NCBI RefSeq assembly: GCF_015711605.1
Contig: NZ_JABTEZ010000001.1
Location: 2,508,001 to 2,572,000 of the forward strand
Direction: 5' to 3'
DNA: 64,000 bases
From: Planomonospora sp. ID67723
Lineage (GTDB): Bacteria > Actinomycetota > Actinomycetes > Streptosporangiales > Streptosporangiaceae
In this document: in pieces, positions 1 to 64,000 of the stretch
Layout: every line of letters starts with the position of its first letter
Position numbering within the stretch: position 1 is the stretch's first letter
Notes under the pieces: generated by a model
What the model saw: only the letters and a program-made list of their open reading frames with translations
Told to the model about the DNA's origin: nothing
Databases searched by the model: none
Program-made: the position numbers and the translations under genes

Positions 1-1
1 G

Positions 2-115
2 ATCGTGGTGATGGAGGCGGGCCGGGTCAGGGCCGTCGGCACCCACGACGAGCTGCTCGACGAGGACGACCTCTACCGCGAGCTCGCCGCCACCCAGTTC
101 CTCCTCTCCACCTGA
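2..115 (+). CDS. ABC transporter ATP-binding domain, C-terminal end (partial)
   Basis: Only the last 37 residues are in the window; the gene enters from the left edge. They read like the end of an ABC exporter nucleotide-binding domain: a short beta strand (IVVMEAGRV), the usual GTHDEL segment that follows the H-loop region, and a leucine-rich tail. The Walker motifs and any fused membrane domain lie outside. The family is type I ABC exporters (MdlB/MsbA-like), where the GTHDELL motif is very common. Substrate unknown. It is followed by a strong hairpin that separates it from the hut genes. Confidence 0.75.
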
Positions 116-337
116 GGACCCGCCCCGCCCGCGGCGGGCTACGTAGACTCCTGGCAAATTCCTGGGGCCGTTAGCGGGGCGGTTCGGGCAAGGCGGTCCG
201 GCGGCTCGGTTGGCCGTGCCGGAAACCGGGAACTCCCGATCCTGCGAAGCCTCTCCTTCGCGCCGGAGCGCCCGCCGGGCGCTCCGGCCCGGGTCCCCGC
301 CCGCCCGTGCGGGGCGCGGCCGGGATCGCGACCGGAA

Positions 338-368
338 GGGCATCCCGGGCAGACGGCCCGGGATGCCC
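338..368 (+). terminator. 13-bp perfect hairpin, probable terminator of upstream ABC gene
   Basis: The arms 338-350 and 356-368 are exact reverse complements (GGGCATCCCGGGC / GCCCGGGATGCCC) around a 5-nt loop. There is no T tract, as is usual for terminators in this GC-rich group. It ends 10 bp before the hutU -35 box and probably insulates hutU from read-through. Confidence 0.6.
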
Positions 369-377
369 GTCTCCGGG

Positions 378-418
378 TTGACCTGTGGCCTTCGAGTGAC
401 AAATATGAATGCATTCAT
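378..418 (+). promoter_or_regulatory. hutU promoter with TGAATG/CATTCA operator
   Basis: TTGACC at 378-383 could be a -35 element, with a 17-nt spacer to AAATAT at 401-406. Directly downstream is the perfect 14-bp palindrome ATGAATGCATTCAT (405-418), which would cover the -10 edge and the transcription start. The same half-sites TGAATG...CATTCA recur before the M20/hutF/hutI operon at 6613-6628. I infer a repressor operator; the RpiR-type regulator at 2269-3084 is the obvious candidate ligand. Confidence 0.55.
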
Positions 419-442
419 TCAGGTCGATGGGGAGGCTCAGGC

Positions 443-2098
<1,656 letters not shown>

Positions 2099-2122
2099 GG
2101 ACGGAACCGCGGAGCAGGACGG

Positions 2123-2146
2123 GCCGGGACCCCGCGCGGTCCCGGC
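2123..2146 (+). terminator. Hairpin between hutU and the RpiR regulator
   Basis: The arms 2123-2131 and 2138-2146 (GCCGGGACC / GGTCCCGGC) pair perfectly around a 6-nt loop, 25 bp after the hutU stop. It probably ends or attenuates hutU transcription. Confidence 0.55.
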
Positions 2147-2268
2147 TCCGGAGGGCGGACGCCCGCGGTGAGACGGGAGGGCGATCGGACCGGGCGCTTG
2201 GGTACGGTGGGGCGTTCCCGGTGCTCCGGCCGGGAATGATCACGAGCGGTCGATCGGTTGGAGGGGAC

Positions 2269-3084
2269 GTGGGCGGCGGACTCGATCGGCTTCTGGAGGG
2301 GCGGCGGCTCTCGCCGGTGCAGCGGCGGATCGCACGCTACCTCGGCGACCACCTCGCCGAGGCGATCTTCCTGTCCAGCGTGGAGCTGGCCGAGCGCGCC
2401 GGGGTGAGCCAGCCCTCGGTGACCAGGTTCGCCATGGTGCTCGGCTTCGCCGGATACCCGGAGCTCCGGCAGGCGCTGCGCCCCTTCGTCGTCGGAGGGC
2501 AGGAGGCGTCACGCGCCAACGAGCTGCAGACCGCGATCGACGTGGAGATCGGGAACCTCCGCGCGGTCCGGGAGGGGCTGGCCGACCCGTCGGCCGTCAC
2601 GGAGCTGGGCGCCGCCCTGGCGGCGTGCGAGCCGCTCCCGGTGCTGGGCCTGCGGGTCTCCAGCGGCCTGGCCACCACGTTCGCCTACTACGCCCGCCGG
2701 ATCCACCCCGACGTCCGGCTGCTGACCCACGGCGGCTCCGAGCTGGCCGACGGCCTGCACACCGCGCGCCGGGCGGGGGCGGGCTGGCTGCTCGCGGTGG
2801 TCCTGCCCCGCTATCCGGCCGAGGCCGTACAGGCCCTGAAGAACGCCCAGGAACTGGGCCTGCGGACCGCGGTGATCACCGACCGGGAGGACGTGCCGTT
2901 CGCCGCGGACGCGGTCCTGGCGGCCCCGGTCGGCGAGCGGCTGGTGTTCGACTCCCACGCGGCGCCCCTCGCCCTGGCCATGGTGCTGGTGGAGGCGATG
3001 GCGGACGCGGCGCCGCTGCGCACCCAGGCCCGGCTGGAGGAGTACGAGCGCATGACCGACCAGGCCGGGGTCTTCACCGCCTGA
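2269..3084 (+). CDS. RpiR/MurR-family transcriptional regulator, probable hut regulator
   Basis: The protein has two parts: an N-terminal RpiR-type helix-turn-helix at about residues 15-80 (key stretch LAERAGVSQPSVTRF), and a C-terminal SIS (sugar isomerase) fold at about 120-250 that in this family binds a phosphosugar or other ligand. I chose GTG 2269, giving 271 aa, because GGAGGGG at 2260-2266 is the only good ribosome binding site. ATG 2236 is an in-frame alternative with no such site. It lies directly after hutU and close to two matching palindromes at hut promoters. I infer that it senses a histidine-pathway intermediate; the ligand is not visible from sequence. Confidence 0.85.
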   Translation: MGGGLDRLLEGRRLSPVQRRIARYLGDHLAEAIFLSSVELAERAGVSQPSVTRFAMVLGFAGYPELRQALRPFVVGGQEASRANELQTAIDVEIGNLRAVREGLADPSAVTELGAALAACEPLPVLGLRVSSGLATTFAYYARRIHPDVRLLTHGGSELADGLHTARRAGAGWLLAVVLPRYPAEAVQALKNAQELGLRTAVITDREDVPFAADAVLAAPVGERLVFDSHAAPLALAMVLVEAMADAAPLRTQARLEEYERMTDQAGVFTA

Positions 3085-3108
3085 CCGGCGCCGGGCGATC
3101 GGCGCCGG
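3085..3108. terminator. Convergent terminator between rpiR and the ABC-2 permease
   Basis: The arms 3085-3092 and 3101-3108 (CCGGCGCC / GGCGCCGG) form an 8-bp perfect stem with an 8-nt loop. It lies in the 43-bp gap between convergent genes and could serve both strands. Confidence 0.55.
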
Positions 3109-3127
3109 CCGGGCGGCGCGGGACGGG

Positions 3128-3877
3128 CTAGCCCGCCAGCTTCCGCAGCGAGCGCACCGACCAGGTCAGGGTGAGCACGCCCAGGACCAGGAACAGGCCG
3201 AAGGCGACCGGGACGGTGCTGTGGGTGAAGTCGTCCACGAACATGGCGCGGCCCGCCTCGACCGCGTAGTAGAGCGGGTTGAACTTCGCCACGGTCTGCA
3301 TCCACTCGGGAGCCAGCGACATCGGCAGCATGAGGCCGGAGAGCAGCATCAGCGGGAGCAGGAAGAACTGCACGATCTGCGACATGCCGTTCTCGTCGCG
3401 CACCGCCAGGGCCAGGCCGTAGGACAGGTTGGCGGAGAACAGGCCGGTCACCGCCATGAGCAGCAGCATGAGGCCCATCGCGGTCAGGCTGATCCGCAGC
3501 CCCATCAGCGCCGCCACGCCGAGGACCAGGAGTGACTGGAGGACCAGCATGATCATGTCCTTGACCACCCGGCCGAGGATGATCGCGGGCCGCCAGGCCT
3601 GGCTGACCGCGAGCCGCTCCAGCACCCCGTTCCGGGTCTCGTTGATCATGCCGAAGCCGGCGAACATCGAGCCGAACAGGGCGATCATCACCAGCGCGGC
3701 CGGGGTGAACATGACCAGCGCCTCCGAGAGGCTCCCGTTCGGGGCGATGCTGGTCAGCAACGGGGCGAACAGCAGCAGATAGAGGATGGGCTGCATGATG
3801 CCGATGATCGGCCAGGCCAGGTTGCGGCGCAGGACGCCGAGCTCGTAGCCGGTGAACAACATGGTGTGTCGAAGCAT
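3128..3877 (-). CDS. ABC-2 type permease, drug-exporter-like (DrrB type)
   Basis: This 249-aa protein has about six hydrophobic membrane segments and a conserved ABC-2 loop region (NETRNGVLERLAVS) followed by segments like LLMLPLMLLSGLMLP. It has the length and layout of the DrrB/NodJ class. It would form the membrane channel for the ATPase encoded 30 bp upstream. The three genes padR, ATPase and permease run in that order on the minus strand and look like one operon. The typical role of such pairs is export of a lipophilic compound or antibiotic, but the substrate cannot be read from sequence. Confidence 0.88.
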   Translation of the reverse strand: MLRHTMLFTGYELGVLRRNLAWPIIGIMQPILYLLLFAPLLTSIAPNGSLSEALVMFTPAALVMIALFGSMFAGFGMINETRNGVLERLAVSQAWRPAIILGRVVKDMIMLVLQSLLVLGVAALMGLRISLTAMGLMLLLMAVTGLFSANLSYGLALAVRDENGMSQIVQFFLLPLMLLSGLMLPMSLAPEWMQTVAKFNPLYYAVEAGRAMFVDDFTHSTVPVAFGLFLVLGVLTLTWSVRSLRKLAG

Positions 3878-3907
3878 GGGGGGACTCCTCGTGAGGGTGG
3901 GGAGAGA

Positions 3908-4867
3908 TCAGGCGGCGTCGCGCAGGGAGCGGCCGGTGTGCTTGAGGAAGACGTCGTCGAGCGTGGCCCGGTCGAGCGCGATGGAGCGGATGGCCAGGTT
4001 CCCGGCCTCCAGCGCGCGCAGCAGCGTGGGCAGGTTGTGCTCGCCGTCGTCGAGGTAGGCGCGCAGCGACTCTCCCTCCACCTGGGTCTCCGTGATGTAC
4101 GGCTGCGCGGCCAGCAGCTTGCGCGCGCCCTCCAGGTCGTCGAGGCGGAGCGTGACGACGTCGCCGGAGACCTCCTTCTTGAGCTTCTCCGGGGTGCCCT
4201 CGGCGACGATCTTGCCGTGGTCGACGATGACCAGCCGGTCGCAGAGCGCGTCGGCCTCGTCGAGGTAGTGGGTGGTCAGCAGCACGCTGGTGCCCGCGTC
4301 GCGCAGCGCGCGGATCTCGTCCCAGAGGTTGGCGCGGTTCTGCGGGTCGAGGCCGGTGGTGGGCTCGTCCAGGAAGACCAGCGGCGGCCGGTTGACCAGC
4401 CCGATGGCCAGGGAGAAGCGCCGCTTCTGGCCGCCGGAGAGGGTCTTCACCGGCCGGTCGGCGATCTCGGCGAGGCTGAAAGAGGCCATCAGCTCGTCGG
4501 CCCGGGCGGCGGCCTGGGCGCGGGAGAGCCCGGCGATCCGCCCGGCCATCACCAGGCTCACCCGGCCGGGGGCGTTGTCGTCGACCCCGCCGCCCTGGCC
4601 GACGTAGCCGATGTTCTCCCGGACCTTGGCGGCCTCCTTCACCACGTCGAACCCGGCCACCCTGGCGGTGCCGGAGGTGGGGGCGGTGAAGGTCGCGAGC
4701 ATCCGGACGGTGGTGGTCTTGCCCGCGCCGTTCGGGCCGAGGCAGGCGAAAATCTCGCCCTCGTCGACCGACAGGTCGATGCCCCGGACCGCCTCGACCT
4801 CCTCGGTCTTGCCCCGCCCGCGCTTGGCGACGAAGGTCTTGCGCAGGCCGTGCGCTTCGATGATCAT
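3908..4867 (-). CDS. ABC transporter ATP-binding protein (DrrA type)
   Basis: This 319-aa protein is the ATPase partner of the downstream permease. Walker A GPNGAGKT lies at residues 44-51, the signature LSGGQKRR near 143, and Walker B LVFLDEPTTGLD near 163. A C-terminal extension of about 80 residues after the H-loop is typical of DrrA-like exporters. ATG 4867 is preceded by a GGAG site. The gene lies 84 bp after padR on the same strand, so drug- or ligand-responsive control by PadR is likely. Confidence 0.93.
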   Translation of the reverse strand: MIIEAHGLRKTFVAKRGRGKTEEVEAVRGIDLSVDEGEIFACLGPNGAGKTTTVRMLATFTAPTSGTARVAGFDVVKEAAKVRENIGYVGQGGGVDDNAPGRVSLVMAGRIAGLSRAQAAARADELMASFSLAEIADRPVKTLSGGQKRRFSLAIGLVNRPPLVFLDEPTTGLDPQNRANLWDEIRALRDAGTSVLLTTHYLDEADALCDRLVIVDHGKIVAEGTPEKLKKEVSGDVVTLRLDDLEGARKLLAAQPYITETQVEGESLRAYLDDGEHNLPTLLRALEAGNLAIRSIALDRATLDDVFLKHTGRSLRDAA

Positions 4868-4951
4868 TTTATCTCCGTGTGTCGGGGGATGTCGAGCATG
4901 AACCCTCCCCCTGCGGGAAGGGCAAGTGGTTTTCCGGACGGCGGGCCGCGG

Positions 4952-5482
4952 CTACGGCAGCTCGCCGCGCCTGACCCGTTCGAGGGCGTCGCCGATCCAG
5001 TTCCGCTGGGCCTCCAGCTGAGCCGCGTTGAGACGGAGAATCTCGTCGATGTGCCGGGGGGCTCCGTGGGCGCGCTTGGCTTCGATGGCCCGTCCGAGCA
5101 TCCCGATCGCGGCCTTCAGCTGCGCGGACCTGGCCTCCATCGCGACGACCAGGTCGGCGGGGGAGAGGCGGTCCATGAAGGTCAGCGCGACCTGGAAGGG
5201 GTCCACGATGGGTTTGATCTCCCACCAGTGGTTCATCAACCGCACCATGAACTCGGCCCGGCCGGCCTCGGTGATCTCGTAGAGCGTCTTGCCGCCTCTC
5301 CCCTCCTCCACGCGGTGCAGGAGTCCTTCGTCCGCCATCTTGCCCAGGCCGTGGTAGATCGAGCCGTAGGCCACGTTGGCCCATCCGTCGGCCGCCCACA
5401 TCTCCAGGCGGCGCCGTACCTCGTATCCGTGCAGGGGACCGTCGAGGAGCACACCGAGAAGGAGAACACGCGTAGAGGACAT
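4952..5482 (-). CDS. PadR-family transcriptional regulator
   Basis: This 176-aa protein has the PadR winged-helix N terminus (LLLGVLLDGPLHGYEVRRRL) and the wing region (VAYGSIYHGLGKMADEGLL), followed by the GKTLYEITEAGR segment and a C-terminal helical dimerisation domain of the Vir type. I chose ATG 5482 because homology begins a few residues after it and because a promoter fits a transcript starting exactly there. The longer TTG 5518 reading would place its start inside the -35 box. PadR proteins usually repress their own gene and an adjacent exporter until a drug binds, which matches the downstream ATPase and permease. Confidence 0.9.
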   Translation of the reverse strand: MSSTRVLLLGVLLDGPLHGYEVRRRLEMWAADGWANVAYGSIYHGLGKMADEGLLHRVEEGRGGKTLYEITEAGRAEFMVRLMNHWWEIKPIVDPFQVALTFMDRLSPADLVVAMEARSAQLKAAIGMLGRAIEAKRAHGAPRHIDEILRLNAAQLEAQRNWIGDALERVRRGELP

Positions 5483-5489
5483 ATTCAAG

Positions 5490-5518
5490 TTTTTATTCAA
5501 ATTTGCGTACCATGTCAA
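5490..5518 (-). promoter_or_regulatory. padR promoter, apparently giving a leaderless mRNA
   Basis: Read on the minus strand, a perfect TTGACA (5518-5513) is followed by a 17-nt spacer and TAAAAA (5495-5490). The start codon ATG begins at 5482, 7 nt after the -10 box, where transcription should start. No ribosome binding site is present before the ATG. Two direct copies of TTGAAT (5500-5495 and 5488-5483), 12 bp apart in an A/T-rich island, overlap the -10 box and are a candidate PadR operator. Confidence 0.55.
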
Positions 5519-5601
5519 TCATGTGAGAGATCAGGCGTGACGACGGCGGCGCCCCGCTCGGTTTCGTTCGTGAGGCGGAGGGCGGGTGGGAGCCGCTGAC
5601 C

Positions 5602-5850
5602 GTGTTCGGCTATCCGCCCGGTGGGCGGTGCGCGGAGGAGGAGGCGCCGGAGGAGATCCACCGGTCCGGGCTGGAGATGCCGATGAGGCCCTGGTGGTTC
5701 CGTCAGGACGGGGAGCGGTACCGGTGCGTGATCCCGGAGGCCGCCCCCGGCGAGGCCAGGGTCCGGCCGGATGACCGCCGTTACCCGTACGACGTCTACG
5801 CGCTCACCCCGGAGCGCCCCGGACCGGAGGTCTTCCGGCCGGGGCAATAG
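5602..5850 (+). CDS. Small hypothetical protein, start uncertain
   Basis: An 82-aa reading frame from GTG 5602 ends 10 bp before the next gene. It is rich in W, P, E and R and has no membrane segment or domain I recognise. Oddly, the frame stays open and protein-like for 24 more codons upstream (to 5530), reading IRRDDGGAPLGFVREAEGGW, but this stretch contains no ATG, GTG or TTG. Either the true start is a rare ATC at 5530, the start codon has been lost, or the GTG at 5602 is used. It faces away from padR and lies before the SDR gene. Function unknown. Confidence 0.45.
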   Translation: MFGYPPGGRCAEEEAPEEIHRSGLEMPMRPWWFRQDGERYRCVIPEAAPGEARVRPDDRRYPYDVYALTPERPGPEVFRPGQ

Positions 5851-5860
5851 GCTTGGGCGC

Positions 5861-6547
5861 ATGTTCGAACGCCCGACCGCGCTGGTCACCGGAGCCTCAG
5901 GAGGGGTCGGGGCCGCCGTCGCACACGCTCTGGCCCCCACGCACGACCTGCTGCTCGGCGGCCGGGACCGGGAGGCCCTGGACAAGCTCTGCGTGGAGCT
6001 GCCTGGCGCCCGGCCCTGGCCGGTGGAGCTGACCGCCGTCACCGAGGCCGACGTCGCCGGGCTCGACCGGCTCGACGTGCTCGTGCACAGCGCCGGCGTG
6101 GTGAGACTGGGGCGGGTCGAGGAGACCCCGGCCGAGGTGTGGCGGCGCACCCTGGAGGTCAACGTGGTCGCGGTCGCGGAGCTGACCCGGCTGCTGCTGC
6201 CCGCGCTGCGCGCCGTCGGCGGCCACGTCGTGCTGGTCAACTCCGGCTCCGGGCAGCGGGCCAACCCGACCTGGGCCTCGTACGCCGCGAGCAAGTTCGC
6301 GCTGCGGGCCTTCGCCGACGTGCTCCGCCTGGAGGAGCCTGGGCTGCGGGTGACCACGGTCTACCCGGGACGGGTGGACACCGACATGCAGCGCGGGGTC
6401 CGCGCCCAGGAGAACGGCGACTACCAGCCGGAGAAGTACCTGCGTCCGGACTCGGTGGCCAGGGCCGTGCTGGCGGCGGTGACCGCCTCCCCGGACGCCC
6501 ACGTCACCGAGATCACCCTCCGCCCGTCGGCGGGGCCCGCCGGCTGA
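5861..6547 (+). CDS. Short-chain dehydrogenase/reductase (SDR)
   Basis: This 228-aa classical SDR would be an NAD(P)-dependent oxidoreductase of unknown substrate. The cofactor motif TGASGGVG is at residues 10-17 and the NAG-equivalent motif is HSAG. The catalytic serine (S128 or S130), Y141 and K145 fall in the NSGSGQ / YAASK region. The PGRVDTDM segment after beta-6 is typical. Start ATG 5861 is the first in register with the Rossmann fold, although its ribosome binding site is weak. It sits between a small hypothetical gene and the hut operon. Nothing in it points to histidine metabolism. Confidence 0.9.
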   Translation: MFERPTALVTGASGGVGAAVAHALAPTHDLLLGGRDREALDKLCVELPGARPWPVELTAVTEADVAGLDRLDVLVHSAGVVRLGRVEETPAEVWRRTLEVNVVAVAELTRLLLPALRAVGGHVVLVNSGSGQRANPTWASYAASKFALRAFADVLRLEEPGLRVTTVYPGRVDTDMQRGVRAQENGDYQPEKYLRPDSVARAVLAAVTASPDAHVTEITLRPSAGPAG

Positions 6548-6612
6548 GTACGGCATCCGCCGGTCCGCGGCCGGGGGCGGCCTGCGCCGGTCGGGACGGG
6601 CCGGGTAGCGGA

Positions 6613-6634
6613 TGAATGACTCCATTCACATAAT
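6613..6634 (+). promoter_or_regulatory. Promoter of M20-hutF-hutI operon with TGAATG/CATTCA operator
   Basis: The half-sites TGAATG (6613-6618) and CATTCA (6623-6628) flank a 4-nt spacer and lie just before the -10-like CATAAT (6629-6634). A start about 7 nt further on would coincide with GTG 6641, so the transcript may be leaderless. The same half-sites form the palindrome at the hutU promoter. No clear -35 is visible. Confidence 0.5.
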
Positions 6635-6640
6635 GGAGGG

Positions 6641-7921
6641 GTGTTCGACGAGATGTGGGGTGCCATCGAGCACCTCGGACGCGACGACCGGACCCGGGGC
6701 TACCTGCGCGACGCCTGGTCGCCCGCCGACCTGGAGCTGCGTGCGTGGTTCCGGCAGGAGGCCGCCCGGCGCGGCCTCGCCGTGCGCGAGGACCGCAACG
6801 GCAACCTGTGGGCCTGGTGGGGCGACCCGTCGGACCGCCCGGGGGTGGTCACCGGCAGTCACCTCGACTCGGTGCGGCAGGGCGGCGCCTTCGACGGCCC
6901 CCTCGGGATCGTGTCGGCCTTCGCCGCCCTCGACGCGCTCGCCGCGAAGGGCTTCGAGCCCGCCAGGCCGCTGGGGATCGCCTGCTTCACCGATGAGGAG
7001 GGCGCCAGGTTCGGCGTCCCGTGCACGGGCTCCCGGCTGCTCACCGGGGCGCTCGATCCGGACCGCGCCCGCGGCCTGACCGACGACGAGGGCGACTCCA
7101 TGGCCGAGGTGCTCCGCCGGGCCGGACGCGACCCCGGCGCGCTCGGCCGGGACGACGAGACCCTCGGGCACGTCGGCGTCTTCGTGGAGCTCCACGTCGA
7201 GCAGGGCCGGGGGCTCGTCCACGCGGGTGCCCCGGTCGGCGTGGCGAGCACGATCTGGCCGCACGGCCGCTGGCGGTTCGACTTCCGCGGCCAGGCCAAC
7301 CACGCGGGCACCACCCGCCTGCAGGACCGCGACGATCCCATGCTGCCCTTCGCCCGGACCGTGCTGCACGCCCGCGAGCTGGCCGAGCGCGGGGGCGTGG
7401 TGGCCACCTTCGGCAGGCTCCGCGTCTCACCCGGCAACGCCAACGCCGTTCCCGGCCTGGTCAGCGCCTGGCTCGACGCCCGAGGCGGTGACGAGACCGC
7501 GGTCCGGACCCTGGTCGCCGAGCTGACCGCGTTCTCCGGCGCGGAGGTGGGCAACGAGTCCTGGACCCCGGCCGTCGACTTCGACGCCGTCCTGCGCGAC
7601 CGGCTTGCCCTGGTCGCCGCGGAGGCGGTCGCCCGCCGTACGGCGCCCCCGGACGCGGCGGACGGGCGCGGGAGGCCGCCCCGGAGTGCTCGGGACGCGG
7701 CCGGCGGGGCGGCGGGAGCGGTGGCACCGGTGCCGGTGCTGCCGACCGGCGCCGGGCACGACGCCGGAATCCTCGCAGCGGCAGGGGTTCCCGGCGCGAT
7801 GGTGTTCGTCCGCAATCCAACGGGCATCTCTCACTCTCCGGAAGAACATGCGGAGGCGTCCGACTGCCACCTGGGAGTGGCCGCCCTCGCCGCCATTTTG
7901 GAGGACCTGTGCCAGAGCTGA
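6641..7921 (+). CDS. M20-family amidohydrolase (allantoate/N-carbamoyl amino acid hydrolase type), probable N-formylglutamate step
   Basis: This 426-aa metallohydrolase has the binuclear-metal pattern of the allantoate amidohydrolase branch: GSHLDSV (H74), GAFDGPLG, DEEGARFG, ELHVEQG and a late GISHSPEEH. It overlaps hutF by 13 bp and is transcribed with hutF and hutI. HutF produces N-formyl-glutamate, and no hutG-type deformylase is in the window, so I infer that this enzyme removes the formyl group to give glutamate and formate. A true allantoate role is possible but has no local support. An Ala/Gly/Pro-rich insert of about 40 residues (near 335-375) is unusual. GTG 6641 suits a leaderless start; ATG 6653 is the alternative. 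Confidence 0.85.
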   Translation: MFDEMWGAIEHLGRDDRTRGYLRDAWSPADLELRAWFRQEAARRGLAVREDRNGNLWAWWGDPSDRPGVVTGSHLDSVRQGGAFDGPLGIVSAFAALDALAAKGFEPARPLGIACFTDEEGARFGVPCTGSRLLTGALDPDRARGLTDDEGDSMAEVLRRAGRDPGALGRDDETLGHVGVFVELHVEQGRGLVHAGAPVGVASTIWPHGRWRFDFRGQANHAGTTRLQDRDDPMLPFARTVLHARELAERGGVVATFGRLRVSPGNANAVPGLVSAWLDARGGDETAVRTLVAELTAFSGAEVGNESWTPAVDFDAVLRDRLALVAAEAVARRTAPPDAADGRGRPPRSARDAAGGAAGAVAPVPVLPTGAGHDAGILAAAGVPGAMVFVRNPTGISHSPEEHAEASDCHLGVAALAAILEDLCQS

Positions 7922-9261
7922 CCTACTGGTGCGAGCTGGCCTGGCTGCCGCCGGGCGAGGCGGTCGCGGGAGTCCTCGTCGAGGTCGAGGGCTCGCGGAT
8001 CGCCGCGATCACACCCGGCGTGGCCGAGCCCCCGCCGGGCGCGACGCGCCTCGCCGGGCTCACGCTGCCCGGGCTCGCCAACGCCCACTCCCACGCCTTC
8101 CACCGGGCGCTGCGCGGGATGGCCCAGGCGGAGCAGGGCAGTTTCTGGAGCTGGCGCGAGCAGATGTACGGCGTGGCCCAGGCGCTCGACCCCGACGCCT
8201 ACCTCCGGCTGGCCACGGCGGCCTTCGCCGAGATGGCGCTGGCCGGGATCACCTGCGTCGGGGAGTTCCACTACCTGCACCACGCGCCGGGCGGCACGCC
8301 GTACGACGACCCGAACGCCATGGGCCACGCGCTCGTGGCGGCCGCGCGGCAGGCGGGCCTGCGGATCGCGCTGCTGGACACCTGTTACCTGACCGGCGGG
8401 GTCGGCGAGCCGCTGGCCGGGCCCCAGCTCCGCTTCGGCGACGGCGACGCCGAACGGTGGGCGGTGCGGGCGGAGGCGCTCGCCGCCGCCTACGCCGGGC
8501 AGCCCGACGTGGAGATCGGCGTGGCCGTGCACTCGGTCCGCGCGGTTCCCGCCGAGCACCTGGCCACGATCGTCGCCTTCTCCCACCACCACGCGGTCCC
8601 GCTGCACGTCCACGTCTCCGAGCAGCGGGCCGAGAACGCCTCCTGCGTGGAGCGGTACTCCGCCACCCCCGTCCAGGTCCTGCACGAGCACGGCGTGCTC
8701 GGCCCCCGCTCGACCGCCGTGCACGCCACGCACGTCTCCGAGGTGGACATCGCGCTGCTCGGCCAGTCCAGGACGTACGTGTGCATGTGCCCGACGACCG
8801 AGCGCGACCTGGCCGACGGGATCGGCCCCGCGCGGGCCATGTTCGAGGCGGGAGCGCCGATCACGCTCGGCTCCGACAGCCACGCGGTGGTCGACCTGTT
8901 CGAGGAGGCCCGCGCGGTCGAGCTGAACGAACGGCTGGCGAGCGAGCGGCGCGGCCACTGGCGGGCGGCGGAGCTGCTCCAGGCCGCCACCGCCGCGGGT
9001 CACGCCTCCCTGGGCTTCCCCGACGCGGGCACGCTCTGCCCGGGGGCCTGGGCCGACCTGGTCTCGGTCCGGCTCGACTCGGCCCGCACGGCGGGCGGCG
9101 GCCCGGCCGCCGAGACCGTGGTCTTCGCCGCCACCGCCTCCGACGTGCACTCCGTGGTCTCGGGCGGGCGGCAGGTGGTCGCAGAGGGCCGCCACGTCCT
9201 GGGCGACGTGGGCGCGCTGATCGCCGGAGCGGTCGCCGAAGCGCGCAAGGAGCGAGTATGA
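7909..9261 (+). CDS. hutF: Formimidoylglutamate deiminase
   Basis: This 450-aa amidohydrolase-superfamily enzyme hydrolyses N-formimino-L-glutamate to N-formyl-L-glutamate and ammonia. The metal-binding HSHAFHRALRG pattern lies near residues 60-70, followed by HVHVSEQ (near 233), HATHV (near 271) and GSDSHA (near 322), the order expected for HutF. The start is GTG 7909 with GGAGG at 7900-7904, inside the end of the M20 gene, which suggests translational coupling. The presence of HutF means this organism uses the two-step deiminase route rather than direct formiminoglutamase. Confidence 0.95.
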   Translation: MPELTYWCELAWLPPGEAVAGVLVEVEGSRIAAITPGVAEPPPGATRLAGLTLPGLANAHSHAFHRALRGMAQAEQGSFWSWREQMYGVAQALDPDAYLRLATAAFAEMALAGITCVGEFHYLHHAPGGTPYDDPNAMGHALVAAARQAGLRIALLDTCYLTGGVGEPLAGPQLRFGDGDAERWAVRAEALAAAYAGQPDVEIGVAVHSVRAVPAEHLATIVAFSHHHAVPLHVHVSEQRAENASCVERYSATPVQVLHEHGVLGPRSTAVHATHVSEVDIALLGQSRTYVCMCPTTERDLADGIGPARAMFEAGAPITLGSDSHAVVDLFEEARAVELNERLASERRGHWRAAELLQAATAAGHASLGFPDAGTLCPGAWADLVSVRLDSARTAGGGPAAETVVFAATASDVHSVVSGGRQVVAEGRHVLGDVGALIAGAVAEARKERV

Positions 9262-9327
9262 CGGCGGGGGAGACCGCCGGAACGCACGGGGCCGCCGGCG
9301 CGGCGGACGAGGAGCGGTGAACCACCG

Positions 9328-10476
9328 ATGAGCACGCTGTTCGACCGGATCGGCCTGCTGTACACCGGGGACCCCGGGCGGGAGGAGATCGAGCACGCCG
9401 CCCTGGTCGTCGAGGACGGCCGGGTGGTGTGGACCGGCCCGTCCGGGGACGACCCGGGCGCGGACGAGCGGGTGGACGTCGACGGCCGCTGTGTGATCCC
9501 CGGGTTCGTGGACAGCCACGCCCACCTGGTCTTCGCCGGTGACCGCACCGCGGAGTTCACCGCGCGCATGTCGGGGGAGCGCTACACCGCCGGGGGCATC
9601 CGCACCACGGTCGCGGCGACCCGCGCGGCCAGCGACGCCCTCCTCGCGGCGCGGACGGCGGCCCTGGTCGCCGAGATGCTCGCCCAGGGCACGACCACGG
9701 TCGAGATCAAGAGCGGGTACGGCCTCACGGTGGCAGACGAGCGGCGCTCCCTGGAGATCGCCCGGGGTTTCACCGAGGAGACGACCTATCTCGGCGCGCA
9801 CGTCGTCCCCCCGGACGCCCCCTCCGCCGACGACTACGTCCGCACGGTCACCGGGGAGATGCTCCGCTCCTGCGCGCCGTACGCCAGGTGGGTGGACGTC
9901 TTCTGCGAGCGCGGCGCGTTCGACGCCGACCAGACCAGGGAGATCCTGTCCGCCGGGATCAAGGCCGGCCTGCTGCCGCGGGTCCATGCCAACCAGCTCG
10001 GCCACGGGCCCGGAGTGCAGCTCGCCGCCGAACTGGGCGCCGCCTCCGCCGACCACTGCACCCACCTCACCGAGGCCGACGTCGAGGCGCTCTCCTCGGC
10101 CGGGGTGGTGGCGACCCTGCTGCCGGGTGCGGAGTTCTCCACCCGCTCGCCGTACCCGGACGCCCGCCGGCTGCTGGAGGCGGGGGTGACCGTCGCGCTG
10201 GCCACCGACTGCAACCCCGGCTCCTCGTTCACCTCGTCCATGCCGTTCTGCCTGGCGCTGGCCGTAAGGGAGATGGGCATGACACCGCTGGAGGCGATCA
10301 GGGCCGCCACCCGGGGCGGGGCCTGGGCGCTGCGCCGCACGGACGTCGGCACGCTCCGGCCGGGCTCCCGGGGCGACCTGGTCATCCTGGAGGCTCCGTC
10401 CTACGTCCACCTGGCCTACCGGCCCGGGGTACCCCTGGTGACGCAGGTGTGGAAGGAGGGCCGCCGCCTCGTCTGA
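9328..10476 (+). CDS. hutI: Imidazolonepropionase
   Basis: This 382-aa amidohydrolase opens the imidazolone ring to give N-formimino-L-glutamate, the substrate of HutF. The metal ligands are in [12 protein letters not shown] (near residues 61-72), VHANQLG and the late [18 protein letters not shown] is a family signature. It starts at ATG 9328, 66 bp after hutF. A 20-codon frame (9258-9320) whose ATG overlaps the hutF stop fills the gap and might couple translation, but it is not likely a real protein. The length is normal for the family. Confidence 0.96.
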
Positions 10477-10569
10477 GGCGGATTCCGCCCGGTCGACTGA
10501 TTCCGCCGTCGCCGGAGGCATCCTCCTTGAGGAGGAAAACGAAACCGTTCTGCGGGCGTAGTTCTTTAG

Positions 10570-10595
10570 GGAATCTTTGCCCTGGCCCGGGCGTT
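10570..10595 (+). promoter_or_regulatory. SigR-type (ECF) promoter of the group 2 sigma gene
   Basis: GGAAT at 10570-10574 and GTT at 10593-10595 are separated by exactly 18 nt, which is the SigR/SigH consensus of actinobacteria (GGAAT-N18-GTT). The predicted start is about 75-80 nt before the ATG at 10681. In Streptomyces the hrdD sigma gene is a known SigR target, which fits this arrangement. Confidence 0.6.
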
Positions 10596-10680
10596 GATTG
10601 GGCAAGCGACGTGTCCGTGCGCGCGGGGCCTTGGGCGAGCGGGCGGGACGTCATAAGCAGGCGGAACGAGGTGCCATCGA

Positions 10681-11619
10681 ATGGCAAGGCCGACGGGGAA
10701 TCGCACGCAGGAGCAGCATGTCTCGGACCGGGACCTGCTCGGGACCTACCTGGCGGAGATCGGGCGGGTCCCCCTGCTGACCGCGGAGGAGGAGGTCGAG
10801 CTCGCGAAGCGGATCGAGGCCGGCCTCTTCGCGGAGCAGTTGCTGGACGGCGGGCTGACGGAGCCGCGGATCGCGGACGCCGCAGACGAGGAGCTTGAAC
10901 GACTCGCTATTTCCGGACAAAGGGCCAAGGACGAATTCATCCAGGCCAATCTACGTCTTGTGGTGGCGGTCGCGCGCAAATACTCCGGGCGGGGAATGCC
11001 GCTCATCGACCTGGTCCAGGAGGGGAACCTGGGACTGGTGCGCGCGGTGGAGAAATTCGACTACCGGCGCGGTTACAAGTTCTCCACCTATGCCACGTGG
11101 TGGATCCGCCAGTCCGTGGGGCGCGCGATCCACGAGCAGGCCCGGCCGGTCCGGCTGCCCACCCACGCCGGAGAGCAGATGACCCGGCTGATGCGGGTCC
11201 GCCGGGACATGCTGGCCGAGTTCGACGTCGAGCCGACCGACGCCGACCTGGCGGCGGTGCTGGAGCTGCCGATCGAGCGGGTCCGCGAGCTGCGCCGCTG
11301 GGCCTCCGACCCGGTCTCCCTCCAGCTCGGTGTGGGCGACGAGGACGAGACCGAGCTCGGTGACATGATCGCCGACGAGACGTGGGCCGACCCCGAGCAG
11401 CAGGCCATGGACATCCTGGAGCGCGAGCGCCTGGAGCAGTGGCTGACCGGCCTGGAGGGGCAGACCCGGGAGATGCTCCGCTGGCGCTACGGCCTGATGG
11501 ACGGCCGCGAGCACACGCTCACCGAGGTCGGGGAGCGCTACGGCATCGGCCGCGACCGCGCCCGCAGGATCGAGCGCGACGCCCTGGCCCGGCTGCGCAA
11601 GATGGCCACGGCCGCCTGA
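10681..11619 (+). CDS. Group 2 sigma-70 factor, HrdD-like
   Basis: This 312-aa sigma factor has region 1.2 (DLLGTYLAEIGRVPLLTAEEE), region 2 with the core-binding and -10 recognition helices (NLRLVVAVARKYSGRGMPLIDLVQ and the FSTYATWWIRQ segment), regions 3.0-3.1, and region 4 with the HTH (TLTEVGERYGIGRDRARRIE). It lacks the long acidic N terminus of the primary sigma factor, so it is group 2 (HrdA/HrdD class). The usual RRIERDAL end of region 4.2 is intact. The promoter upstream suggests induction by thiol-oxidative stress. It stands alone, with a terminator directly behind it. Confidence 0.92.
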   Translation: MARPTGNRTQEQHVSDRDLLGTYLAEIGRVPLLTAEEEVELAKRIEAGLFAEQLLDGGLTEPRIADAADEELERLAISGQRAKDEFIQANLRLVVAVARKYSGRGMPLIDLVQEGNLGLVRAVEKFDYRRGYKFSTYATWWIRQSVGRAIHEQARPVRLPTHAGEQMTRLMRVRRDMLAEFDVEPTDADLAAVLELPIERVRELRRWASDPVSLQLGVGDEDETELGDMIADETWADPEQQAMDILERERLEQWLTGLEGQTREMLRWRYGLMDGREHTLTEVGERYGIGRDRARRIERDALARLRKMATAA

Positions 11620-11627
11620 CCTTCCGG

Positions 11628-11661
11628 ACCCGGTACGGCCCCGAGGAGAGCCGTGCCGGGT
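11628..11661 (+). terminator. Terminator after the sigma gene
   Basis: A 12-bp stem between 11628-11639 (ACCCGGTACGGC) and 11650-11661 (GCCGTGCCGGGT) contains one T-G pair, closes a 10-nt loop and is followed by TCT. It starts 9 bp after the stop codon. Confidence 0.7.
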
Positions 11662-11748
11662 TCTCGCATGTCCGGGGCCGGTTTCCGGTCATCCTGAACC
11701 ATGGCTGTGAGGCATCCGAAACAAGGCTGAAACGCCACTCCGCCGAGA

Positions 11749-11786
11749 TTCACAGATGTGAAACACGCAAGGTCGTGGCCCGAAAC
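11749..11786 (+). promoter_or_regulatory. GlnR-type box upstream of amtB
   Basis: The pattern is TTCAC-N6-GAAAC-N6-GGTCG-N6-GAAAC, with pentamers at 11749, 11760, 11771 and 11782. The actinobacterial GlnR consensus is gTnAc-N6-GaAAc repeated with 6-nt spacing. Both b-sites are perfect, the first a-site is close and the second a-site is poor. It lies about 160 bp before amtB, the usual kind of position, and predicts nitrogen-limitation induction. Confidence 0.6.
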
Positions 11787-11949
11787 CACCGGGGAACACG
11801 CTGTGGCGTACGGGAGAGCGGCCCGGGCCGGGAACGGCCGGGCCCTCCCGGCAGGAACGTCAGTGCGCGGCCGGTCGAAGGAGCCCTGGAAGCGTCTACT
11901 GCGCCTTGTGCAACCGGCCACACGCCAATCGGAAGGAGGGTCGCGTCGA

Positions 11950-13592
<1,643 letters not shown>

Positions 13593-13595
13593 CCG

Positions 13596-15872
13596 GTGAG
13601 AGGCGACACCCGCTCGTACGCCGCGGCCCGCAAGGAGCGGGCCGCGGACGTCGACCGCTGGCTGACGGATCTGCTCCGGACCGCCTGCGGCACGCCGTAC
13701 GGGCGCGACGGGGGAACGCGAGGAACGGACGAGCGCGCGGCCCTGAGCGGGATCGCGCTCGTCGCCGTGGGCAGCCTGGGGCGTTCGGAGCTCGCCCCGG
13801 GCAGTGACCTGGACCTGGTCCTGCTCCACGACGGCCGCGAGGACGTCGCCCGGGTCGCCGACCGGGTCTGGTACCCGGTCTGGGACTCCGGTATCGGCCT
13901 GGACCACTCGGTGCGGACGGTGAGCGAGGCCGCCAAAGTCGCACGGGAGGACCTCAAGGCGGTGCTCGGGCTGATCCAGGCCCGGCACGTGGCGGGGGAC
14001 CCCGAACTGACGCGGGCCGCGCGCGAGATCGTGCTCGCCGAGTGGCGGGCCGACTCGCGCCGCCGCCTGGGCGAGCTGCGTGAGGCCGCGGACCGCCGTA
14101 CCGAGGCCGGCGGGGAACTGGCCTTCCTGCTCGAACCCGACCTGAGGGACGCCCGCGGCGGCCTGCGCGACGTGCAGGCGATGCAGGCCGTGGCCGCGGC
14201 CTGGGTCGCCTCGGCCCCCGGCCCCCGGGTCCGAGAGGCCTACGAACTCCTGCTCGACATCAGGCACGGCCTGCACCTGGTGACCGCCCGCGGCTCCGAC
14301 CGGCTGGTCCTGCAGGAGCAGGACGCGGTCGCCGGGGCCCTGGGCCTGCTCGACGCCGAGGCGCTCATGCGCAGGCTCGCCGAGGCGGGCCGGACGATCG
14401 CGCACGCCTTCGACACCACCTGGCGCACCGTGGACCGGCTGCTGTCCGGTCCCGCCCCGAGAGGCCGCCGCCCGCTCGCCGACGGCGTCGTCGAACACGG
14501 CGGCGAGGTCGTGCTCGCCCGCGGCGTCAATCCGCGCAAGGACCCCGTGCTCGTGCTCCGCGCGGCCGCCGCCGCCGCGGAGGCGGGTCTGCCGTTCGCC
14601 CCCGCCACCGTCAACGCCCTGGCCAGCCAGTCGCCGCCGCTCCCGGTTCCCTGGCCGGACGAGGCGCGGGACGCGCTGGTGGCGCTGCTCGGGGCCGGGC
14701 GCGCGGCGGTGCCGGTCTGGGAGGAACTGGACCAGGCGGGCGTGCTGGTGCGGCTGCTGCCCGACTGGGAGCGGGTACGGCACCGCCCGCAGCGCAACCC
14801 GGTGCACCGCTACACCGTCGACCGCCACCTGATCGAGACCGCGGCCGGGGCCGCCGCGTTCACGCGCGAGGTCTCCCGTCCCGACCTGCTGCTCATCTGC
14901 GCGCTCCTGCACGACATCGGCAAGGGCTACCCCGGTGACCACTCCGCCACCGGAGCGGTGGTCGCCCGGGACATCGGCGCCCGGATGGGCCTGCCCCCGG
15001 CGGACGTGGAGACCGTGGAGACCGTGGTCCGCCACCACCTGCTGCTGCCCGAGACCGCCACCCGCCGCGACCTCGACGACCCGGTGACGATCTCCCGGGT
15101 GGCCGAGGCGGTCGGCTCGCGGGAGGTACTCGAACTGCTCGCCGCCCTGGCCGTGGCCGACGGCAACGCCACCGGCCCGGCCGCCTGGAACGCCTGGAAG
15201 GCCTCGCTGGTCGCCGACCTGGTGCGCCGGACGCGTTCGGTGCTGTCGGGCACCCCGCTTCCGCCCGCGCCCTCGCTCTCCGCCGAGCAGGCGTCCCTGG
15301 CCCGGCACGGCGGCGGCGCCATCCGGGTCAACGGGGGAGCGGTCACCGTGGTCGCGCCGGACCGGGCCGGGCTGCTCTGGCACGCGGCCGGGGTCCTCGC
15401 CGCCCACCGCATGGTGGTGCGGTCCGCCTCCGCGGCCTCCGCGGGGTCCACCGCCGTGATCGAGTTCTCCGTCGTCCCGGAGTACGGCACGCCGCCCGAT
15501 CCGGCGACGCTGGAGGCCGACCTGCGTCTGGTCCTGGCCGGCAGGCTCGACATCGAGCAGCGCCTGGCCCGCAGGGCCCGTTCCCTGCGGCCCGCGCGGG
15601 TGCCGGTCGCGCCGCCCCGGGTGACCTTGGTCGACGACGCGTCCACCACGGCCACTGTGGTGGAAGTACGCGTTCACGACCGACCGGGGCTATTGTGGCG
15701 AATTGGCAGAGCATTTGGCGAATGTGGTCTTGACGTACGCGCCGCGCGCGTCGAGACTCTCGGCGCAGAGGCGGTGGACGTCTTCTACGTGGTCGACAGG
15801 GCGGGGCGTCCGCTTACGGACGAGGCCCAGCGTGCACAGGTGCGTGATCAAGTACTGACAGCGTTGCGATAA
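13596..15872 (+). CDS. glnD: PII uridylyl/adenylyltransferase (GlnD)
   Basis: This 758-aa bifunctional enzyme modifies and demodifies PII according to glutamine level. The nucleotidyltransferase motif VGSLGRSELAPGSDLDLV lies near residues 55-72. A central helical region follows, then an HD hydrolase domain with HRYTVDRHLIETA and LLHDIGKG near 400-445, and two C-terminal ACT domains (about 590-660 and 690-758). Streptomyces GlnD adenylylates rather than uridylylates GlnK, so that is the likely chemistry here. GTG 13596 is 3 bp after glnK. Confidence 0.95.
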   Translation: MRGDTRSYAAARKERAADVDRWLTDLLRTACGTPYGRDGGTRGTDERAALSGIALVAVGSLGRSELAPGSDLDLVLLHDGREDVARVADRVWYPVWDSGIGLDHSVRTVSEAAKVAREDLKAVLGLIQARHVAGDPELTRAAREIVLAEWRADSRRRLGELREAADRRTEAGGELAFLLEPDLRDARGGLRDVQAMQAVAAAWVASAPGPRVREAYELLLDIRHGLHLVTARGSDRLVLQEQDAVAGALGLLDAEALMRRLAEAGRTIAHAFDTTWRTVDRLLSGPAPRGRRPLADGVVEHGGEVVLARGVNPRKDPVLVLRAAAAAAEAGLPFAPATVNALASQSPPLPVPWPDEARDALVALLGAGRAAVPVWEELDQAGVLVRLLPDWERVRHRPQRNPVHRYTVDRHLIETAAGAAAFTREVSRPDLLLICALLHDIGKGYPGDHSATGAVVARDIGARMGLPPADVETVETVVRHHLLLPETATRRDLDDPVTISRVAEAVGSREVLELLAALAVADGNATGPAAWNAWKASLVADLVRRTRSVLSGTPLPPAPSLSAEQASLARHGGGAIRVNGGAVTVVAPDRAGLLWHAAGVLAAHRMVVRSASAASAGSTAVIEFSVVPEYGTPPDPATLEADLRLVLAGRLDIEQRLARRARSLRPARVPVAPPRVTLVDDASTTATVVEVRVHDRPGLLWRIGRAFGECGLDVRAARVETLGAEAVDVFYVVDRAGRPLTDEAQRAQVRDQVLTALR

Positions 15873-15908
15873 CCATCGGAAATCAGTCTCTAGTCACCTC
15901 TGTAACGA

Positions 15909-15943
15909 TTAAGTCCGTTTTGTCGGTTTTGTCGGTTCTGTCC
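15909..15943 (+). promoter_or_regulatory. Motif upstream of cvnA of conservon 1: TTAAGTCC plus three 9-bp repeats
   Basis: TTAAGTCC (15909-15916) is followed by GTTTTGTCG (15917-15925), an identical copy (15926-15934) and a degenerate copy GTTCTGTCC (15935-15943). A closely related block, TTAAGTCC then CTTTTGTAGG, stands before cvnA of conservon 3 at 43409. It ends about 60 bp before the start codon, so a regulator site or promoter element is likely. Confidence 0.45.
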
Positions 15944-16003
15944 CGTGAGTGTGTGGTCTGATGATGACCACTTATGTCGTGATGGTGAAGGGTAGCGAGA
16001 GCG

Positions 16004-18982
16004 GTGACGACGGGACCTACCGATAGCGAGCACGCATCGGTGCGCGACCGCGGCAAGCGGCCTGCCGCCCGATTCGGTTTGCGCAACTGGCGTGTGCGGT
16101 CGCGCCTTACAGCACTGATCCTGGTGCCGACCGCGGTGGGCGTCGTGCTCGCCGGAACGCGTGTGGTGGCCTCCATCGACAGCGTCGCGGTGTACCAGCG
16201 CACGGCGTCCGCGGCGGAGTACTCCGGGCACCTGCGCGATCTCGCGCAGGCCATGGGACTGGAACGGGACAGGAGCACCTGGGCGGCTTTCCAGAGCACG
16301 AACAAGAGCCTGGAGACCAGCGCGAACGCCCAGCGCAAGACGGTCGACGAGCTCGTGAAGCAGGTCCGGCTGGACCTGCAGGCGATCGACGACTCCTACG
16401 GTCCGCGAGCGGTCAAGGCCGCCAGGGACGCCGGATACCAGCTCGACAGCCTGAACAAGAAGCGCCAGCTGCCCGGTACGGCCCGTGCCGAGAGCTACGA
16501 CGACCTGGTCAACCCGCTGCTGCAGCTCCACGAGGAGCTCACGCTGGTCAGCGACGACTCGGAGATCATCGGAAACACCCGCGGTCTCAGCGCGCTGGCC
16601 TACGCCAAGGAGGAGATCTCCAAGCAGCGGACCCGCCTGCTGGCCGGGTACTACGCGCCCACGCTGGTCAACGAGCAGGGGATCGAGGAGTTCATCGCCT
16701 CCCGGTCCCGGCTGCAGGAGCGTCTGACCGAGTTCGCCATCGAGGCGGGCGCCAGCAACGGTCAGCGGCTCAGCACCGCCCTCGTCGACGAGCGGGTGCA
16801 CCGCTCCGAGCTGACCAAGTCCAAGGCGATCGCGCTCGCCAGGGACACGCACTCCAGCGGCCGCCTGCTGACCGACTTCAACGAGGTCAAGCAGTGGTTC
16901 AACGACAACACCGTGGTCCTCGAGCGGATCAAGAAGGTCGAGACCGAGGTCGCGACCGACGTGGTCACCCGGGCCCGTGAGCTGGAGGACACCGAGCAGC
17001 GCAACGCGATCATCGCGGCGGGCCTGATCCTGGCCCTGCTGCTGCTGGTCCTCGGCCTCACCGTCATCATCGCCCGCTCGATGGTCCTGCCGCTGCGCCG
17101 CCTGCGCGTCGAGGCGCTGGACGTCGCGGGGTTCAAGCTTCCCGAGGTGGTGCGCCAGCTCCGGGTCTCCGGGGACACCCGGACGCCCGAGGTCGCGCCC
17201 ATCTCGGTGGACAGCCGGGACGAGATCGGGGAGGTCGCCAAGGCCTTCGACGAGGTCCACCGGCAGGCCGTACGGCTCGCGGCCGAGGAGTCCGAGCTCC
17301 GCTCCAACATCAGCGCGATGTTCGTCAACCTCTCCCGGCGTACCCAGACCCTGGTGGAGCGGCAGATCTCGCTCATCGACGGTCTGGAGAAGGGCGAGCA
17401 GGACGGCGGGCGCCTGGCCGACCTGTTCAAGCTCGACCACCTGGCCACCCGCATGCGCCGAAACTCCGAGAACCTCCTGGTCCTCGCAGGGCACGAGCCG
17501 ACCCGCAGGCGCAGCCAGCCGGCCAAGCTCGTCGACGTCGTGCGCGCCTCGCTGTCGGAGGTCGAAGACTACGAGCGGGTCCAGGTCAAGGTGCACCGCG
17601 CGATCTCGGTCGCCGGAAGCGCCGCCAACGACATCGTCCACCTGGTGGCGGAGCTGGTGGAGAACGCCATCCAGTTCTCCCCCCGGGCCAGTCAGGTCGT
17701 CGTCTCCAGCAGCATGATCGAGGGCGGCGGCGCGCTGCTCGCGGTCAGCGACGCGGGCATCGGCATGACGGGCGAGGAACTGCTCGAGACCAACCGGCGC
17801 CTGGCCGACCCGCCCGTCGTGGACGTGTCCGTGTCGCGGCGGATGGGGCTGTTCGTGGTCGGCCGCCTGGCTCTGCGCCACGGCATCCGGGTCCAGCTCC
17901 GTCCGCAGGAGGCCGGCGGCCTCATCGCCATGGTCCTCTTCCCGCCGGAGCTCATCGTCGCGGCCGCCCAGCAGGTCCCGAACCCGTCGTGGGGGGTCGA
18001 GCCGCCCGCCTCGCAGAACTCCTTCGGCCAGGGTTCCTTCGCCGACGCCTCTCTCGGACAGAGTGGTTCCTTCGGCCAGGGTTCCTTCGCCGATGCGTCC
18101 TTCGGCCAGAGCTCCTTCAGCCAGAGTTCCTTCAGCCAGAGCTCGGTGCCGCCGGCGCCCTCCTTCGGCTCGATCCCCGCCGGCCACCCGATCCCGGACC
18201 AGCGGCAGCCGCTCCCCGCGGCGCCGCTCGGCGCGCCCGCCCCGCTCGGCGAGGCGCCGGCTCTTCCCAAGCGCCAGGCCGGGGGACTGGGGGGACTGAA
18301 CGGCGCCGGCGGCATGGGCGCCTCCGTGGACGGCCCCGGCAGCTCCTTCTCAGCCTGGGGAGAGGCATCCCACGACGACCCCGCCACCGCCTCGATGCCC
18401 GCGGTCGGCGTCTCCCCGCTCGAACCCGAGCAGGAGGAGTTCCTGCCGATCTTCGCCTCCGTCGAGTCGGCCTGGTTCCGCCGGGCGGAGAGCGTCGAGG
18501 AGCTGGAGGACCTCGTCGAGGACTCCGGCTGGGAGGACGAGCCGGCCGCCGCCGAGCCGGTCGCCGAGGCGGCCGAGGCTCAGGCCGAGGAGCCCGCCCC
18601 CGTGGCGGGCGTCTCGGCCCCCGCGCCGGTCGAGGAGGCGCGCCCGGCTCCGCTCAGGGAGCCGGTGCCGGCCAGGGCGAAGACGCAGGTCCGCGAGCCG
18701 GAGAACTGGCGGACCCCGGCCGACGCCGGCTGGCAGGCCGCTCAGGCGGCCAGCGACCCCAGCCTCGGCGGCATCACCGCCGCAGGCCTGCCCAAGCGAA
18801 CCCCCAAGGCCAACCTGGTGCCCGGCGCCGCTTCCAGCGCGCCGGTGACGCCGATGCCGCCCATCTCCCCGGAGCGGGTGCGTAACCGGTTGTCGAGCTT
18901 CCAGCAGGGCGTGCGGCGGGGCCGCGCGGAACTATATGAGGACACCGCCAGGAACATGGCGGAAAAGGAGGAGGGCCAGTGA
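16004..18982 (+). CDS. cvnA: Conservon 1 sensor histidine kinase-like protein CvnA
   Basis: This 992-aa membrane sensor has a short cytoplasmic N terminus ending in LRNWRVRSRL and TM1 near residues 33-55. An extracytoplasmic domain of about 280 residues, of the nitrate/nitrite-sensing (NIT) type, runs to TM2 near 336-360. A HAMP-like linker and a GHKL ATPase domain follow: N-box ELVENAIQFSP near 549, DAGIGM near 582, GLFVVGRL near 615. The LDHLATRMRRNSENLLVLAG segment near 476 takes the place of an H-box. A long Ser/Pro/Ala tail contains SFGQGSF-type repeats (672-712), the conserved EEFLPIFASVES block and the RNRLSSFQQG end. GTG 16004 is weakly supported. Its stop overlaps cvnB (GTGA). It lies directly after the ammonium-sensing operon. 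Confidence 0.92.
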   Translation: MTTGPTDSEHASVRDRGKRPAARFGLRNWRVRSRLTALILVPTAVGVVLAGTRVVASIDSVAVYQRTASAAEYSGHLRDLAQAMGLERDRSTWAAFQSTNKSLETSANAQRKTVDELVKQVRLDLQAIDDSYGPRAVKAARDAGYQLDSLNKKRQLPGTARAESYDDLVNPLLQLHEELTLVSDDSEIIGNTRGLSALAYAKEEISKQRTRLLAGYYAPTLVNEQGIEEFIASRSRLQERLTEFAIEAGASNGQRLSTALVDERVHRSELTKSKAIALARDTHSSGRLLTDFNEVKQWFNDNTVVLERIKKVETEVATDVVTRARELEDTEQRNAIIAAGLILALLLLVLGLTVIIARSMVLPLRRLRVEALDVAGFKLPEVVRQLRVSGDTRTPEVAPISVDSRDEIGEVAKAFDEVHRQAVRLAAEESELRSNISAMFVNLSRRTQTLVERQISLIDGLEKGEQDGGRLADLFKLDHLATRMRRNSENLLVLAGHEPTRRRSQPAKLVDVVRASLSEVEDYERVQVKVHRAISVAGSAANDIVHLVAELVENAIQFSPRASQVVVSSSMIEGGGALLAVSDAGIGMTGEELLETNRRLADPPVVDVSVSRRMGLFVVGRLALRHGIRVQLRPQEAGGLIAMVLFPPELIVAAAQQVPNPSWGVEPPASQNSFGQGSFADASLGQSGSFGQGSFADASFGQSSFSQSSFSQSSVPPAPSFGSIPAGHPIPDQRQPLPAAPLGAPAPLGEAPALPKRQAGGLGGLNGAGGMGASVDGPGSSFSAWGEASHDDPATASMPAVGVSPLEPEQEEFLPIFASVESAWFRRAESVEELEDLVEDSGWEDEPAAAEPVAEAAEAQAEEPAPVAGVSAPAPVEEARPAPLREPVPARAKTQVREPENWRTPADAGWQAAQAASDPSLGGITAAGLPKRTPKANLVPGAASSAPVTPMPPISPERVRNRLSSFQQGVRRGRAELYEDTARNMAEKEEGQ

Positions 18983-19401
18983 CTACTCTGAGCCATGAGG
19001 CCCGCAGGTTCGACTGGCTGATCACCGAGTTCGTCCGCGGCACGCCCGGTGTCGCGCACGCGGTGGTCGTGTCGGCCGACGGGCTGCGGATCGCCAGCTC
19101 CGAGGGGTTCCCCGACGACCGCGCCGACCAGCTCGCCGCCGTCGCGGCGGGGCTGCTCAGCCTGACCGTCGGCGCGTCCCGCGTGTTCGAGGGCGGTGCC
19201 GTCACCCAGACGGTGGTCGAGATGGAGCGCGGCCTGCTGCTGGTCATGGCGATCAGCGACGGCTCCGTGCTCGCCGTACTGGCCTCTCCCGAGTGCGACA
19301 TGGGCCTGGTGGCCTACCAGATGACCCTGCTCGTGGACCGGGCGGGCCAGGTGCTCACCCCGGCGCTCCGGGCCGAGCTGCAGTCCTCCCGGGGGCGATG
19401 A
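18979..19401 (+). CDS. cvnB: Conservon 1 roadblock/LC7 protein CvnB
   Basis: This 140-aa cytoplasmic roadblock/LC7-fold protein starts FDWLITEFVRGTPGVAHAVVVSADGL, the family hallmark, and ends with CDMGLVAYQMTLLVDRAGQVLTPALR. The family includes MglB-like regulators of small GTPases, so it probably acts on the CvnD GTPase from this conservon. GTG 18979 overlaps the cvnA stop by 4 bp, a sign of translational coupling. Confidence 0.93.
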   Translation: MTTLSHEARRFDWLITEFVRGTPGVAHAVVVSADGLRIASSEGFPDDRADQLAAVAAGLLSLTVGASRVFEGGAVTQTVVEMERGLLLVMAISDGSVLAVLASPECDMGLVAYQMTLLVDRAGQVLTPALRAELQSSRGR

Positions 19402-19470
19402 TGAGCAGGATCGCGACCGCGCCCGCCACCCGGGCGGGAGCGCGCTCGGCGGCTGGACGAGGAGAGGGCC

Positions 19471-19833
19471 TTGCTGGGCGTTGACGGAACCGGGGACGAG
19501 GAGCCCCTGTTCCGTCCGTACGCGGTCACCGGCGGTCGCGCCGAGCCGCGCTATCACATGGCGATGGAGACACTGGTCTCCTCCTCGGCCATCATGGACG
19601 AGGAGTTGGCGCTGCTCACCCCCGAGCAGGATGCCATCATCAGGCTCTGCCGCTCGTTCCGGTCGGTCGCCGAGATCTCGGCGCTGCTGAGGGTCCCGCT
19701 CGGCGTGGCCCGTGTGCTGGTGGCGGACATGGCGGACGAAGGACTCGTCCGCCTCCACCAGCCGCGCCTCGACCAGGGACAACCGGATCTCAACATGCTC
19801 GAAAGGGTGCTCAGTGGACTTCGCAGGCTCTAA
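19471..19833 (+). CDS. cvnC: Conservon 1 DUF742 protein CvnC
   Basis: This 120-aa DUF742 protein has a winged-helix-like core (RSVAEISALLRVPLGVARVLVADMADEGLVRLH) preceded by the invariant FRPYAVTGGRAEP motif. The best start is TTG 19471 behind GAGGAGAGG at 19459-19467; no ATG or GTG fits before the conserved motif. The last 20 bp overlap cvnD. The C terminus ERVLSGLRRL is shared by all four copies in the window. The family role is thought to be a partner of the CvnA-CvnB-CvnD membrane complex. Confidence 0.88.
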   Translation: MLGVDGTGDEEPLFRPYAVTGGRAEPRYHMAMETLVSSSAIMDEELALLTPEQDAIIRLCRSFRSVAEISALLRVPLGVARVLVADMADEGLVRLHQPRLDQGQPDLNMLERVLSGLRRL

Positions 19834-20401
19834 CCGCGGCGGCCTGACGTCGACGAAGATCGTCGTCGCGGGCGGGTTCGGCGTCGGCAAGACCACATTC
19901 GTGGGCGCCGTGTCCGAGATCCTCCCGCTGACCACGGAAGCCGTCATGACGGAGGCGAGTTCGGGGGTCGACGACCTCGGTCTCACGCCGACCAAGACGA
20001 CGACCACCGTCGCCATGGACTTCGGCCGCCTCTCGCTGGACAGCGACCTGATCCTGTACCTGTTCGGTACGCCGGGTCAGCACCGGTTCTGGTTCATGTG
20101 GGACGACCTGGTCCGCGGCGCCATCGGCGCGGTGGTCCTGATCGACACCCGCCGCCTGGCCGACGGCTTCCCGGCGATCGACTACTTCGAAGAGGCCAAG
20201 CTTCCCTTCGTGGTCGGCATCAACGGCTGGGACGGGCAGTTCCCGCACTCGGAGGAGGAGGTGCGGGAGGCCCTCGCGCTCGCCCCGCACGTCCCGATCG
20301 TGCGCACCGACGCCCGCTCCCGCGACTCCGTCAAGAGCACGCTCATCACGCTGGTCGAGCACGTCCTGCGGGTGCGCGCCGCCTACGGCATGTCGGTCTG
20401 A
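19814..20401 (+). CDS. cvnD: Conservon 1 small GTPase CvnD
   Basis: This 195-aa Ras-like GTPase has the P-loop GGFGVGKTT at residues 20-28, a switch I-like TTTVAMDFGR, and switch II GTPGQHRF near 85-92. Its G4 motif is NGWD (137-140) instead of NKxD, followed by TDARSRDSVK. These proteins are MglA-like and are expected to cycle on a membrane complex with CvnA/B/C. GTG 19814 lies inside the end of cvnC; its ribosome binding site (AAAGGG) is cvnC coding sequence. A 40-bp palindrome after the stop ends the operon. Confidence 0.93.
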   Translation: MDFAGSNRGGLTSTKIVVAGGFGVGKTTFVGAVSEILPLTTEAVMTEASSGVDDLGLTPTKTTTTVAMDFGRLSLDSDLILYLFGTPGQHRFWFMWDDLVRGAIGAVVLIDTRRLADGFPAIDYFEEAKLPFVVGINGWDGQFPHSEEEVREALALAPHVPIVRTDARSRDSVKSTLITLVEHVLRVRAAYGMSV

Positions 20402-20402
20402 C

Positions 20403-20442
20403 CCTTGCCCGGTACGGCTCCGCGGAGCCGTACCGGGCAAGG
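20403..20442. terminator. Bidirectional terminator, 40-bp perfect palindrome
   Basis: The arms 20403-20422 and 20423-20442 are exact reverse complements with no spacer (centre CTCCGCGGAG). It lies between convergent cvnD and betA and can serve both. On RNA the inner few bases would form the loop. Confidence 0.8.
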
Positions 20443-20456
20443 CGCGGACGGACGGC

Positions 20457-22085
20457 TCACCCGGCGTGGCGGTAGAACTCCACGTGCTCGGGGGGCAGGG
20501 GGGTGTTGCCGATGATGAGGTCGGCGGCCTTCTCGGCCAGCATCATCACGGGTGCGTAGATGTTGCCGTTCGTGACGTACGGCATGGCCGAGGCGTCCAC
20601 CACGCGCAGGCCCTCGACGCCGTGGACCCGCATGTCGGCCGGGTCGACCACCGCCGTCTCGTCGGTGCCCATCCGGCAGGTGCACGAGGGGTGCAGGGCG
20701 GTCTCGCCGTCGCGGGCGACCCAGTCGAGGATCTGCTCGTCGCTCTCCACGGACGGGCCGGGAGAGATCTCGCCGCCGTCGAACTCGGCGAAGGCCGGCT
20801 GGGAGAGGATCTCCCTGGTCTTGCGGATCGCCTCGACCCACTCGCGGCGGTCCTGCGCGGTGGACAGGTAGTTGAACCGCAGGGCGGGCTTGTCGCGGGG
20901 GTCGGCGCTCCTGATCCGCACGCTGCCGCGCGAGTCGGAGTACATCGGGCCGATGTGGACCTGGTAGCCGTGGCCGGAGGCCGGGGCGGAGCCGTCGTAG
21001 CGGATCGCGATCGGCAGGAAGTGGAACATCAGGTTCGGGTAGGCCACCTCGTCGTTGGAGCGGATGAAACCGCCCGCCTCGAAGTGGTTGCTCGCCCCCG
21101 GCCCCGAACGCCGCAGCAGCCAGTCCGCGCCGATGAACGGCCGCCGCCACATCGCCAGCGACGGCGCCATGGACACGGGCTTGAGGCAGGCGTGCTGGAC
21201 GTAGACCTCCAGGTGGTCCTGGAGGTTCTCGCCCACCCCGGGCAGGTGGTGCACGACCTCGATCCCCAGCCGTTTGAGCAGGTCCGCGTCGCCGACGCCG
21301 GACAGCTGCAGGAGCTGGGGGGAGTTGATCGCGCCGCCGCAGAGGATCACCTCGCCCGCGCGCACGCGCTTTCCGTCGAACTCGACCCCGACCGCCCGCT
21401 TCCCGTGGAATATGACCTTCGAGACGTGGGTCCGGGTCCGCACGGTGAGGTTGGGCCTGCCCATCACCGGGTGCAGGTAGGCACGGGCGGCGCTCAGCCG
21501 GCGGCCCCGGTGGAGATTGCGGTCGAAGGCGGCGAAGCCCTCCTGGCGGAAGCCGTTCACGTCGTCGGTGAGCGGGTACCCGGCCTGCTGCACCGCCGCG
21601 AAGAACGCCTCGAACAGCGGGCCGGAGGCCGGGCCGCGCTCCAGCGTCAGCGGCCCGTCGTGTCCGCGGAAGCCGGTCGAGGGGTCGGCGAGGCAATTCT
21701 CCATGCGCTTGAAGTACGGCAGGCAGTGGGCGTAGTCCCAGGACTCCATGCCGGGGTCGGCCGCCCACCGCTCGTAGTCCAGCGGGTTGCCGCGCTGGAA
21801 GATCATGCCGTTGATGCTGCTGGAGCCGCCGAGCACCTTGCCGCGGGCGTGGTAGACGCGGCGGCCGTTCATGTGGGGCTCGGGCTCGGACTCGTACTTC
21901 CAGTCGTAGAACCGGTTGCCGATGGGGAACATCAGCGCGGCCGGCATGTGGATGAACACGTCCCACCGGTAGTCGGACCGGCCCGCCTCCAGCACCAGCA
22001 CCCGGGCCGAAGGGTCGGCGCTCAGCCGGGCGGCCAGGGCGCAGCCGGCGGAACCGCCGCCGACGATGACGTAGTCGTAGCTCAA
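20457..22085 (-). CDS. betA: Choline dehydrogenase-like GMC oxidoreductase
   Basis: This 542-aa flavoprotein has an N-terminal FAD motif VGGGSAG (G9-x-G11-xx-G14), GMC signature 1 ([12 protein letters not shown]), GMC signature 2 ([15 protein letters not shown]), the catalytic-region HPSCTCRMG and a C-terminal [15 protein letters not shown]. It would oxidise choline to betaine aldehyde (and perhaps on to betaine). I chose TTG 22085 because it overlaps the stop of the betaine-binding gene by 4 bp and puts DYVIVGGG at residue 4; the frame upstream is the binding protein in another phase. Synthesis and uptake of betaine are thus linked. No betaine aldehyde dehydrogenase is adjacent. Confidence 0.88.
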
Positions 22086-23020
22086 CTGGGCACCCAGTCC
22101 TTCCAGACGATCTCGTTGGCCTCGATCCACTTGCGGGCCGCCTGCTCGGCGCTGAGCCCGTTGTCCGCCATGTCGTTGGCGACGGCGTTCTGCTGGTCGT
22201 TCGTCCAGACGAAGTTACGCACCAGCTCGTAGGCCTTGCCGCCGGTGTCGGCGAACCTCCTGCTCACGATCTTGTCGAGCAGATAGGGAGGGTAGTCGCA
22301 CCCGACCTTCGCGGCGTCGGCGTCGCAGCCGATCGCGTAGGGAGGAAGGTTGATCTTGACGAGTTTCAGCTGGGTGAACAGCCACTGCGGCTCGTAGAAG
22401 TACATGAGCAGCGCTTCGCGCCGTTCCGTGGCGCGTCTGGCGGCCTTTATCAGCGCGTCCTCGCTGCCCGAGTAGACGACCTTGTAGTCGAGCCCGAGAT
22501 TGCGCACCAGGGCCTCGTCGTTGGTGACGTAGGACGGGTCCCCGTCAAGGATCTGTCCTAAATCACCTGTTTTGCTGGTCCGAAACAGGTGGGCGTACTT
22601 ATTGAGATTCCGCCAGTCGGTGATGTCGGGATATTTCTCGACCATCCACTGGGGGACATACCATCCGATAATCCCCTTGTTGCCGTTTCGTCCGGCGGAG
22701 ACGGCGACCTTCTTCTCCTCGATGTAGGTCTTCTTCTCCGCCTCGCGCCCCCAGTTCTCCACGATGACGTCCACGGTGCCCTTCTCGAGGCCCTCCCAGG
22801 ACTGGGCCTCGGTGAGCTCCACCGTCTTCACCTCGTAGCCGAGCTTCTCCTCCAGGAGCTCGCCGAGGACCGCGGCGCTGGCCCGGTAGCCGACCCAGTC
22901 GTTGACGGCGATCCGCACGGTGCCGCCGGTCTTCTCCGGGGCGGCCTGCGGCCCGCTGCACGAGGTGAGCAGGAGCAGCGCCGCGAGGCCCGCGGCGAGT
23001 GTGGTGCCACGTCTCATCAT
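22082..23020 (-). CDS. Glycine betaine-type ABC substrate-binding lipoprotein (second copy)
   Basis: This 312-aa OpuAC/ProX-type binding protein has a short signal peptide ending in the lipobox LLTSC, so it should be a membrane-anchored lipoprotein. Conserved blocks such as [24 protein letters not shown] and [12 protein letters not shown] match the neighbouring copy at 23135-24127. It is separated from that copy by a strong hairpin and is translationally coupled to betA (TTGA overlap). ATG 23020 follows GGAGGTAC. It may use the fused permease encoded upstream, giving the transporter a second specificity. Confidence 0.88.
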
Positions 23021-23095
23021 GTACCTCCAGGGTGGAGGGCCGCGGCCATCCGGTCCGCACCGGCCGGGACGCGGGAGCCGTACGGCCTCCGGGAG

Positions 23096-23126
23096 GGCCC
23101 GGCGAGCGGTGGCCGCCCGCCGGGCC
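23096..23126 (-). terminator. Hairpin between the two betaine-binding genes
   Basis: The outer arms 23096-23104 and 23118-23126 (GGCCCGGCG / CGCCGGGCC) and inner arms 23106-23109 / 23113-23116 form one long stem with a single A-C mismatch and a 3-nt loop. It starts 8 bp after the stop of the first binding-protein gene (minus strand), so it should limit read-through into the second copy and betA. Confidence 0.7.
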
Positions 23127-23134
23127 GGGTCACG

Positions 23135-24127
23135 TTACTTCGGGATCCAGGCGGCCCAGACCGTCGGGTTGGCGTCGACCCACTTCTTGGCCGCGTCCTC
23201 GGCGGACATGCCGTTGTTGGTGATGTCGTTGGCCACCGCGTTCTGGTGCTCGTTGGTCCAGCTGAAGTTCTTGACCAGCTCGTAGGCCTTGCCGCCGGTC
23301 TCGGCGAACTTCTTGCTCACGATCTTGTCGAGGTCCAGCTCGGCGTAGTCGCAGGCGACCTTCTTGGGGTCGGCGTCGCACCCGTCGGTGTACGGCGGCA
23401 GGTTGACCCGGGCCAGCTCGACCTTGTTGAACAGCCAGTGCGGGTCCCAGAAGTAGAACAGCAGCGGCTTCTTCTGCTGCTGGGCCTGGGTGGCGGACTC
23501 GATCAGGGCCGCCTCGCTGCCGCCCACGACCACCTTGTAGTTCAGCTTCAGGTTCTCGATGATCGCTTTCTCGTTGCTCACGTAGGAGGGGTCGCCGAAG
23601 AGCAGCTGCCCCTTGTCGCCGGATTCGGAGGTCTTGAACAGCTCGGCGTACTTGTTCAGGTTCTTGTAGTCGGTGATGCCGGGGTACTCGTCGGCCATCC
23701 ACTTGGGGATGTACCAGCCGATGACCCCCTTGTTGCCGGTGGAGCCGGCCTCGACGGCGACCTTCTTCTCCTCGATGAAGGTCTTTTTCAGGTCCGCGTG
23801 GCCCCAGTTCTCCACGATGACGTCGACGTCGCCGGTCTCGAAGCCCTCCCAGGAGACCTGTTCGGCGAGCTCCTTCTTCTCGACCGTGTAGCCGAGCTTC
23901 TCCTCCAGGAGATGGGTGATCACCGCGGCGCTGGCCTCGTAGCCGGCCCACGGGTTGATGGCGATCTTCACGGTGCCGCCTCCGGCGGGCGCCGACGATC
24001 CGGCGGCGCCCGCGGACGGCTGCGCGGAACCGGTGCCGGTGTCCACCGTGGCCCCGCCGCAGCCGGCGGCGGCCAGCCCCAGCGTGAGCACGCCGGCGAG
24101 CAGCCGGATCCGGTGTGCGATCCTCAT
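23135..24127 (-). CDS. Glycine betaine-type ABC substrate-binding lipoprotein (first copy)
   Basis: This 330-aa OpuAC-type binding protein has the signal peptide MRIAHRIRLLAGVLTLGLAA and the lipobox AAGC, then a Ser/Ala/Gly linker of about 30 residues. The blocks [25 protein letters not shown] and KGVIGWYIPKWM define the family. ATG 24127 has an AAGAGGA site. It follows the permease gene by 14 bp and is the last gene of the proV-permease-binding protein operon, ahead of a hairpin. Likely ligand is glycine betaine or a related compatible solute. Confidence 0.9.
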   Translation of the reverse strand: MRIAHRIRLLAGVLTLGLAAAGCGGATVDTGTGSAQPSAGAAGSSAPAGGGTVKIAINPWAGYEASAAVITHLLEEKLGYTVEKKELAEQVSWEGFETGDVDVIVENWGHADLKKTFIEEKKVAVEAGSTGNKGVIGWYIPKWMADEYPGITDYKNLNKYAELFKTSESGDKGQLLFGDPSYVSNEKAIIENLKLNYKVVVGGSEAALIESATQAQQQKKPLLFYFWDPHWLFNKVELARVNLPPYTDGCDADPKKVACDYAELDLDKIVSKKFAETGGKAYELVKNFSWTNEHQNAVANDITNNGMSAEDAAKKWVDANPTVWAAWIPK

Positions 24128-24141
24128 GCGATCCTCTTCTT

Positions 24142-26102
24142 TCAGGTGGTGGTGCGGAGGGAGGGGCGCGCGTCGGCGCCCTGCGTGATCCGGTCGAGCA
24201 TGATGCCGAGCAGTACCGTCGCCGCCCCGGCGGCGAAACCCATGCCGAAGTCGGCGCGCTGGGAGAAGCCGGAGACGACGTCGTAGCCGAGGCCGCCCGC
24301 GCCGACCAGCCCGCCGACCACGACCATGGCGAGCGTCATGACGATGCCCTGGTTGACGGCGAGCATGATCGCCCGGCGGGCCATCGGCAGCCGCACCTTC
24401 CGCAGCAGCTGCCATCCGGTGGAGCCGCAGGAGCGCGCGGCCTCGACCGCGGCCGGGGCGACGTTCCTGATCCCGTCCTCGACCAGGCGGATGACCGGGG
24501 GCACCGCGTAGATCACCGAGGCGAAGACGGCGGTGAACCGGGTCGCGCCGAACAGCGCCAGCGCGGGCAGCAGGTAGACGAAGGCGGGCATGGTCTGCGC
24601 GGCGTCGAGCAGCGGACGTTGCACGGCGGCGAACCACGGGGAACGGGCCGCCGCGATGCCGAGCAGCACCCCGATGAGCAGGGTCAGCGCCACCGCCACG
24701 AGCACGGTGGTGAGCGTCTCCATGGTGTGCTGCCACAGGCCGATCAGGGCCGTGGCGAGCAGGCAGCCCACGGCGACGGCGGCGGGCCGGGGTCCACCGG
24801 CCCGCCACGCGACCGCGAGCACGACCGCCGCGGCGAGCCACCAGGGTGCGCCGGTGAGCACGGACTGCAGCGGGTTGAGCAGTGCCTCTGTGGTGAGGTT
24901 CCGGATCGCCTCGGTCACGCCGTACCAGGAGAACTTGGCCGCCTCCACGGCCTCGTTGACCGGCCCGGCGAGGCGGAGCACCCAGTCGGAGGGGAACTCC
25001 GCGGGCAGGACGCGGCCCAGTGCGAGACCGGCCAGGGCCGCCGCGGCCGCGGAGACCCAGCGGGCGCGGGAGGCGGTCCGGCTCCGCGCGGCGCCGTACG
25101 GCGGGCGTGCCGCGGCGGACGTGGTCACCCGGTCGAGCACGATCGCCATGACCACGATGGCCAGGCCGGCCGGGAGCATCACGCCCACGTTGGCCCGGGT
25201 CAGCCCCCGGATGATGTCCGACCCCAGGCCCGGGGCGGCGATCAGCGCCGCGATCACCACCATGGACAGCGCCATCATGATGGTCTGGTTGACGGCCAGG
25301 CCGATGGTGGCGCGCGCCATCGGCAACTCGACCTTGCGCAGGGTCTGCCCGCGGGTCGTGCCCATGGAGAAGGAGGCCTCGACGGCGGTGGGGGAGATCT
25401 GTCCGATCGCCAGCGCGGTGATGCGGATCGCGGGCGGGATCGAGTAGATCATCGTGGCGACCGCGGCCGAGGCGGGGCCGATCTGGAAGAACAGCACCAT
25501 AGGTGCCAGGTAGGCGAAGGTCGGCATGATCTGCATGACGTCGAGGACCGGGTCGAGCAGGCGGCGCAGGCGAGGGGAGTGGCCCGCCCAGATCCCCAGC
25601 GGCAGGCCGGCGGCGAGGGAGAGCAGGACCGCGGTGAGCACGAGCGCGAGCGTGGCGACGCTCGCCTCCCACACGCCCAGGACGCCGAACGAGCCGAATC
25701 CCAGCGCGGCGATCAGTCCGATCCGCCACCCGCCGGCCAGCAGGCCGAGCCCGGCCGCGATCCCGGTCAGGCCCGTCCACCCGGGGGCGGAGAGCGCCAG
25801 GTGGAGCAGGTCGTAGAGGCCCCCGACGAACAGGCGAACGTAGTTGACGAAGAACAGGAAGACCGGGCTCTGGTTGCGGTTGGCGTCCACCCAGGCCCGC
25901 ACGTCGTTGACGAGCTGGAACGGGGCGGCCTCGGCGTCGTGGGGCAGGGTCGCGGTCCCCCGGAAGGCGAGGTAGGCGGCGGTCGCCGCGACGATCCCGG
26001 CGAGCGGGAGCACCCAGCGCGGCGGCCGCACGGCCCGGCGGCGGGCGGAGGGCGCGGGAGGCCGGGGCGCCTGGACGGGCGGGGCGGGGGGCGCGTGGGA
26101 GG

Positions 26103-26106
<4 letters not shown>
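24142..26106 (-). CDS. Betaine ABC permease, two ProW-like domains fused
   Basis: This 654-aa protein carries two full ProW-type permease units in tandem. Each has its own EAA loop: [20 protein letters not shown] near residue 240 and [20 protein letters not shown] near 552. Both are followed by MARxxxxLAVNQ. Single-domain ProW proteins are about half this size and work as dimers, so this fusion supplies both halves. The first ~33 residues are Pro/Ala/Arg-rich and cytoplasmic. ATG 26106 overlaps the proV stop (ATGA). The halves differ clearly in sequence, so the fusion is not recent. Confidence 0.9.
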
Positions 26107-27218
<1,112 letters not shown>

Positions 27219-27262
27219 AGCTCGGCGCCCGGATTCCGTGAGGGTACGGGCGCAGGGGGAAC

Positions 27263-27279
27263 GATAAGACGGTTTTATC
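27263..27279. promoter_or_regulatory. 17-bp palindromic operator before proV
   Basis: GATAAGACGGTTTTATC is symmetric at 14 of its 16 non-central positions (GATAA-n-AC-n-GT-n-TTATC). It begins 45 bp before the proV start. On the minus strand TTGTTA about 18 nt ahead of TATCGT could be a promoter that this site would overlap. The regulator is not encoded nearby, as far as I can tell. Confidence 0.5.
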
Positions 27280-27371
27280 CGGAATAACAATGTTGTGATC
27301 TTCTGGAGACCGCCGCGCCTCTGTTGCGTTACGGCGGAGGGCGGATGTGGAACGGTACAAACGGTCATAAG

Positions 27372-27398
27372 GGTATGGAAAATACCTAAGCGGGTATT
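27372..27398. promoter_or_regulatory. Alternating GGTAT/ATACC half-sites
   Basis: Three half-sites alternate in orientation: GGTAT (27372-27376), AATACC (27381-27386) and GGTATT (27393-27398). The last two form a perfect 6-bp inverted repeat with a 6-nt spacer; the first two form a 5-bp repeat with a 5-nt spacer. This could let a dimer choose between two positions. It lies about 180 bp before cvnA and 150 bp before proV. Confidence 0.4.
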
Positions 27399-27575
27399 CG
27401 GTCATCCGCAATTTAAGTTTCAATCGCCAAATGGAGCTCCAGGTTCTCAGGCTGCCCGTGGCACAGGAGGCATTTGGGTGGCTATGGTCGGTGTTCTTCA
27501 CTGGTAGAGGTGTGCTCGAATTGTCGTTAGTGCGGCTAATTCGGCCAGCGAGTTCACGCCGAGAGGCAGTCGTCG

Positions 27576-30428
27576 GTGAGTTCGGTGAGTACAGACAGAA
27601 CCCGGGACGCGGGCAGCGGACTCCGCCTGCGCAACTGGCGGGTGCGTTCCCGGCTGGTCGCGCTCATCCTGATCCCGACCGCCGCCGCGGTGCTGCTCGG
27701 CGGCGTCCAGGTCGTCGCGTCGATGAGCGCCGCCGCCGACTACCAGCGGGTCAACGACCTGGCCCGGCTCTCGGACCACATCGGCGCCCTCACCCACGAG
27801 CTGGCCGAGGAACGTGACCGCACCGCCTGGTTCATCGCCCTGGGCCGCCCGGAACGCGGCGTGAAGGGGGTGCGCGACCAGATGGACGCGGTGGACTCCG
27901 TCTCCACCCGCGTCCGGGACGGCGGCGTCCTGCTCGGTGACGCGGCGGGGGGCCGCACCGGTGACGAGATCCGGGCCGCGCTGGCCCGGCTGGAGGCCCT
28001 GGCGCCGTTGCGCGACCAGGCGCTGGAGGGGAAGCTGCTGCCCGACGCCGCCGTCGACGCCTACACCCTCGTGATCGCCGACCTCCTGTCCCTCCACGAC
28101 GAGCTCGGCAAGGGCAGCTCCGACGACCTGCTGTTCGGCCAGGCCCTCACCCTGGACGCCCTCGCCCGGGCCAAGGAGAACCTCTCCCTCCAGCGGGCCC
28201 TGCTCTCGGTGGTACTGGTCACGGGGCGCTTCGAGCAGGAGCAGATGGAGAAGTTCCTCGGCGCGCTCTCCTCCGAGCAGAACGAGCGCCGGGCCTTCGC
28301 GGCGGAGGCGGGCACCGCCGAACGGCGCTTCTTCGACGAGACCGTCAACGGGCTCACCGCCGACCGGGCCGACTTCCTGCGGGAGCTCGTCCTGCTGCGC
28401 GCCTCCTCCGGAGCATCCCTCAAGGGACTGGACCTGGCCCAGAAGGACGACGCCCGGGAATGGTACGAGGCGGTGTCGGTGACGATCGACCGGATGCGCG
28501 CCGTCGAACAGCGGCACGCCGAGGGGATCGTCATCCGCAGCCAGGAGCTCGGCGACGCCGAGCAGAACCGCGCCCTGCTGGTCGCCGGATCGGTGGCGGG
28601 GCTGCTGCTGGCCGTCCTGCTGATCACCACCGGTGTCGCACGCTCGCTGGTCCGGCCGCTGCGGCGGCTGCGCAGGGAGGCGCTGGAGGTGGCCGGGGAC
28701 CGGTTGCCCGCCTACGTCCAGCGGGTGCGGGAGTCGGGTGACAGCGAGCTCGCCACCGAGGTGCCGCCGATCGGGATCCTCTCCCGCGACGAGATCGGCG
28801 AGGTGGCCCGGGCGTTCGACGAGGTCCACCGCGAGGCCGTACGGCTGGCGGGAGACGAGGCCAGGCTGCGCAACACGGTCAACGCGATGTTCGTCAACCT
28901 CTCCCGCCGGAGCCAGACGCTGGTGGAGCGCCAGCTCACCCTGGTGGAGCGGCTGGAGCGCGGCGAGCGCGACGACAACCGCCTGGCCGACCTGTTCAAG
29001 CTGGACCACCTGGCCACCCGCATGCGCCGCAACAGCGAGAACCTGCTCGTCCTCGCCGGGCAGGAGGTGGCGCGGCGCTGGCGGCAGCCGGTCGAGGTGA
29101 TGGACATCGTCCGGGCCGCCCTGTCGGAGGTGGAGAACTACGACCGGGTGGTCACCCGGATCCAGTCGGAGGCGGCCGTCGCGGGACCGGCGGTGAGCGA
29201 CGTGGTCCACCTGCTCGCCGAACTGGTGGAGAACGCCGTGGCGTTCTCTCCGGGGGAGAGCAAGGTCGTGGTCTCCAGCAGCCGGATCGACGGCGGCGGA
29301 GTGATGATCTCGGTGACCGACCAGGGCATCGGGATGACCCCCGAGGAGCTCGCCGAGGTCAACGCGCGGCTGACCTCCCCCCAGGCCGCCGACGCCTCCG
29401 TGGCCCGCCGGATGGGCCTGTTCGTGGTCGGCCGCCTGGCGCTCAAGCACGGCATCCGGGTCCAGCTCCGCCCCCAGGACTCCGGCCTGACCGCGATGGT
29501 CCTGCTCCCCGAGTCCCTCCTCGCCCCCCTGCCCGGCCCGGCCGTCCCCACCGCTCCCGCCGCCCCCGGATCCGTGTTCGGCGCGGCGCCGGGCTCCCCG
29601 TTCGCGAGCGGGCCGCCCTTCCGGGAGGCGCCGGCCGCGGTCCCCCCCGCCGCGCAGGCCGTGCCCTCCCAGACGAGGCCGCCCGGTGCGACCGGTCCCA
29701 GCGTGTGGGACCCGGCGGCCCGTGCCGGGACCCGGAGCGGAGACCGCCTCCCTCCGCCCCCCGGTCCGCTCGACCGTTCCACGCCGGCTCCCCGGGACGG
29801 GGCGGGGCCGTTCGACCGTCCCCCCGCTCCCTACGGGGAGTCCGGGCCGCTCGGCCGTTCCGCCGCCGGTCCCGGCGAGGAGCTCGGGCCGTTCGACCGC
29901 TTCATGACGAGCTCCCGCGAGGTGTCCCGCCCGCCGGAGCGCTTCCTGACCTCCGGTGAGTCGGCCGAGACCGGACCGCTGCCCCGGGTGGAGACCTCGG
30001 CGCTGGACTCCGGAGGCGAGTACCTGCCGATCTTCGCCTCGGTCGAGTCCGGCTGGTTCCGTACGGTCGACCGCGCTGCGGACGAGGAGCAGGTCCCACC
30101 CGGAGACGCCGCCCCGGCGGCGTCCGCGCCCCCGGCCGGGGACACGTGGTCGTCCCCGGCGGACAGCGGCTGGCAGGCGGCCAGGGCCGCGAGCGACCCC
30201 GCCTACGGGGGCCTGACCTCCTCCGGCCTGCCCCGGCGCACCCCCAAGGCCAACCTGGTGCCGGGCTCGGTGACTCCCGCGAGCCCGGCCGGCCCCGTGC
30301 CGCAGGCGCAGGTCCGGCCGCCGCTGCCCGGGCAGCCGATCTCGGCCGATCGGGTGCGCAGCCGGTTGTCGAGTTTCCAGCAGGGTGTGCGCCGGGCCCG
30401 CAACGAGCTCCCGAACCGGGAGAGCTGA
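27576..30428 (+). CDS. cvnA: Conservon 2 sensor kinase-like protein CvnA (in reduced conservon)
   Basis: This 950-aa protein has the same design as the other CvnA copies. It begins LRLRNWRVRSRLVALI, with TM1 near 25-47, a NIT-type outer domain, TM2 near 334-358 and a HAMP-like linker. MFVNLSRRSQTLVERQ lies near 436, LDHLATRMRRNSENLLVLAG near 476, N-box ELVENAVAFSP near 550 and DQGIGM near 584. The Pro-rich tail contains EYLPIFASVESGWF near 815 and the conserved RLSSFQQGVRRARNE end. It is followed 3 bp later by a cvnC gene only: neither cvnB nor cvnD is present. GTG 27576 was chosen by analogy with the other copies. Confidence 0.9.
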   Translation: MSSVSTDRTRDAGSGLRLRNWRVRSRLVALILIPTAAAVLLGGVQVVASMSAAADYQRVNDLARLSDHIGALTHELAEERDRTAWFIALGRPERGVKGVRDQMDAVDSVSTRVRDGGVLLGDAAGGRTGDEIRAALARLEALAPLRDQALEGKLLPDAAVDAYTLVIADLLSLHDELGKGSSDDLLFGQALTLDALARAKENLSLQRALLSVVLVTGRFEQEQMEKFLGALSSEQNERRAFAAEAGTAERRFFDETVNGLTADRADFLRELVLLRASSGASLKGLDLAQKDDAREWYEAVSVTIDRMRAVEQRHAEGIVIRSQELGDAEQNRALLVAGSVAGLLLAVLLITTGVARSLVRPLRRLRREALEVAGDRLPAYVQRVRESGDSELATEVPPIGILSRDEIGEVARAFDEVHREAVRLAGDEARLRNTVNAMFVNLSRRSQTLVERQLTLVERLERGERDDNRLADLFKLDHLATRMRRNSENLLVLAGQEVARRWRQPVEVMDIVRAALSEVENYDRVVTRIQSEAAVAGPAVSDVVHLLAELVENAVAFSPGESKVVVSSSRIDGGGVMISVTDQGIGMTPEELAEVNARLTSPQAADASVARRMGLFVVGRLALKHGIRVQLRPQDSGLTAMVLLPESLLAPLPGPAVPTAPAAPGSVFGAAPGSPFASGPPFREAPAAVPPAAQAVPSQTRPPGATGPSVWDPAARAGTRSGDRLPPPPGPLDRSTPAPRDGAGPFDRPPAPYGESGPLGRSAAGPGEELGPFDRFMTSSREVSRPPERFLTSGESAETGPLPRVETSALDSGGEYLPIFASVESGWFRTVDRAADEEQVPPGDAAPAASAPPAGDTWSSPADSGWQAARAASDPAYGGLTSSGLPRRTPKANLVPGSVTPASPAGPVPQAQVRPPLPGQPISADRVRSRLSSFQQGVRRARNELPNRES

Positions 30429-30431
30429 GAC

Positions 30432-30971
30432 ATGGCAGGCTCCTACTGGGACGATCCGCGAGGCGGTGCCGCAGGTGCCGCCGGTCCCGGCGGCGACATG
30501 CCCGCCGGTCCGCCGGGCTACGGCCCTCCCACGGGTCCGCCGGGCTACGTTCCTGCCGCCGGTCCACCGGGGTACGGCCCGGCGTCCGGGTACGGAGGAC
30601 CGCAATCACCCGGGTACGGAGGGCCGCAGGAGGAAGAGGAGAGCTCGCTGGTCCGGATGTACGCCGTCACCGGCGGCAGGACCGCCCCGAGCAGGCAACT
30701 GGCCATGGAGGCACTGGTCTCCTCGGCGACCTCCGGCGGCCTCGGCATGTCCTTCACCCGTGAGTACCGCGCGATCAGCGAGCTGTGCCGCCAGGTCCGC
30801 TCGGTCGCCGAGGTCTCCGCGCTCCTCGGCGTCCCGCTCGGCGTCGCCCGGGTCCTGATCTCCGACATGGAGGCCGAGGGCCTGGTCCGCGTCTACCACC
30901 CTCAGGTCCGCGAGAACGGCCCCGACCTCGGTCTCCTCGAACGCGTCCTCAGCGGCCTGCGCCGCCTGTGA
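30432..30971 (+). CDS. cvnC: Conservon 2 DUF742 protein CvnC with Gly/Pro/Tyr-rich N terminus
   Basis: This 179-aa protein carries the standard DUF742 domain (VRMYAVTGGRTAP ... RSVAEVSALLGVPLGVARVL) and ends ERVLSGLRRL like the other three. It differs by a ~65-residue N-terminal extension of PPGYGP-type repeats. Downstream there is no cvnD: after the stop the sequence runs 152 bp to an unrelated gene. Its last codons use CGC, GTC, AGC, GGC and CTG where the complete conservons use AGG, GTG, AGT, GGA and CTT. It probably works with CvnA alone or with CvnB/CvnD supplied from another conservon. Confidence 0.88.
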   Translation: MAGSYWDDPRGGAAGAAGPGGDMPAGPPGYGPPTGPPGYVPAAGPPGYGPASGYGGPQSPGYGGPQEEEESSLVRMYAVTGGRTAPSRQLAMEALVSSATSGGLGMSFTREYRAISELCRQVRSVAEVSALLGVPLGVARVLISDMEAEGLVRVYHPQVRENGPDLGLLERVLSGLRRL

Positions 30972-31122
30972 CGGGCGCGGATCGTCAGCCCTGCTCTGCC
31001 GGCGTGTCGGTGACAGCGTCTACTCTGCGGCGCATGACGATCGCAGCGTGGGCGGGCCTCCCCGCCGGGCAGGCGGGCCGTACCCGGCGCGCGGGGATTC
31101 CCCCGGCGGCAGGCGCGGCCCG

Positions 31123-33819
31123 GTGACCGCCTGGGACGAGGTCCGCGACCTCATCGACGCCGAACACGTCGAGAAGCTCGCCGAACGGCTGAAGAGACTC
31201 GACGACGCCGAGCGCAGGCGGATCGCCGGGGAGCTGCCGGGTCATCTGAGGACGGTCCTGGAACGGGCCAGACGGTCCGACCGGGAAAGGCGGGAGGCTC
31301 ACCGGGAGGCGACGGGGTGGCTGATGCCCTCCCCGACCCGAAGGGACCTCCTGGGGGGCCGGGCCCTGCCGTTGCGACTGGCCGGGGCGGGCACGATGAC
31401 CCCGAGCGCGCTGACGGCCTGGCTGAACCGGCGCGAGTTCGCCACCTCCTGGTTCCTGGAGCACGACGTCGACGTGCTGGCACGGATGATCGCCTCGCGC
31501 CCCGCCGACGTCCGGGCCGAGATCGCGGTACGGCTGACGCATGCGGTCCGCAACGAGGCCGACCCCGGCGCGGTGCTGGCGCTGGAGCTGCTCAGGTGCA
31601 CCGGGACCGAGCCCCCGGTGCACGACCCGCTGCTTCTCGCCTGGGTGCGGCAGTACATCCAGGCCTCTCCGCAGACGCAGGTCGAGCGGATCGCCGAGGA
31701 CCCGCTGCTGGACGCGCTGATCCCGAGGATCTTCGAGGTCGAGGGGGTGGGCCGGCTCCTGCGCGACGACTGGTTCTGGCCGGGCATGCTGCCCGAGCTG
31801 GCCGCCCGGGGCGCGGTGCGGCGCGAGACCCTGCTGGGGGGCTGCGCGAGCCGGTTCCTGCGCGGAGGTTCCGGCCCCGACCTGCGATTCTTCGTCCGGT
31901 TGCACGACGCGCTCGACCCGGCCCCGGCCGAGACCGCCCCCTGGGTCGTCGACTACCTGCGGCTGCTGCCCTCGGCCCCGGGCCCGGTCGCCACGCTGGC
32001 GCTGGCCCAGCTCCGGGGCCGCGACCTGGACGCCGATGACGTTGCCGAGGCCGCAGCGGCGCTGCTGTGCCGGCCGGAGGTCAAGCTGGTGCGGACGGGG
32101 CTTTCCTGGTTGGAGGAGACGTTGCGCGGAGGGACCGCCGATGCCCCGCCTCCGGTCTCGGCGCTGGCCACGGCCCTGTCCCATCCGTCGCCGGACATCC
32201 GGGAACGTGCCGCGCGGCTGGCCCTCCGGTACGGCGACCGCCTCGCCCCCCAAGACCGGGAGACCCTCGCGGAGGCCTCGGATCTCCTGCCGCCCCGCCC
32301 CGGCGTGCCCCTCCCCGAGGGCCGGGGCGGAGCGTCCGGCCGGAACACGGCCCCACCGGCGTCCGGCCCGCCGCCGCTGCCTGCACCCGTCCCGGCCGGG
32401 CCGCTGCCCGCGCCGCCGGACACGCCCGAAGCCCTGGTGACGGGAGACCTGGACGGCTGGCAGGCGTGCGAGCGGTGGCTGGCCGGTTTCGTCCGGCTGG
32501 CGGGAGAGAAACCGGAGGAACTCCGCGTCCTGCTGCCCCGGTGGCTGGACGGTGATCAGCCGCACCTGCACGGCACACAGGCCTGGACGTCGGCCGAGCC
32601 CTGGCTGACCACCACCGCCTGGGAGTTCGCCCACCCCCGGGACGAGCGCCGGAGCCTGTCCGAGGCGGGGATGCCCACGCTGGCTCCCGGGCGGCGCCGG
32701 CTTCCGAAGCCGGGTCAGGTGGCGCCGCCGCACATGTTCGTGCTGCGGAGGCTCGCCGAGATCCTCACCGCGCTGAAGGCCGGCGCCCTGCCCCCGCTCC
32801 TGCTGGCCACCCCGACCCGCGCCAACGGTCACCTCGACCCGGACGAGCTGGTCGCCAGGATCGAGGCGTGCGAGGCGGCGGGAGCCGAACCCCTCCCCGC
32901 CGACCTGCAACAGGCCCTGCTCCGGCTGCCCCGCGCCGTCGACCCCGCCGTCGCCGAGCGGGCCGGGCGGTTGCGCTCGGAGGCGGGCCGCACGGCCGCG
33001 CGCTGGATGGCCGCGGGCGGCCTGCCCGACCCGCTGGTCGAGGTGCGCTGGTCCTCACCGGAGCACGGGACCGGGCACTCCTCCGGAGACCGGGAGCCCC
33101 CGCGCGACGGGGCGCGGATGCGGCCGACGGCACGGGTGACGGCGGAACCCACCGGGCTGGCCCTGGTCGACGAGCTGCTGTCCGGGGAACCGCGCCCACG
33201 CGGCGGCATCCAGGACACCTGTGCCCTCCTGCCATGGTGGCCCGCCGTCCTGCCCTCCCACCGGGAGGTCGTCGCCGCCTACCAGATTTCGTACCTGCTC
33301 AACGAGTGGAACGGCCCGAGCGGCCACGCCTACGGTCCGGCCGTGCTCGTCGACCCGGACGCCGAGGGCCCGGCGGGGGAGGCGACGGGCCTGGCGCTGG
33401 CCCTCCTCCTGCTCCGGGGCGATCCCTCGCGGGGGATCACCGCGCTGCTGGGCCTGGCCGCCCGCGGGGATCTGCCCGCCGCGGAACTCGGCGACCACCT
33501 CGCCGAGCTGATCGAACACGCCGGGTTCGAGCCGCGCCCGCTGGTCGCCGCGCTGAGCGAGGCGGCCCGGCAGGGCGCGTACCGCGAGGTGTGGGCGGTC
33601 CTGACCCGCCTGCTCCGGGTCCTGATGCCCCGGCCGGGGGAACGCGCGAAGATCGCCCACATCGAGGCCGTCACGCTGGCCGCCGACGTCGCCGGGTGGA
33701 CCGCTGCCCGGGGCGAGCCCTCGACGGCCGCGCTGGTCGCCGGATACGCCGGGCAGAAGGGCGGCAGCAGGTTCCTCCAGGAGTGCCGCCGCCTCTGCGA
33801 CCTGCTTTCCCTGCCCTGA
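31123..33819 (+). CDS. Large helical-repeat protein of unknown function (DUF6493-like)
   Basis: This 898-aa cytoplasmic protein has no signal peptide or membrane helix. It is built of many short Leu/Ala/Arg-rich helices reminiscent of HEAT repeats (for example SALATALSHPSPDIRERAARLALRY). It has a Pro/Ala/Gly-rich linker near residues 400-440 and a second helical half. I recall similar long actinobacterial proteins grouped as DUF6493, but cannot confirm the assignment by eye. GTG 31123 fits the conserved-looking TAWDEVRDLIDAEHVEKL start; the frame is open further upstream without a better site. Neighbours do not suggest a role. Confidence 0.6.
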   Translation: MTAWDEVRDLIDAEHVEKLAERLKRLDDAERRRIAGELPGHLRTVLERARRSDRERREAHREATGWLMPSPTRRDLLGGRALPLRLAGAGTMTPSALTAWLNRREFATSWFLEHDVDVLARMIASRPADVRAEIAVRLTHAVRNEADPGAVLALELLRCTGTEPPVHDPLLLAWVRQYIQASPQTQVERIAEDPLLDALIPRIFEVEGVGRLLRDDWFWPGMLPELAARGAVRRETLLGGCASRFLRGGSGPDLRFFVRLHDALDPAPAETAPWVVDYLRLLPSAPGPVATLALAQLRGRDLDADDVAEAAAALLCRPEVKLVRTGLSWLEETLRGGTADAPPPVSALATALSHPSPDIRERAARLALRYGDRLAPQDRETLAEASDLLPPRPGVPLPEGRGGASGRNTAPPASGPPPLPAPVPAGPLPAPPDTPEALVTGDLDGWQACERWLAGFVRLAGEKPEELRVLLPRWLDGDQPHLHGTQAWTSAEPWLTTTAWEFAHPRDERRSLSEAGMPTLAPGRRRLPKPGQVAPPHMFVLRRLAEILTALKAGALPPLLLATPTRANGHLDPDELVARIEACEAAGAEPLPADLQQALLRLPRAVDPAVAERAGRLRSEAGRTAARWMAAGGLPDPLVEVRWSSPEHGTGHSSGDREPPRDGARMRPTARVTAEPTGLALVDELLSGEPRPRGGIQDTCALLPWWPAVLPSHREVVAAYQISYLLNEWNGPSGHAYGPAVLVDPDAEGPAGEATGLALALLLLRGDPSRGITALLGLAARGDLPAAELGDHLAELIEHAGFEPRPLVAALSEAARQGAYREVWAVLTRLLRVLMPRPGERAKIAHIEAVTLAADVAGWTAARGEPSTAALVAGYAGQKGGSRFLQECRRLCDLLSLP

Positions 33820-33830
33820 CGGCTTTCCCC

Positions 33831-33845
33831 GCCGGCGGCGCCGGC
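33831..33845. terminator. Weak convergent hairpin
   Basis: GCCGGC (33831-33836) and GCCGGC (33840-33845) flank a 3-nt loop between two convergent genes. The stem is short, so this is only a candidate terminator. Confidence 0.35.
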
Positions 33846-33907
33846 CTCACCGGAGCGCGGTCAACGACGGTCCCGTGAAGGAAACCGGCGGAGCGCGGCC
33901 CACGGCG

Positions 33908-34894
33908 TCATGCGGAGGCTGCCGCCTCGGGGGCCCGCGACCGGCTGAGCCACCACCGGGCGGCGACGAGCTCGGCGACGAGGGTCTCGGTGAGCAGGCG
34001 GACGCCGGGGTCGTCGTCGTGGAGGTAGCGGACGGCGGCCTCGGCGCCGGAGAGCTCGCCGCCCACGGTCAGGACGGCCGAACCCCGCTGCCGGATCCAG
34101 TCCATGGCCTGCTCGTCGTAGCGGGAGCCGGGGAAGACCAGGGCACGGTAGTCGAGGGTCTTGGTGAGGTAGACGTCGACGTGGGACCAGTCACCGGTCT
34201 CACAGGCGGTGGCGGCCCTGCGGGGGCCCTCGCGGAACATCAGGGCCGACTGCTCCGCGGAGGACAGGTGCTCGGCGGGGGCCACGGTGTAGACGCCGTG
34301 CGGGCCGTCGAGCAGGTCCGCCGCCTCCTGGAGCCACTGGCCGCGCCGGTCCAGCAGGTCGCCGGTGGCCTCCGCGGCGCGGCGCAGCAGCGCGGGCACG
34401 TCGGTGTCGGTGCCGGTGAGGCGGTTGCGCAGGACCATGAGCAGGGCGACCGTGTGCTGGAAGGTCCGGCAGGCGACGCCGCCGCGCTCCTCGCCGGCGA
34501 GCATCGGGACCACCAGGTCGGCGCCCTCGGCGATCGCGGAGTCCGGGCGGTTGGTCACGGCCGCCACGGGGGCCCGGCCGCGGTAACGGGCGACCGCGTC
34601 GAGGGTCTCGCGGCTGCCGCCGGTGGCGGAGACGGCGACGACGAGGGTGTCCGGGGTCGCCGGGTAGGAGGTCGCGGCGGAGGCGTACTCGGCGACCGCG
34701 TCGAACCCCGCCGCGCGCAGGCCGAGGGCGGCCACCCGGGAGGCGTAGCGGGAGCTGCCCATGCCGAGGAAGAGCACCCGCCGGATCCCGGACGGGACCC
34801 CCTCGAACGGGTCGGCGCCCTCCAGGGCGTCCGCCAGCCGGGTCAGCGCCTCCGGCTTGGACTCCAGGTCGGCGAGATACAGCTCGGGGTTCAC
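33908..34894 (-). CDS. SIS-domain protein (GlmS isomerase-domain-like), probable amino-sugar phosphate isomerase/deaminase
   Basis: This 328-aa protein has two SIS folds like the isomerase half of GlmS, without the glutaminase domain. VLFLGMGSSRYASRVAA (near 40-56) and VVAVSATGGSRETLDAV (near 90-106) are the sugar-phosphate binding loops of SIS 1; the second SIS spans about 190-320. GTG 34894 has a good AAGGAGA site 5 nt upstream. It is the second gene after a kinase-like gene (17-bp gap). I infer conversion of glucosamine-6-phosphate to fructose-6-phosphate as a likely job, but AgaS-like or purely regulatory roles remain possible. Confidence 0.75.
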   Translation of the reverse strand: MNPELYLADLESKPEALTRLADALEGADPFEGVPSGIRRVLFLGMGSSRYASRVAALGLRAAGFDAVAEYASAATSYPATPDTLVVAVSATGGSRETLDAVARYRGRAPVAAVTNRPDSAIAEGADLVVPMLAGEERGGVACRTFQHTVALLMVLRNRLTGTDTDVPALLRRAAEATGDLLDRRGQWLQEAADLLDGPHGVYTVAPAEHLSSAEQSALMFREGPRRAATACETGDWSHVDVYLTKTLDYRALVFPGSRYDEQAMDWIRQRGSAVLTVGGELSGAEAAVRYLHDDDPGVRLLTETLVAELVAARWWLSRSRAPEAAASA

Positions 34895-34911
34895 ACGTTC
34901 TCCTTGTGGGG

Positions 34912-35991
34912 TCAGCGGTACCAGGAGCGCAGCACGCCCATCGGAGCGTAGCGCCAGCGGGGCAGGTGCCTGGCGGCGTAGATGAGTTCGCGGCACTCCT
35001 GCTCGACGGCGAAGGCCCGCAGCAGCCCGCCGTGGAGCAGGTGGGAGTGCCCGCGATCGAGCAGGCGCCCTCTGTAGGCGTCCTCCAGGGAGCGGGTCGC
35101 CTCCGCCGCCCACTCCCCGATCACGGCGGAGTCGGCGCCCCGGCGTCTGACCGCGACCTGGCCGGCGTGTTCCAGGCTGGTGGAGAGCTGGGCGAGGTCG
35201 CGGGCGGCGGGCTGGAAGAGGTCGGTGTCGGAGACCGTCGGGTTCCCGTCGAAGTCGATCACCGCGTACCCGTCCCGCCAGCGGAGGATCTGGCCCACGT
35301 GCAGGTCGCCGTGGATGCGGATCAGCGGGGTCGCGCCGTGGTCCTGGAGGGTGCCGAAGGCGCTCGTCAGGAGGCTCGCGCGGGAGGCCAGCCATTCGCC
35401 GTCCTCGCCGTCGGTCAGCTCCAGGGCCTCGCGGAGCGCGCTCTCGGCGCGGGCGAACCAGGCGGGGCGGGGTCGCGAGAGCCGTACCGGGTCGGTGAAG
35501 ACCGCGGAGGGGGTGGCCAGGGCGACGTGCAGGTCGGCGGCGAGCACGCCCAGGTCGCCGGTGAAGGCCGTACGGCCGGCGGCGGCCTCGTCCACGCACC
35601 ACTCCCAGCCGTCGCGGGCGTCCGGCAGGTAGGCGGTCACCAGGGCGAGGAGCTCCCCGTCACGGGACAGGGCCGCGTACGGCTCCGCCGTGGCGGTGAA
35701 GCCGGCCGAGACCAGATGGGCGAACATCTCGGGAGCCGGATGGGGGAGCGGGGCGGGAGGGGTGAGCCACTTGACGACGAGGGTCTCGCCGACGATCACG
35801 GAGTGGTTGGTCTGGTCGCTGTCGAAGCCGCGTTCGGCCGCCCCGGGCGGCACCTCGGGGAGCGGACGGAAGAGCCGGACGGCGTACGGAGGGGGGACGG
35901 CCGAGGTCAGGGCGCCGACGAGTGCGGCGGTCCGCCCGTCGCCGGCGCGGGGCACCGTGGAGAGCAGTTCCCATGCTGAACGTGGGTTCAA
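34912..35991 (-). CDS. Maltokinase-like sugar kinase, candidate glucosamine kinase
   Basis: This protein of about 359 aa has the aminoglycoside-phosphotransferase-like kinase fold. Its catalytic loop is HGDLHVGQIL (near residues 227-236) and the metal-binding VIDFDGNP lies near 245. The N terminus resembles the cap domain of actinobacterial maltokinases. A family of actinobacterial glucosamine kinases has this same fold, and pairing with a SIS-domain isomerase fits glucosamine use better than maltose use. The start is unclear: TTG 35991 (used here) or GTG 35955; neither has a strong ribosome binding site. The gene is divergent from potD across an inverted repeat. Confidence 0.65.
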   Translation of the reverse strand: MNPRSAWELLSTVPRAGDGRTAALVGALTSAVPPPYAVRLFRPLPEVPPGAAERGFDSDQTNHSVIVGETLVVKWLTPPAPLPHPAPEMFAHLVSAGFTATAEPYAALSRDGELLALVTAYLPDARDGWEWCVDEAAAGRTAFTGDLGVLAADLHVALATPSAVFTDPVRLSRPRPAWFARAESALREALELTDGEDGEWLASRASLLTSAFGTLQDHGATPLIRIHGDLHVGQILRWRDGYAVIDFDGNPTVSDTDLFQPAARDLAQLSTSLEHAGQVAVRRRGADSAVIGEWAAEATRSLEDAYRGRLLDRGHSHLLHGGLLRAFAVEQECRELIYAARHLPRWRYAPMGVLRSWYR

Positions 35992-36028
35992 GAAACAGAT
36001 CGAACTTCCATGTGACGATGTCGTGAAA

Positions 36029-36061
36029 AGTGTTGCCGATGTTGATGTTGCCTGCAACACT
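36029..36061. promoter_or_regulatory. 8-bp inverted repeat in the kinase/potD divergent promoter region
   Basis: AGTGTTGC (36029-36036) and GCAACACT (36054-36061) are perfect complements across 17 nt. A second direct copy of TGTTGCC (36046-36052) lies inside. It is 40 bp from the kinase start and 70 bp before potD, well placed to control both. The TetR regulator encoded after potA is one candidate binder. Confidence 0.5.
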
Positions 36062-36131
36062 CCTGCTTTGGTCTGTCGTGTCCGTAACGGCCGAACCATC
36101 CCATAATCTGAATTTTGAAGGAGTAGCGGCC

Positions 36132-37256
36132 GTGTCCCGTTCCCGGTACACCCGTCGTCTTCCGGCTGCCGCTCTGGCCGCCGGTCTCGCGCTCGCGGTC
36201 TCGGCGTGCGGCGGGGAGGCCGCCGACCCGGCAGCGCCCGCCGCAAGCGCTTCCTCCGCGCAGCTCAACCCGAACGCCGACCTGTCCAAGCAGAGCGTCA
36301 CCATCTCGGTGTGGGACGGCTACACGCCCAAGGAGCTGCCCCAGGAGATCAAGGAGAAGCTCAAGGTCGACCTGAAGGTCACTCTGCACGCCACCAACGA
36401 AGAGATCATGGCGAAGCTCACCGCGGGCGCCGACACCGGTCTCGACGTGGCCTTCGTCTCCGGCCAGTACGCCCAGGCCCTCAACGAGGCCGGCCTGCTG
36501 GAGCCGATCCACCCCGAGCTGATCCCGAACCTGGCCAACCTCTACCCCGAGGCCAAGGAGCTCTCCTACGACAAGGGCAACACCTTCTCGGTTCCCTACA
36601 CCTGGGGCACCACCGGCATCTGCTACCGCACCGACCTGGTGAAGACGCCGCCGACCAGCTGGAACGACATCCTCAACCCGCCGGCCGAGGCCAAGAAGAA
36701 GGTCACGATGATGACCACCGAGCGCTGGCTGGCCCTGCCCGCCCTCAAGGTGCTCGGCTACTCGGTCAACACCCGCAGCGACGAGGAGCTGGCCAAGGCC
36801 AAGGAGAAGCTGCTCGAGGCCAAGCCGAACCTGCTCGCCTACGACGACACGACGTTCGGTGCGCGCCTGACCAAGGGCGAGGCCGCGATGGTCGTGGCCT
36901 GGGACGGCTGGTGCCCGACCTCCGAGGAGAACGTCAAGTTCGTGATCCCCAAGGAGGGCAGCGACCTCTGGGTCGACACCATGGTGGTGCTGAAGTCCTC
37001 CAAGAACAAGGAGGCCGCGCACGCGTTCATCAACCACATCCTGGACCCGAAGGTCCACGGCTGGGCCGCCTCGAACATCCTCTACAAGGTGCCGAACAAG
37101 GCCGCGATGGACATCGTCGACGCCGACCTCAAGGCCAAGAACACGCCGCTGCAGATGACCCCGGCCGACCTGCTCCAGGGCGAGTCGATCATCGACCTGG
37201 GTGAGGACTCGGTCAAGTTCACCAAGCTCGCGACCGAGGTCGCGGCGCAGCAGTGA
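36132..37256 (+). CDS. potD: Polyamine-type ABC substrate-binding lipoprotein (PotD-like)
   Basis: This 374-aa extracytoplasmic binding protein has a signal peptide ending in the lipobox AVSAC, then an Ala/Ser linker. The fold is the PotD/PotF type: SVWDGYTPKELPQE near residue 58, SVPYTWGTTGICYRTD near 160, and a late ILDPKVHGWAASNILYKVPN. GTG 36132 is preceded by AAGGAG at the proper distance. The frame is open about 100 nt further upstream, but that stretch crosses the operator. It is coupled to potB (GTGA overlap). The likely ligand is spermidine, putrescine or another cationic amine. Confidence 0.9.
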   Translation: MSRSRYTRRLPAAALAAGLALAVSACGGEAADPAAPAASASSAQLNPNADLSKQSVTISVWDGYTPKELPQEIKEKLKVDLKVTLHATNEEIMAKLTAGADTGLDVAFVSGQYAQALNEAGLLEPIHPELIPNLANLYPEAKELSYDKGNTFSVPYTWGTTGICYRTDLVKTPPTSWNDILNPPAEAKKKVTMMTTERWLALPALKVLGYSVNTRSDEELAKAKEKLLEAKPNLLAYDDTTFGARLTKGEAAMVVAWDGWCPTSEENVKFVIPKEGSDLWVDTMVVLKSSKNKEAAHAFINHILDPKVHGWAASNILYKVPNKAAMDIVDADLKAKNTPLQMTPADLLQGESIIDLGEDSVKFTKLATEVAAQQ

Positions 37257-38128
37257 CACGTTCCACCGTCTCCGGCGCGACCGCGGCACCGCGGTCGCGC
37301 CGGTCGCGTGCGCCGGGGAGGCTGGCCTTCCTCGGCCCCGGCCTGGCCTATCTGATCGTCCTGCTGCTGGTCCCGCTGGCGCTGCTCCTCAGCTACACGG
37401 TCTTCCGCCGGGGCCGTTTCGGCGGCGTCGTCTACGAGGTGACCGGGGAGAACTTCACGCGGCTGCTCGACCCGCTTTATCTCGGCGTCATCGCCAGTTC
37501 ACTGAAGCTGGCCACCATCGCCACGGTGATCGCCCTGCTGGTCGGCTACCCGACGGCGTACCTGATCGCCCAGCTGCCGCGGAAGTGGAAGACCGTCGCG
37601 CTGGTCGCGATCGTGCTTCCCTTCTGGACCAACTTCCTGGTCCGCATCTACGCCTGGATCGTGCTGCTCAGCGGTCCCGGGCTGGTCAACTCCACGCTGG
37701 AGGGCCTGGGACTGGGGCCCTTCGAGTTCCTCTACAACCAGGGCACGATCGTCACCGGGCTGGTCTACTCCTACCTGCCGCTGATGGTCCTCCCGCTCTA
37801 CGCGGCGATCGAGAGGCTCGACCCGCAGCTCCGCGAGGCCTCGGCCAACCTCGGTGCCCGGCCCGCGCGCACCTTCGTCTCGGTCACGCTGCCGCTGACG
37901 CTGCCCGGAGTGGTCACCGGGTGCCTGTTCGTCTTCGTGCCGAGCTTCGGCAACTTCATCATCCCCGAGCTGCTCGGCGGCGGCCGGTCGATCATGGTCG
38001 GCAACCTGGTCAGGGACCAGTTCCTCAAGGCGCGCGACTGGCCCTTCGGCTCCACGCTCGCGCTGGCGCTGCTCGCCGTACTGGTCGTCCTGCTGCTCCT
38101 GCAGGCCTGGAGTGCCCGTCGTGCGTAG
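37253..38128 (+). CDS. potB: Polyamine-type ABC permease PotB-like
   Basis: This 291-aa permease has six membrane helices and an EAA motif (LREASANLGARPARTFVSVTLPLTLPG near residue 200). The long first periplasmic loop (RRGRFGGVVYEVTGENFTRLL) is typical of PotB. GTG 37253 overlaps the potD stop. It pairs with PotC to form the membrane channel. Confidence 0.92.
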   Translation: MTRSTVSGATAAPRSRRSRAPGRLAFLGPGLAYLIVLLLVPLALLLSYTVFRRGRFGGVVYEVTGENFTRLLDPLYLGVIASSLKLATIATVIALLVGYPTAYLIAQLPRKWKTVALVAIVLPFWTNFLVRIYAWIVLLSGPGLVNSTLEGLGLGPFEFLYNQGTIVTGLVYSYLPLMVLPLYAAIERLDPQLREASANLGARPARTFVSVTLPLTLPGVVTGCLFVFVPSFGNFIIPELLGGGRSIMVGNLVRDQFLKARDWPFGSTLALALLAVLVVLLLLQAWSARRA

Positions 38129-38894
38129 ATCCCGCCTGCTGTACGTCCCGTTCTACGCGACCTACCTCTTCCTGTACGCGCCGATCGCGGTGCTGGTCGT
38201 GATGTCGTTCAACTCCGGCGACTCGCCGTACTCCTTCGAGGGCCTGAGCCTGAAGTGGTACGGCGAGCTGGCGGGCAACGCCGGCATCCGCGACGGCCTG
38301 GTCAACACCCTGGTGGTGGCCGCGGGCTCGACCGTCCTGTCCACCGTGCTGGGCACCCTGCTGGCCGTGGGGCTGGCGCGCCACAGCAGGTCGAAGGTGC
38401 TGGACGCGATCGGCGTGCTCCCGGCGGTCCTGCCCGACCTGGTGCTGGCCATCGGGCTGCTGGTGTTCTACGCCTCCGTCAAGATGACCCTGGGCCTGCA
38501 CTCGGTGCTGCTGGCGCACACGGTCTTCGGCATGGCGTTCGTGGCGGCGGTGGTCCGCACCCGGCTCACGCACTGCGACACCTCCCTGGAGGAGGCCTCC
38601 CGCGACCTGGGGGCGAATGCGGTGACCACGTTCTTCCGGATCACCCTGCCCCAGCTCGCGCCGGGCATCACCGCCGGCGCGCTGCTGGCTTTCACGCTCT
38701 CCGTCGACGAGTTCGTCATCGCGTTCTTCACCGCGGCGCCGACCGAGCCGACCCTGCCCATCGTCATCTACTCAATGGTCCGCTTCGGGGTCACCCCGGA
38801 GATCAACGCGCTGGCCACGCTGCTGCTCGCCGTGAGCTTCACCGTGGTGATCGTGGCCCAGCGGATGACCCGACTGACGGAGTCCCTTTCCTGA
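38112..38894 (+). CDS. potC: Polyamine-type ABC permease PotC-like
   Basis: This 260-aa permease has six helices and the EAA motif [27 protein letters not shown]. The PotC-type beginning ([16 protein letters not shown]) and FSLKWY-like segment (LSLKWYGEL) are clear. GTG 38112 lies inside the end of potB; GTG 38121 is an in-frame alternative. Its stop shares one base with the potA start. Confidence 0.92.
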
Positions 38895-39955
38895 TGCTGC
38901 AGATCACAGGTGTCAGCCGCCGGTTCGGCGACGTCACGGCGCTGGCGGACGTCTCGCTGGAGATCCGCCAGGGTGAGTTCTTCGCGCTGCTCGGCCCCAG
39001 CGGCTGCGGCAAGACCACGCTCCTGCGCATCCTGGCCGGGTTCGAGTCGCCGGACGCGGGAACCGTCACCCTCGACGGCGCCGACCTGCTGGGCCAGGCC
39101 GCGCACCGCCGCCCGGTCAACCTGATGTTCCAGTCCTATGCGCTCTTCCCGCACATGACCGTAGCCAAGAACGTCGCCTACGGCCTGGAGCGGGAGAAGC
39201 TGCCGAAGGCGGAGATCCGGGATCGGGTCGGTGAGGTGCTGGAGAAGGTGGGCCTTTCGGCGATGGCCGGGCGCCGACCGCAGCAGCTGTCCGGCGGCCA
39301 GCGCCAGCGGGTCGCGCTGGCCCGCGCGATCGTCAAGCGGCCGCGCCTGCTCCTGCTCGACGAGCCGCTGTCGGCGCTGGACAAGAAGGTGCGCGCGGAG
39401 ATGCAGCTGGAGCTCAAGCGGCTCCAGCACGAGGTCGGCATCACCTTCGTCGTGGTCACCCACGACCAGGAGGAGGCCATGTCGCTCGCCGATCGGATCG
39501 CGGTCTTCAACGCCGGCCGGGTGGAGCAGGTGGACGAGCCGGTGGCGCTCTACGAGCGCCCGCGCACCCCGTTCACCGCCGGTTTCGTGGGGGCCAGCAA
39601 CCTGTTCGCGGGCCGGGCGTGCTCGGCCGGCCTGGCCGCCGACGGCCTGGGCGTGCTGCCGGGCGCCTCTGACCTGCCGGACGGAACTCCCGCGCTGCTG
39701 GCCGTACGGCCCGAGCGGCTCCGGCTGGGCGTCGGACCGGGCGGCGCGTCAGGCGGCGGGCCGGGGGGCGCAGGGGCGCTGCGCGGCGAGGTCGCCGACG
39801 TGAGCTTCTACGGCGGGGTCTCGCACGTCTCGGTCGTCGTCCCGGGTCGCGCGGAGCCGGTCCTGGTGGCCACGCAGGGGGCCACCCAGGTGCGGGCGGG
39901 CACCCGCGTGGTGCTGTCCTGGGCACCCGGGGACGGGGTGCTGGTCCCTCAATGA
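38894..39955 (+). CDS. potA: Polyamine-type ABC ATP-binding protein PotA-like
   Basis: This 353-aa ATPase has Walker [10 protein letters not shown] (residues 35-43), Q-loop [13 protein letters not shown], signature [15 protein letters not shown], Walker [13 protein letters not shown] and H-loop [11 protein letters not shown]-terminal TOBE domain (about 255-353) is interrupted by a Gly-rich stretch. It is the last gene of the potDBCA order. The 3' end overlaps the convergent TetR gene by 7 bp. Confidence 0.93.
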
Positions 39956-40557
39956 GACGTCTTCAACGCGTTGCCCGTGGCCGTCCGGGCGTAGGACAGG
40001 ATGAGCTCCGCCGCCTCCTCCGGTCCGATCACCGGGTGGCGGGCCGTTATGCGGTAACCGTACGCATCCTCGAGCGCGACCAGGTTGCGCGCGACGACCT
40101 GGGAGTCGTCGGTCAGCGTGAAGATCCCCAGCACGCTTCCGGTCTCCAGGATGCTCTGGTACATCGAGACCTGACGGTCGTAGAGCGTGGTGAGCAGCAG
40201 CGCGTACATCCGGTTGCGGGAGGCGGCGCCGCCGAGCTCGTTGAGGAGCCGGACGTCCGGGTCGTCCGGGCCGTGCGGCAGACCCGAGCGGATGGTCACG
40301 ACGAGCTTCTCGGCGGGGTCGCGCATGCCGCTGATCCGTTTGAGGCGCAGCTCGTAGAAGCGTTCCATGCCGGCGTGGTGGGCCTCCACCAGCAGCTCGC
40401 TGAGGTTGGGGTAGTGGTAGAGCACCGCCCCGGAGGTCAGCCCCGCCTCCTCGGCGACATGGTTGAGACCGACCCCGTCCGTGCCGTGCCTGATGATGGC
40501 ACGGCGCGCCGCGTCGATGAGATCCACACGCCGATCCGACCGGCTCTTGCGCGCCAT
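39949..40557 (-). CDS. TetR-family transcriptional regulator
   Basis: This 202-aa regulator has an N-terminal TetR HTH ([39 protein letters not shown]) and an all-helical ligand domain. ATG 40557 has a GGGGA site; a TTG 24 nt upstream is a weaker choice. It is convergent with potA and divergent from the glycosyltransferase-aldehyde dehydrogenase pair, so it may control both sides. A nested inverted repeat lies in the divergent gap. Polyamine or aminoaldehyde sensing is a guess from context. Confidence 0.88.
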
Positions 40558-40586
40558 ATTTCCCCGTTCATTCACACTCAAGATTT

Positions 40587-40619
40587 ATGCCGGGGTCCAT
40601 AGTGACCGTTGTCCGGCAT
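40587..40619. promoter_or_regulatory. Nested inverted repeat between tetR and the glycosyltransferase gene
   Basis: ATGCCGG (40587-40593) and CCGGCAT (40613-40619) are a 7-bp perfect repeat. Between them GGTC (40594-40597) and GACC (40604-40607) form an inner one. The site starts 29 bp before the tetR start codon, a usual place for TetR autoregulation. Confidence 0.45.
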
Positions 40620-40683
40620 TTCCGCTAGATGAAGTTTTAAAACCATATTCAACAGAAACAGTCCCCGAGACCTGGAGGCCGCG

Positions 40684-41952
40684 ATGTCTCTCACCATCCT
40701 GTTCATGCCGGAGAGCGCCTACGGGCCGACGAACAACTGCATCGGCATCGGCGACATTCTGCGCAAGCGCGGTCACCGGGTCGTCTTCGCGGCGGAGGCG
40801 TCGTGGAAGGGCAAGCTGGAGGCGCTCGGTTTCGAGGAGGACCTGGTCGACCTCGCCCCCCCGTCGGAGGAGGAGCAGGACGCGGGGCAGTTCTGGAAGG
40901 ACTTCATCCGGGACACCGCCCCCGAATACCGTAAGACGACGGCCGAGCAGCTGGAGACGGTGACCAAGCCGATCTGGGACGCTCTCATCGACGGCGTGAA
41001 GTACTGCGAACCGCAGCTCAAGGCGATTATCGAGCGCGTTCAGCCGGATGTCATCGTCGAGGACAACGTCATCACTTTCCCGGCGCTTCTCACCGCGGGC
41101 AAGCCGTTCGTCAGGATCGTCTCCTGCAATCCGCTGGAGATCCGCGGAGAGAATGCGCCTCCGGTCTTCTCCGGCCTTCCGGCCGACGACCGCTCCGAAT
41201 GGCAGGCGTTCCGCGCCGAGTACGACCGCACCCACCGCGAGATCTGGACCGCGTTCAACGAATGGTGCGTCGCCCAGGGCACCGCGCCCCTGCCCGACCT
41301 GGACTTCATCCACGAGGGCGACCAGAACCTCTACGTCTTCCCCGAGATCGCCGACTACACCGGCATCCGCCCGCTGGGCGCCAACTGGCACCGCCTGGAC
41401 TCCTCCGTCCGCGAGACCGACGAGGGCTTCGAGCTGCCGGAGTCGCTCGGCGGCGAGGGCGCGCTGGTCTACTTCTCGCTCGGCTCGCTGGGTTCGGCCG
41501 ACGTGGAGCTCATGCAGCGGGTGATCGACATCCTGGCCACCACCCCGCACCGCTTCATCGTCTCCAAGGGCCCGCTGCACGAGGAGATCAAGCTCGCCGA
41601 CAACATGTGGGGCGCCGAGTTCGTCCCGCAGACGAAGGTCCTCCCGATGGTGGACCTGGTCATCACGCACGGCGGCAACAACACCACCACCGAGTCGCTG
41701 CACTTCGGCAAGCCGATGATCCTGCTGCCCCTCTTCTGGGACCAGTACGACAACGCCCAGCGCATGCACGAGCTCGGCTACGGCGTGCGCCTGGCGACCT
41801 ACTCCTTCACCGGCGAGGAGCTGACCGGCGCGCTGGAGCGGCTTCTGGGCGACACCGGGCTGCGTGAGCGCCTGGCCGCGGCCGGAGAGGAGATCCGCCG
41901 CCGCGACGGCCTCCGCAAGGCCGCCGACCTGATCGAGCAGGCCGGCGCCTGA
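40684..41952 (+). CDS. GT1 (MGT-type) glycosyltransferase
   Basis: This 422-aa cytosolic GT-B glycosyltransferase of the macrolide-glycosyltransferase/UGT group has the sugar-nucleotide-binding HGGNNTTTESLHFGKP segment near residues 329-344, followed by LPLFWDQYDNAQRM. The N-terminal acceptor half (LFMPESAYGPTNNCIGIGDIL) is divergent. ATG 40684 has a strong GGAGG. It is followed 28 bp later by an aldehyde dehydrogenase gene, so both are probably one operon next to a polyamine transporter. The acceptor is unknown; detoxification or modification of an amine-linked metabolite is possible. Confidence 0.85.
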   Translation: MSLTILFMPESAYGPTNNCIGIGDILRKRGHRVVFAAEASWKGKLEALGFEEDLVDLAPPSEEEQDAGQFWKDFIRDTAPEYRKTTAEQLETVTKPIWDALIDGVKYCEPQLKAIIERVQPDVIVEDNVITFPALLTAGKPFVRIVSCNPLEIRGENAPPVFSGLPADDRSEWQAFRAEYDRTHREIWTAFNEWCVAQGTAPLPDLDFIHEGDQNLYVFPEIADYTGIRPLGANWHRLDSSVRETDEGFELPESLGGEGALVYFSLGSLGSADVELMQRVIDILATTPHRFIVSKGPLHEEIKLADNMWGAEFVPQTKVLPMVDLVITHGGNNTTTESLHFGKPMILLPLFWDQYDNAQRMHELGYGVRLATYSFTGEELTGALERLLGDTGLRERLAAAGEEIRRRDGLRKAADLIEQAGA

Positions 41953-41980
41953 CGTTTCCGAGCACGAACGAGGACGTTCC

Positions 41981-43387
41981 ATGAGCAAGTTGATCAACCC
42001 GGCGACCGGCGAACTCGTCGCCGAGGCCGCCGCCACGCCGCTCGCCGGGGTGGCGGCGGCCGTACGGCGGGCCCGGACGGCGTTCGCGGAGTGGAGCGCG
42101 GCGACCCCGGCCGAGCGGGCCAGGGTGCTGCTGCGCCTGGCCGACCTCGTCGAGGCCGACGCCGAGGAGCTGACCCGGCTGGAGGTGACCGAGACCGGCA
42201 AGCCCGCGGCGGTGTTCCGCGACGGCGAACTGCCCTTCGCGGTCGACAACCTCCGCTTCTTCGCCGGGGCGGCCCGCTCGCTGGACGGCACCGGGGCGGG
42301 GGTGTTCAGCTCCGGCTACACCTCGGTGCTGGTCCGCCGCCCGGTCGGCGTCGTCGCCTCGATCGCCCCGTGGAACTTCCCGCTCGTGATGGCGGTCTGG
42401 AAGGTCGGCCCCGCGCTCGCCGCGGGCAACGCGGTGGTGATCAAGCCCGCGCCGCGGACGCCGGGCACCACGCTCCGGCTGGCCGAGCTGTTCGCCCGCG
42501 CCGGCGCGCCGGACGGGCTGCTCCAGGTCGTGCTCGGCGACGCCGAGGCCGGCCAGGCGCTGGTCACCGACCCGGGTGTGGACATGGTGAGCGTCACCGG
42601 CTCCACCGAGACCGGCCGCGCCGTCATGCGCGGGGCCGCGGGCGCGCTGAAGCGGGTCCACCTGGAGCTCGGCGGCAAGGCCCCGGCGCTGGTCTTCGGC
42701 GACGCGGACCTGGCCGAGATGGCCAGGGGCGTGGCGCTGGGCGCGACCTACAACACCGGCCAGGACTGCACCGCCGCCACGCGTGTCTACATCGCCCGGG
42801 AGGTGTACGGCGAGGCCGTCGAAGCGCTTCACGCCACGCTGGCGGGGATCACGGCGGGCGACCCCTGGGACCCGGCCACCGACATCGGCCCGCTGATCTC
42901 CGCCGGGCACCGGGACCGGGTGCACGGCTTCGTCGAGCGCGCGGTGGCCTCGGGCGCCGCGGTGCTGTGCGGCGGCGCTCCGGGGGAGGGGCCCGGCTTC
43001 TTCTACCCGCCGACGCTGGTCGACGGGGCCCGACAGGACAGCGAGATCGTCCAGGGCGAGATCTTCGGCCCGGTGCTGGTGACCCTGCCCTTCGACGGTG
43101 AGGAGGAGGCGGTACGGCTGGCCAACGACACCCCCTACGGGCTGGCCTCCTCCGTCTGGTCCCGGGACGTGTCCCGGGCGCTGCGCGTCTCGCACCGCCT
43201 CGACGTGGGCGTGACCTGGGTCAACGACCACCTGCCGATCGCCTCGGAGGCCCCGCACGGCGGGGTGAAGGGCAGCGGCTTCGGCAAGGACATGAGCCAG
43301 GAGGCGGTCCAGGAGTACTCGGTGACCCGCCATCTGATGATCAAACACCAGGCTCCGGAGGCGAGGGACTCGTTCCGGCCCGCATAG
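41981..43387 (+). CDS. Aldehyde dehydrogenase, gamma-aminobutyraldehyde type
   Basis: This 468-aa NAD(P)-dependent dehydrogenase has the oxyanion/cofactor GSTETGR (near 207-213), general base E229 in ELGGK and nucleophile C263 in NTGQDCTAATR. The GQDCTAA wording is typical of PatD/Prr aminobutyraldehyde dehydrogenases. With the PotDBCA importer next door this suggests putrescine or spermidine catabolism to 4-aminobutyrate, although no amine oxidase or transaminase is in the window. Betaine aldehyde dehydrogenase activity is a possible alternative. Confidence 0.9.
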   Translation: MSKLINPATGELVAEAAATPLAGVAAAVRRARTAFAEWSAATPAERARVLLRLADLVEADAEELTRLEVTETGKPAAVFRDGELPFAVDNLRFFAGAARSLDGTGAGVFSSGYTSVLVRRPVGVVASIAPWNFPLVMAVWKVGPALAAGNAVVIKPAPRTPGTTLRLAELFARAGAPDGLLQVVLGDAEAGQALVTDPGVDMVSVTGSTETGRAVMRGAAGALKRVHLELGGKAPALVFGDADLAEMARGVALGATYNTGQDCTAATRVYIAREVYGEAVEALHATLAGITAGDPWDPATDIGPLISAGHRDRVHGFVERAVASGAAVLCGGAPGEGPGFFYPPTLVDGARQDSEIVQGEIFGPVLVTLPFDGEEEAVRLANDTPYGLASSVWSRDVSRALRVSHRLDVGVTWVNDHLPIASEAPHGGVKGSGFGKDMSQEAVQEYSVTRHLMIKHQAPEARDSFRPA

Positions 43388-43406
43388 AACTGTCACCCAT
43401 TACGGC

Positions 43407-43437
43407 ACTTAAGTCCCTTTTGTAGGGATTTGTAGAT
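43407..43437 (+). promoter_or_regulatory. Motif upstream of cvnA of conservon 3
   Basis: ACTTAAGT (43407-43414) is a perfect 8-bp palindrome and begins the block TTAAGTCC-CTTTTGTAGG (43409-43426), then ATTTGTAG (43428-43435). The block matches the sequence before cvnA of conservon 1 (TTAAGTCC-GTTTTGTCGG), which also shares GTCACC about 16-17 bp upstream. It lies about 110 bp before the start codon. Confidence 0.45.
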
Positions 43438-43520
43438 ATCTACTCCATTCGTAGTGACATAAAGGATGTGCTCAAATTGCTTCCGCCGCTTCCCTACTCG
43501 GCGAGGGGTTACGTAGGCCA

Positions 43521-46500
43521 GTGATGACCCAAGACCGCCGCACCCGTCGCATGGCAGGAGCGGGCAGCCGCCTGCTGCCGGCGAACTGGCGTGTGCGTCC
43601 CCGCCTGGTCGCGCTGATCCTTCTGCCGACCGCGGCGGCCGTACTGCTGAGCGGATTCCAGTTCACCACCGCGCTGTCCACCGCCACCGAGTACCGCCGG
43701 ATGTCCGAGGTCGCCGCACTCGTCGAGGGACTCGGCACCCTCGCCCACGAGATGGCCGAGGAACGCGATCTCACCGCCTGGTACATCGCCGACAACCGCC
43801 GGGCCAGCCGGCTCACGCAGGTCCGCAAGCAGCGTGAGGTGGTCGACCGGGCCGGCACCGAGGTTCTGAAGGCGGTCGCCGCAGCCGGCGGGGAGGGGCA
43901 CGCCGCCCGCGTCCGGAGCGAGGCCTCCCAGGTGCGCCGCTGGCTGCACGGACTCAACGGCCTGCGCAAACTGATCACCGAGGGGAGCGTGCTCCCCCGC
44001 GCGGCCCTCGGCATGTACTCGCGCATGATCGCCGACTTCGTCACCCTCCACGACGACCTCGGCCGCAGCGGCGGCGACGAGCGGCTGATCGCCGACGCCC
44101 TCGCCCTCGGCGCGCTGACCCGCGCCAAGGAGCAGGTCGCCAGGCAGCGGGGCATCCTGCTCGTCGCCCGGCTGGAGGGCGGTTTCGACTTCGACGACCC
44201 GGCCGACTTCCTGGGCGCGTACAAGAGCCAGCAGAGCGAGCTCTCCGCCTTCCAGGCGACCGCCTCCGCCGCCCAGATCAAGCGCCTGCGCGAGGCGGTC
44301 AGCGGCCCGAAGATCGACCGGGCCGACGCCACGCGCGCCCTCGTCATGTCGCGCATGCGCGAGAACAAGGGCCTGGGCAACGTGGGCATCCGGAGCTGGT
44401 TCGACGCCTCCAGCGCGACCGTGGACGGCATGCGGGCCGTCGAGCGCGACATGGCCGCCGCGGTGGTCGCGCGAAGCCAGGAGATGGAGTCCGCCGAGGA
44501 GCGCAGCGCCATGATCTCCGGTGGTGCGATCCTGGTCCTGCTGGTCCTGATCCTGTTCATCACCACCTGGGTGGCGGGCACGCTGGTGCGTCCGCTGCGC
44601 AGGCTGCGCAGTGAGGCGCTGGAGGTGGCCGGCAGCAAGCTGCCCGAGACCGTCCGCGTGCTGCGGGAGTCCGGTGAGGCGGCCGCACGGGTGGAGGTGC
44701 CCTCCATCGGCGTGCTGTCCCGTGACGAGATCGGGGAGGTCGCCCGGGCCTTCGACGAGGTCCACCGCGAGGCCGTACGGCTGGCGGGCGACGAGGCCCG
44801 GCTGCGGGCCAACGTCAACGCGATGTTCGTCAACCTCTCCCGGCGCACGCAGTCGCTCGTGGAGCGCCAGATCGACCTCATCGACGACCTGGAGCAGGGC
44901 GAGCAGGACGAGGACCGGCTGGCCAGCCTCTTCAAGCTGGACCACCTGGCCACCCGCATGCGCCGCAACTCCGAGAACCTGCTGGTCCTCGCCGGCCAGG
45001 AGCAGAGCCGCCGGTGGAGCGAGCCGGTCCCGCTGGGCGACGTGGTGCGGGCCTCGCTGTCGGAGGTCGAGAACTACGAACGGGTGACCCTCAGGGTCGA
45101 GTCCGGCACCTTGATCATCGGGCAGGCGGTCAACGACATCGTCCACCTGATCGCCGAGCTCGTCGAGAACGCGATCTTCTTCTCGCCGCAGGACACCAAG
45201 ATCACGGTGACCAGCAACGGCAACGAGATGGGCAGCGTCATCGTGGCGGTCACCGACCAGGGCATCGGCATGAGCGACGAGGAGCTGGCCGAGGCCAACC
45301 GGCGCCTGGCCGAACCGCCCTCGGTGGACCTGTCGGTCTCCCGTCGCATGGGCCTGTTCGTGGTCGCCCGCCTGGCCCAGCGCCACGGCATCCGCGTCCA
45401 GCTCCGCCGTCCGGAGACCGGCGGGCTCAGCGCCGTCGTCCTGCTGCCCGCCCAGGTGGTCGCGCAGTCCATGGCGCCGCAGATGGCCCTGGCGGCCTCC
45501 GCCGTCCGGGCCCTGGCCCCCTCGCTCGACTCGGACCCGTTCGCCGAGGGCCTGCGGCCCGACCCGTTCGGATCGATGTCCTCGGCGGGTTCGTCCTTCG
45601 GCTCTCTCAGCTCCTTCGGTGGCCCTCCGCAGGGGGAGACCGGCCTCGCCGGTCCCTCGCCGGCGGGTCTCCCGCCGGTCGGGCGGCCCCGGGAGGAGCG
45701 TCCTCCCTTCGGGATGCCTCCGATGGAGGAGCGTCCTCCCTTCGGGATGCCTCCGATGGAGGACACGCCGTTCGGCACGCCTCCGGCGGTGCGGAACACC
45801 GCACCGCCTCCGCCCTCGGCCCCGGAGGCGCCGGCTCCTCCGCCGTCGGTCGCGGACCTGTGGTCCAAGCCGGTGGTGTCGGCCTCGGAGGTGGAGAGCC
45901 TGTGGTCCTCGCCCTTCACGTCGGTCGCGCCGCCGATGCCGCCGGCCCAGTCTCCGCCGGCGCAGTCCCTGCCGGTCCGCCCCCTTCCCGAACAGGCTCC
46001 GCCGAACTGGCCGGAGGTGCCGGCGGCGGACTCCTGGGCGCCGCACCGGTTCGAACAGGCCGAGAACACCCAGGCGCTGCCCGCGGTCGAGGTGCCGGTG
46101 ACCGAGCCGGAGCCGGAGGAGTTCCTGCCGATCTTCGCCGCGGTGGGGTCCGACTGGTTCCGCAGCAGCGTCCCGGCGGACGGGCCGGGCTCCGGGCGGC
46201 CGGAGGGCGAGGGCGAAGCGGACCCGGCGCGGCCCGCGGCCGCATCCGCCGAGCCGCAGGCCTGGAACAGCACCCCGGCCGACCAGGGCTGGGCCGCCGC
46301 CGAGGCGGTCAGGAAGCCCGCGGAGGGCGGCCTGACCGGAGCGGGCCTGCCCAAGCGGGTGCCCAAGGCCAACCTGGTCCCCGGCGCGGCCCCCGCCTCG
46401 TCGGCCGCGCCGGTGGCTCCGATGCCGCCGGTCTCGGCCGAGCGGGTGCGCAATCGCCTGTCCAGTTTCCAGCAAGGCATACGGCAGGGCCGCGCTGAGA

Positions 46501-46541
46501 TGAACGAGCGGTCCAACGCCGCCGAGGGAGAGAAGCAGTGA
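43521..46541 (+). CDS. cvnA: Conservon 3 sensor kinase-like protein CvnA
   Basis: This 1006-aa protein has TM1 near 29-53, a NIT-type extracytoplasmic domain, TM2 near 331-357 and HAMP. MFVNLSRRTQSLVERQ lies near 435, LDHLATRMRRNSENLLVLAG near 474, N-box ELVENAIFFSP near 546, DQGIGM near 579 and GLFVVARL near 611. The long tail is Pro-rich and contains two perfect tandem copies of EERPPFGMPPM (33 bp each, 45693-45758), the EEFLPIFAAVGSDWF block and the RLSSFQQGIRQGRAE end. GTG 43521 or ATG 43524 are both possible. Its stop overlaps cvnB. Confidence 0.92.
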   Translation: MMTQDRRTRRMAGAGSRLLPANWRVRPRLVALILLPTAAAVLLSGFQFTTALSTATEYRRMSEVAALVEGLGTLAHEMAEERDLTAWYIADNRRASRLTQVRKQREVVDRAGTEVLKAVAAAGGEGHAARVRSEASQVRRWLHGLNGLRKLITEGSVLPRAALGMYSRMIADFVTLHDDLGRSGGDERLIADALALGALTRAKEQVARQRGILLVARLEGGFDFDDPADFLGAYKSQQSELSAFQATASAAQIKRLREAVSGPKIDRADATRALVMSRMRENKGLGNVGIRSWFDASSATVDGMRAVERDMAAAVVARSQEMESAEERSAMISGGAILVLLVLILFITTWVAGTLVRPLRRLRSEALEVAGSKLPETVRVLRESGEAAARVEVPSIGVLSRDEIGEVARAFDEVHREAVRLAGDEARLRANVNAMFVNLSRRTQSLVERQIDLIDDLEQGEQDEDRLASLFKLDHLATRMRRNSENLLVLAGQEQSRRWSEPVPLGDVVRASLSEVENYERVTLRVESGTLIIGQAVNDIVHLIAELVENAIFFSPQDTKITVTSNGNEMGSVIVAVTDQGIGMSDEELAEANRRLAEPPSVDLSVSRRMGLFVVARLAQRHGIRVQLRRPETGGLSAVVLLPAQVVAQSMAPQMALAASAVRALAPSLDSDPFAEGLRPDPFGSMSSAGSSFGSLSSFGGPPQGETGLAGPSPAGLPPVGRPREERPPFGMPPMEERPPFGMPPMEDTPFGTPPAVRNTAPPPPSAPEAPAPPPSVADLWSKPVVSASEVESLWSSPFTSVAPPMPPAQSPPAQSLPVRPLPEQAPPNWPEVPAADSWAPHRFEQAENTQALPAVEVPVTEPEPEEFLPIFAAVGSDWFRSSVPADGPGSGRPEGEGEADPARPAAASAEPQAWNSTPADQGWAAAEAVRKPAEGGLTGAGLPKRVPKANLVPGAAPASSAAPVAPMPPVSAERVRNRLSSFQQGIRQGRAEMNERSNAAEGEKQ
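45693..45758 (+). repeat. Two perfect 33-bp tandem repeats inside cvnA of conservon 3
   Basis: 45693-45725 and 45726-45758 are identical and encode EERPPFGMPPM twice, with a third degenerate unit following. The repeat is in frame and lies in the disordered cytoplasmic tail; identity at every base points to a recent slippage duplication. Confidence 0.8.
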
Positions 46542-46960
46542 ACCACCAACTCAGTCAGGCCGCCCGAGGTTTCAATTGGCTGATCACCGAGTTCGTCAAG
46601 GAGATGCCGGGTGTGGCCCACGCGGTGATCGTCTCCACGGACGGGTTGCCCCTGGCTTACTCGCAGGGGTTCCCGAAGGACCGCGCCGACCAGCTCGCCG
46701 CGATCACCGCCGGCATGGTCAGCCTGACCCAGGGGGCCGCCCGGGTCTTCGAGGGCGGCCCGGTCGTGCAGACCGTGATCGAGATGCAGCGGGGGCTCCT
46801 GCTGACCATGTCGATCAGCGACGGCTCCGCGCTCGCCGTACTGGCCTCGCCCGACTGTGACATGGGGCTGGTGGCCTACCAGATGACGCTCCTGGCGGAG
46901 CGCGCCGGACAGGCGCTGACTCCGGCCCTGCGCGCCGAGCTTCAGGCGTCGCAGCGGTAG
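46538..46960 (+). CDS. cvnB: Conservon 3 roadblock/LC7 protein CvnB
   Basis: This 140-aa protein is colinear with the other CvnB copies: FNWLITEFVKEMPGVAHAVIVSTDGLPLA at the start and CDMGLVAYQMTLLAERAGQALTPALR at the end. GTG 46538 overlaps the cvnA stop by 4 bp. Expected to regulate nucleotide exchange or hydrolysis of CvnD, as MglB does with MglA. Confidence 0.93.
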   Translation: MNHQLSQAARGFNWLITEFVKEMPGVAHAVIVSTDGLPLAYSQGFPKDRADQLAAITAGMVSLTQGAARVFEGGPVVQTVIEMQRGLLLTMSISDGSALAVLASPDCDMGLVAYQMTLLAERAGQALTPALRAELQASQR

Positions 46961-47015
46961 GCGAACGTCACTCTGAAACTTCAGGACAACACCCGAAAAG
47001 GAGGGATAGCATCCG

Positions 47016-47384
47016 ATGAACGAGCCGCCGCCTCAGGCCAAGAGCGGGCGGAATCGTCTGATTCGCCCGTACGCTGTCACCGGGGGAAGGACCGCTCCTC
47101 GGACGCAGCTCGCGCTCGAGGCGCTGGTCTCCTCGGCGACCGCTCCGGGTGTGGATTCCTCCATGCTCTCCACGGAGTATCAGGCGATCACCTCGTTGTG
47201 CCGGCAGATACGATCGGTCGCCGAGGTCTCGGCCATGCTGCACATGCCGCTGGGCGTGACCCGCGTGCTGATCGCGGACATGGCGGCGGAAGGCCTGGTG
47301 CAGATCCACCATCCGTCGCTGGATGCCGGAAAGCCGAACCTCAACTTGCTTGAAAGGGTGCTCAGTGGGCTTCGCAGGCTCTGA
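47016..47384 (+). CDS. cvnC: Conservon 3 DUF742 protein CvnC
   Basis: This 122-aa protein has IRPYAVTGGRTAP near residue 20 and the winged-helix-like RSVAEVSAMLHMPLGVTRVLIADMAAEGLVQIH. ATG 47016 follows AAAAGGAGGG, the best ribosome binding site of the four cvnC genes. The final 20 bp overlap cvnD. Confidence 0.93.
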   Translation: MNEPPPQAKSGRNRLIRPYAVTGGRTAPRTQLALEALVSSATAPGVDSSMLSTEYQAITSLCRQIRSVAEVSAMLHMPLGVTRVLIADMAAEGLVQIHHPSLDAGKPNLNLLERVLSGLRRL

Positions 47385-47931
47385 CGCCGGGATGACGTCG
47401 ACGAAGATCGTGGTCGCCGGCGGCTTCGGTGTCGGCAAGACGACCTTCGTCGGCGCGGTTTCCGAGATCATGCCGCTGACCACGGAAGCGGTCATGACGG
47501 AGGCCAGTTCGGGGGTCGACGACCTCTCGCAGATCCCGACGAAGCGGACCACCACGGTGGCGATGGACTTCGGCCGGGTCTCCCTGGACCGCGACCTGAT
47601 CCTGTACCTGTTCGGTACACCGGGCCAGCACCGGTTCTGGTTCATGTGGGACGACCTGGTCAAGGGTGCGATCGGCGCGGTCGTGCTGGTCGACACCCGC
47701 CGCCTGGCCGACAGCTTCCCGGCGATCGACTACTTCGAGGAGGCCGGGCTGCCGTTCGTCGTCGCGCTCAACGGCTTCGACGGCGACCACCTCCACGGCA
47801 CGGAGGAGGTGCGGGAGGCTCTGACGATCTCCCCGCACATCCCGATCGTGCGGACCGACGCGCGCTCCCGCGACGCGGTGAAGTCGACCCTGATCACCCT
47901 GGTCGAGCACGTCCTCACCATCCGCGTCTGA
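47365..47931 (+). CDS. cvnD: Conservon 3 small GTPase CvnD
   Basis: This 188-aa Ras-like GTPase has P-loop GGFGVGKTT, switch II GTPGQHRFWFMWDDL, G4 replaced by NGFD, then TDARSRDAVK. GTG 47365 lies within cvnC. Unlike the other two copies its second codon is GGC, not GAC, the only base change in the shared junction. A strong terminator follows the stop and also serves the convergent binding-protein gene. Confidence 0.93.
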   Translation: MGFAGSDAGMTSTKIVVAGGFGVGKTTFVGAVSEIMPLTTEAVMTEASSGVDDLSQIPTKRTTTVAMDFGRVSLDRDLILYLFGTPGQHRFWFMWDDLVKGAIGAVVLVDTRRLADSFPAIDYFEEAGLPFVVALNGFDGDHLHGTEEVREALTISPHIPIVRTDARSRDAVKSTLITLVEHVLTIRV

Positions 47932-47985
47932 TCCGCGCCGTCCTGGGGCCCGGCCGTGGCCGGAGCGCCCGGGACGGCACGGATC
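47930..47985. terminator. Long terminator between cvnD and a binding-protein gene
   Basis: Three paired blocks, 47930-47935/47980-47985, 47937-47943/47972-47978 and 47945-47947/47968-47970, form one long stem with a C-A mismatch and one T-G pair. An inner CCGGCC/GGCCGG helix sits in the loop. It lies between convergent genes and could act in both directions. Confidence 0.75.
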
Positions 47986-47992
47986 GGCCGGC

Positions 47993-48976
47993 TCAGCCGC
48001 CGGAGCCTGCGACGATCGTCTTGGCGTCGATCGCGGTCTCGAGATACTTCTGCTCCAGCATCACGTCGGCGACGCGCTGCAGCCGCTGCGGGTCCAGGCC
48101 GGTCGGGAACGTGCCCAGCCTGATGGCCGCCGCGGTCGCCGCGTCGATCTTGGTGTAGGTGGGCAGGACCTCCTCGACGGCCTTGCGGTCGGCGGCGACG
48201 ATCTGCTGAGCCTTGGCCACCGCGCGCTGGAAGGCGGCCAGCGTCTTCGGATACTTCTCGGTGAAGTCGGAGGTGGCGGAGAGTCCTGCGATCGGGAAGC
48301 CGGCCAGCGGGCCGGTCATCGTGTCGGCGATCTTCCTGGCGCCGATGTCCTTCGCCGCGCCGGTCAGGAACGGCTCGGTCGTCCAGGCGGCGTCGATCTG
48401 GCCCTTCTGCAGCGCCCCGCTCATGTTCGGCAGCGGTAGCTCGACGAACTGCACGTCCTCGGCGGTGAGCCCGCCCGCCTTCAGCGTCGCGGTGACGGCC
48501 AGGGTGCCGATGTTGTTGAGGGTGTTGACCGCGATCTTCTTGCCCTTCAGATCGGCGACCGAGGAGATGGCGGAGTCCTTGGCGGCGATGATGTTGAAGA
48601 CGTCGGGCCCGGCCTGGTAGAGGTCGGTGATGATCTTGATCTTGTTGCCCCTCCCGGCGGCGATGAACGCCGAGACGTAGTTGGTCATGCTGACGTCCAG
48701 GGTGCCGCTGAGCAGCGAGGGGATCGCCGCCGCCCCGCCCTGGATGATCTCCGTCTTCACGCTCAGGCCCTCCTCCTTGAAGAAGCCCCTCTGCTGGGCG
48801 ATGAAGACGGCGGAGTTGTCGGGGACGGGGAGGACGCCGACCGTGATCTCCGTCTTCTCCGGCCCGGCGGCTTTGTCGCCTCCGGCGGCGGGCGGGGACT
48901 CCGTACCGCTGCACGCGGCGAGTGCGGACAGGGCGATGATCCCGATCGCGGCGCGAACGCGGCGGCTGATCCTCAT
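47993..48976 (-). CDS. NrtA/SsuA/TauA-type ABC substrate-binding lipoprotein, solitary copy
   Basis: This 327-aa periplasmic-type binding protein has a signal peptide with lipobox ALAAC and family blocks VGVLPVPDNSAVFIAQQRGFFKEEGL, GGAAAIPSLLSGTLDVSMTNYVSAF and AWTTEPFL. ATG 48976 has AAGGAGA. It is a clear paralogue of the protein at 54219-55205 but has no permease or ATPase beside it. A 22-bp sequence upstream is shared with that paralogue, so the two are probably co-regulated and may feed the same membrane transporter. Ligand unknown; the group binds nitrate, sulfonates, or aromatic and pyrimidine-like anions. Confidence 0.9.
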   Translation of the reverse strand: MRISRRVRAAIGIIALSALAACSGTESPPAAGGDKAAGPEKTEITVGVLPVPDNSAVFIAQQRGFFKEEGLSVKTEIIQGGAAAIPSLLSGTLDVSMTNYVSAFIAAGRGNKIKIITDLYQAGPDVFNIIAAKDSAISSVADLKGKKIAVNTLNNIGTLAVTATLKAGGLTAEDVQFVELPLPNMSGALQKGQIDAAWTTEPFLTGAAKDIGARKIADTMTGPLAGFPIAGLSATSDFTEKYPKTLAAFQRAVAKAQQIVAADRKAVEEVLPTYTKIDAATAAAIRLGTFPTGLDPQRLQRVADVMLEQKYLETAIDAKTIVAGSGG

Positions 48977-49525
48977 GGCTCTCCTTGGCTGTGGGTCGCG
49001 CCGCCGGGGTCCGGCGAATCGCGCCATCCGGTGGGGGCGGGCCGACGGCGGATCAGCGTAGCCCCAAGTCGGCAGCGGATCACAGGTGCTTTTTTGTCAT
49101 ATGGGACGCTTGCTCCGGGCTTCAGCGTGACGATGACGCCGCCGGGCGGAGAATGCGGGGATAGGCCGAGCTGGAAGGCATGGGGGCCTCTTCCGGCCTC
49201 CGGTTCCTGAATCCGCCTGTAGTTCCGCCGCGCGCCGGTCATGGGCGCGGAGAAATATGATCATTCGAGTCGGGGCGGACCGTTCCGCGACGCGTGGCCG
49301 GCAATCCCGCGTGAACCGGAATCGCGCGAGGCGGGCGACGGGGTGGAGGCGTTCGCCGTCACCTGAAGCCGGATTGAATTTCGGTCGCTTTAAATCACTG
49401 TTATCTTCCTTCCTTATGTGCGGCGCCCTGGAGGGGCCGTGGCCGTAAAGCGGAAACCGTTCAAGCACCGTTACGATCGCGACGATCGATTTGTTTCGAA
49501 TCCGCGATATGTATCGGGGGAGCGC
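48977..49525. other. Divergent intergenic region between binding protein and flavin monooxygenase
   Basis: In this 549-bp gap I see the shared motif at 49041-49062, a short T-tract with TGTCATATGGG near 49095, an A/T-rich patch around 49380-49420 and the inverted repeat GATCG-CGA-CGATC (49475-49487) before the monooxygenase gene. No coding region is convincing; one frame runs from 49418 into the monooxygenase but its extra N terminus does not look like protein. Confidence 0.5.
49041..49062 (-). promoter_or_regulatory. Shared upstream motif of the solitary binding-protein gene
   Basis: On the plus strand this reads GCCGACGGCGG then ATCAGCGTAGC and matches 55308-55329 at 20 of 22 positions. 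On the minus strand it contains TACGCT, a TAnnnT -10 candidate, about 80 bp before the start codon. It is either a promoter core or an operator common to both binding-protein genes. Confidence 0.5.
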
Positions 49526-50767
49526 ATGCACGTTCTGGTCATCGGCGGCGGCATCGGCGGCCTCACCACCGCGCTCAGCCTGCACGCCGCCGGGATCGGG
49601 TGCACGGTCGCCGAGTCCGCAGGGAAACTGCGCCCCCTCGGGGTGGGAATCAACATCCAGCCCCACGCGGTCAGGGAGCTCACCGAACTCGGCCTGGCCG
49701 AACGGCTCGCCGGAATCGGCGTCGCCACCAGCTTCCAGACCTACACCGACCGCTTCGGCGGCACCATCCTCGCCCTGCCCCGGGGCAGGGCGGCGGGCTA
49801 CCGCTGGCCGCAGTACTCCGTCCACCGGGGCGTGCTCCAGATGCTGCTGCTCGACGCGGTGCGCGAGCGGCTCGGCCCGGCGGCGGTGCGGACCGGGCTG
49901 CGCTTCGAGGACGTCGCCGAGAAGCCGGAGGGGGTCGTCGCCTCGCTCCGGGACGTCCGTACCGGCGAGCCGCTCGAACTCGTCTCCGACGTGCTGGTCG
50001 GCGCCGACGGCGTGCACTCGGCCGTGCGGGCGCGTCTCCATCCCGGCGGCGGGCCGCTGCTGTGGTCCGGGGTGCGGATGTGGCGCGGGATCACCGAGAG
50101 CGAGCCGTTCCTCGACGGGAGCACGCTGGCCGTCGCGGGCTCGAACCGGTCGTGCAAGTTCGTGGCCTATCCCGTCTCGGCCGACCGCCGGCAGATCAAC
50201 TGGGTCGCGGAGGTGAAGGTGGGCGACGGCGGGGAGGTTCCGGCCGCCGACTGGTCCCGCGAGGGGAGCCTGGAGGACGTCCTGCCGTACTTCGCCGGCT
50301 GGAAGTTCCCCTGGCTGGACGTGCCCGGCCTGCTCGCCGGGGCCGAGCGCATCCTGGAGTACCCGATGGTGGACCGGGACCCGCTGCCGTCATGGGGCCG
50401 GGGCCGGGTGACGCTGCTCGGCGACGCCGCCCACCCCATGTACCCGGTCGGATCCAACGGCGGCTCGCAGGCCGTGCTCGACGCGCGGGTGCTCGCGCGG
50501 TCCCTGGCGGCCCACGGGCCGGTCGAGGGCCTGGCCGCCTACGAGGAGGAGCGCAGGACGGCCACCACCCCGCTGGTCCTGGCCAACCGGGAGATGCCGA
50601 TGGAACGGACCCTCGCGCTGGTGGAGGAGCGGGCACCGCTGGGGTTCGCGGACATCGCCGAGGTGCTCACCGCCGGCGAGCTGGCGGAGATGGCGGCCGG
50701 GCAGCAGAGGATCACCGACATGGACGTCAGGTTCCTCAACGACAGGGCCTCCTGGAGCGTCTCCTGA
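49526..50767 (+). CDS. FAD-dependent aromatic hydroxylase-like monooxygenase
   Basis: This 413-aa class A flavin monooxygenase has an N-terminal GGGIGGL FAD motif (residues 7-13), GADGVHSAVR (the DG motif) and LLGDAAHPMYPVGSNGGSQA (the GD motif). It resembles salicylate and 6-hydroxynicotinate hydroxylases in length and layout. ATG 49526 follows GGGGGAG. It lies between two paralogous uptake proteins and opposite an O-methyltransferase. I infer hydroxylation of an imported aromatic or heteroaromatic compound, but it could also be a biosynthetic tailoring enzyme. Confidence 0.88.
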   Translation: MHVLVIGGGIGGLTTALSLHAAGIGCTVAESAGKLRPLGVGINIQPHAVRELTELGLAERLAGIGVATSFQTYTDRFGGTILALPRGRAAGYRWPQYSVHRGVLQMLLLDAVRERLGPAAVRTGLRFEDVAEKPEGVVASLRDVRTGEPLELVSDVLVGADGVHSAVRARLHPGGGPLLWSGVRMWRGITESEPFLDGSTLAVAGSNRSCKFVAYPVSADRRQINWVAEVKVGDGGEVPAADWSREGSLEDVLPYFAGWKFPWLDVPGLLAGAERILEYPMVDRDPLPSWGRGRVTLLGDAAHPMYPVGSNGGSQAVLDARVLARSLAAHGPVEGLAAYEEERRTATTPLVLANREMPMERTLALVEERAPLGFADIAEVLTAGELAEMAAGQQRITDMDVRFLNDRASWSVS

Positions 50768-50775
50768 AGACGGGC

Positions 50776-50801
50776 GGCCGGGAGCATGAGACCTCCCGGC
50801 C
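50776..50801. terminator. Convergent terminator between monooxygenase and methyltransferase
   Basis: GGCCGGGAG (50776-50784) and CTCCCGGCC (50793-50801) pair perfectly around an 8-nt loop in the 55-bp gap between convergent genes. Confidence 0.7.
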
Positions 50802-50822
50802 CCGGTCTCGGCGAGGGGTCCT

Positions 50823-51827
50823 TCACACGGGCAGGGCCTCGATGATGCTGGATCCTCCGGTCAGCCCGATCTGACGGCTGAGGCGGAGCCCGGCCTTGCC
50901 GAGCAGCTCGCCGTACTCCGAGGTGCTCCGTTCCATGCCCTCGCCGAACAGGGCGAGCATCCGGATGTCGACGTCCTTGGAGATGTGGCGGCCGTCGTCG
51001 TCCGGAACCACGAACTCCACCAGCAGGACCCTGCCGTCCTCCGCCATGGCGTCCCGCACGTTGCACAGGATCCGCACCGCGTCCTCGTCGGACCAGTTGT
51101 GGATCACGCTGCCCAGCATGTAGGCGTCGGCCCCGGCGGGAACGGAGACGAAGAAGTCGCCGCCGACGAATCCGCACCGGTCTTCAAGACCGGCCTCCGC
51201 CATGAGCGTCCGCGCGCCCGGGACCACCTCTTCTTGGTCGAAGAGCACTCCGCGGACGTTTGAATGCCGCTTCAGGACGGCCGCCAGCACGTGTCCCCTG
51301 CCCCCGGCCACGTCGACCAGGGTGCGCACGCCGGAGAAGTCGTAGCGGCCGGCCACGGCCTCGGCGAACGGCGTCGCCCGGGCGACCATGTAGTCGTCGA
51401 ACAGCCGCCCGGCCCCGGGGTTCTCCTTGAGGTAGCCGTACAGCGGGCCGAACCGCTCGACGAAGGCCGACCTGCCCTCGCGCACGGTCCGGGGCACCGT
51501 GCCCATGCCGTACCAGAACCCCGTCTCGGCGATCATCCGTACGGCGGGCCGCAGCGAGGCGGGCGCGTCGGTGCGGAGGGTGGCACCGGCCTCGGTCAGC
51601 TCGTAGACGCCGGGTCCCACCGTCCGCACCATGCCCATCGAGGCCAGTTGCCTGAGCACCCGGCCCAGCGAGGGGGCGTGCGCACCGCACCGCCGGGCCA
51701 GCTCCTCGACGTTCAGCGGCTCCTCGGCCAGGTGGTCCGCGCAGCCCAGCTCGGCCATCGTGGCCAGGGCGGCGAAGCGGGAGACCCCGCCGATCGCGTC
51801 CCAGACGGGTCCCTGCGGGTCGCTCAT
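50823..51827 (-). CDS. AdoMet-dependent O-methyltransferase
   Basis: This 334-aa protein has the two-part plan of small-molecule O-methyltransferases: an N-terminal winged-helix dimerisation domain (ADHLAEEPLNVEELARRCGAHAPSLGRVLRQLASMG) and a Rossmann domain with the glycine-rich LVDVAGGRGHV (near 166-176) and SVIHNWSDEDAVRIL. ATG 51827 follows GAGAGG. It is the last gene of the minus-strand ABC operon, 35 bp after the ATPase gene. Its coupling to a transporter and a flavin hydroxylase suggests hydroxylation followed by methylation of one compound; this is inference. Confidence 0.9.
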   Translation of the reverse strand: MSDPQGPVWDAIGGVSRFAALATMAELGCADHLAEEPLNVEELARRCGAHAPSLGRVLRQLASMGMVRTVGPGVYELTEAGATLRTDAPASLRPAVRMIAETGFWYGMGTVPRTVREGRSAFVERFGPLYGYLKENPGAGRLFDDYMVARATPFAEAVAGRYDFSGVRTLVDVAGGRGHVLAAVLKRHSNVRGVLFDQEEVVPGARTLMAEAGLEDRCGFVGGDFFVSVPAGADAYMLGSVIHNWSDEDAVRILCNVRDAMAEDGRVLLVEFVVPDDDGRHISKDVDIRMLALFGEGMERSTSEYGELLGKAGLRLSRQIGLTGGSSIIEALPV

Positions 51828-51862
51828 CCGCAATCCTCTCTCCGGTAAAAGGTTCGGGGCCT

Positions 51863-52645
51863 TCAGGAGGCCGCGGCCGGATGGCTGCGCATGCCGCGCA
51901 CCAGCCGTCCGACCTCGGCGCGCAGGCGCACGAACTCGGGGTGTTCCCTGGTGGTGATCTGGTCGCGCGGTCCGGGAAGGCCGACCCGCAGGTCGCCGGC
52001 GATCCCGCCCGGCGACTTGGACAGCACCACGACGCGGTCGCCGACGTAGACGCTCTCGTCGATGTCGTGGGTGATGAGCAGGATGGTCATGTTGTGGTGG
52101 CCGCGGACCCGCAGGGTCAGGTCCTCCAGGTCCTCGCGGGTCTGGGCGTCCACGGAGCCGAAGGGCTCGTCCATCAGCAGCAGGGAGGGCCGGTAGGCCA
52201 GGGCGCGGGCGATGGACACGCGCTGCTGCATGCCGCCGGAGAGCTGCCACGGATACTTGGCGGCGGCGTCGGCCAGGCCGACCTGCTCCAGCGCGTCCAT
52301 GGCCGACTCCCGGCGCTGCCGCTTGTCCTGGCCCCTGCGGCGCAGCGGCAGCGAGACGTTGTCGGCCACCGACATCCAGGGGAACAGGGAGCGGCTGTAG
52401 TCCTGGAAGACCACGGCGAGGTCGTCCGGTGTCTGGTTCACCGGGACGCCCTTGAGCAGGATCCTCCCCCCGGTGGGGGTGATGAGCCCGGCGACGGAGC
52501 GCAGCAGGGTGGACTTCCCGCATCCGGAGGGGCCGACGATGCACACCAGCTCGCCCTCGGCGACGCTCAGGTCGATGCCGCCGAGGGCGGTGTGCGCCGA
52601 CGGGCCGCTGCCGTAGGTGTGGCTCAGGTTCGAGATCTCAAGCAC
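51863..52645 (-). CDS. NrtD/SsuB/TauB-type ABC ATP-binding protein
   Basis: This 260-aa ATPase has Walker A GPSGCGKST, Q-loop VVFQDYSRSLFPWMSV, signature [16 protein letters not shown], Walker B LLLMDEPFGSVDAQTRE and H-loop LITHDIDESV. The DYSRSLFPW wording is typical of this subgroup. GTG 52645 lies 9 bp after the permease stop. It energises the two adjacent permeases. Confidence 0.93.
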   Translation of the reverse strand: MLEISNLSHTYGSGPSAHTALGGIDLSVAEGELVCIVGPSGCGKSTLLRSVAGLITPTGGRILLKGVPVNQTPDDLAVVFQDYSRSLFPWMSVADNVSLPLRRRGQDKRQRRESAMDALEQVGLADAAAKYPWQLSGGMQQRVSIARALAYRPSLLLMDEPFGSVDAQTREDLEDLTLRVRGHHNMTILLITHDIDESVYVGDRVVVLSKSPGGIAGDLRVGLPGPRDQITTREHPEFVRLRAEVGRLVRGMRSHPAAAS

Positions 52646-52654
52646 AGCAGGTCC

Positions 52655-53434
52655 TCAGGTCGTCTGCTTGGCCGCGCGGTGCCAGGACAGGACGCGTCGC
52701 TCGGCCGCGAGGAAGACCGAGTTGAGCAGGTATCCCAGAACACCGAGCAGCACGATGGTGCCCCATACGGCGGGCAGGTCGAAGTCGCGCTGCGCACGCA
52801 GGAGCTGGTAGCCGATCCCGCTGGTGCTGGCCACCAGCTCGGAGATGACCATCAGGATCAGGGCCAGGGAGAGGCTGAGCCGCAGCCCGGCGAAGATCTT
52901 CGGCAGGGCGGAGGGCAGGATGACCCGCCACAGGCGCTGGCTCCGGGAGAGCCGGAAGACCCGGGCGGTCTCGATGTGCTGGCGGTCGACGGCGCGGGCG
53001 CCGTCGATGGTGTTGAGCAGGACCGGCCAGATCACGCCGAACACGATCGTGGCGAGCTGTGTCTGCGCGCCGAGCGAGAGCACCGCGATGAAGAACGGCA
53101 GCAGCATGGGCGGCGGGATGGCCCGGCCGAAGTGGATGAGCGGGTCCACGAAGCGGGACAGCGCCCTCGATCGGCCGATCATGATCCCCAGGGCGATGCC
53201 GGCGACCCCCGCCAGGGCCCATCCGGCGAACAGCCGGGCCAGGCTGGGCGGGAAGTTCTCCAGCACGAGGTCGGTCAGCCAGAGCTGGGAGGCCGGACCT
53301 GTCAGCCACATCTCCCGCATCGTCACCGCGATCACGCTGGGCGGCGGGAAGAAGCCGGAGTCCGACAGCCGGGTGACGAGCTCCCACAGGAGCACGACGA
53401 CGGGAACCAGCCACAGCCGGGCGATCACGCGCAT
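52655..53434 (-). CDS. ABC permease (SsuC/TauC type), second of pair
   Basis: This 259-aa permease has about six helices and an EAA-type loop (HIETARVFRLSRSQRLWRVILPSALPKIFAGLRLS). ATG 53434 shares one base with the stop of the preceding permease gene. SsuC-type transporters usually use one permease gene; here two different ones stand in tandem, so a heterodimeric channel is likely. Confidence 0.9.
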   Translation of the reverse strand: MRVIARLWLVPVVVLLWELVTRLSDSGFFPPPSVIAVTMREMWLTGPASQLWLTDLVLENFPPSLARLFAGWALAGVAGIALGIMIGRSRALSRFVDPLIHFGRAIPPPMLLPFFIAVLSLGAQTQLATIVFGVIWPVLLNTIDGARAVDRQHIETARVFRLSRSQRLWRVILPSALPKIFAGLRLSLSLALILMVISELVASTSGIGYQLLRAQRDFDLPAVWGTIVLLGVLGYLLNSVFLAAERRVLSWHRAAKQTT

Positions 53435-54222
53435 CACCGGGCTCCCTCCGCGCGTGCGGTGTGCCACCGGAAAAGCCGCCGTTCGGCTCCGATGAACAGA
53501 CTGTTGGTCACGATGCCGAGCATTCCGGCCCACACGGTGGCGGCGAGGATGTACTCCAGCCCGTCGAAGCTGCTGCCGGCCTCGACGACGTAGGTCCCGA
53601 TCCCGGAGGATCCGCCGCCGATCAGCTCGGCGCTGATCGCCAGGATGAGCGCGACGCCGGCGGCCAGCCGGACCCCGGTGGCGATGAACGGGGCCGTGCT
53701 GGGCAGGGAGACCCGCCACAGGACGGCCAGCGGGCCGAAACCGAAGCTTCGCAGGGTCTCCTTGGCGACTGGGTCGACTTCCAGCAGGCCGTACATCGTG
53801 TTGATGAGCACCGGCCAGCAGGAGGCGTAGAAGATCACCGCGATCTTCATGTCGAGCCTGTCGGGGAAGAGCAGGATCGCCAGCGGGATGAGCGCGACCG
53901 AGGGGATCGGCCGGAGGAACTCGATCAGCGGCCGCACCGCGGCCTCGACCCGGGGAAGGCTGCCGAGCGCGAGCCCGGCCGGGACCGTGACGGCCACGGT
54001 GAGCAGGAGCCCGAGGGCCCAGGCCTGCATCGTGGCGGCCACGTCGGCGAGGAACTCCCCGTCCGTGGCGAGCTCGACCGTCCGGGCCAGGATCGTCGAA
54101 GCCAGAGGAAGGACGGCCGGGTCGACGAGGCCGGCCCGGCCGGCCAGTTCAGCGGCGGCGAGCAGCCCCGCGACGCCCAGGGCGCCGCAGAGCACTCGGC
54201 TGCCGGCGACGCTGCTGATCAC
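53434..54222 (-). CDS. ABC permease (SsuC/TauC type), first of pair
   Basis: This 262-aa permease has the EAA-type loop AKETLRSFGFGPLAVLWRVSLPSTAPFIATGVRL and a conserved SAELIGGGSSGIGTYVV region. GTG 54222 overlaps the stop of the binding-protein gene by 4 bp. It is clearly related to, but diverged from, the following permease. Confidence 0.9.
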   Translation of the reverse strand: MISSVAGSRVLCGALGVAGLLAAAELAGRAGLVDPAVLPLASTILARTVELATDGEFLADVAATMQAWALGLLLTVAVTVPAGLALGSLPRVEAAVRPLIEFLRPIPSVALIPLAILLFPDRLDMKIAVIFYASCWPVLINTMYGLLEVDPVAKETLRSFGFGPLAVLWRVSLPSTAPFIATGVRLAAGVALILAISAELIGGGSSGIGTYVVEAGSSFDGLEYILAATVWAGMLGIVTNSLFIGAERRLFRWHTARAEGAR

Positions 54223-55205
54223 CCGTCGGAACCGACGAGGAGCGTCTTGGCGTCGATCGGGCTCTTGAGGTACTGGTGCTCCACCATCAGGTCCGCGACG
54301 CGCTGCAGGCGCTGCTCGTTGATGCTGGTCGGGAAGGTGCCGAGGGTGATGACCGCGGCGGTCTCAGCGTTGATCTTGGTGTAGGACGGCAGGATCTGCT
54401 CGACCACCTTGCGGTCGGAGGCGGCGAGCTGCTGGGCCTTGGCCAGGGCGCGCTGGATCGCGGCGACGGTCTTGGGGTTCTTCTCGGCGAAGTCGGCGGT
54501 GACGGCGAGGCCGGCGATGGGGAAGTCGGCCATCGGGCCGGTCATCGTGTCGGCGATCTTCTTGGCGCCGAACTCCTTCTGCGCGCCCGTCAGGAACGGC
54601 TCGGTCATCCAGGCGGCGTCCACGTCGCCCTTCTGCAGCGCCGGGGTCATGTTCGGGAAGGGCAGCTCGACGAACTCCACGTCGTCGGCGGTCAGGCCGT
54701 TGACCTTGAGGGTCGCGGTGACGGCCAGGGTGCCGATGTTGCTGAGGGTGTTGACGGCGATCTTCTTGCCCTTGAGGTCGGCCACGGAGGCGATGGGGGA
54801 GTCCTTGGCGGCCATGAGGTTGAAGACGTTCGGCCCGGCCTGGTAGAAGTCCGTGACGATCTTGAGCTTGTTGCCCTTCTCGGAGGCGACGAAGGTGGAG
54901 ACGTAGTTGGTCATCGTCGCGTCGAGGGTGCCGCTGATCAGGCCCGGGATCGCCGCGGCGCCGCCGGTGATGACCTCCGGCTTGATCGTGAGGCCCTCCT
55001 CCTTGAAGAAGCCCTTCTCGTTGGCGATGTAGACGGCCGCGTCGTCGGGGATGGGGAGCAGCCCGATGGTGAGCGTCGTCTTCTCCGGCCCGTCGCCTCC
55101 GGCCGCGGCGGCCGTGGTCTCGGGGTCCGAGCCGCCGCACGCGGCGAGCGACAACATCGCGGCGAGGCCGACGACAGCTGCCCGGCTCGCAAGCCTGAAC
55201 CTCAT
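54219..55205 (-). CDS. NrtA/SsuA/TauA-type ABC substrate-binding lipoprotein, operon copy
   Basis: This 328-aa lipoprotein (lipobox SLAAC) is the first gene of the binding protein, permease, permease, ATPase, methyltransferase operon. LLPIPDDAAVYIANEKGFFKEEGL, TGGAAAIPGLISGTLDATMTNYVSTF, KIAVNTLSNIGTLAVTATLK and AAWMTEPFLTGA align without gaps to the solitary copy at 47993-48976. ATG 55205 follows GGAG. Ligand unknown. Confidence 0.92.
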   Translation of the reverse strand: MRFRLASRAAVVGLAAMLSLAACGGSDPETTAAAAGGDGPEKTTLTIGLLPIPDDAAVYIANEKGFFKEEGLTIKPEVITGGAAAIPGLISGTLDATMTNYVSTFVASEKGNKLKIVTDFYQAGPNVFNLMAAKDSPIASVADLKGKKIAVNTLSNIGTLAVTATLKVNGLTADDVEFVELPFPNMTPALQKGDVDAAWMTEPFLTGAQKEFGAKKIADTMTGPMADFPIAGLAVTADFAEKNPKTVAAIQRALAKAQQLAASDRKVVEQILPSYTKINAETAAVITLGTFPTSINEQRLQRVADLMVEHQYLKSPIDAKTLLVGSDG

Positions 55206-55307
55206 GGGGGGTCTCCTTAGCTGCTTTCGATCGTCCGGGCCGGATCTCGCCGAACATCATTCGGATGGCATGGAGATCGCCCCGGGATGCACATGTCATA
55301 GGGGTAT

Positions 55308-55329
55308 GCCGACCGCGGATCAGAGTAGC
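55308..55329 (-). promoter_or_regulatory. Shared upstream motif of the operon binding-protein gene
   Basis: GCCGACCGCGG then ATCAGAGTAGC on the plus strand differs from 49041-49062 at only two positions. On the minus strand TACTCT is a TAnnnT -10 candidate about 115 bp before the start codon. TGTCATAGGGG just downstream (55293-55303) also has a counterpart, TGTCATATGGG, in the other gap. Confidence 0.5.
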
Positions 55330-55457
55330 GGAGAAGATCGACCAAATTACAAATATCGGCCTTATGGGCCAAATAGGTCATAATCGGACTTACTTACCGC
55401 GCACCTGCAAACGCATGATGGCTGGGGTTTGTCTAGTGCCCGGCCAAAGGGGTGTCA

Positions 55458-55514
55458 AGAGAACGTTCTCTCGATTCGCGCGACGGGCTCACGAGGCGAA
55501 TGTCCACTTAAGTG
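55458..55514. promoter_or_regulatory. Two perfect palindromes upstream of cvnA of conservon 4
   Basis: AGAGAACGTTCTCT (55458-55471) is a perfect 14-bp palindrome and CACTTAAGTG (55505-55514) a perfect 10-bp one. The second shares ACTTAAGT with the conservon 3 site. They lie about 210 and 165 bp before the chosen cvnA start. Confidence 0.45.
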
Positions 55515-55678
55515 CGATGTGGGCGATTACAGATGAATTGTGACTCATGCGCTATTGGCCGAAGTCATCCGCCTGTGCTCCAATAACCCCTACCCCATGG
55601 ATGCGTCGGCGTCACTCACACCTTTCCGTGACGCGATCCCCTCCAAGCAGACGATCCGAGGAGAGGCAGCGGAGGCCA

Positions 55679-58600
55679 GTGAGGACAGCGTCAATCCCCA
55701 CCGAACGCGGAAACGGGTGGGTGCCCGCCCGGGACGACGGTCAGGGGGCGCCGCCGGAGGGCGGTCAGATTCCGGATCCCAAGGGGAGGGGAGTCGGAAG
55801 GAAAGGCGGGAAGCTCGCGCTCAGGAACTGGCGGGTGCGCTCGCGGCTGGTGGCGCTCATCGCCATCCCGACCGCCGCCGCGATCGTCCTGGGCGTGCTC
55901 CGGGTCGTCACCGCCATCGGCACGGCCGCCGAGTACGAGCAGGTGCGCACGACCGCGGAGCTGGCCGCCGACCTGAGCGATCTGGTGCACGGGCTCCAGC
56001 TCGAACGCGACCTCAGCGCCCGGTTCGTCGCGCAGGGCCGGCCGCAGGCCGGCCGGCAGCGGCTGAAGGACCAGTACGACGTCGTCGACAAGCTGGCCAA
56101 GTCCGTCTCGGACAGGATCGACATCCTGGTCGGCGGCGGCGACTTCGCCGACCGCGAGCGGGAGCAGATCGCCCGGATGGGCAGTCGCATCACCGAGCTT
56201 CCCAGCATGCGGACCACCGCGACCGACACCTCGCTGCCTCCGCTGCCGATGATCAACGTCTACTCGGAGGCGATCCGCGAGTTCCTGGTGATCCACGACG
56301 AGATCATCCAGGGTGACGCCGACCAGGAGCTCAGCGGCAGCGCCTCCGCTTTCGCCGCCCTGGGCAGGGCGAAGGAGCAGGCGTCGCAGGAGCGGGCCAA
56401 CCTCGCCGTCGCGCTGGTCGGCAAGAGTTTCACCCCTGAGGGCCTCGACGCCTTCATCGCGGCGCGCGCGCAGCGCGACAGCGAACTCGCGGTCTTCCGC
56501 GCCGAGGCCTCGCTCGCCCAGCGCCAGTTCTACGACGACACCGTCACCGGGCAGAAGATCGACCGTGCGGAGTTCATCCGCCTGCGCGCGCTCGCGCTGG
56601 CCGCCGAGGGCGCCCCGCTGGTGCGCGTCAACGCGAGCGGCACGGGCTCCGGCGACCAGACGGTCTGGTTCGACGCCTCCTCCGAGGCCGTCGATCGGAT
56701 GCGCGTGGTGGAGAAGTCGATCGCCAACACCGTCATCGCGCAGAGCCGCGCCTTCCAGGAGTCCGAGCAGCGCGGCGCCCTGATCGCCGGCGGCCTGACC
56801 GCACTGCTGCTCCTGCTGGTCCTCGCCATCACCGTGGTCGTGGCCCGCTCGCTGGTCAAGCCGCTGCGCACGCTGCGCACAGAGGCGCTGTCCATCGCCG
56901 GCAGCCGCCTGCCGGAGACCGTGCAGGCCATGCGCGAGAGCGGCGAGGTCACCGCCAAGGAGGTCCCCCCGATCGGGGTGGTCTCCGACGACGAGATCGG
57001 CGAGGTGGCCCGGGCCTTCGACGAGGTCCACCGCGAGGCCGTACGGCTGGCGGGCGAGGAGGCGTCGCTGCGAAGCAACGTCAACGCCATGTTCGTCAAC
57101 CTCTCCCGCCGCAGCCAGACCCTGGTCGAGCGCCAGTTGGCGCTCATCGAGAGCCTGGAGCAGGGCGAGCAGGACGAGAACCGGCTCGGCAGCCTGTTCC
57201 GCCTCGACCACCTGGCCACCCGCATGCGCCGCAACAGCGAGAACCTCCTGGTCCTCGCCGGGCAGGAGCCCGCGCGCCGGTGGAGCCAGCCCATCCCGCT
57301 GATCGACGTGGTCCGAGCCTCCCTGTCGGAGGTCGAGAGCTACGAGCGGGTGGAGCTGCGGCTCTCCGGCGGGGTCTCGGTGGCCGGCACGTCCGTCAAC
57401 GACGTCGTGCACCTGATCGCCGAGCTGGTGGAGAACGCGATCTCCTTCTCCCCCCGGGAGACGAAGGTCGTCGTGTCGAGCAACCGCATCGACGGCGGCG
57501 GCGTGATGATCTCGGTGACCGACCTCGGCATCGGCATGACGGGGGAGGAGCTCGCGCAGGCGAACTGGCGGCTGGCCAACCCCCCGGTCGTGGACGTCTC
57601 GGTCTCCCGCCGCATGGGCCTGTTCGTGGTCGGCCGCCTCGCGCTGCGGCACGGCATCCGGGTACAGCTCCGCCAGCAGGACAGCGGCGGCCTGACCGCC
57701 ATGGTGCTGCTCCCGGAGAACCTGCTCGCCACCGTCGGCGGTCAGATGCCCGGGATGCAGATGCCCGGGATGCAGCCCGGCCCGCAGAGCGGCGACTGGG
57801 GCGCGGCCCCGTCCTCGATGCCCTCGATGCCCTCGGCGTCCTCGTTCCCCTCGATGGACCGGCCGCCGGTGCTGACCAGCCCGGTCTCCCTGGACGCGGC
57901 CCGGCCCGCGTTCTCCTCCTTCGAAGCGGCCCGGCAGGACTTCAACTCCTTCGACGCGGGGCAGGGGGCCGCTTCCTTCCAGTCCTTCTCCGGGGGCGGA
58001 GGTTTCGGCCAGGCCCCGGTCGACACCCCCTGGCCGGGCCACGTGCCCGCACCCGGATCCGGTCCCGGCTGGCCGAACACCTTCACGGAGGAGCCGGGGC
58101 CCTCCTGGCCGACGGGGCCGATGCGCGGCGACAGCGGAGCGTGGCCGGACCCCTCGGCCGTGCCGCCGGGGTCGCGCCGGTTCGCCTCCGAGGCGGACAG
58201 CACGGGCCCGCTGCCCGTCGTACACGACTCCTTCCCCCTGGAGGAGGAGCGGGAGGAGTTCCTGCCGATCTTCGCGGCGGTGGAGTCCGACTGGTTCAAG
58301 AAGGCCGAGCCCTACGAGCCCTCCCCGGCCCCGGCGTCCGCGCCGCAGGACCGCAGCGAGGACTTCCGGGAGACCACGACGGTCCAGGCCCCGGTGAAGC
58401 CGGACGCCTGGTCCTCTCCCGCGGATGCGGGCTGGCAGGCGGCCCGGGCGGCGAGCGAGCCGACGCTCGGCGGGCTCACCGGATCCGGGCTGCCCAAGCG
58501 GGTGCCCAAGGCGAACCTGGTGCCCGGCGCGGCCCCCTCCGACCCGGCGGGCGCCCCCCAGGCGCACGCCCCGCGGCCGGTCGTCTCCCCGGACGCGGTG

Positions 58601-58729
58601 CGCAACCGGCTGGCGAGCTTCCAGCGGGGAGTACGGCAGGGCAGGGCGGTGGCCAAGGGCGAGATCGGCGAGGACCAGACGTATCCCGGCCCCGCGTGGG
58701 GCGCCGGAACAGACAGGGAGAACCGGTGA
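55679..58729 (+). CDS. cvnA: Conservon 4 sensor kinase-like protein CvnA
   Basis: This protein of about 1016 aa has a longer basic N terminus, then LALRNWRVRSRL and TM1 near 57-80. A NIT-type outer domain, TM2 near 367-392 and HAMP follow. MFVNLSRRSQTLVERQ lies near 471, LDHLATRMRRNSENLLVLAG near 510, N-box ELVENAISFSP near 582 and DLGIGM near 615. The tail is Ser/Phe/Pro-rich with EEFLPIFAAVESDWF and RLASFQRGVRQGRA. GTG 55679 follows GGAGG at short spacing; GTG 55721 is the alternative. Unlike conservons 1 and 3, cvnB follows after a 33-bp gap, not an overlap. Confidence 0.9.
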   Translation: MRTASIPTERGNGWVPARDDGQGAPPEGGQIPDPKGRGVGRKGGKLALRNWRVRSRLVALIAIPTAAAIVLGVLRVVTAIGTAAEYEQVRTTAELAADLSDLVHGLQLERDLSARFVAQGRPQAGRQRLKDQYDVVDKLAKSVSDRIDILVGGGDFADREREQIARMGSRITELPSMRTTATDTSLPPLPMINVYSEAIREFLVIHDEIIQGDADQELSGSASAFAALGRAKEQASQERANLAVALVGKSFTPEGLDAFIAARAQRDSELAVFRAEASLAQRQFYDDTVTGQKIDRAEFIRLRALALAAEGAPLVRVNASGTGSGDQTVWFDASSEAVDRMRVVEKSIANTVIAQSRAFQESEQRGALIAGGLTALLLLLVLAITVVVARSLVKPLRTLRTEALSIAGSRLPETVQAMRESGEVTAKEVPPIGVVSDDEIGEVARAFDEVHREAVRLAGEEASLRSNVNAMFVNLSRRSQTLVERQLALIESLEQGEQDENRLGSLFRLDHLATRMRRNSENLLVLAGQEPARRWSQPIPLIDVVRASLSEVESYERVELRLSGGVSVAGTSVNDVVHLIAELVENAISFSPRETKVVVSSNRIDGGGVMISVTDLGIGMTGEELAQANWRLANPPVVDVSVSRRMGLFVVGRLALRHGIRVQLRQQDSGGLTAMVLLPENLLATVGGQMPGMQMPGMQPGPQSGDWGAAPSSMPSMPSASSFPSMDRPPVLTSPVSLDAARPAFSSFEAARQDFNSFDAGQGAASFQSFSGGGGFGQAPVDTPWPGHVPAPGSGPGWPNTFTEEPGPSWPTGPMRGDSGAWPDPSAVPPGSRRFASEADSTGPLPVVHDSFPLEEEREEFLPIFAAVESDWFKKAEPYEPSPAPASAPQDRSEDFRETTTVQAPVKPDAWSSPADAGWQAARAASEPTLGGLTGSGLPKRVPKANLVPGAAPSDPAGAPQAHAPRPVVSPDAVRNRLASFQRGVRQGRAVAKGEIGEDQTYPGPAWGAGTDRENR

Positions 58730-58762
58730 GCTGTCCGGCAGGATCGGCAAGGAGGAAGGCGC

Positions 58763-59185
58763 GTGCGTGAACTGAGCCAGGCCGCTCGGGGGGTCAACTG
58801 GCTGATCACCGACTTCGTGAACAACGTCCCAGGCGTTGCGCACACGGTCGTGGTGTCGACCGACGGTCTGCCGCTGGCGTTCTCGGACGGGTTCCCCCGG
58901 GACCGGGCCGACCAGCTGGCCGCGGTGGCCGCCGGCCTGATCAGCCTGACCCAGGGCGCATCCCGGGTCTTCGAGGGCGGGGCGGTCACCCAGACCGTGG
59001 TGGAGATGCAGCGAGGACTGCTCCTCATCATGTCGATCAGCGACGGCTCCTGCCTGGCGGTGCTGGCCGCCGCCGACTGCGACATGGGTCTGGTGGCCTA
59101 CCAGATGACCCTGCTCGTCGAACGGGCGGGACAGGTGCTGACACCGGCCGTTCGCGCCGAGCTCCAGGCATCCCATCCCCGGTGA
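58763..59185 (+). CDS. cvnB: Conservon 4 roadblock/LC7 protein CvnB
   Basis: This 140-aa protein has VNWLITDFVNNVPGVAHTVVVSTDGLPLA and CDMGLVAYQMTLLVERAGQVLTPAVR, the same length as both other copies. GTG 58763 has GGAGG about 8 nt upstream. Likely partner of CvnD. Confidence 0.93.
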   Translation: MRELSQAARGVNWLITDFVNNVPGVAHTVVVSTDGLPLAFSDGFPRDRADQLAAVAAGLISLTQGASRVFEGGAVTQTVVEMQRGLLLIMSISDGSCLAVLAAADCDMGLVAYQMTLLVERAGQVLTPAVRAELQASHPR

Positions 59186-59219
59186 GGGTGCGCAATGGAT
59201 ACTGTCCTAGGAGGGTGCC

Positions 59220-59678
59220 GTGGCAGGCCGCGGCTGGACCGATGAGGGGGGCCCGCTGAGCGGGCCGCCCTACGAGTCGATGGACAACGCCCACCGGCAA
59301 CAGGGCGGTCCTTCACATCACATGCAGCCGGCGCCGGCGGAGCAGAGCTCGCTGGTCCGGCCGTACGCCGTGACCGGGGGACGCACCGCTCCCCGGACCC
59401 AGCTCGCCATGGAGGCACTGGTCTCCTCGGCGACGTCGATCCATCACGATCTGTCTACCCGTACGCCGGAGTACCAGGCGATCAGCGCTCTCTGCCGGCA
59501 TGTGCGTTCGGTCGCCGAGATCTCCGCGATGCTGCGCATTCCTCTCGGCGTCACGCGGATCCTGGTGGCCGACATGGCGGCTGAGGGCCTGATCCAGCTC
59601 CATCAGCCCCAGCTGAACGCGGGCAAGCCGGATCTCAACCTGCTGGAAAGGGTGCTCAGTGGACTTCGCAGGCTCTAG
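59220..59678 (+). CDS. cvnC: Conservon 4 DUF742 protein CvnC
   Basis: This 152-aa protein has a ~40-residue Gly/Pro/Gln/His-rich N terminus before VRPYAVTGGRTAP, then RSVAEISAMLRIPLGVTRILVADMAAEGLIQLH. GTG 59220 follows AGGAGG at 59210-59215. The last 20 bp overlap cvnD, and the 31 bases up to the stop are identical to conservon 1. Confidence 0.93.
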   Translation: MAGRGWTDEGGPLSGPPYESMDNAHRQQGGPSHHMQPAPAEQSSLVRPYAVTGGRTAPRTQLAMEALVSSATSIHHDLSTRTPEYQAISALCRHVRSVAEISAMLRIPLGVTRILVADMAAEGLIQLHQPQLNAGKPDLNLLERVLSGLRRL

Positions 59679-60252
59679 CCGCCCCGGCGGCCTCACCTCG
59701 ACCAAGATCGTCGTCGCCGGTGGCTTCGGTGTGGGGAAGACCACGTTCGTGGGCGCTGTGTCGGAGATCCTCCCGCTGACCACGGAGGCGGTGATGACCG
59801 ACGCGAGCGCCGGGATCGACGATCTCGGTCTCACCCCGAACAAGACCACCACCACGGTGGCGATGGACTTCGGCCGGGTCTCCCTGGACCGCGACCTGAT
59901 CCTGTACCTGTTCGGCACGCCGGGCCAGCACCGGTTCTGGTTCATGTGGGACGACCTGGTCCGCGGCGCCATCGGCGCGGTCGTGCTGGTCGACACCCGC
60001 CGCCTGGCCGACAGCTTCCCGGCGATCGACTACTTCGAGGAGGCGCAGCTGCCCTTCGTCGTGGCGCTCAACGGCTGGGACGGAAGCTACCCGCACGCGG
60101 AGGAGGAGGTGCGGGAGGCGCTGACGCTCGATCCCGGCATCCCGATCTCGCGGACCGACGCGCGCTCCCGCGACGCGGTGAAGTCCACGCTCATCACCCT
60201 GGTGGAGCACGCGCTGACCGTGCGCATGGCCGTTCCCGGCTGGGGCCGCTAG
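59659..60252 (+). CDS. cvnD: Conservon 4 small GTPase CvnD
   Basis: This 197-aa Ras-like GTPase has P-loop GGFGVGKTT, switch II GTPGQHRFWFMWDDL, G4 as NGWD and the late TDARSRDAVK. GTG 59659 lies in the end of cvnC. It is the last gene of the conservon, 131 bp before ffh; no clear terminator is visible in that gap. Confidence 0.93.
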   Translation: MDFAGSSRPGGLTSTKIVVAGGFGVGKTTFVGAVSEILPLTTEAVMTDASAGIDDLGLTPNKTTTTVAMDFGRVSLDRDLILYLFGTPGQHRFWFMWDDLVRGAIGAVVLVDTRRLADSFPAIDYFEEAQLPFVVALNGWDGSYPHAEEEVREALTLDPGIPISRTDARSRDAVKSTLITLVEHALTVRMAVPGWGR

Positions 60253-60383
60253 GCGGGATGATCCGGCCTCTCCGCCCGCGGCGACCGCGCGGACACCCCC
60301 GCACCGGGGCACCGGGCGTACCTTCCAGCGGATAGGCTGGGAGGTCGAGTCGCAGACCTGTAGCGCAGAGGCTGGCCAATCAC

Positions 60384-61931
60384 GTGTTCGAGACGCTTTC
60401 CGACCGGCTCACATCGGTCTTCTCCTCCCTTCGATCCAAGGGTCGGCTCTCCGATGCCGACATCGACGCGACCTGCCGCGAGATCCGCATCGCGCTGCTC
60501 GAGGCCGACGTCGCGCTGCCCGTCGTCAAGACGTTCGTGGCGCAGGTCAAGGAGCGCGCCCGCGGGGCGGAGGTCTCCCAGGCGCTGAACCCGGCCCAGC
60601 AGGTCGTCAAGATCGTCAATGACGAGCTGATCGGGATCCTGGGCGGTGAGACCCGGCGGCTCCGCTATGCGAAGAACCCGCCGACCGTCATCATGCTCGC
60701 CGGTCTCCAGGGAGCCGGCAAGACCACCCTGGCGGGCAAGCTCGCCCGCTGGCTGCGGGAGCAGAACCACGTTCCGCTGCTGGTCGCCGCGGACCTCCAG
60801 CGTCCCAACGCGGTCCAGCAGCTCGCCGTCATGGCCGAGCGGGCGGGGGTCGCGGTCTACGCCCCCGAGCCAGGCAACGGCGTCGGCGACCCCATCGCGG
60901 TGGCCCGCCAGTCGATCGACCACGCCCGCCGGCAGCAGCACGACATCGTCATCATCGACACCGCCGGCCGCCTGGGCATCGACCAGGAGCTGATGAAGCA
61001 GGCCGCGGACATCCGCGACGCGGTCTCGCCGGACGAGGTCCTGTTCGTCGTCGACGCCATGATCGGCCAGGACGCCGTCTCCACGGCCCAGGCCTTCATG
61101 GAGGGCGTCGGCTTCGACGGGGTCGTGCTCACCAAGCTCGACGGCGACGCCCGCGGCGGCGCCGCCCTGTCGGTCCGCCACATCACCGGCAAGCCGATCA
61201 TGTTCGCGTCCACCGGTGAGAAGCTCGAGGACTTCGACGCCTTCCACCCGGACCGGATGGCCTCCCGCATCCTCGACATGGGCGACATCCTCACCCTGAT
61301 CGAGCAGGCCCAGAAGACCTTCGACGAGGGAGAAGCCGCCAGGATGGCGGACAAGCTCACCTCGGGCGAGGGCTTCACCCTGGACGACTTCCTCGAGCAG
61401 ATGATGATGGTCCGGAAGATGGGCCCCATCAAGAACCTGCTCGGCATGATGCCCGGCATGGGGCAGATGCGCGACCAGCTCAACCAGGTCGACGACCGCG
61501 ACCTGGACCGCATCGCCGCCATCATCCGCTCCATGACGCCGGGCGAGCGCCAGGACCCGAAGATCATCAAGGGTTCGCGCCGCGAGCGCATCGCCAGGGG
61601 TTCCGGCGTCACCGTGACAGAGGTCAACAACCTGGTCGTGCGCTTCTTCGAGGCGCAGAAGATGATGAAGCGGATGGCCGGCGGGCTGGGCATCCCCGGC
61701 ATGCCGGGCGGTCGCAAGGGCAAGGCCGCGCAGAAGAAGGCGGCCAAGGGCCGGCGCGTCAGCGGCGACCCGCGTAAGGCCGCGCTCGGCAAGAGCGCGT
61801 CCGGCGGCGCGGAGAAGGCCCCCAACGTCGGCGGAGCCCTCGGCAACCTGGGCGCCGGCCAGCTCCCGCCCGGCCTGGAGCTGCCGCCCGGCTTCGACCC
61901 CTCCAAGTTCAAGTTCCCGGGACAGAAGTGA
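60384..61931 (+). CDS. ffh: Signal recognition particle protein Ffh (SRP54)
   Basis: This 515-aa SRP GTPase binds 4.5S RNA and signal sequences and docks with FtsY for co-translational membrane targeting. The N domain ends near residue 85. The G domain has GLQGAGKTT, DLQRPNAVQQL, DTAGRLGID and TKLDGDARGG. The methionine-rich M domain has MGPIKNLLGMMPGMGQ and SRRERIARGSGVTVTEVNNLV. A Lys/Gly/Pro-rich C-terminal tail of about 75 residues is usual in actinobacteria. GTG 60384 fits the start of the N domain. Confidence 0.97.
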   Translation: MFETLSDRLTSVFSSLRSKGRLSDADIDATCREIRIALLEADVALPVVKTFVAQVKERARGAEVSQALNPAQQVVKIVNDELIGILGGETRRLRYAKNPPTVIMLAGLQGAGKTTLAGKLARWLREQNHVPLLVAADLQRPNAVQQLAVMAERAGVAVYAPEPGNGVGDPIAVARQSIDHARRQQHDIVIIDTAGRLGIDQELMKQAADIRDAVSPDEVLFVVDAMIGQDAVSTAQAFMEGVGFDGVVLTKLDGDARGGAALSVRHITGKPIMFASTGEKLEDFDAFHPDRMASRILDMGDILTLIEQAQKTFDEGEAARMADKLTSGEGFTLDDFLEQMMMVRKMGPIKNLLGMMPGMGQMRDQLNQVDDRDLDRIAAIIRSMTPGERQDPKIIKGSRRERIARGSGVTVTEVNNLVVRFFEAQKMMKRMAGGLGIPGMPGGRKGKAAQKKAAKGRRVSGDPRKAALGKSASGGAEKAPNVGGALGNLGAGQLPPGLELPPGFDPSKFKFPGQK

Positions 61932-62044
61932 GCGACGACAACGACGGCAGGTTCCACGGACGGGCCCGGTTGATCTGGATGATCATCATCATCGGGTTCA
62001 TCGTGGTGGCCGCGCTGGAGCTGCTGGGAGTCCGTCCCAAGTAG
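61928..62044 (+). CDS. 38-aa single-pass membrane protein after ffh
   Basis: GTG 61928 overlaps the ffh stop by 4 bp (GTGA) and opens a 38-codon frame. It begins SDDNDGRFHGRARLIW, then has a hydrophobic segment IIIIGFIVVAALELLG (about 17-33) and ends VRPK. A charged N terminus, one membrane helix and a short basic tail make a plausible small membrane protein. Translational coupling to ffh suggests equal production with SRP. I do not recognise a family. Composition and coupling argue that it is real. Confidence 0.6.
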   Translation: MSDDNDGRFHGRARLIWMIIIIGFIVVAALELLGVRPK

Positions 62045-62386
62045 GACGGGCGGGCGGCGGGCGTGCACGAAACCTCCGCCGCCTCTCCCGCCGCCTCTCC
62101 TGGGGCCGTCCGGCGCGCCGCGGAGCCGTACGGCGGGCCGACGGGCGGGGCGGAGGTCGCCGGGGGCCCGCGTTGCCGAGATTTTTCCCGGCGGAGCCAC
62201 GGGAGAGTGCGATCGGGTGGCGGGGCACCCCCGTGTGTCTGGCACAATGACATGTTGGAACATCCCGACCACGCGGGCGCCCTCTAACCCCCGCCGGTCG
62301 TGCCTGTCCCTGTAGCGGTCCGCTCCTCGTGCCCCACTCGATGAGACGCCGCTCGCCCACGCTCTAATGCAGGAGAGACCACACCA
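62045..62386. other. Intergenic region before rpsP
   Basis: This 342-bp gap has GC-rich sequence with small hairpins. CACAAT at 62243-62248 is a possible -10 for rpsP (no good -35), and AGGAGAG near 62371 is the rpsP ribosome binding site. No gene is visible. A leader of about 130 nt would precede rpsP. Confidence 0.4.
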
Positions 62387-62851
62387 GTGGCAGTCAAGAT
62401 CAAGCTCAAGCGGCTCGGCATGATCCGCAACGCGCAGTACCGTGTCGTCATCGCCGACAGCCGCACCAAGCGTGACGGTCGGGCGATCGAGGAGATCGGC
62501 CTGTACCACCCGAAGGAGAACCCCTCGCGCATCGAGATCGACGCCGAGCGGGCGGCCTACTGGCTGGGTGTCGGCGCGCAGCCGACCGGGCCGGTGATGA
62601 AGCTCCTCAAGATCACCGGTGACTGGCAGAAGTTCAAGGGCGAGCCCGCCCCGGCTCCGAAGCTCGTCGCCGAGCCCAAGCCGGACCGGCACGCCGCCTA
62701 CGAGGCCGCGGCCAAGGAGACCCTCTCCCTCGACGCCGCCGCGACCACGCCGAAGAAGTCGGCGAAGAAGGCCGTGAAGGCCGAGGAGGCCCCCGCCGAG
62801 ACCCCGGCCGAGCCGGTCGCCGCCGAGGAGAAGCCGGAAGGCGAGGCCTGA
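62387..62851 (+). CDS. rpsP: 30S ribosomal protein S16
   Basis: This 154-aa protein begins [26 protein letters not shown], the universal S16 start, and has the core to about residue 85. A 70-residue Ala/Lys/Glu/Pro-rich C-terminal extension follows, common in actinobacteria and absent from the ~80-aa E. coli protein. GTG 62387 has AGGAGAG upstream. First gene of the rpsP-khpA-rimM-trmD run. Confidence 0.97.
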
Positions 62852-62852
62852 G

Positions 62853-63095
62853 GTGCTCGAGGAGGCCCTCGAGCACCTGGTGAAGGGCATCGTCGAACAT
62901 CCCGACGAGATCCAGGTCCGGGCCCGCCGCATCCGCAGCGGGCGCGTGCTTGAGGTCCGGGTCCATCCCGAGGACCTGGGCAAGGTCATCGGCCGCGGTG
63001 GCCGTACGGCCAAGGCGCTCCGCACCGTCGTGAACGCGCTTGGCGACGGCAAGTACGTCCGGGTCGACCTGCTCGACCTGGACGAGGTCCGCTGA
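62853..63095 (+). CDS. khpA: KH-domain RNA-binding protein KhpA
   Basis: This 80-aa single KH domain has the GxxG loop GRGG at residues 47-50 (GKVIGRGGRTAKALR). The family (KhpA/YlqC) binds RNA with KhpB and affects cell division and envelope growth in Firmicutes. GTG 62853 starts 1 bp after the rpsP stop. This position between rpsP and rimM is conserved in Gram-positives. Confidence 0.95.
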   Translation: MLEEALEHLVKGIVEHPDEIQVRARRIRSGRVLEVRVHPEDLGKVIGRGGRTAKALRTVVNALGDGKYVRVDLLDLDEVR

Positions 63096-63114
63096 CACGC
63101 GATCCATCGAGCGG

Positions 63115-63143
63115 ACGGGTCACCCACGCCGTGGGTGACCCGT
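63115..63143 (+). terminator. 13-bp hairpin between khpA and rimM
   Basis: ACGGGTCACCCAC (63115-63127) and GTGGGTGACCCGT (63131-63143) pair perfectly around a 3-nt loop, followed by TTGCGTTCTTT. It is the most classical intrinsic terminator in the window, yet it sits inside a conserved operon, so it may attenuate rimM-trmD relative to rpsP or mark a second promoter. Confidence 0.8.
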
Positions 63144-63192
63144 TTGCGTTCTTTCCGCTTCTTTTCGCACACGATGACTTCAGGAGACGGGC

Positions 63193-63708
63193 GTGCAGCT
63201 TGTCGTTGGCCGGATCGGCCGCCCGCACGGGCTCCGCGGCGACGTGACCGTGGAGGTGCGTACCGACGACCCGGAGCAGCGTTTCGCGCCCGGTTCGGCC
63301 CTGTCCACCGACCCCGCCTCCGCAGGCCCGCTCGTCGTGGAGTCGCGGCGCTGGCACTCCGGGATCCTGCTGGTCCGCTTCGAGGGCGTGGACGACAGGA
63401 ACCGCGCCGAGGAGCTGCGAGGCACCACCCTCGTCATCGACTCGGCCGACATCCCGCCCTCCGACGACCCCGACGAGTTCTACGACCACCAGCTCATCGG
63501 CCTCACCGTGGTCACCCCCGACGGCGAGCGGGCCGGCGAGGTGGTCGACGTGCTCCACCACGGCCAGGACCTGCTGGTCGTGCGGCGCGCCGGCAGGGAT
63601 GTCTACGTGCCGTTCGTGAAGGCGCTGGTCCCGGAGATCGACCTGGAGCAGGGCACGCTCCTGGTGGACGGCCCGGCAGGCCTGCTGGATCCGGACCAGA
63701 TCGTCTGA
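63193..63708 (+). CDS. rimM: 16S rRNA processing protein RimM
   Basis: This 171-aa assembly factor for the 30S head binds S19. The N-terminal beta-barrel starts [22 protein letters not shown], the PRC-barrel half has [36 protein letters not shown], and the C terminus is [23 protein letters not shown] 63193 follows AGGAGA. Its stop overlaps nothing; trmD starts 1 bp later. Confidence 0.96.
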
Positions 63709-63709
63709 C

Positions 63710-64000
63710 ATGCGTATCGACATCATCTCGATCTTCCCCGAGTACTTCGCCCCGCTCGACGTCTCCCTCATCGGCAAGGCCCGCGAGCGCGGCACCCTCG
63801 ACATCCGCCTGCACCAGCTCCGCGACTGGACGCACGACGTGCACCACACCGTGGACGACACGCCCTACGGCGGCGGTCCCGGAATGGTCATGAAGCCGGA
63901 CCCGTGGGGCGCCGCCCTCGACGACGTCCTGGCCACCGACCCCGCCGCCCGTCCGCGGATCGTCGTGCCGACGCCGAGCGGAGTCCCCTTCACCCAGAAG
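63710..64000 (+). CDS. trmD: tRNA (guanine-N1)-methyltransferase TrmD (cut by window end)
   Basis: The first 97 residues are present and the gene runs off the right edge. [16 protein letters not shown] and the [17 protein letters not shown] motif identify TrmD, the SPOUT-fold enzyme that makes m1G37 in tRNA. ATG 63710 starts 1 bp after rimM. Confidence 0.96.

Follow-up and report, generated by a model that had tools for sequence, protein, structure and literature searches.

A cvnA–cvnC pair with no roadblock or GTPase gene of its own in Planomonospora sp. ID67723: a candidate two-part remnant of a conservon

The cvnA2–cvnC2 locus of Planomonospora sp. ID67723 encodes the sensor kinase-like and DUF742 components of a conservon but no roadblock protein (CvnB) and no Ras-like GTPase (CvnD). 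We see an even chance that CvnA2–CvnC2 is a conserved, selected two-part remnant of an A-B-C-D conservon that signals without a dedicated GTPase.

Gene layout and ancestry of the pair

In the window, by which we mean the whole 64,000-nucleotide stretch that was analyzed, cvnA2 occupies positions 27576–30428 (+) and encodes a sensor histidine kinase-like protein of 950 aa, as judged from Pfam, box alignment, and dN/dS. cvnC2, at 30432–30971 (+), encodes a DUF742 winged-helix protein of 179 aa, as judged from Pfam and a structure model. The TGA stop of cvnA2 (30426–30428) and the ATG of cvnC2, which begins at 30432, are separated by 3 bp. These ORF coordinates, together with Pfam, which returned no roadblock or GTPase match between or after the two genes, confirm the initial annotation's description of a cvnA followed after 3 bp by a cvnC and by neither partner gene. 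The following gene (31123–33819, +) had been called unrelated, and it does have only a weak match to DUF7824 in Pfam. CvnB, a roadblock/LC7 protein, is absent from the operon in all its orthologs as well, and CvnD is missing together with the cvnD start site, which has been erased. A candidate fifth gene of the operon (33875–34951, +) was rejected, as it is actually an antisense frame of a minus-strand SIS-domain gene. The pair lies in an array flanked by amtB-glnB-glnD and ffh-rpsP, and the window also contains three complete conservons (conservons 1, 3, and 4) at about 16.0–20.4, 43.5–47.9, and 55.5–60.3 kb, assigned with Pfam for one set. In conservon 1, the Shine–Dalgarno sequence of the overlapping cvnB also codes for KEEGQ, the acidic end of CvnA (18960–18985).

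The junction between cvnA2 and cvnC2 (30416–30434, +) reads CCGGGAGAGCTGA-GAC-ATG, and ortholog comparison places the ribosome-binding site of cvnC within the 3′ end of cvnA. In every one of the seven orthologs, cvnC begins 2–3 bases past the stop of cvnA, and most of them share a similar purine-rich cvnC ribosome-binding site. In six of the seven, cvnA ends in GGGAGAGCTGA or a close variant, with Streptosporangium amethystogenes more divergent. A translationally coupled two-gene unit that is retained under selection is part of our best explanation, which, taken as a whole, could equally well prove right or wrong.

Orthologous A-C pairs without B or D are present in P. venezuelensis (L026), Planobispora takensis (L031), Streptosporangium subroseum (L027), S. 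canum (L028), S. amethystogenes (L032), and another genus of the family (G045, L060); in Planobispora siamensis (L029) and S. minutum (L030), the contig stops within cvnA. The seven complete A-C pairs form one clade in the CvnA tree, with support of 100/100. Two more distantly related genomes, G005 (locus L061) and G004 (locus L062), carry a full A-B-C-D conservon in exactly the slot of cvnA2–cvnC2, between divergent betaine ABC transporter genes upstream and SIS/glucosamine-kinase-like genes after it, and in our trees their CvnA and CvnC are among the nearest relatives of the A-C clade. Slot synteny and trees together trace the pair to a complete A-B-C-D operon, from which cvnA2–cvnC2 arose by deletion. 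The initial annotation had considered a simple deletion in one strain. The full conservons of G005 and G004 uphold the deletion but not its restriction to a single strain: the A-C form is counted in at least seven species with the junction visible, from Planomonospora, Planobispora, Streptosporangium, and the genus of G045. In the same evenly balanced explanation, B and D would have been lost once, before Planomonospora, Planobispora, and Streptosporangium split, and the A-C pair retained. In the full conservon of G004, an insertion of about 1.4 kb (L062, contig C77, 7190–8576) separates cvnB from cvnC. Two apparent rearrangements were set aside: the frames of 886–1080 aa over CvnC that suggested an A-C fusion in G004 and G045 are merely long stop-free frames in another register, and a cvnA that appeared split in four orthologs is an artifact that arose where a single frame gave two domain alignments.

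Complete sets have the cvnD ribosome-binding site and GTG start, GAAAGGGTGCTCAGTGGACTTCGC, at the 3′ end of cvnC; at the corresponding site in cvnC2 (30936–30971, +), both are erased. The peptide LERVLSGLRRL is often kept in the A-C clade, with the cvnD signals erased through synonymous codons, GAACGCGTCCTCAGCGGC. A tblastn search found no remnant of B or D above chance. In one genome, G016 (L059, C7:340000–358000; 10455–11330, −), about 10 kb is lost between conservon 1 and cvnC2; all that is left of cvnA2 is its final part, now joined to the rear of conservon 1 and followed by an intact cvnC, giving the order A-B-C-D-C. This loss of most of cvnA2 is a later local deletion, and it indicates that the pair can be lost.

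Constraint on CvnA2 and CvnC2

CvnA2 contains NIT (157 bits), HAMP, and HATPase_c domains by Pfam, as well as a DHp region, a disordered linker, and an LPxR tail; with its conserved histidine, it thus has the full set of conservon CvnA features. That histidine, His478 (codon 29007–29009, +), lies in LFKLDH at the conserved DHp position and, judging by its place in the sequence, would correspond to H183 of CvnA8. The N, G1, and G2 boxes of the ATP-binding region (29214–29456, +) are intact, and LFKLDH, ELVENA, DQGIGM, and MGLFVVGRL are all preserved in alignment. The LPxR motif of the tail, GLPRRTPKANLVPG (30225–30266, +), was found in seven of seven orthologs by alignment and motif scan, and the SSFQQG end of CvnA2 is conserved in the A-C clade along with it. 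Each of the seven orthologs, the most divergent at 65% identity, has open frames and intact catalytic boxes. The dN/dS of cvnA2 (Nei–Gojobori, one species pair per value) is 0.33 against P. venezuelensis, compared with 0.39, 0.33, and 0.46 for the three complete units, and 0.43 against G045, compared with 0.38–0.47. By segment, the kinase part and the tail motifs have values within or close to those spanned by the complete units. These values within the complete-unit range argue that cvnA2 is constrained as before.

CvnC2 matches DUF742 (PF05331) with 105.9 bits, as a conservon CvnC does, and ends in LERVLSGLRRL. Its dN/dS is 0.20 against P. venezuelensis (0.04–0.06 for other cvnC genes) and 0.55 against G045 (0.03–0.15 for the others). 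By this measure, cvnC2 is less constrained than other cvnC genes, yet not free (dN/dS <1). To locate the changes within the protein, we scored positions that are at least 97% identical among 37 complete CvnC proteins of this subfamily. In the helix-turn-helix core (residues 110–150; 30759–30881, +), 99% of invariant positions are kept in the A-C clade, with 2 of 176 cells changed; the N-terminal part has 6 of 112 changed and the last helix 10 of 88. In the post-wing loop (residues 151–165; 30882–30926, +), 16 of 24 cells are changed, and L159 and G162 are lost. This loop is invariant in all 37 complete relatives, with 0 of 6 loop cells changed in the full relatives L061 and L062, and it is also altered in L063 and L068, the two other A-C-only members of the subfamily. 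Its loss in A-C-only pairs fits a surface that once met B or D, and residues 151–165 are likely to be such a B/D-facing surface. The loop was rejected as a marker for all conservons: it varies among distant CvnC subfamilies, so the argument is confined to this one.

The initial annotation therefore stands in its overall reading of a conservon that is reduced but not dead. The ATP-binding boxes of the kinase are kept, as it had said, and so is the C terminus of CvnC; open frames, intact boxes, and a cvnA2 dN/dS like that of complete units all speak for a live pair. Its proposal that CvnC gained a PPGYGP-type extension is not borne out: no such gain came with the reduction, as similar Gly/Pro/Tyr-rich N termini are also present in CvnC proteins of the complete sets L061, conservon 4, and L072. 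Only the copy number of this N-terminal repeat is expanded in Planomonospora sp. ID67723.

An AlphaFold model of CvnC2 (pLDDT 78) and its structure matches are those of a winged-helix protein; the modeled domain of CvnC4 has a pLDDT of 82.5. For both CvnC models (30432–30971 and 59220–59675), the best structural matches are GATOR1/SEA chains of NPRL2 length, with Z of 9.1 and 9.4, where best Z values of 7–8 are common by chance and Foldseek E-values are weak (0.0036 at best). These matches cover about 70 residues with an rmsd of 2.0, ahead of MarR-type regulators (Z 6–7). NPRL2 is a member of a Rag GTPase regulator, which would fit a protein whose usual neighbors are the roadblock protein CvnB and the Ras-like GTPase CvnD. 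The resemblance of the models to NPRL2 is a lead, weak by itself, toward a possible link with Rag GTPase regulators. The helix-turn-helix segment of CvnC2 has a net charge of −1 and is neutral to acidic, a weak pointer against a DNA-binding surface that is not decisive.

Missing partners and other A-C pairs

The genome of Planomonospora sp. ID67723 was searched in an assembly of 8.3 Mb (nine contigs, 99.8% complete). It holds eight CvnC (DUF742) genes, seven roadblock genes, six of which are in conservons, and five CvnD-family GTPases, numbers that leave no spare B/D pair. A displaced cvnB–cvnD pair serving this unit from elsewhere, the objection that the initial annotation had foreseen, was not found genome-wide. 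The seventh roadblock gene (L067, C5:431048–431305, −) is solitary, lies far from the conservons, and resembles CvnB only distantly (23 bits with a CvnB profile); it is probably an orphan protein of the MglB type known in actinobacteria (PMC4316618).

Several further arrangements in this genus were observed. A second, unrelated A-C-only pair is present in the same genome (L064, G000:C1:1352000–1368000; cvnC 7040–7369, −; C1:1359039). Its junction is an overlapping ATGA, and it has orthologs in L070 and a related pair in L133. In P. venezuelensis, another A-C-only pair (L068, G001:C32:43000–59000) has a cvnA without the LPxR tail and a cvnC with the cvnD Shine–Dalgarno sequence and without the GTG. 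At L065 (G000:C1:1102000–1120000) and its ortholog L069, two convergent A-B-C sets, A-B-C> <D-C-B-A, have only one CvnD between them. Two Planomonospora species keep this layout, which is, as read from gene order, a natural shared-GTPase arrangement.

The search for other cvnA–cvnC pairs that had been proposed did yield more of them. In a small survey, a class-level draw of 17 CvnC-bearing genomes besides our own, 62 CvnC loci were confirmed: 56 are complete, 2 are A-B-C without D, and 4 are A-C only (L111, L129, L133, and L137), in two families. On a quick kinase-core tree, with the direction taken as loss, the A-C-only state requires seven changes, at least three of them forced by strongly supported branches. 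A further locus, L110 (G067:C572), was excluded because of its weak DUF742 match. By a regular-expression scan, an LPxR-type motif is found in the tails of complete units and is absent from the A-C-only L068, L111, and L137; it is retained in the cvnA2 clade, L063, L064/L070, and L133. Other layouts seen include a conservon with a second roadblock gene past cvnD, A-B-C-D-B (L094 in G075, 1020–5837, −), a D-B pair with no CvnC detected (G091:C7), and a cvnA frame of just 191 aa, covering the tail region, ahead of an intact B-C-D (L075, G059:C1, 6054–8177).

Signaling by the pair and its significance

Because the A-C contact is the only one that remains in an A-C pair, we favor a model in which CvnC2 reads CvnA2 directly, and we consider it just as apt to be correct as not. 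An extracytoplasmic signal would act on the NIT domain of CvnA2, and this input would alter autophosphorylation at His478. The winged-helix protein CvnC2, docked on the kinase, may then read the state of CvnA2 directly and, bound or released, would carry a presumed output without a dedicated roadblock/GTPase step. As later papers describe, CvnA and CvnD each bind to both CvnB and CvnC in two-hybrid experiments on Cvn9 (Komatsu et al. 2006, per PMC8510531 and PMC9739842); by analogy, CvnA2 and CvnC2 would most likely form the same A-C subcomplex. CvnA8 autophosphorylates on a conserved histidine (H183), and CvnB or CvnC has been suggested as the target (PMC13343842); we found no direct evidence of CvnA phosphorylating CvnC in any system. 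The LPxR tail, a version of which is present in complete units, has also been lost from L068, L111, and L137, and this counts in favor of a two-part system. Several findings run counter to it. The LPxR tail and SSFQQG are still conserved in the A-C clade, which would be odd if B or D were their partner and the pair used neither. The constraint on cvnC2 is weaker than on other CvnC, with dN/dS reaching 0.55 (G045), and G016 has since lost most of cvnA2. Finally, conservons 1, 3, and 4, all within 30 kb, could supply B and D in trans.

Such borrowing, in which CvnA2–CvnC2 uses the CvnB and CvnD of conservon 1, 3, or 4 and serves as an extra sensor on a shared GTPase, is the chief competing explanation, possible though rather unlikely. 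The initial annotation had offered both readings, borrowing from the neighbors and a simpler two-part sensor. The conserved LPxR tail keeps this option alive, as does the proximity of the three complete conservons. Among the other A-C pairs, that of L111 adjoins a full conservon and that of L129 an A-B-C set, the convergent L065 conservons have one D serving two A-B-C sets, and cross-talk among conservons has been proposed (PMC8510531). However, two other A-C-only lineages share with the A-C clade the loss of the CvnC loop that is invariant in complete sets, which would be expected of a CvnC that has ceased to contact B or D, and no conservon lies within the roughly 7–16 kb covered around each of L064, L133, L137, and L068.

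Slow decay, with the pair functionless or disappearing, is improbable. The relaxed constraint on cvnC2 relative to complete sets and the deletion in G016 would suit it, but the open frames and intact boxes of the seven orthologs, a cvnA2 dN/dS equal to that of complete units, the nearly unchanged helix-turn-helix positions, and the conserved A-C junction all argue against it. It is highly improbable that a new operon gene such as 31123–33819 replaced B and D: this gene does lie downstream on the same strand, but no copy of it was found at this slot in relatives, the next conserved genes (SIS protein and glucosamine-kinase-like) are on the opposite strand, inspection revealed no extra gene common to the neighborhoods of other A-C-only pairs, and comparison of orthologous loci largely refutes the idea.

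As a reduced conservon, CvnA2–CvnC2 is homologous to the actinobacterial G protein systems Cvn9, Cvn8, and Cvn1 of Streptomyces coelicolor. It shares with them the CvnA domains and LPxR tail, a DUF742 CvnC, and the A-then-C order, and it descends from a full set in its slot. It differs in having no CvnB or CvnD, in its altered post-wing loop, and in the erasure of the cvnD Shine–Dalgarno sequence and start within cvnC, with cvnC coupled directly to cvnA. GTPase-less conservons, in which an orphan MglB is flanked by conservon genes (PMC4316618), likewise reflect gene loss and are patchy across actinobacteria, but they keep A-B-C, whereas cvnA2–cvnC2 has lost B too. As a sensor kinase with a small winged-helix protein, possibly leading from kinase to effector, the pair is also like an orphan histidine kinase or two-component system. 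CvnC, however, lacks both a receiver domain and a known phosphoacceptor, and Pfam identified no receiver domain in CvnC2 or in gene 31123–33819; the likeness is at most functional and does not amount to membership.

Among the papers searched, we came across none that describes A-C-only pairs. A published synteny rule, with cvnB beside cvnA and cvnC two genes away, would skip such pairs, which may thus have been missed. The passage of the signal within a conservon and the phosphorylation target of CvnA were stated to be unknown in 2026, with CvnB and CvnC named as candidates (PMC13343842). We tentatively suggest, at less than even likelihood, that CvnA–CvnC may be the minimal conservon core: signaling from the kinase to CvnC would need no GTPase, this state would have arisen several times as B and D were lost, and CvnC rather than CvnB would be the direct target of CvnA. 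A-C pairs and their full same-slot relatives offer a ready comparison for the target of CvnA. If CvnA2 acts on CvnC2, a direct target would be identified without B and D interfering, and residues 151–165 of CvnC are singled out as a likely contact for B or D.
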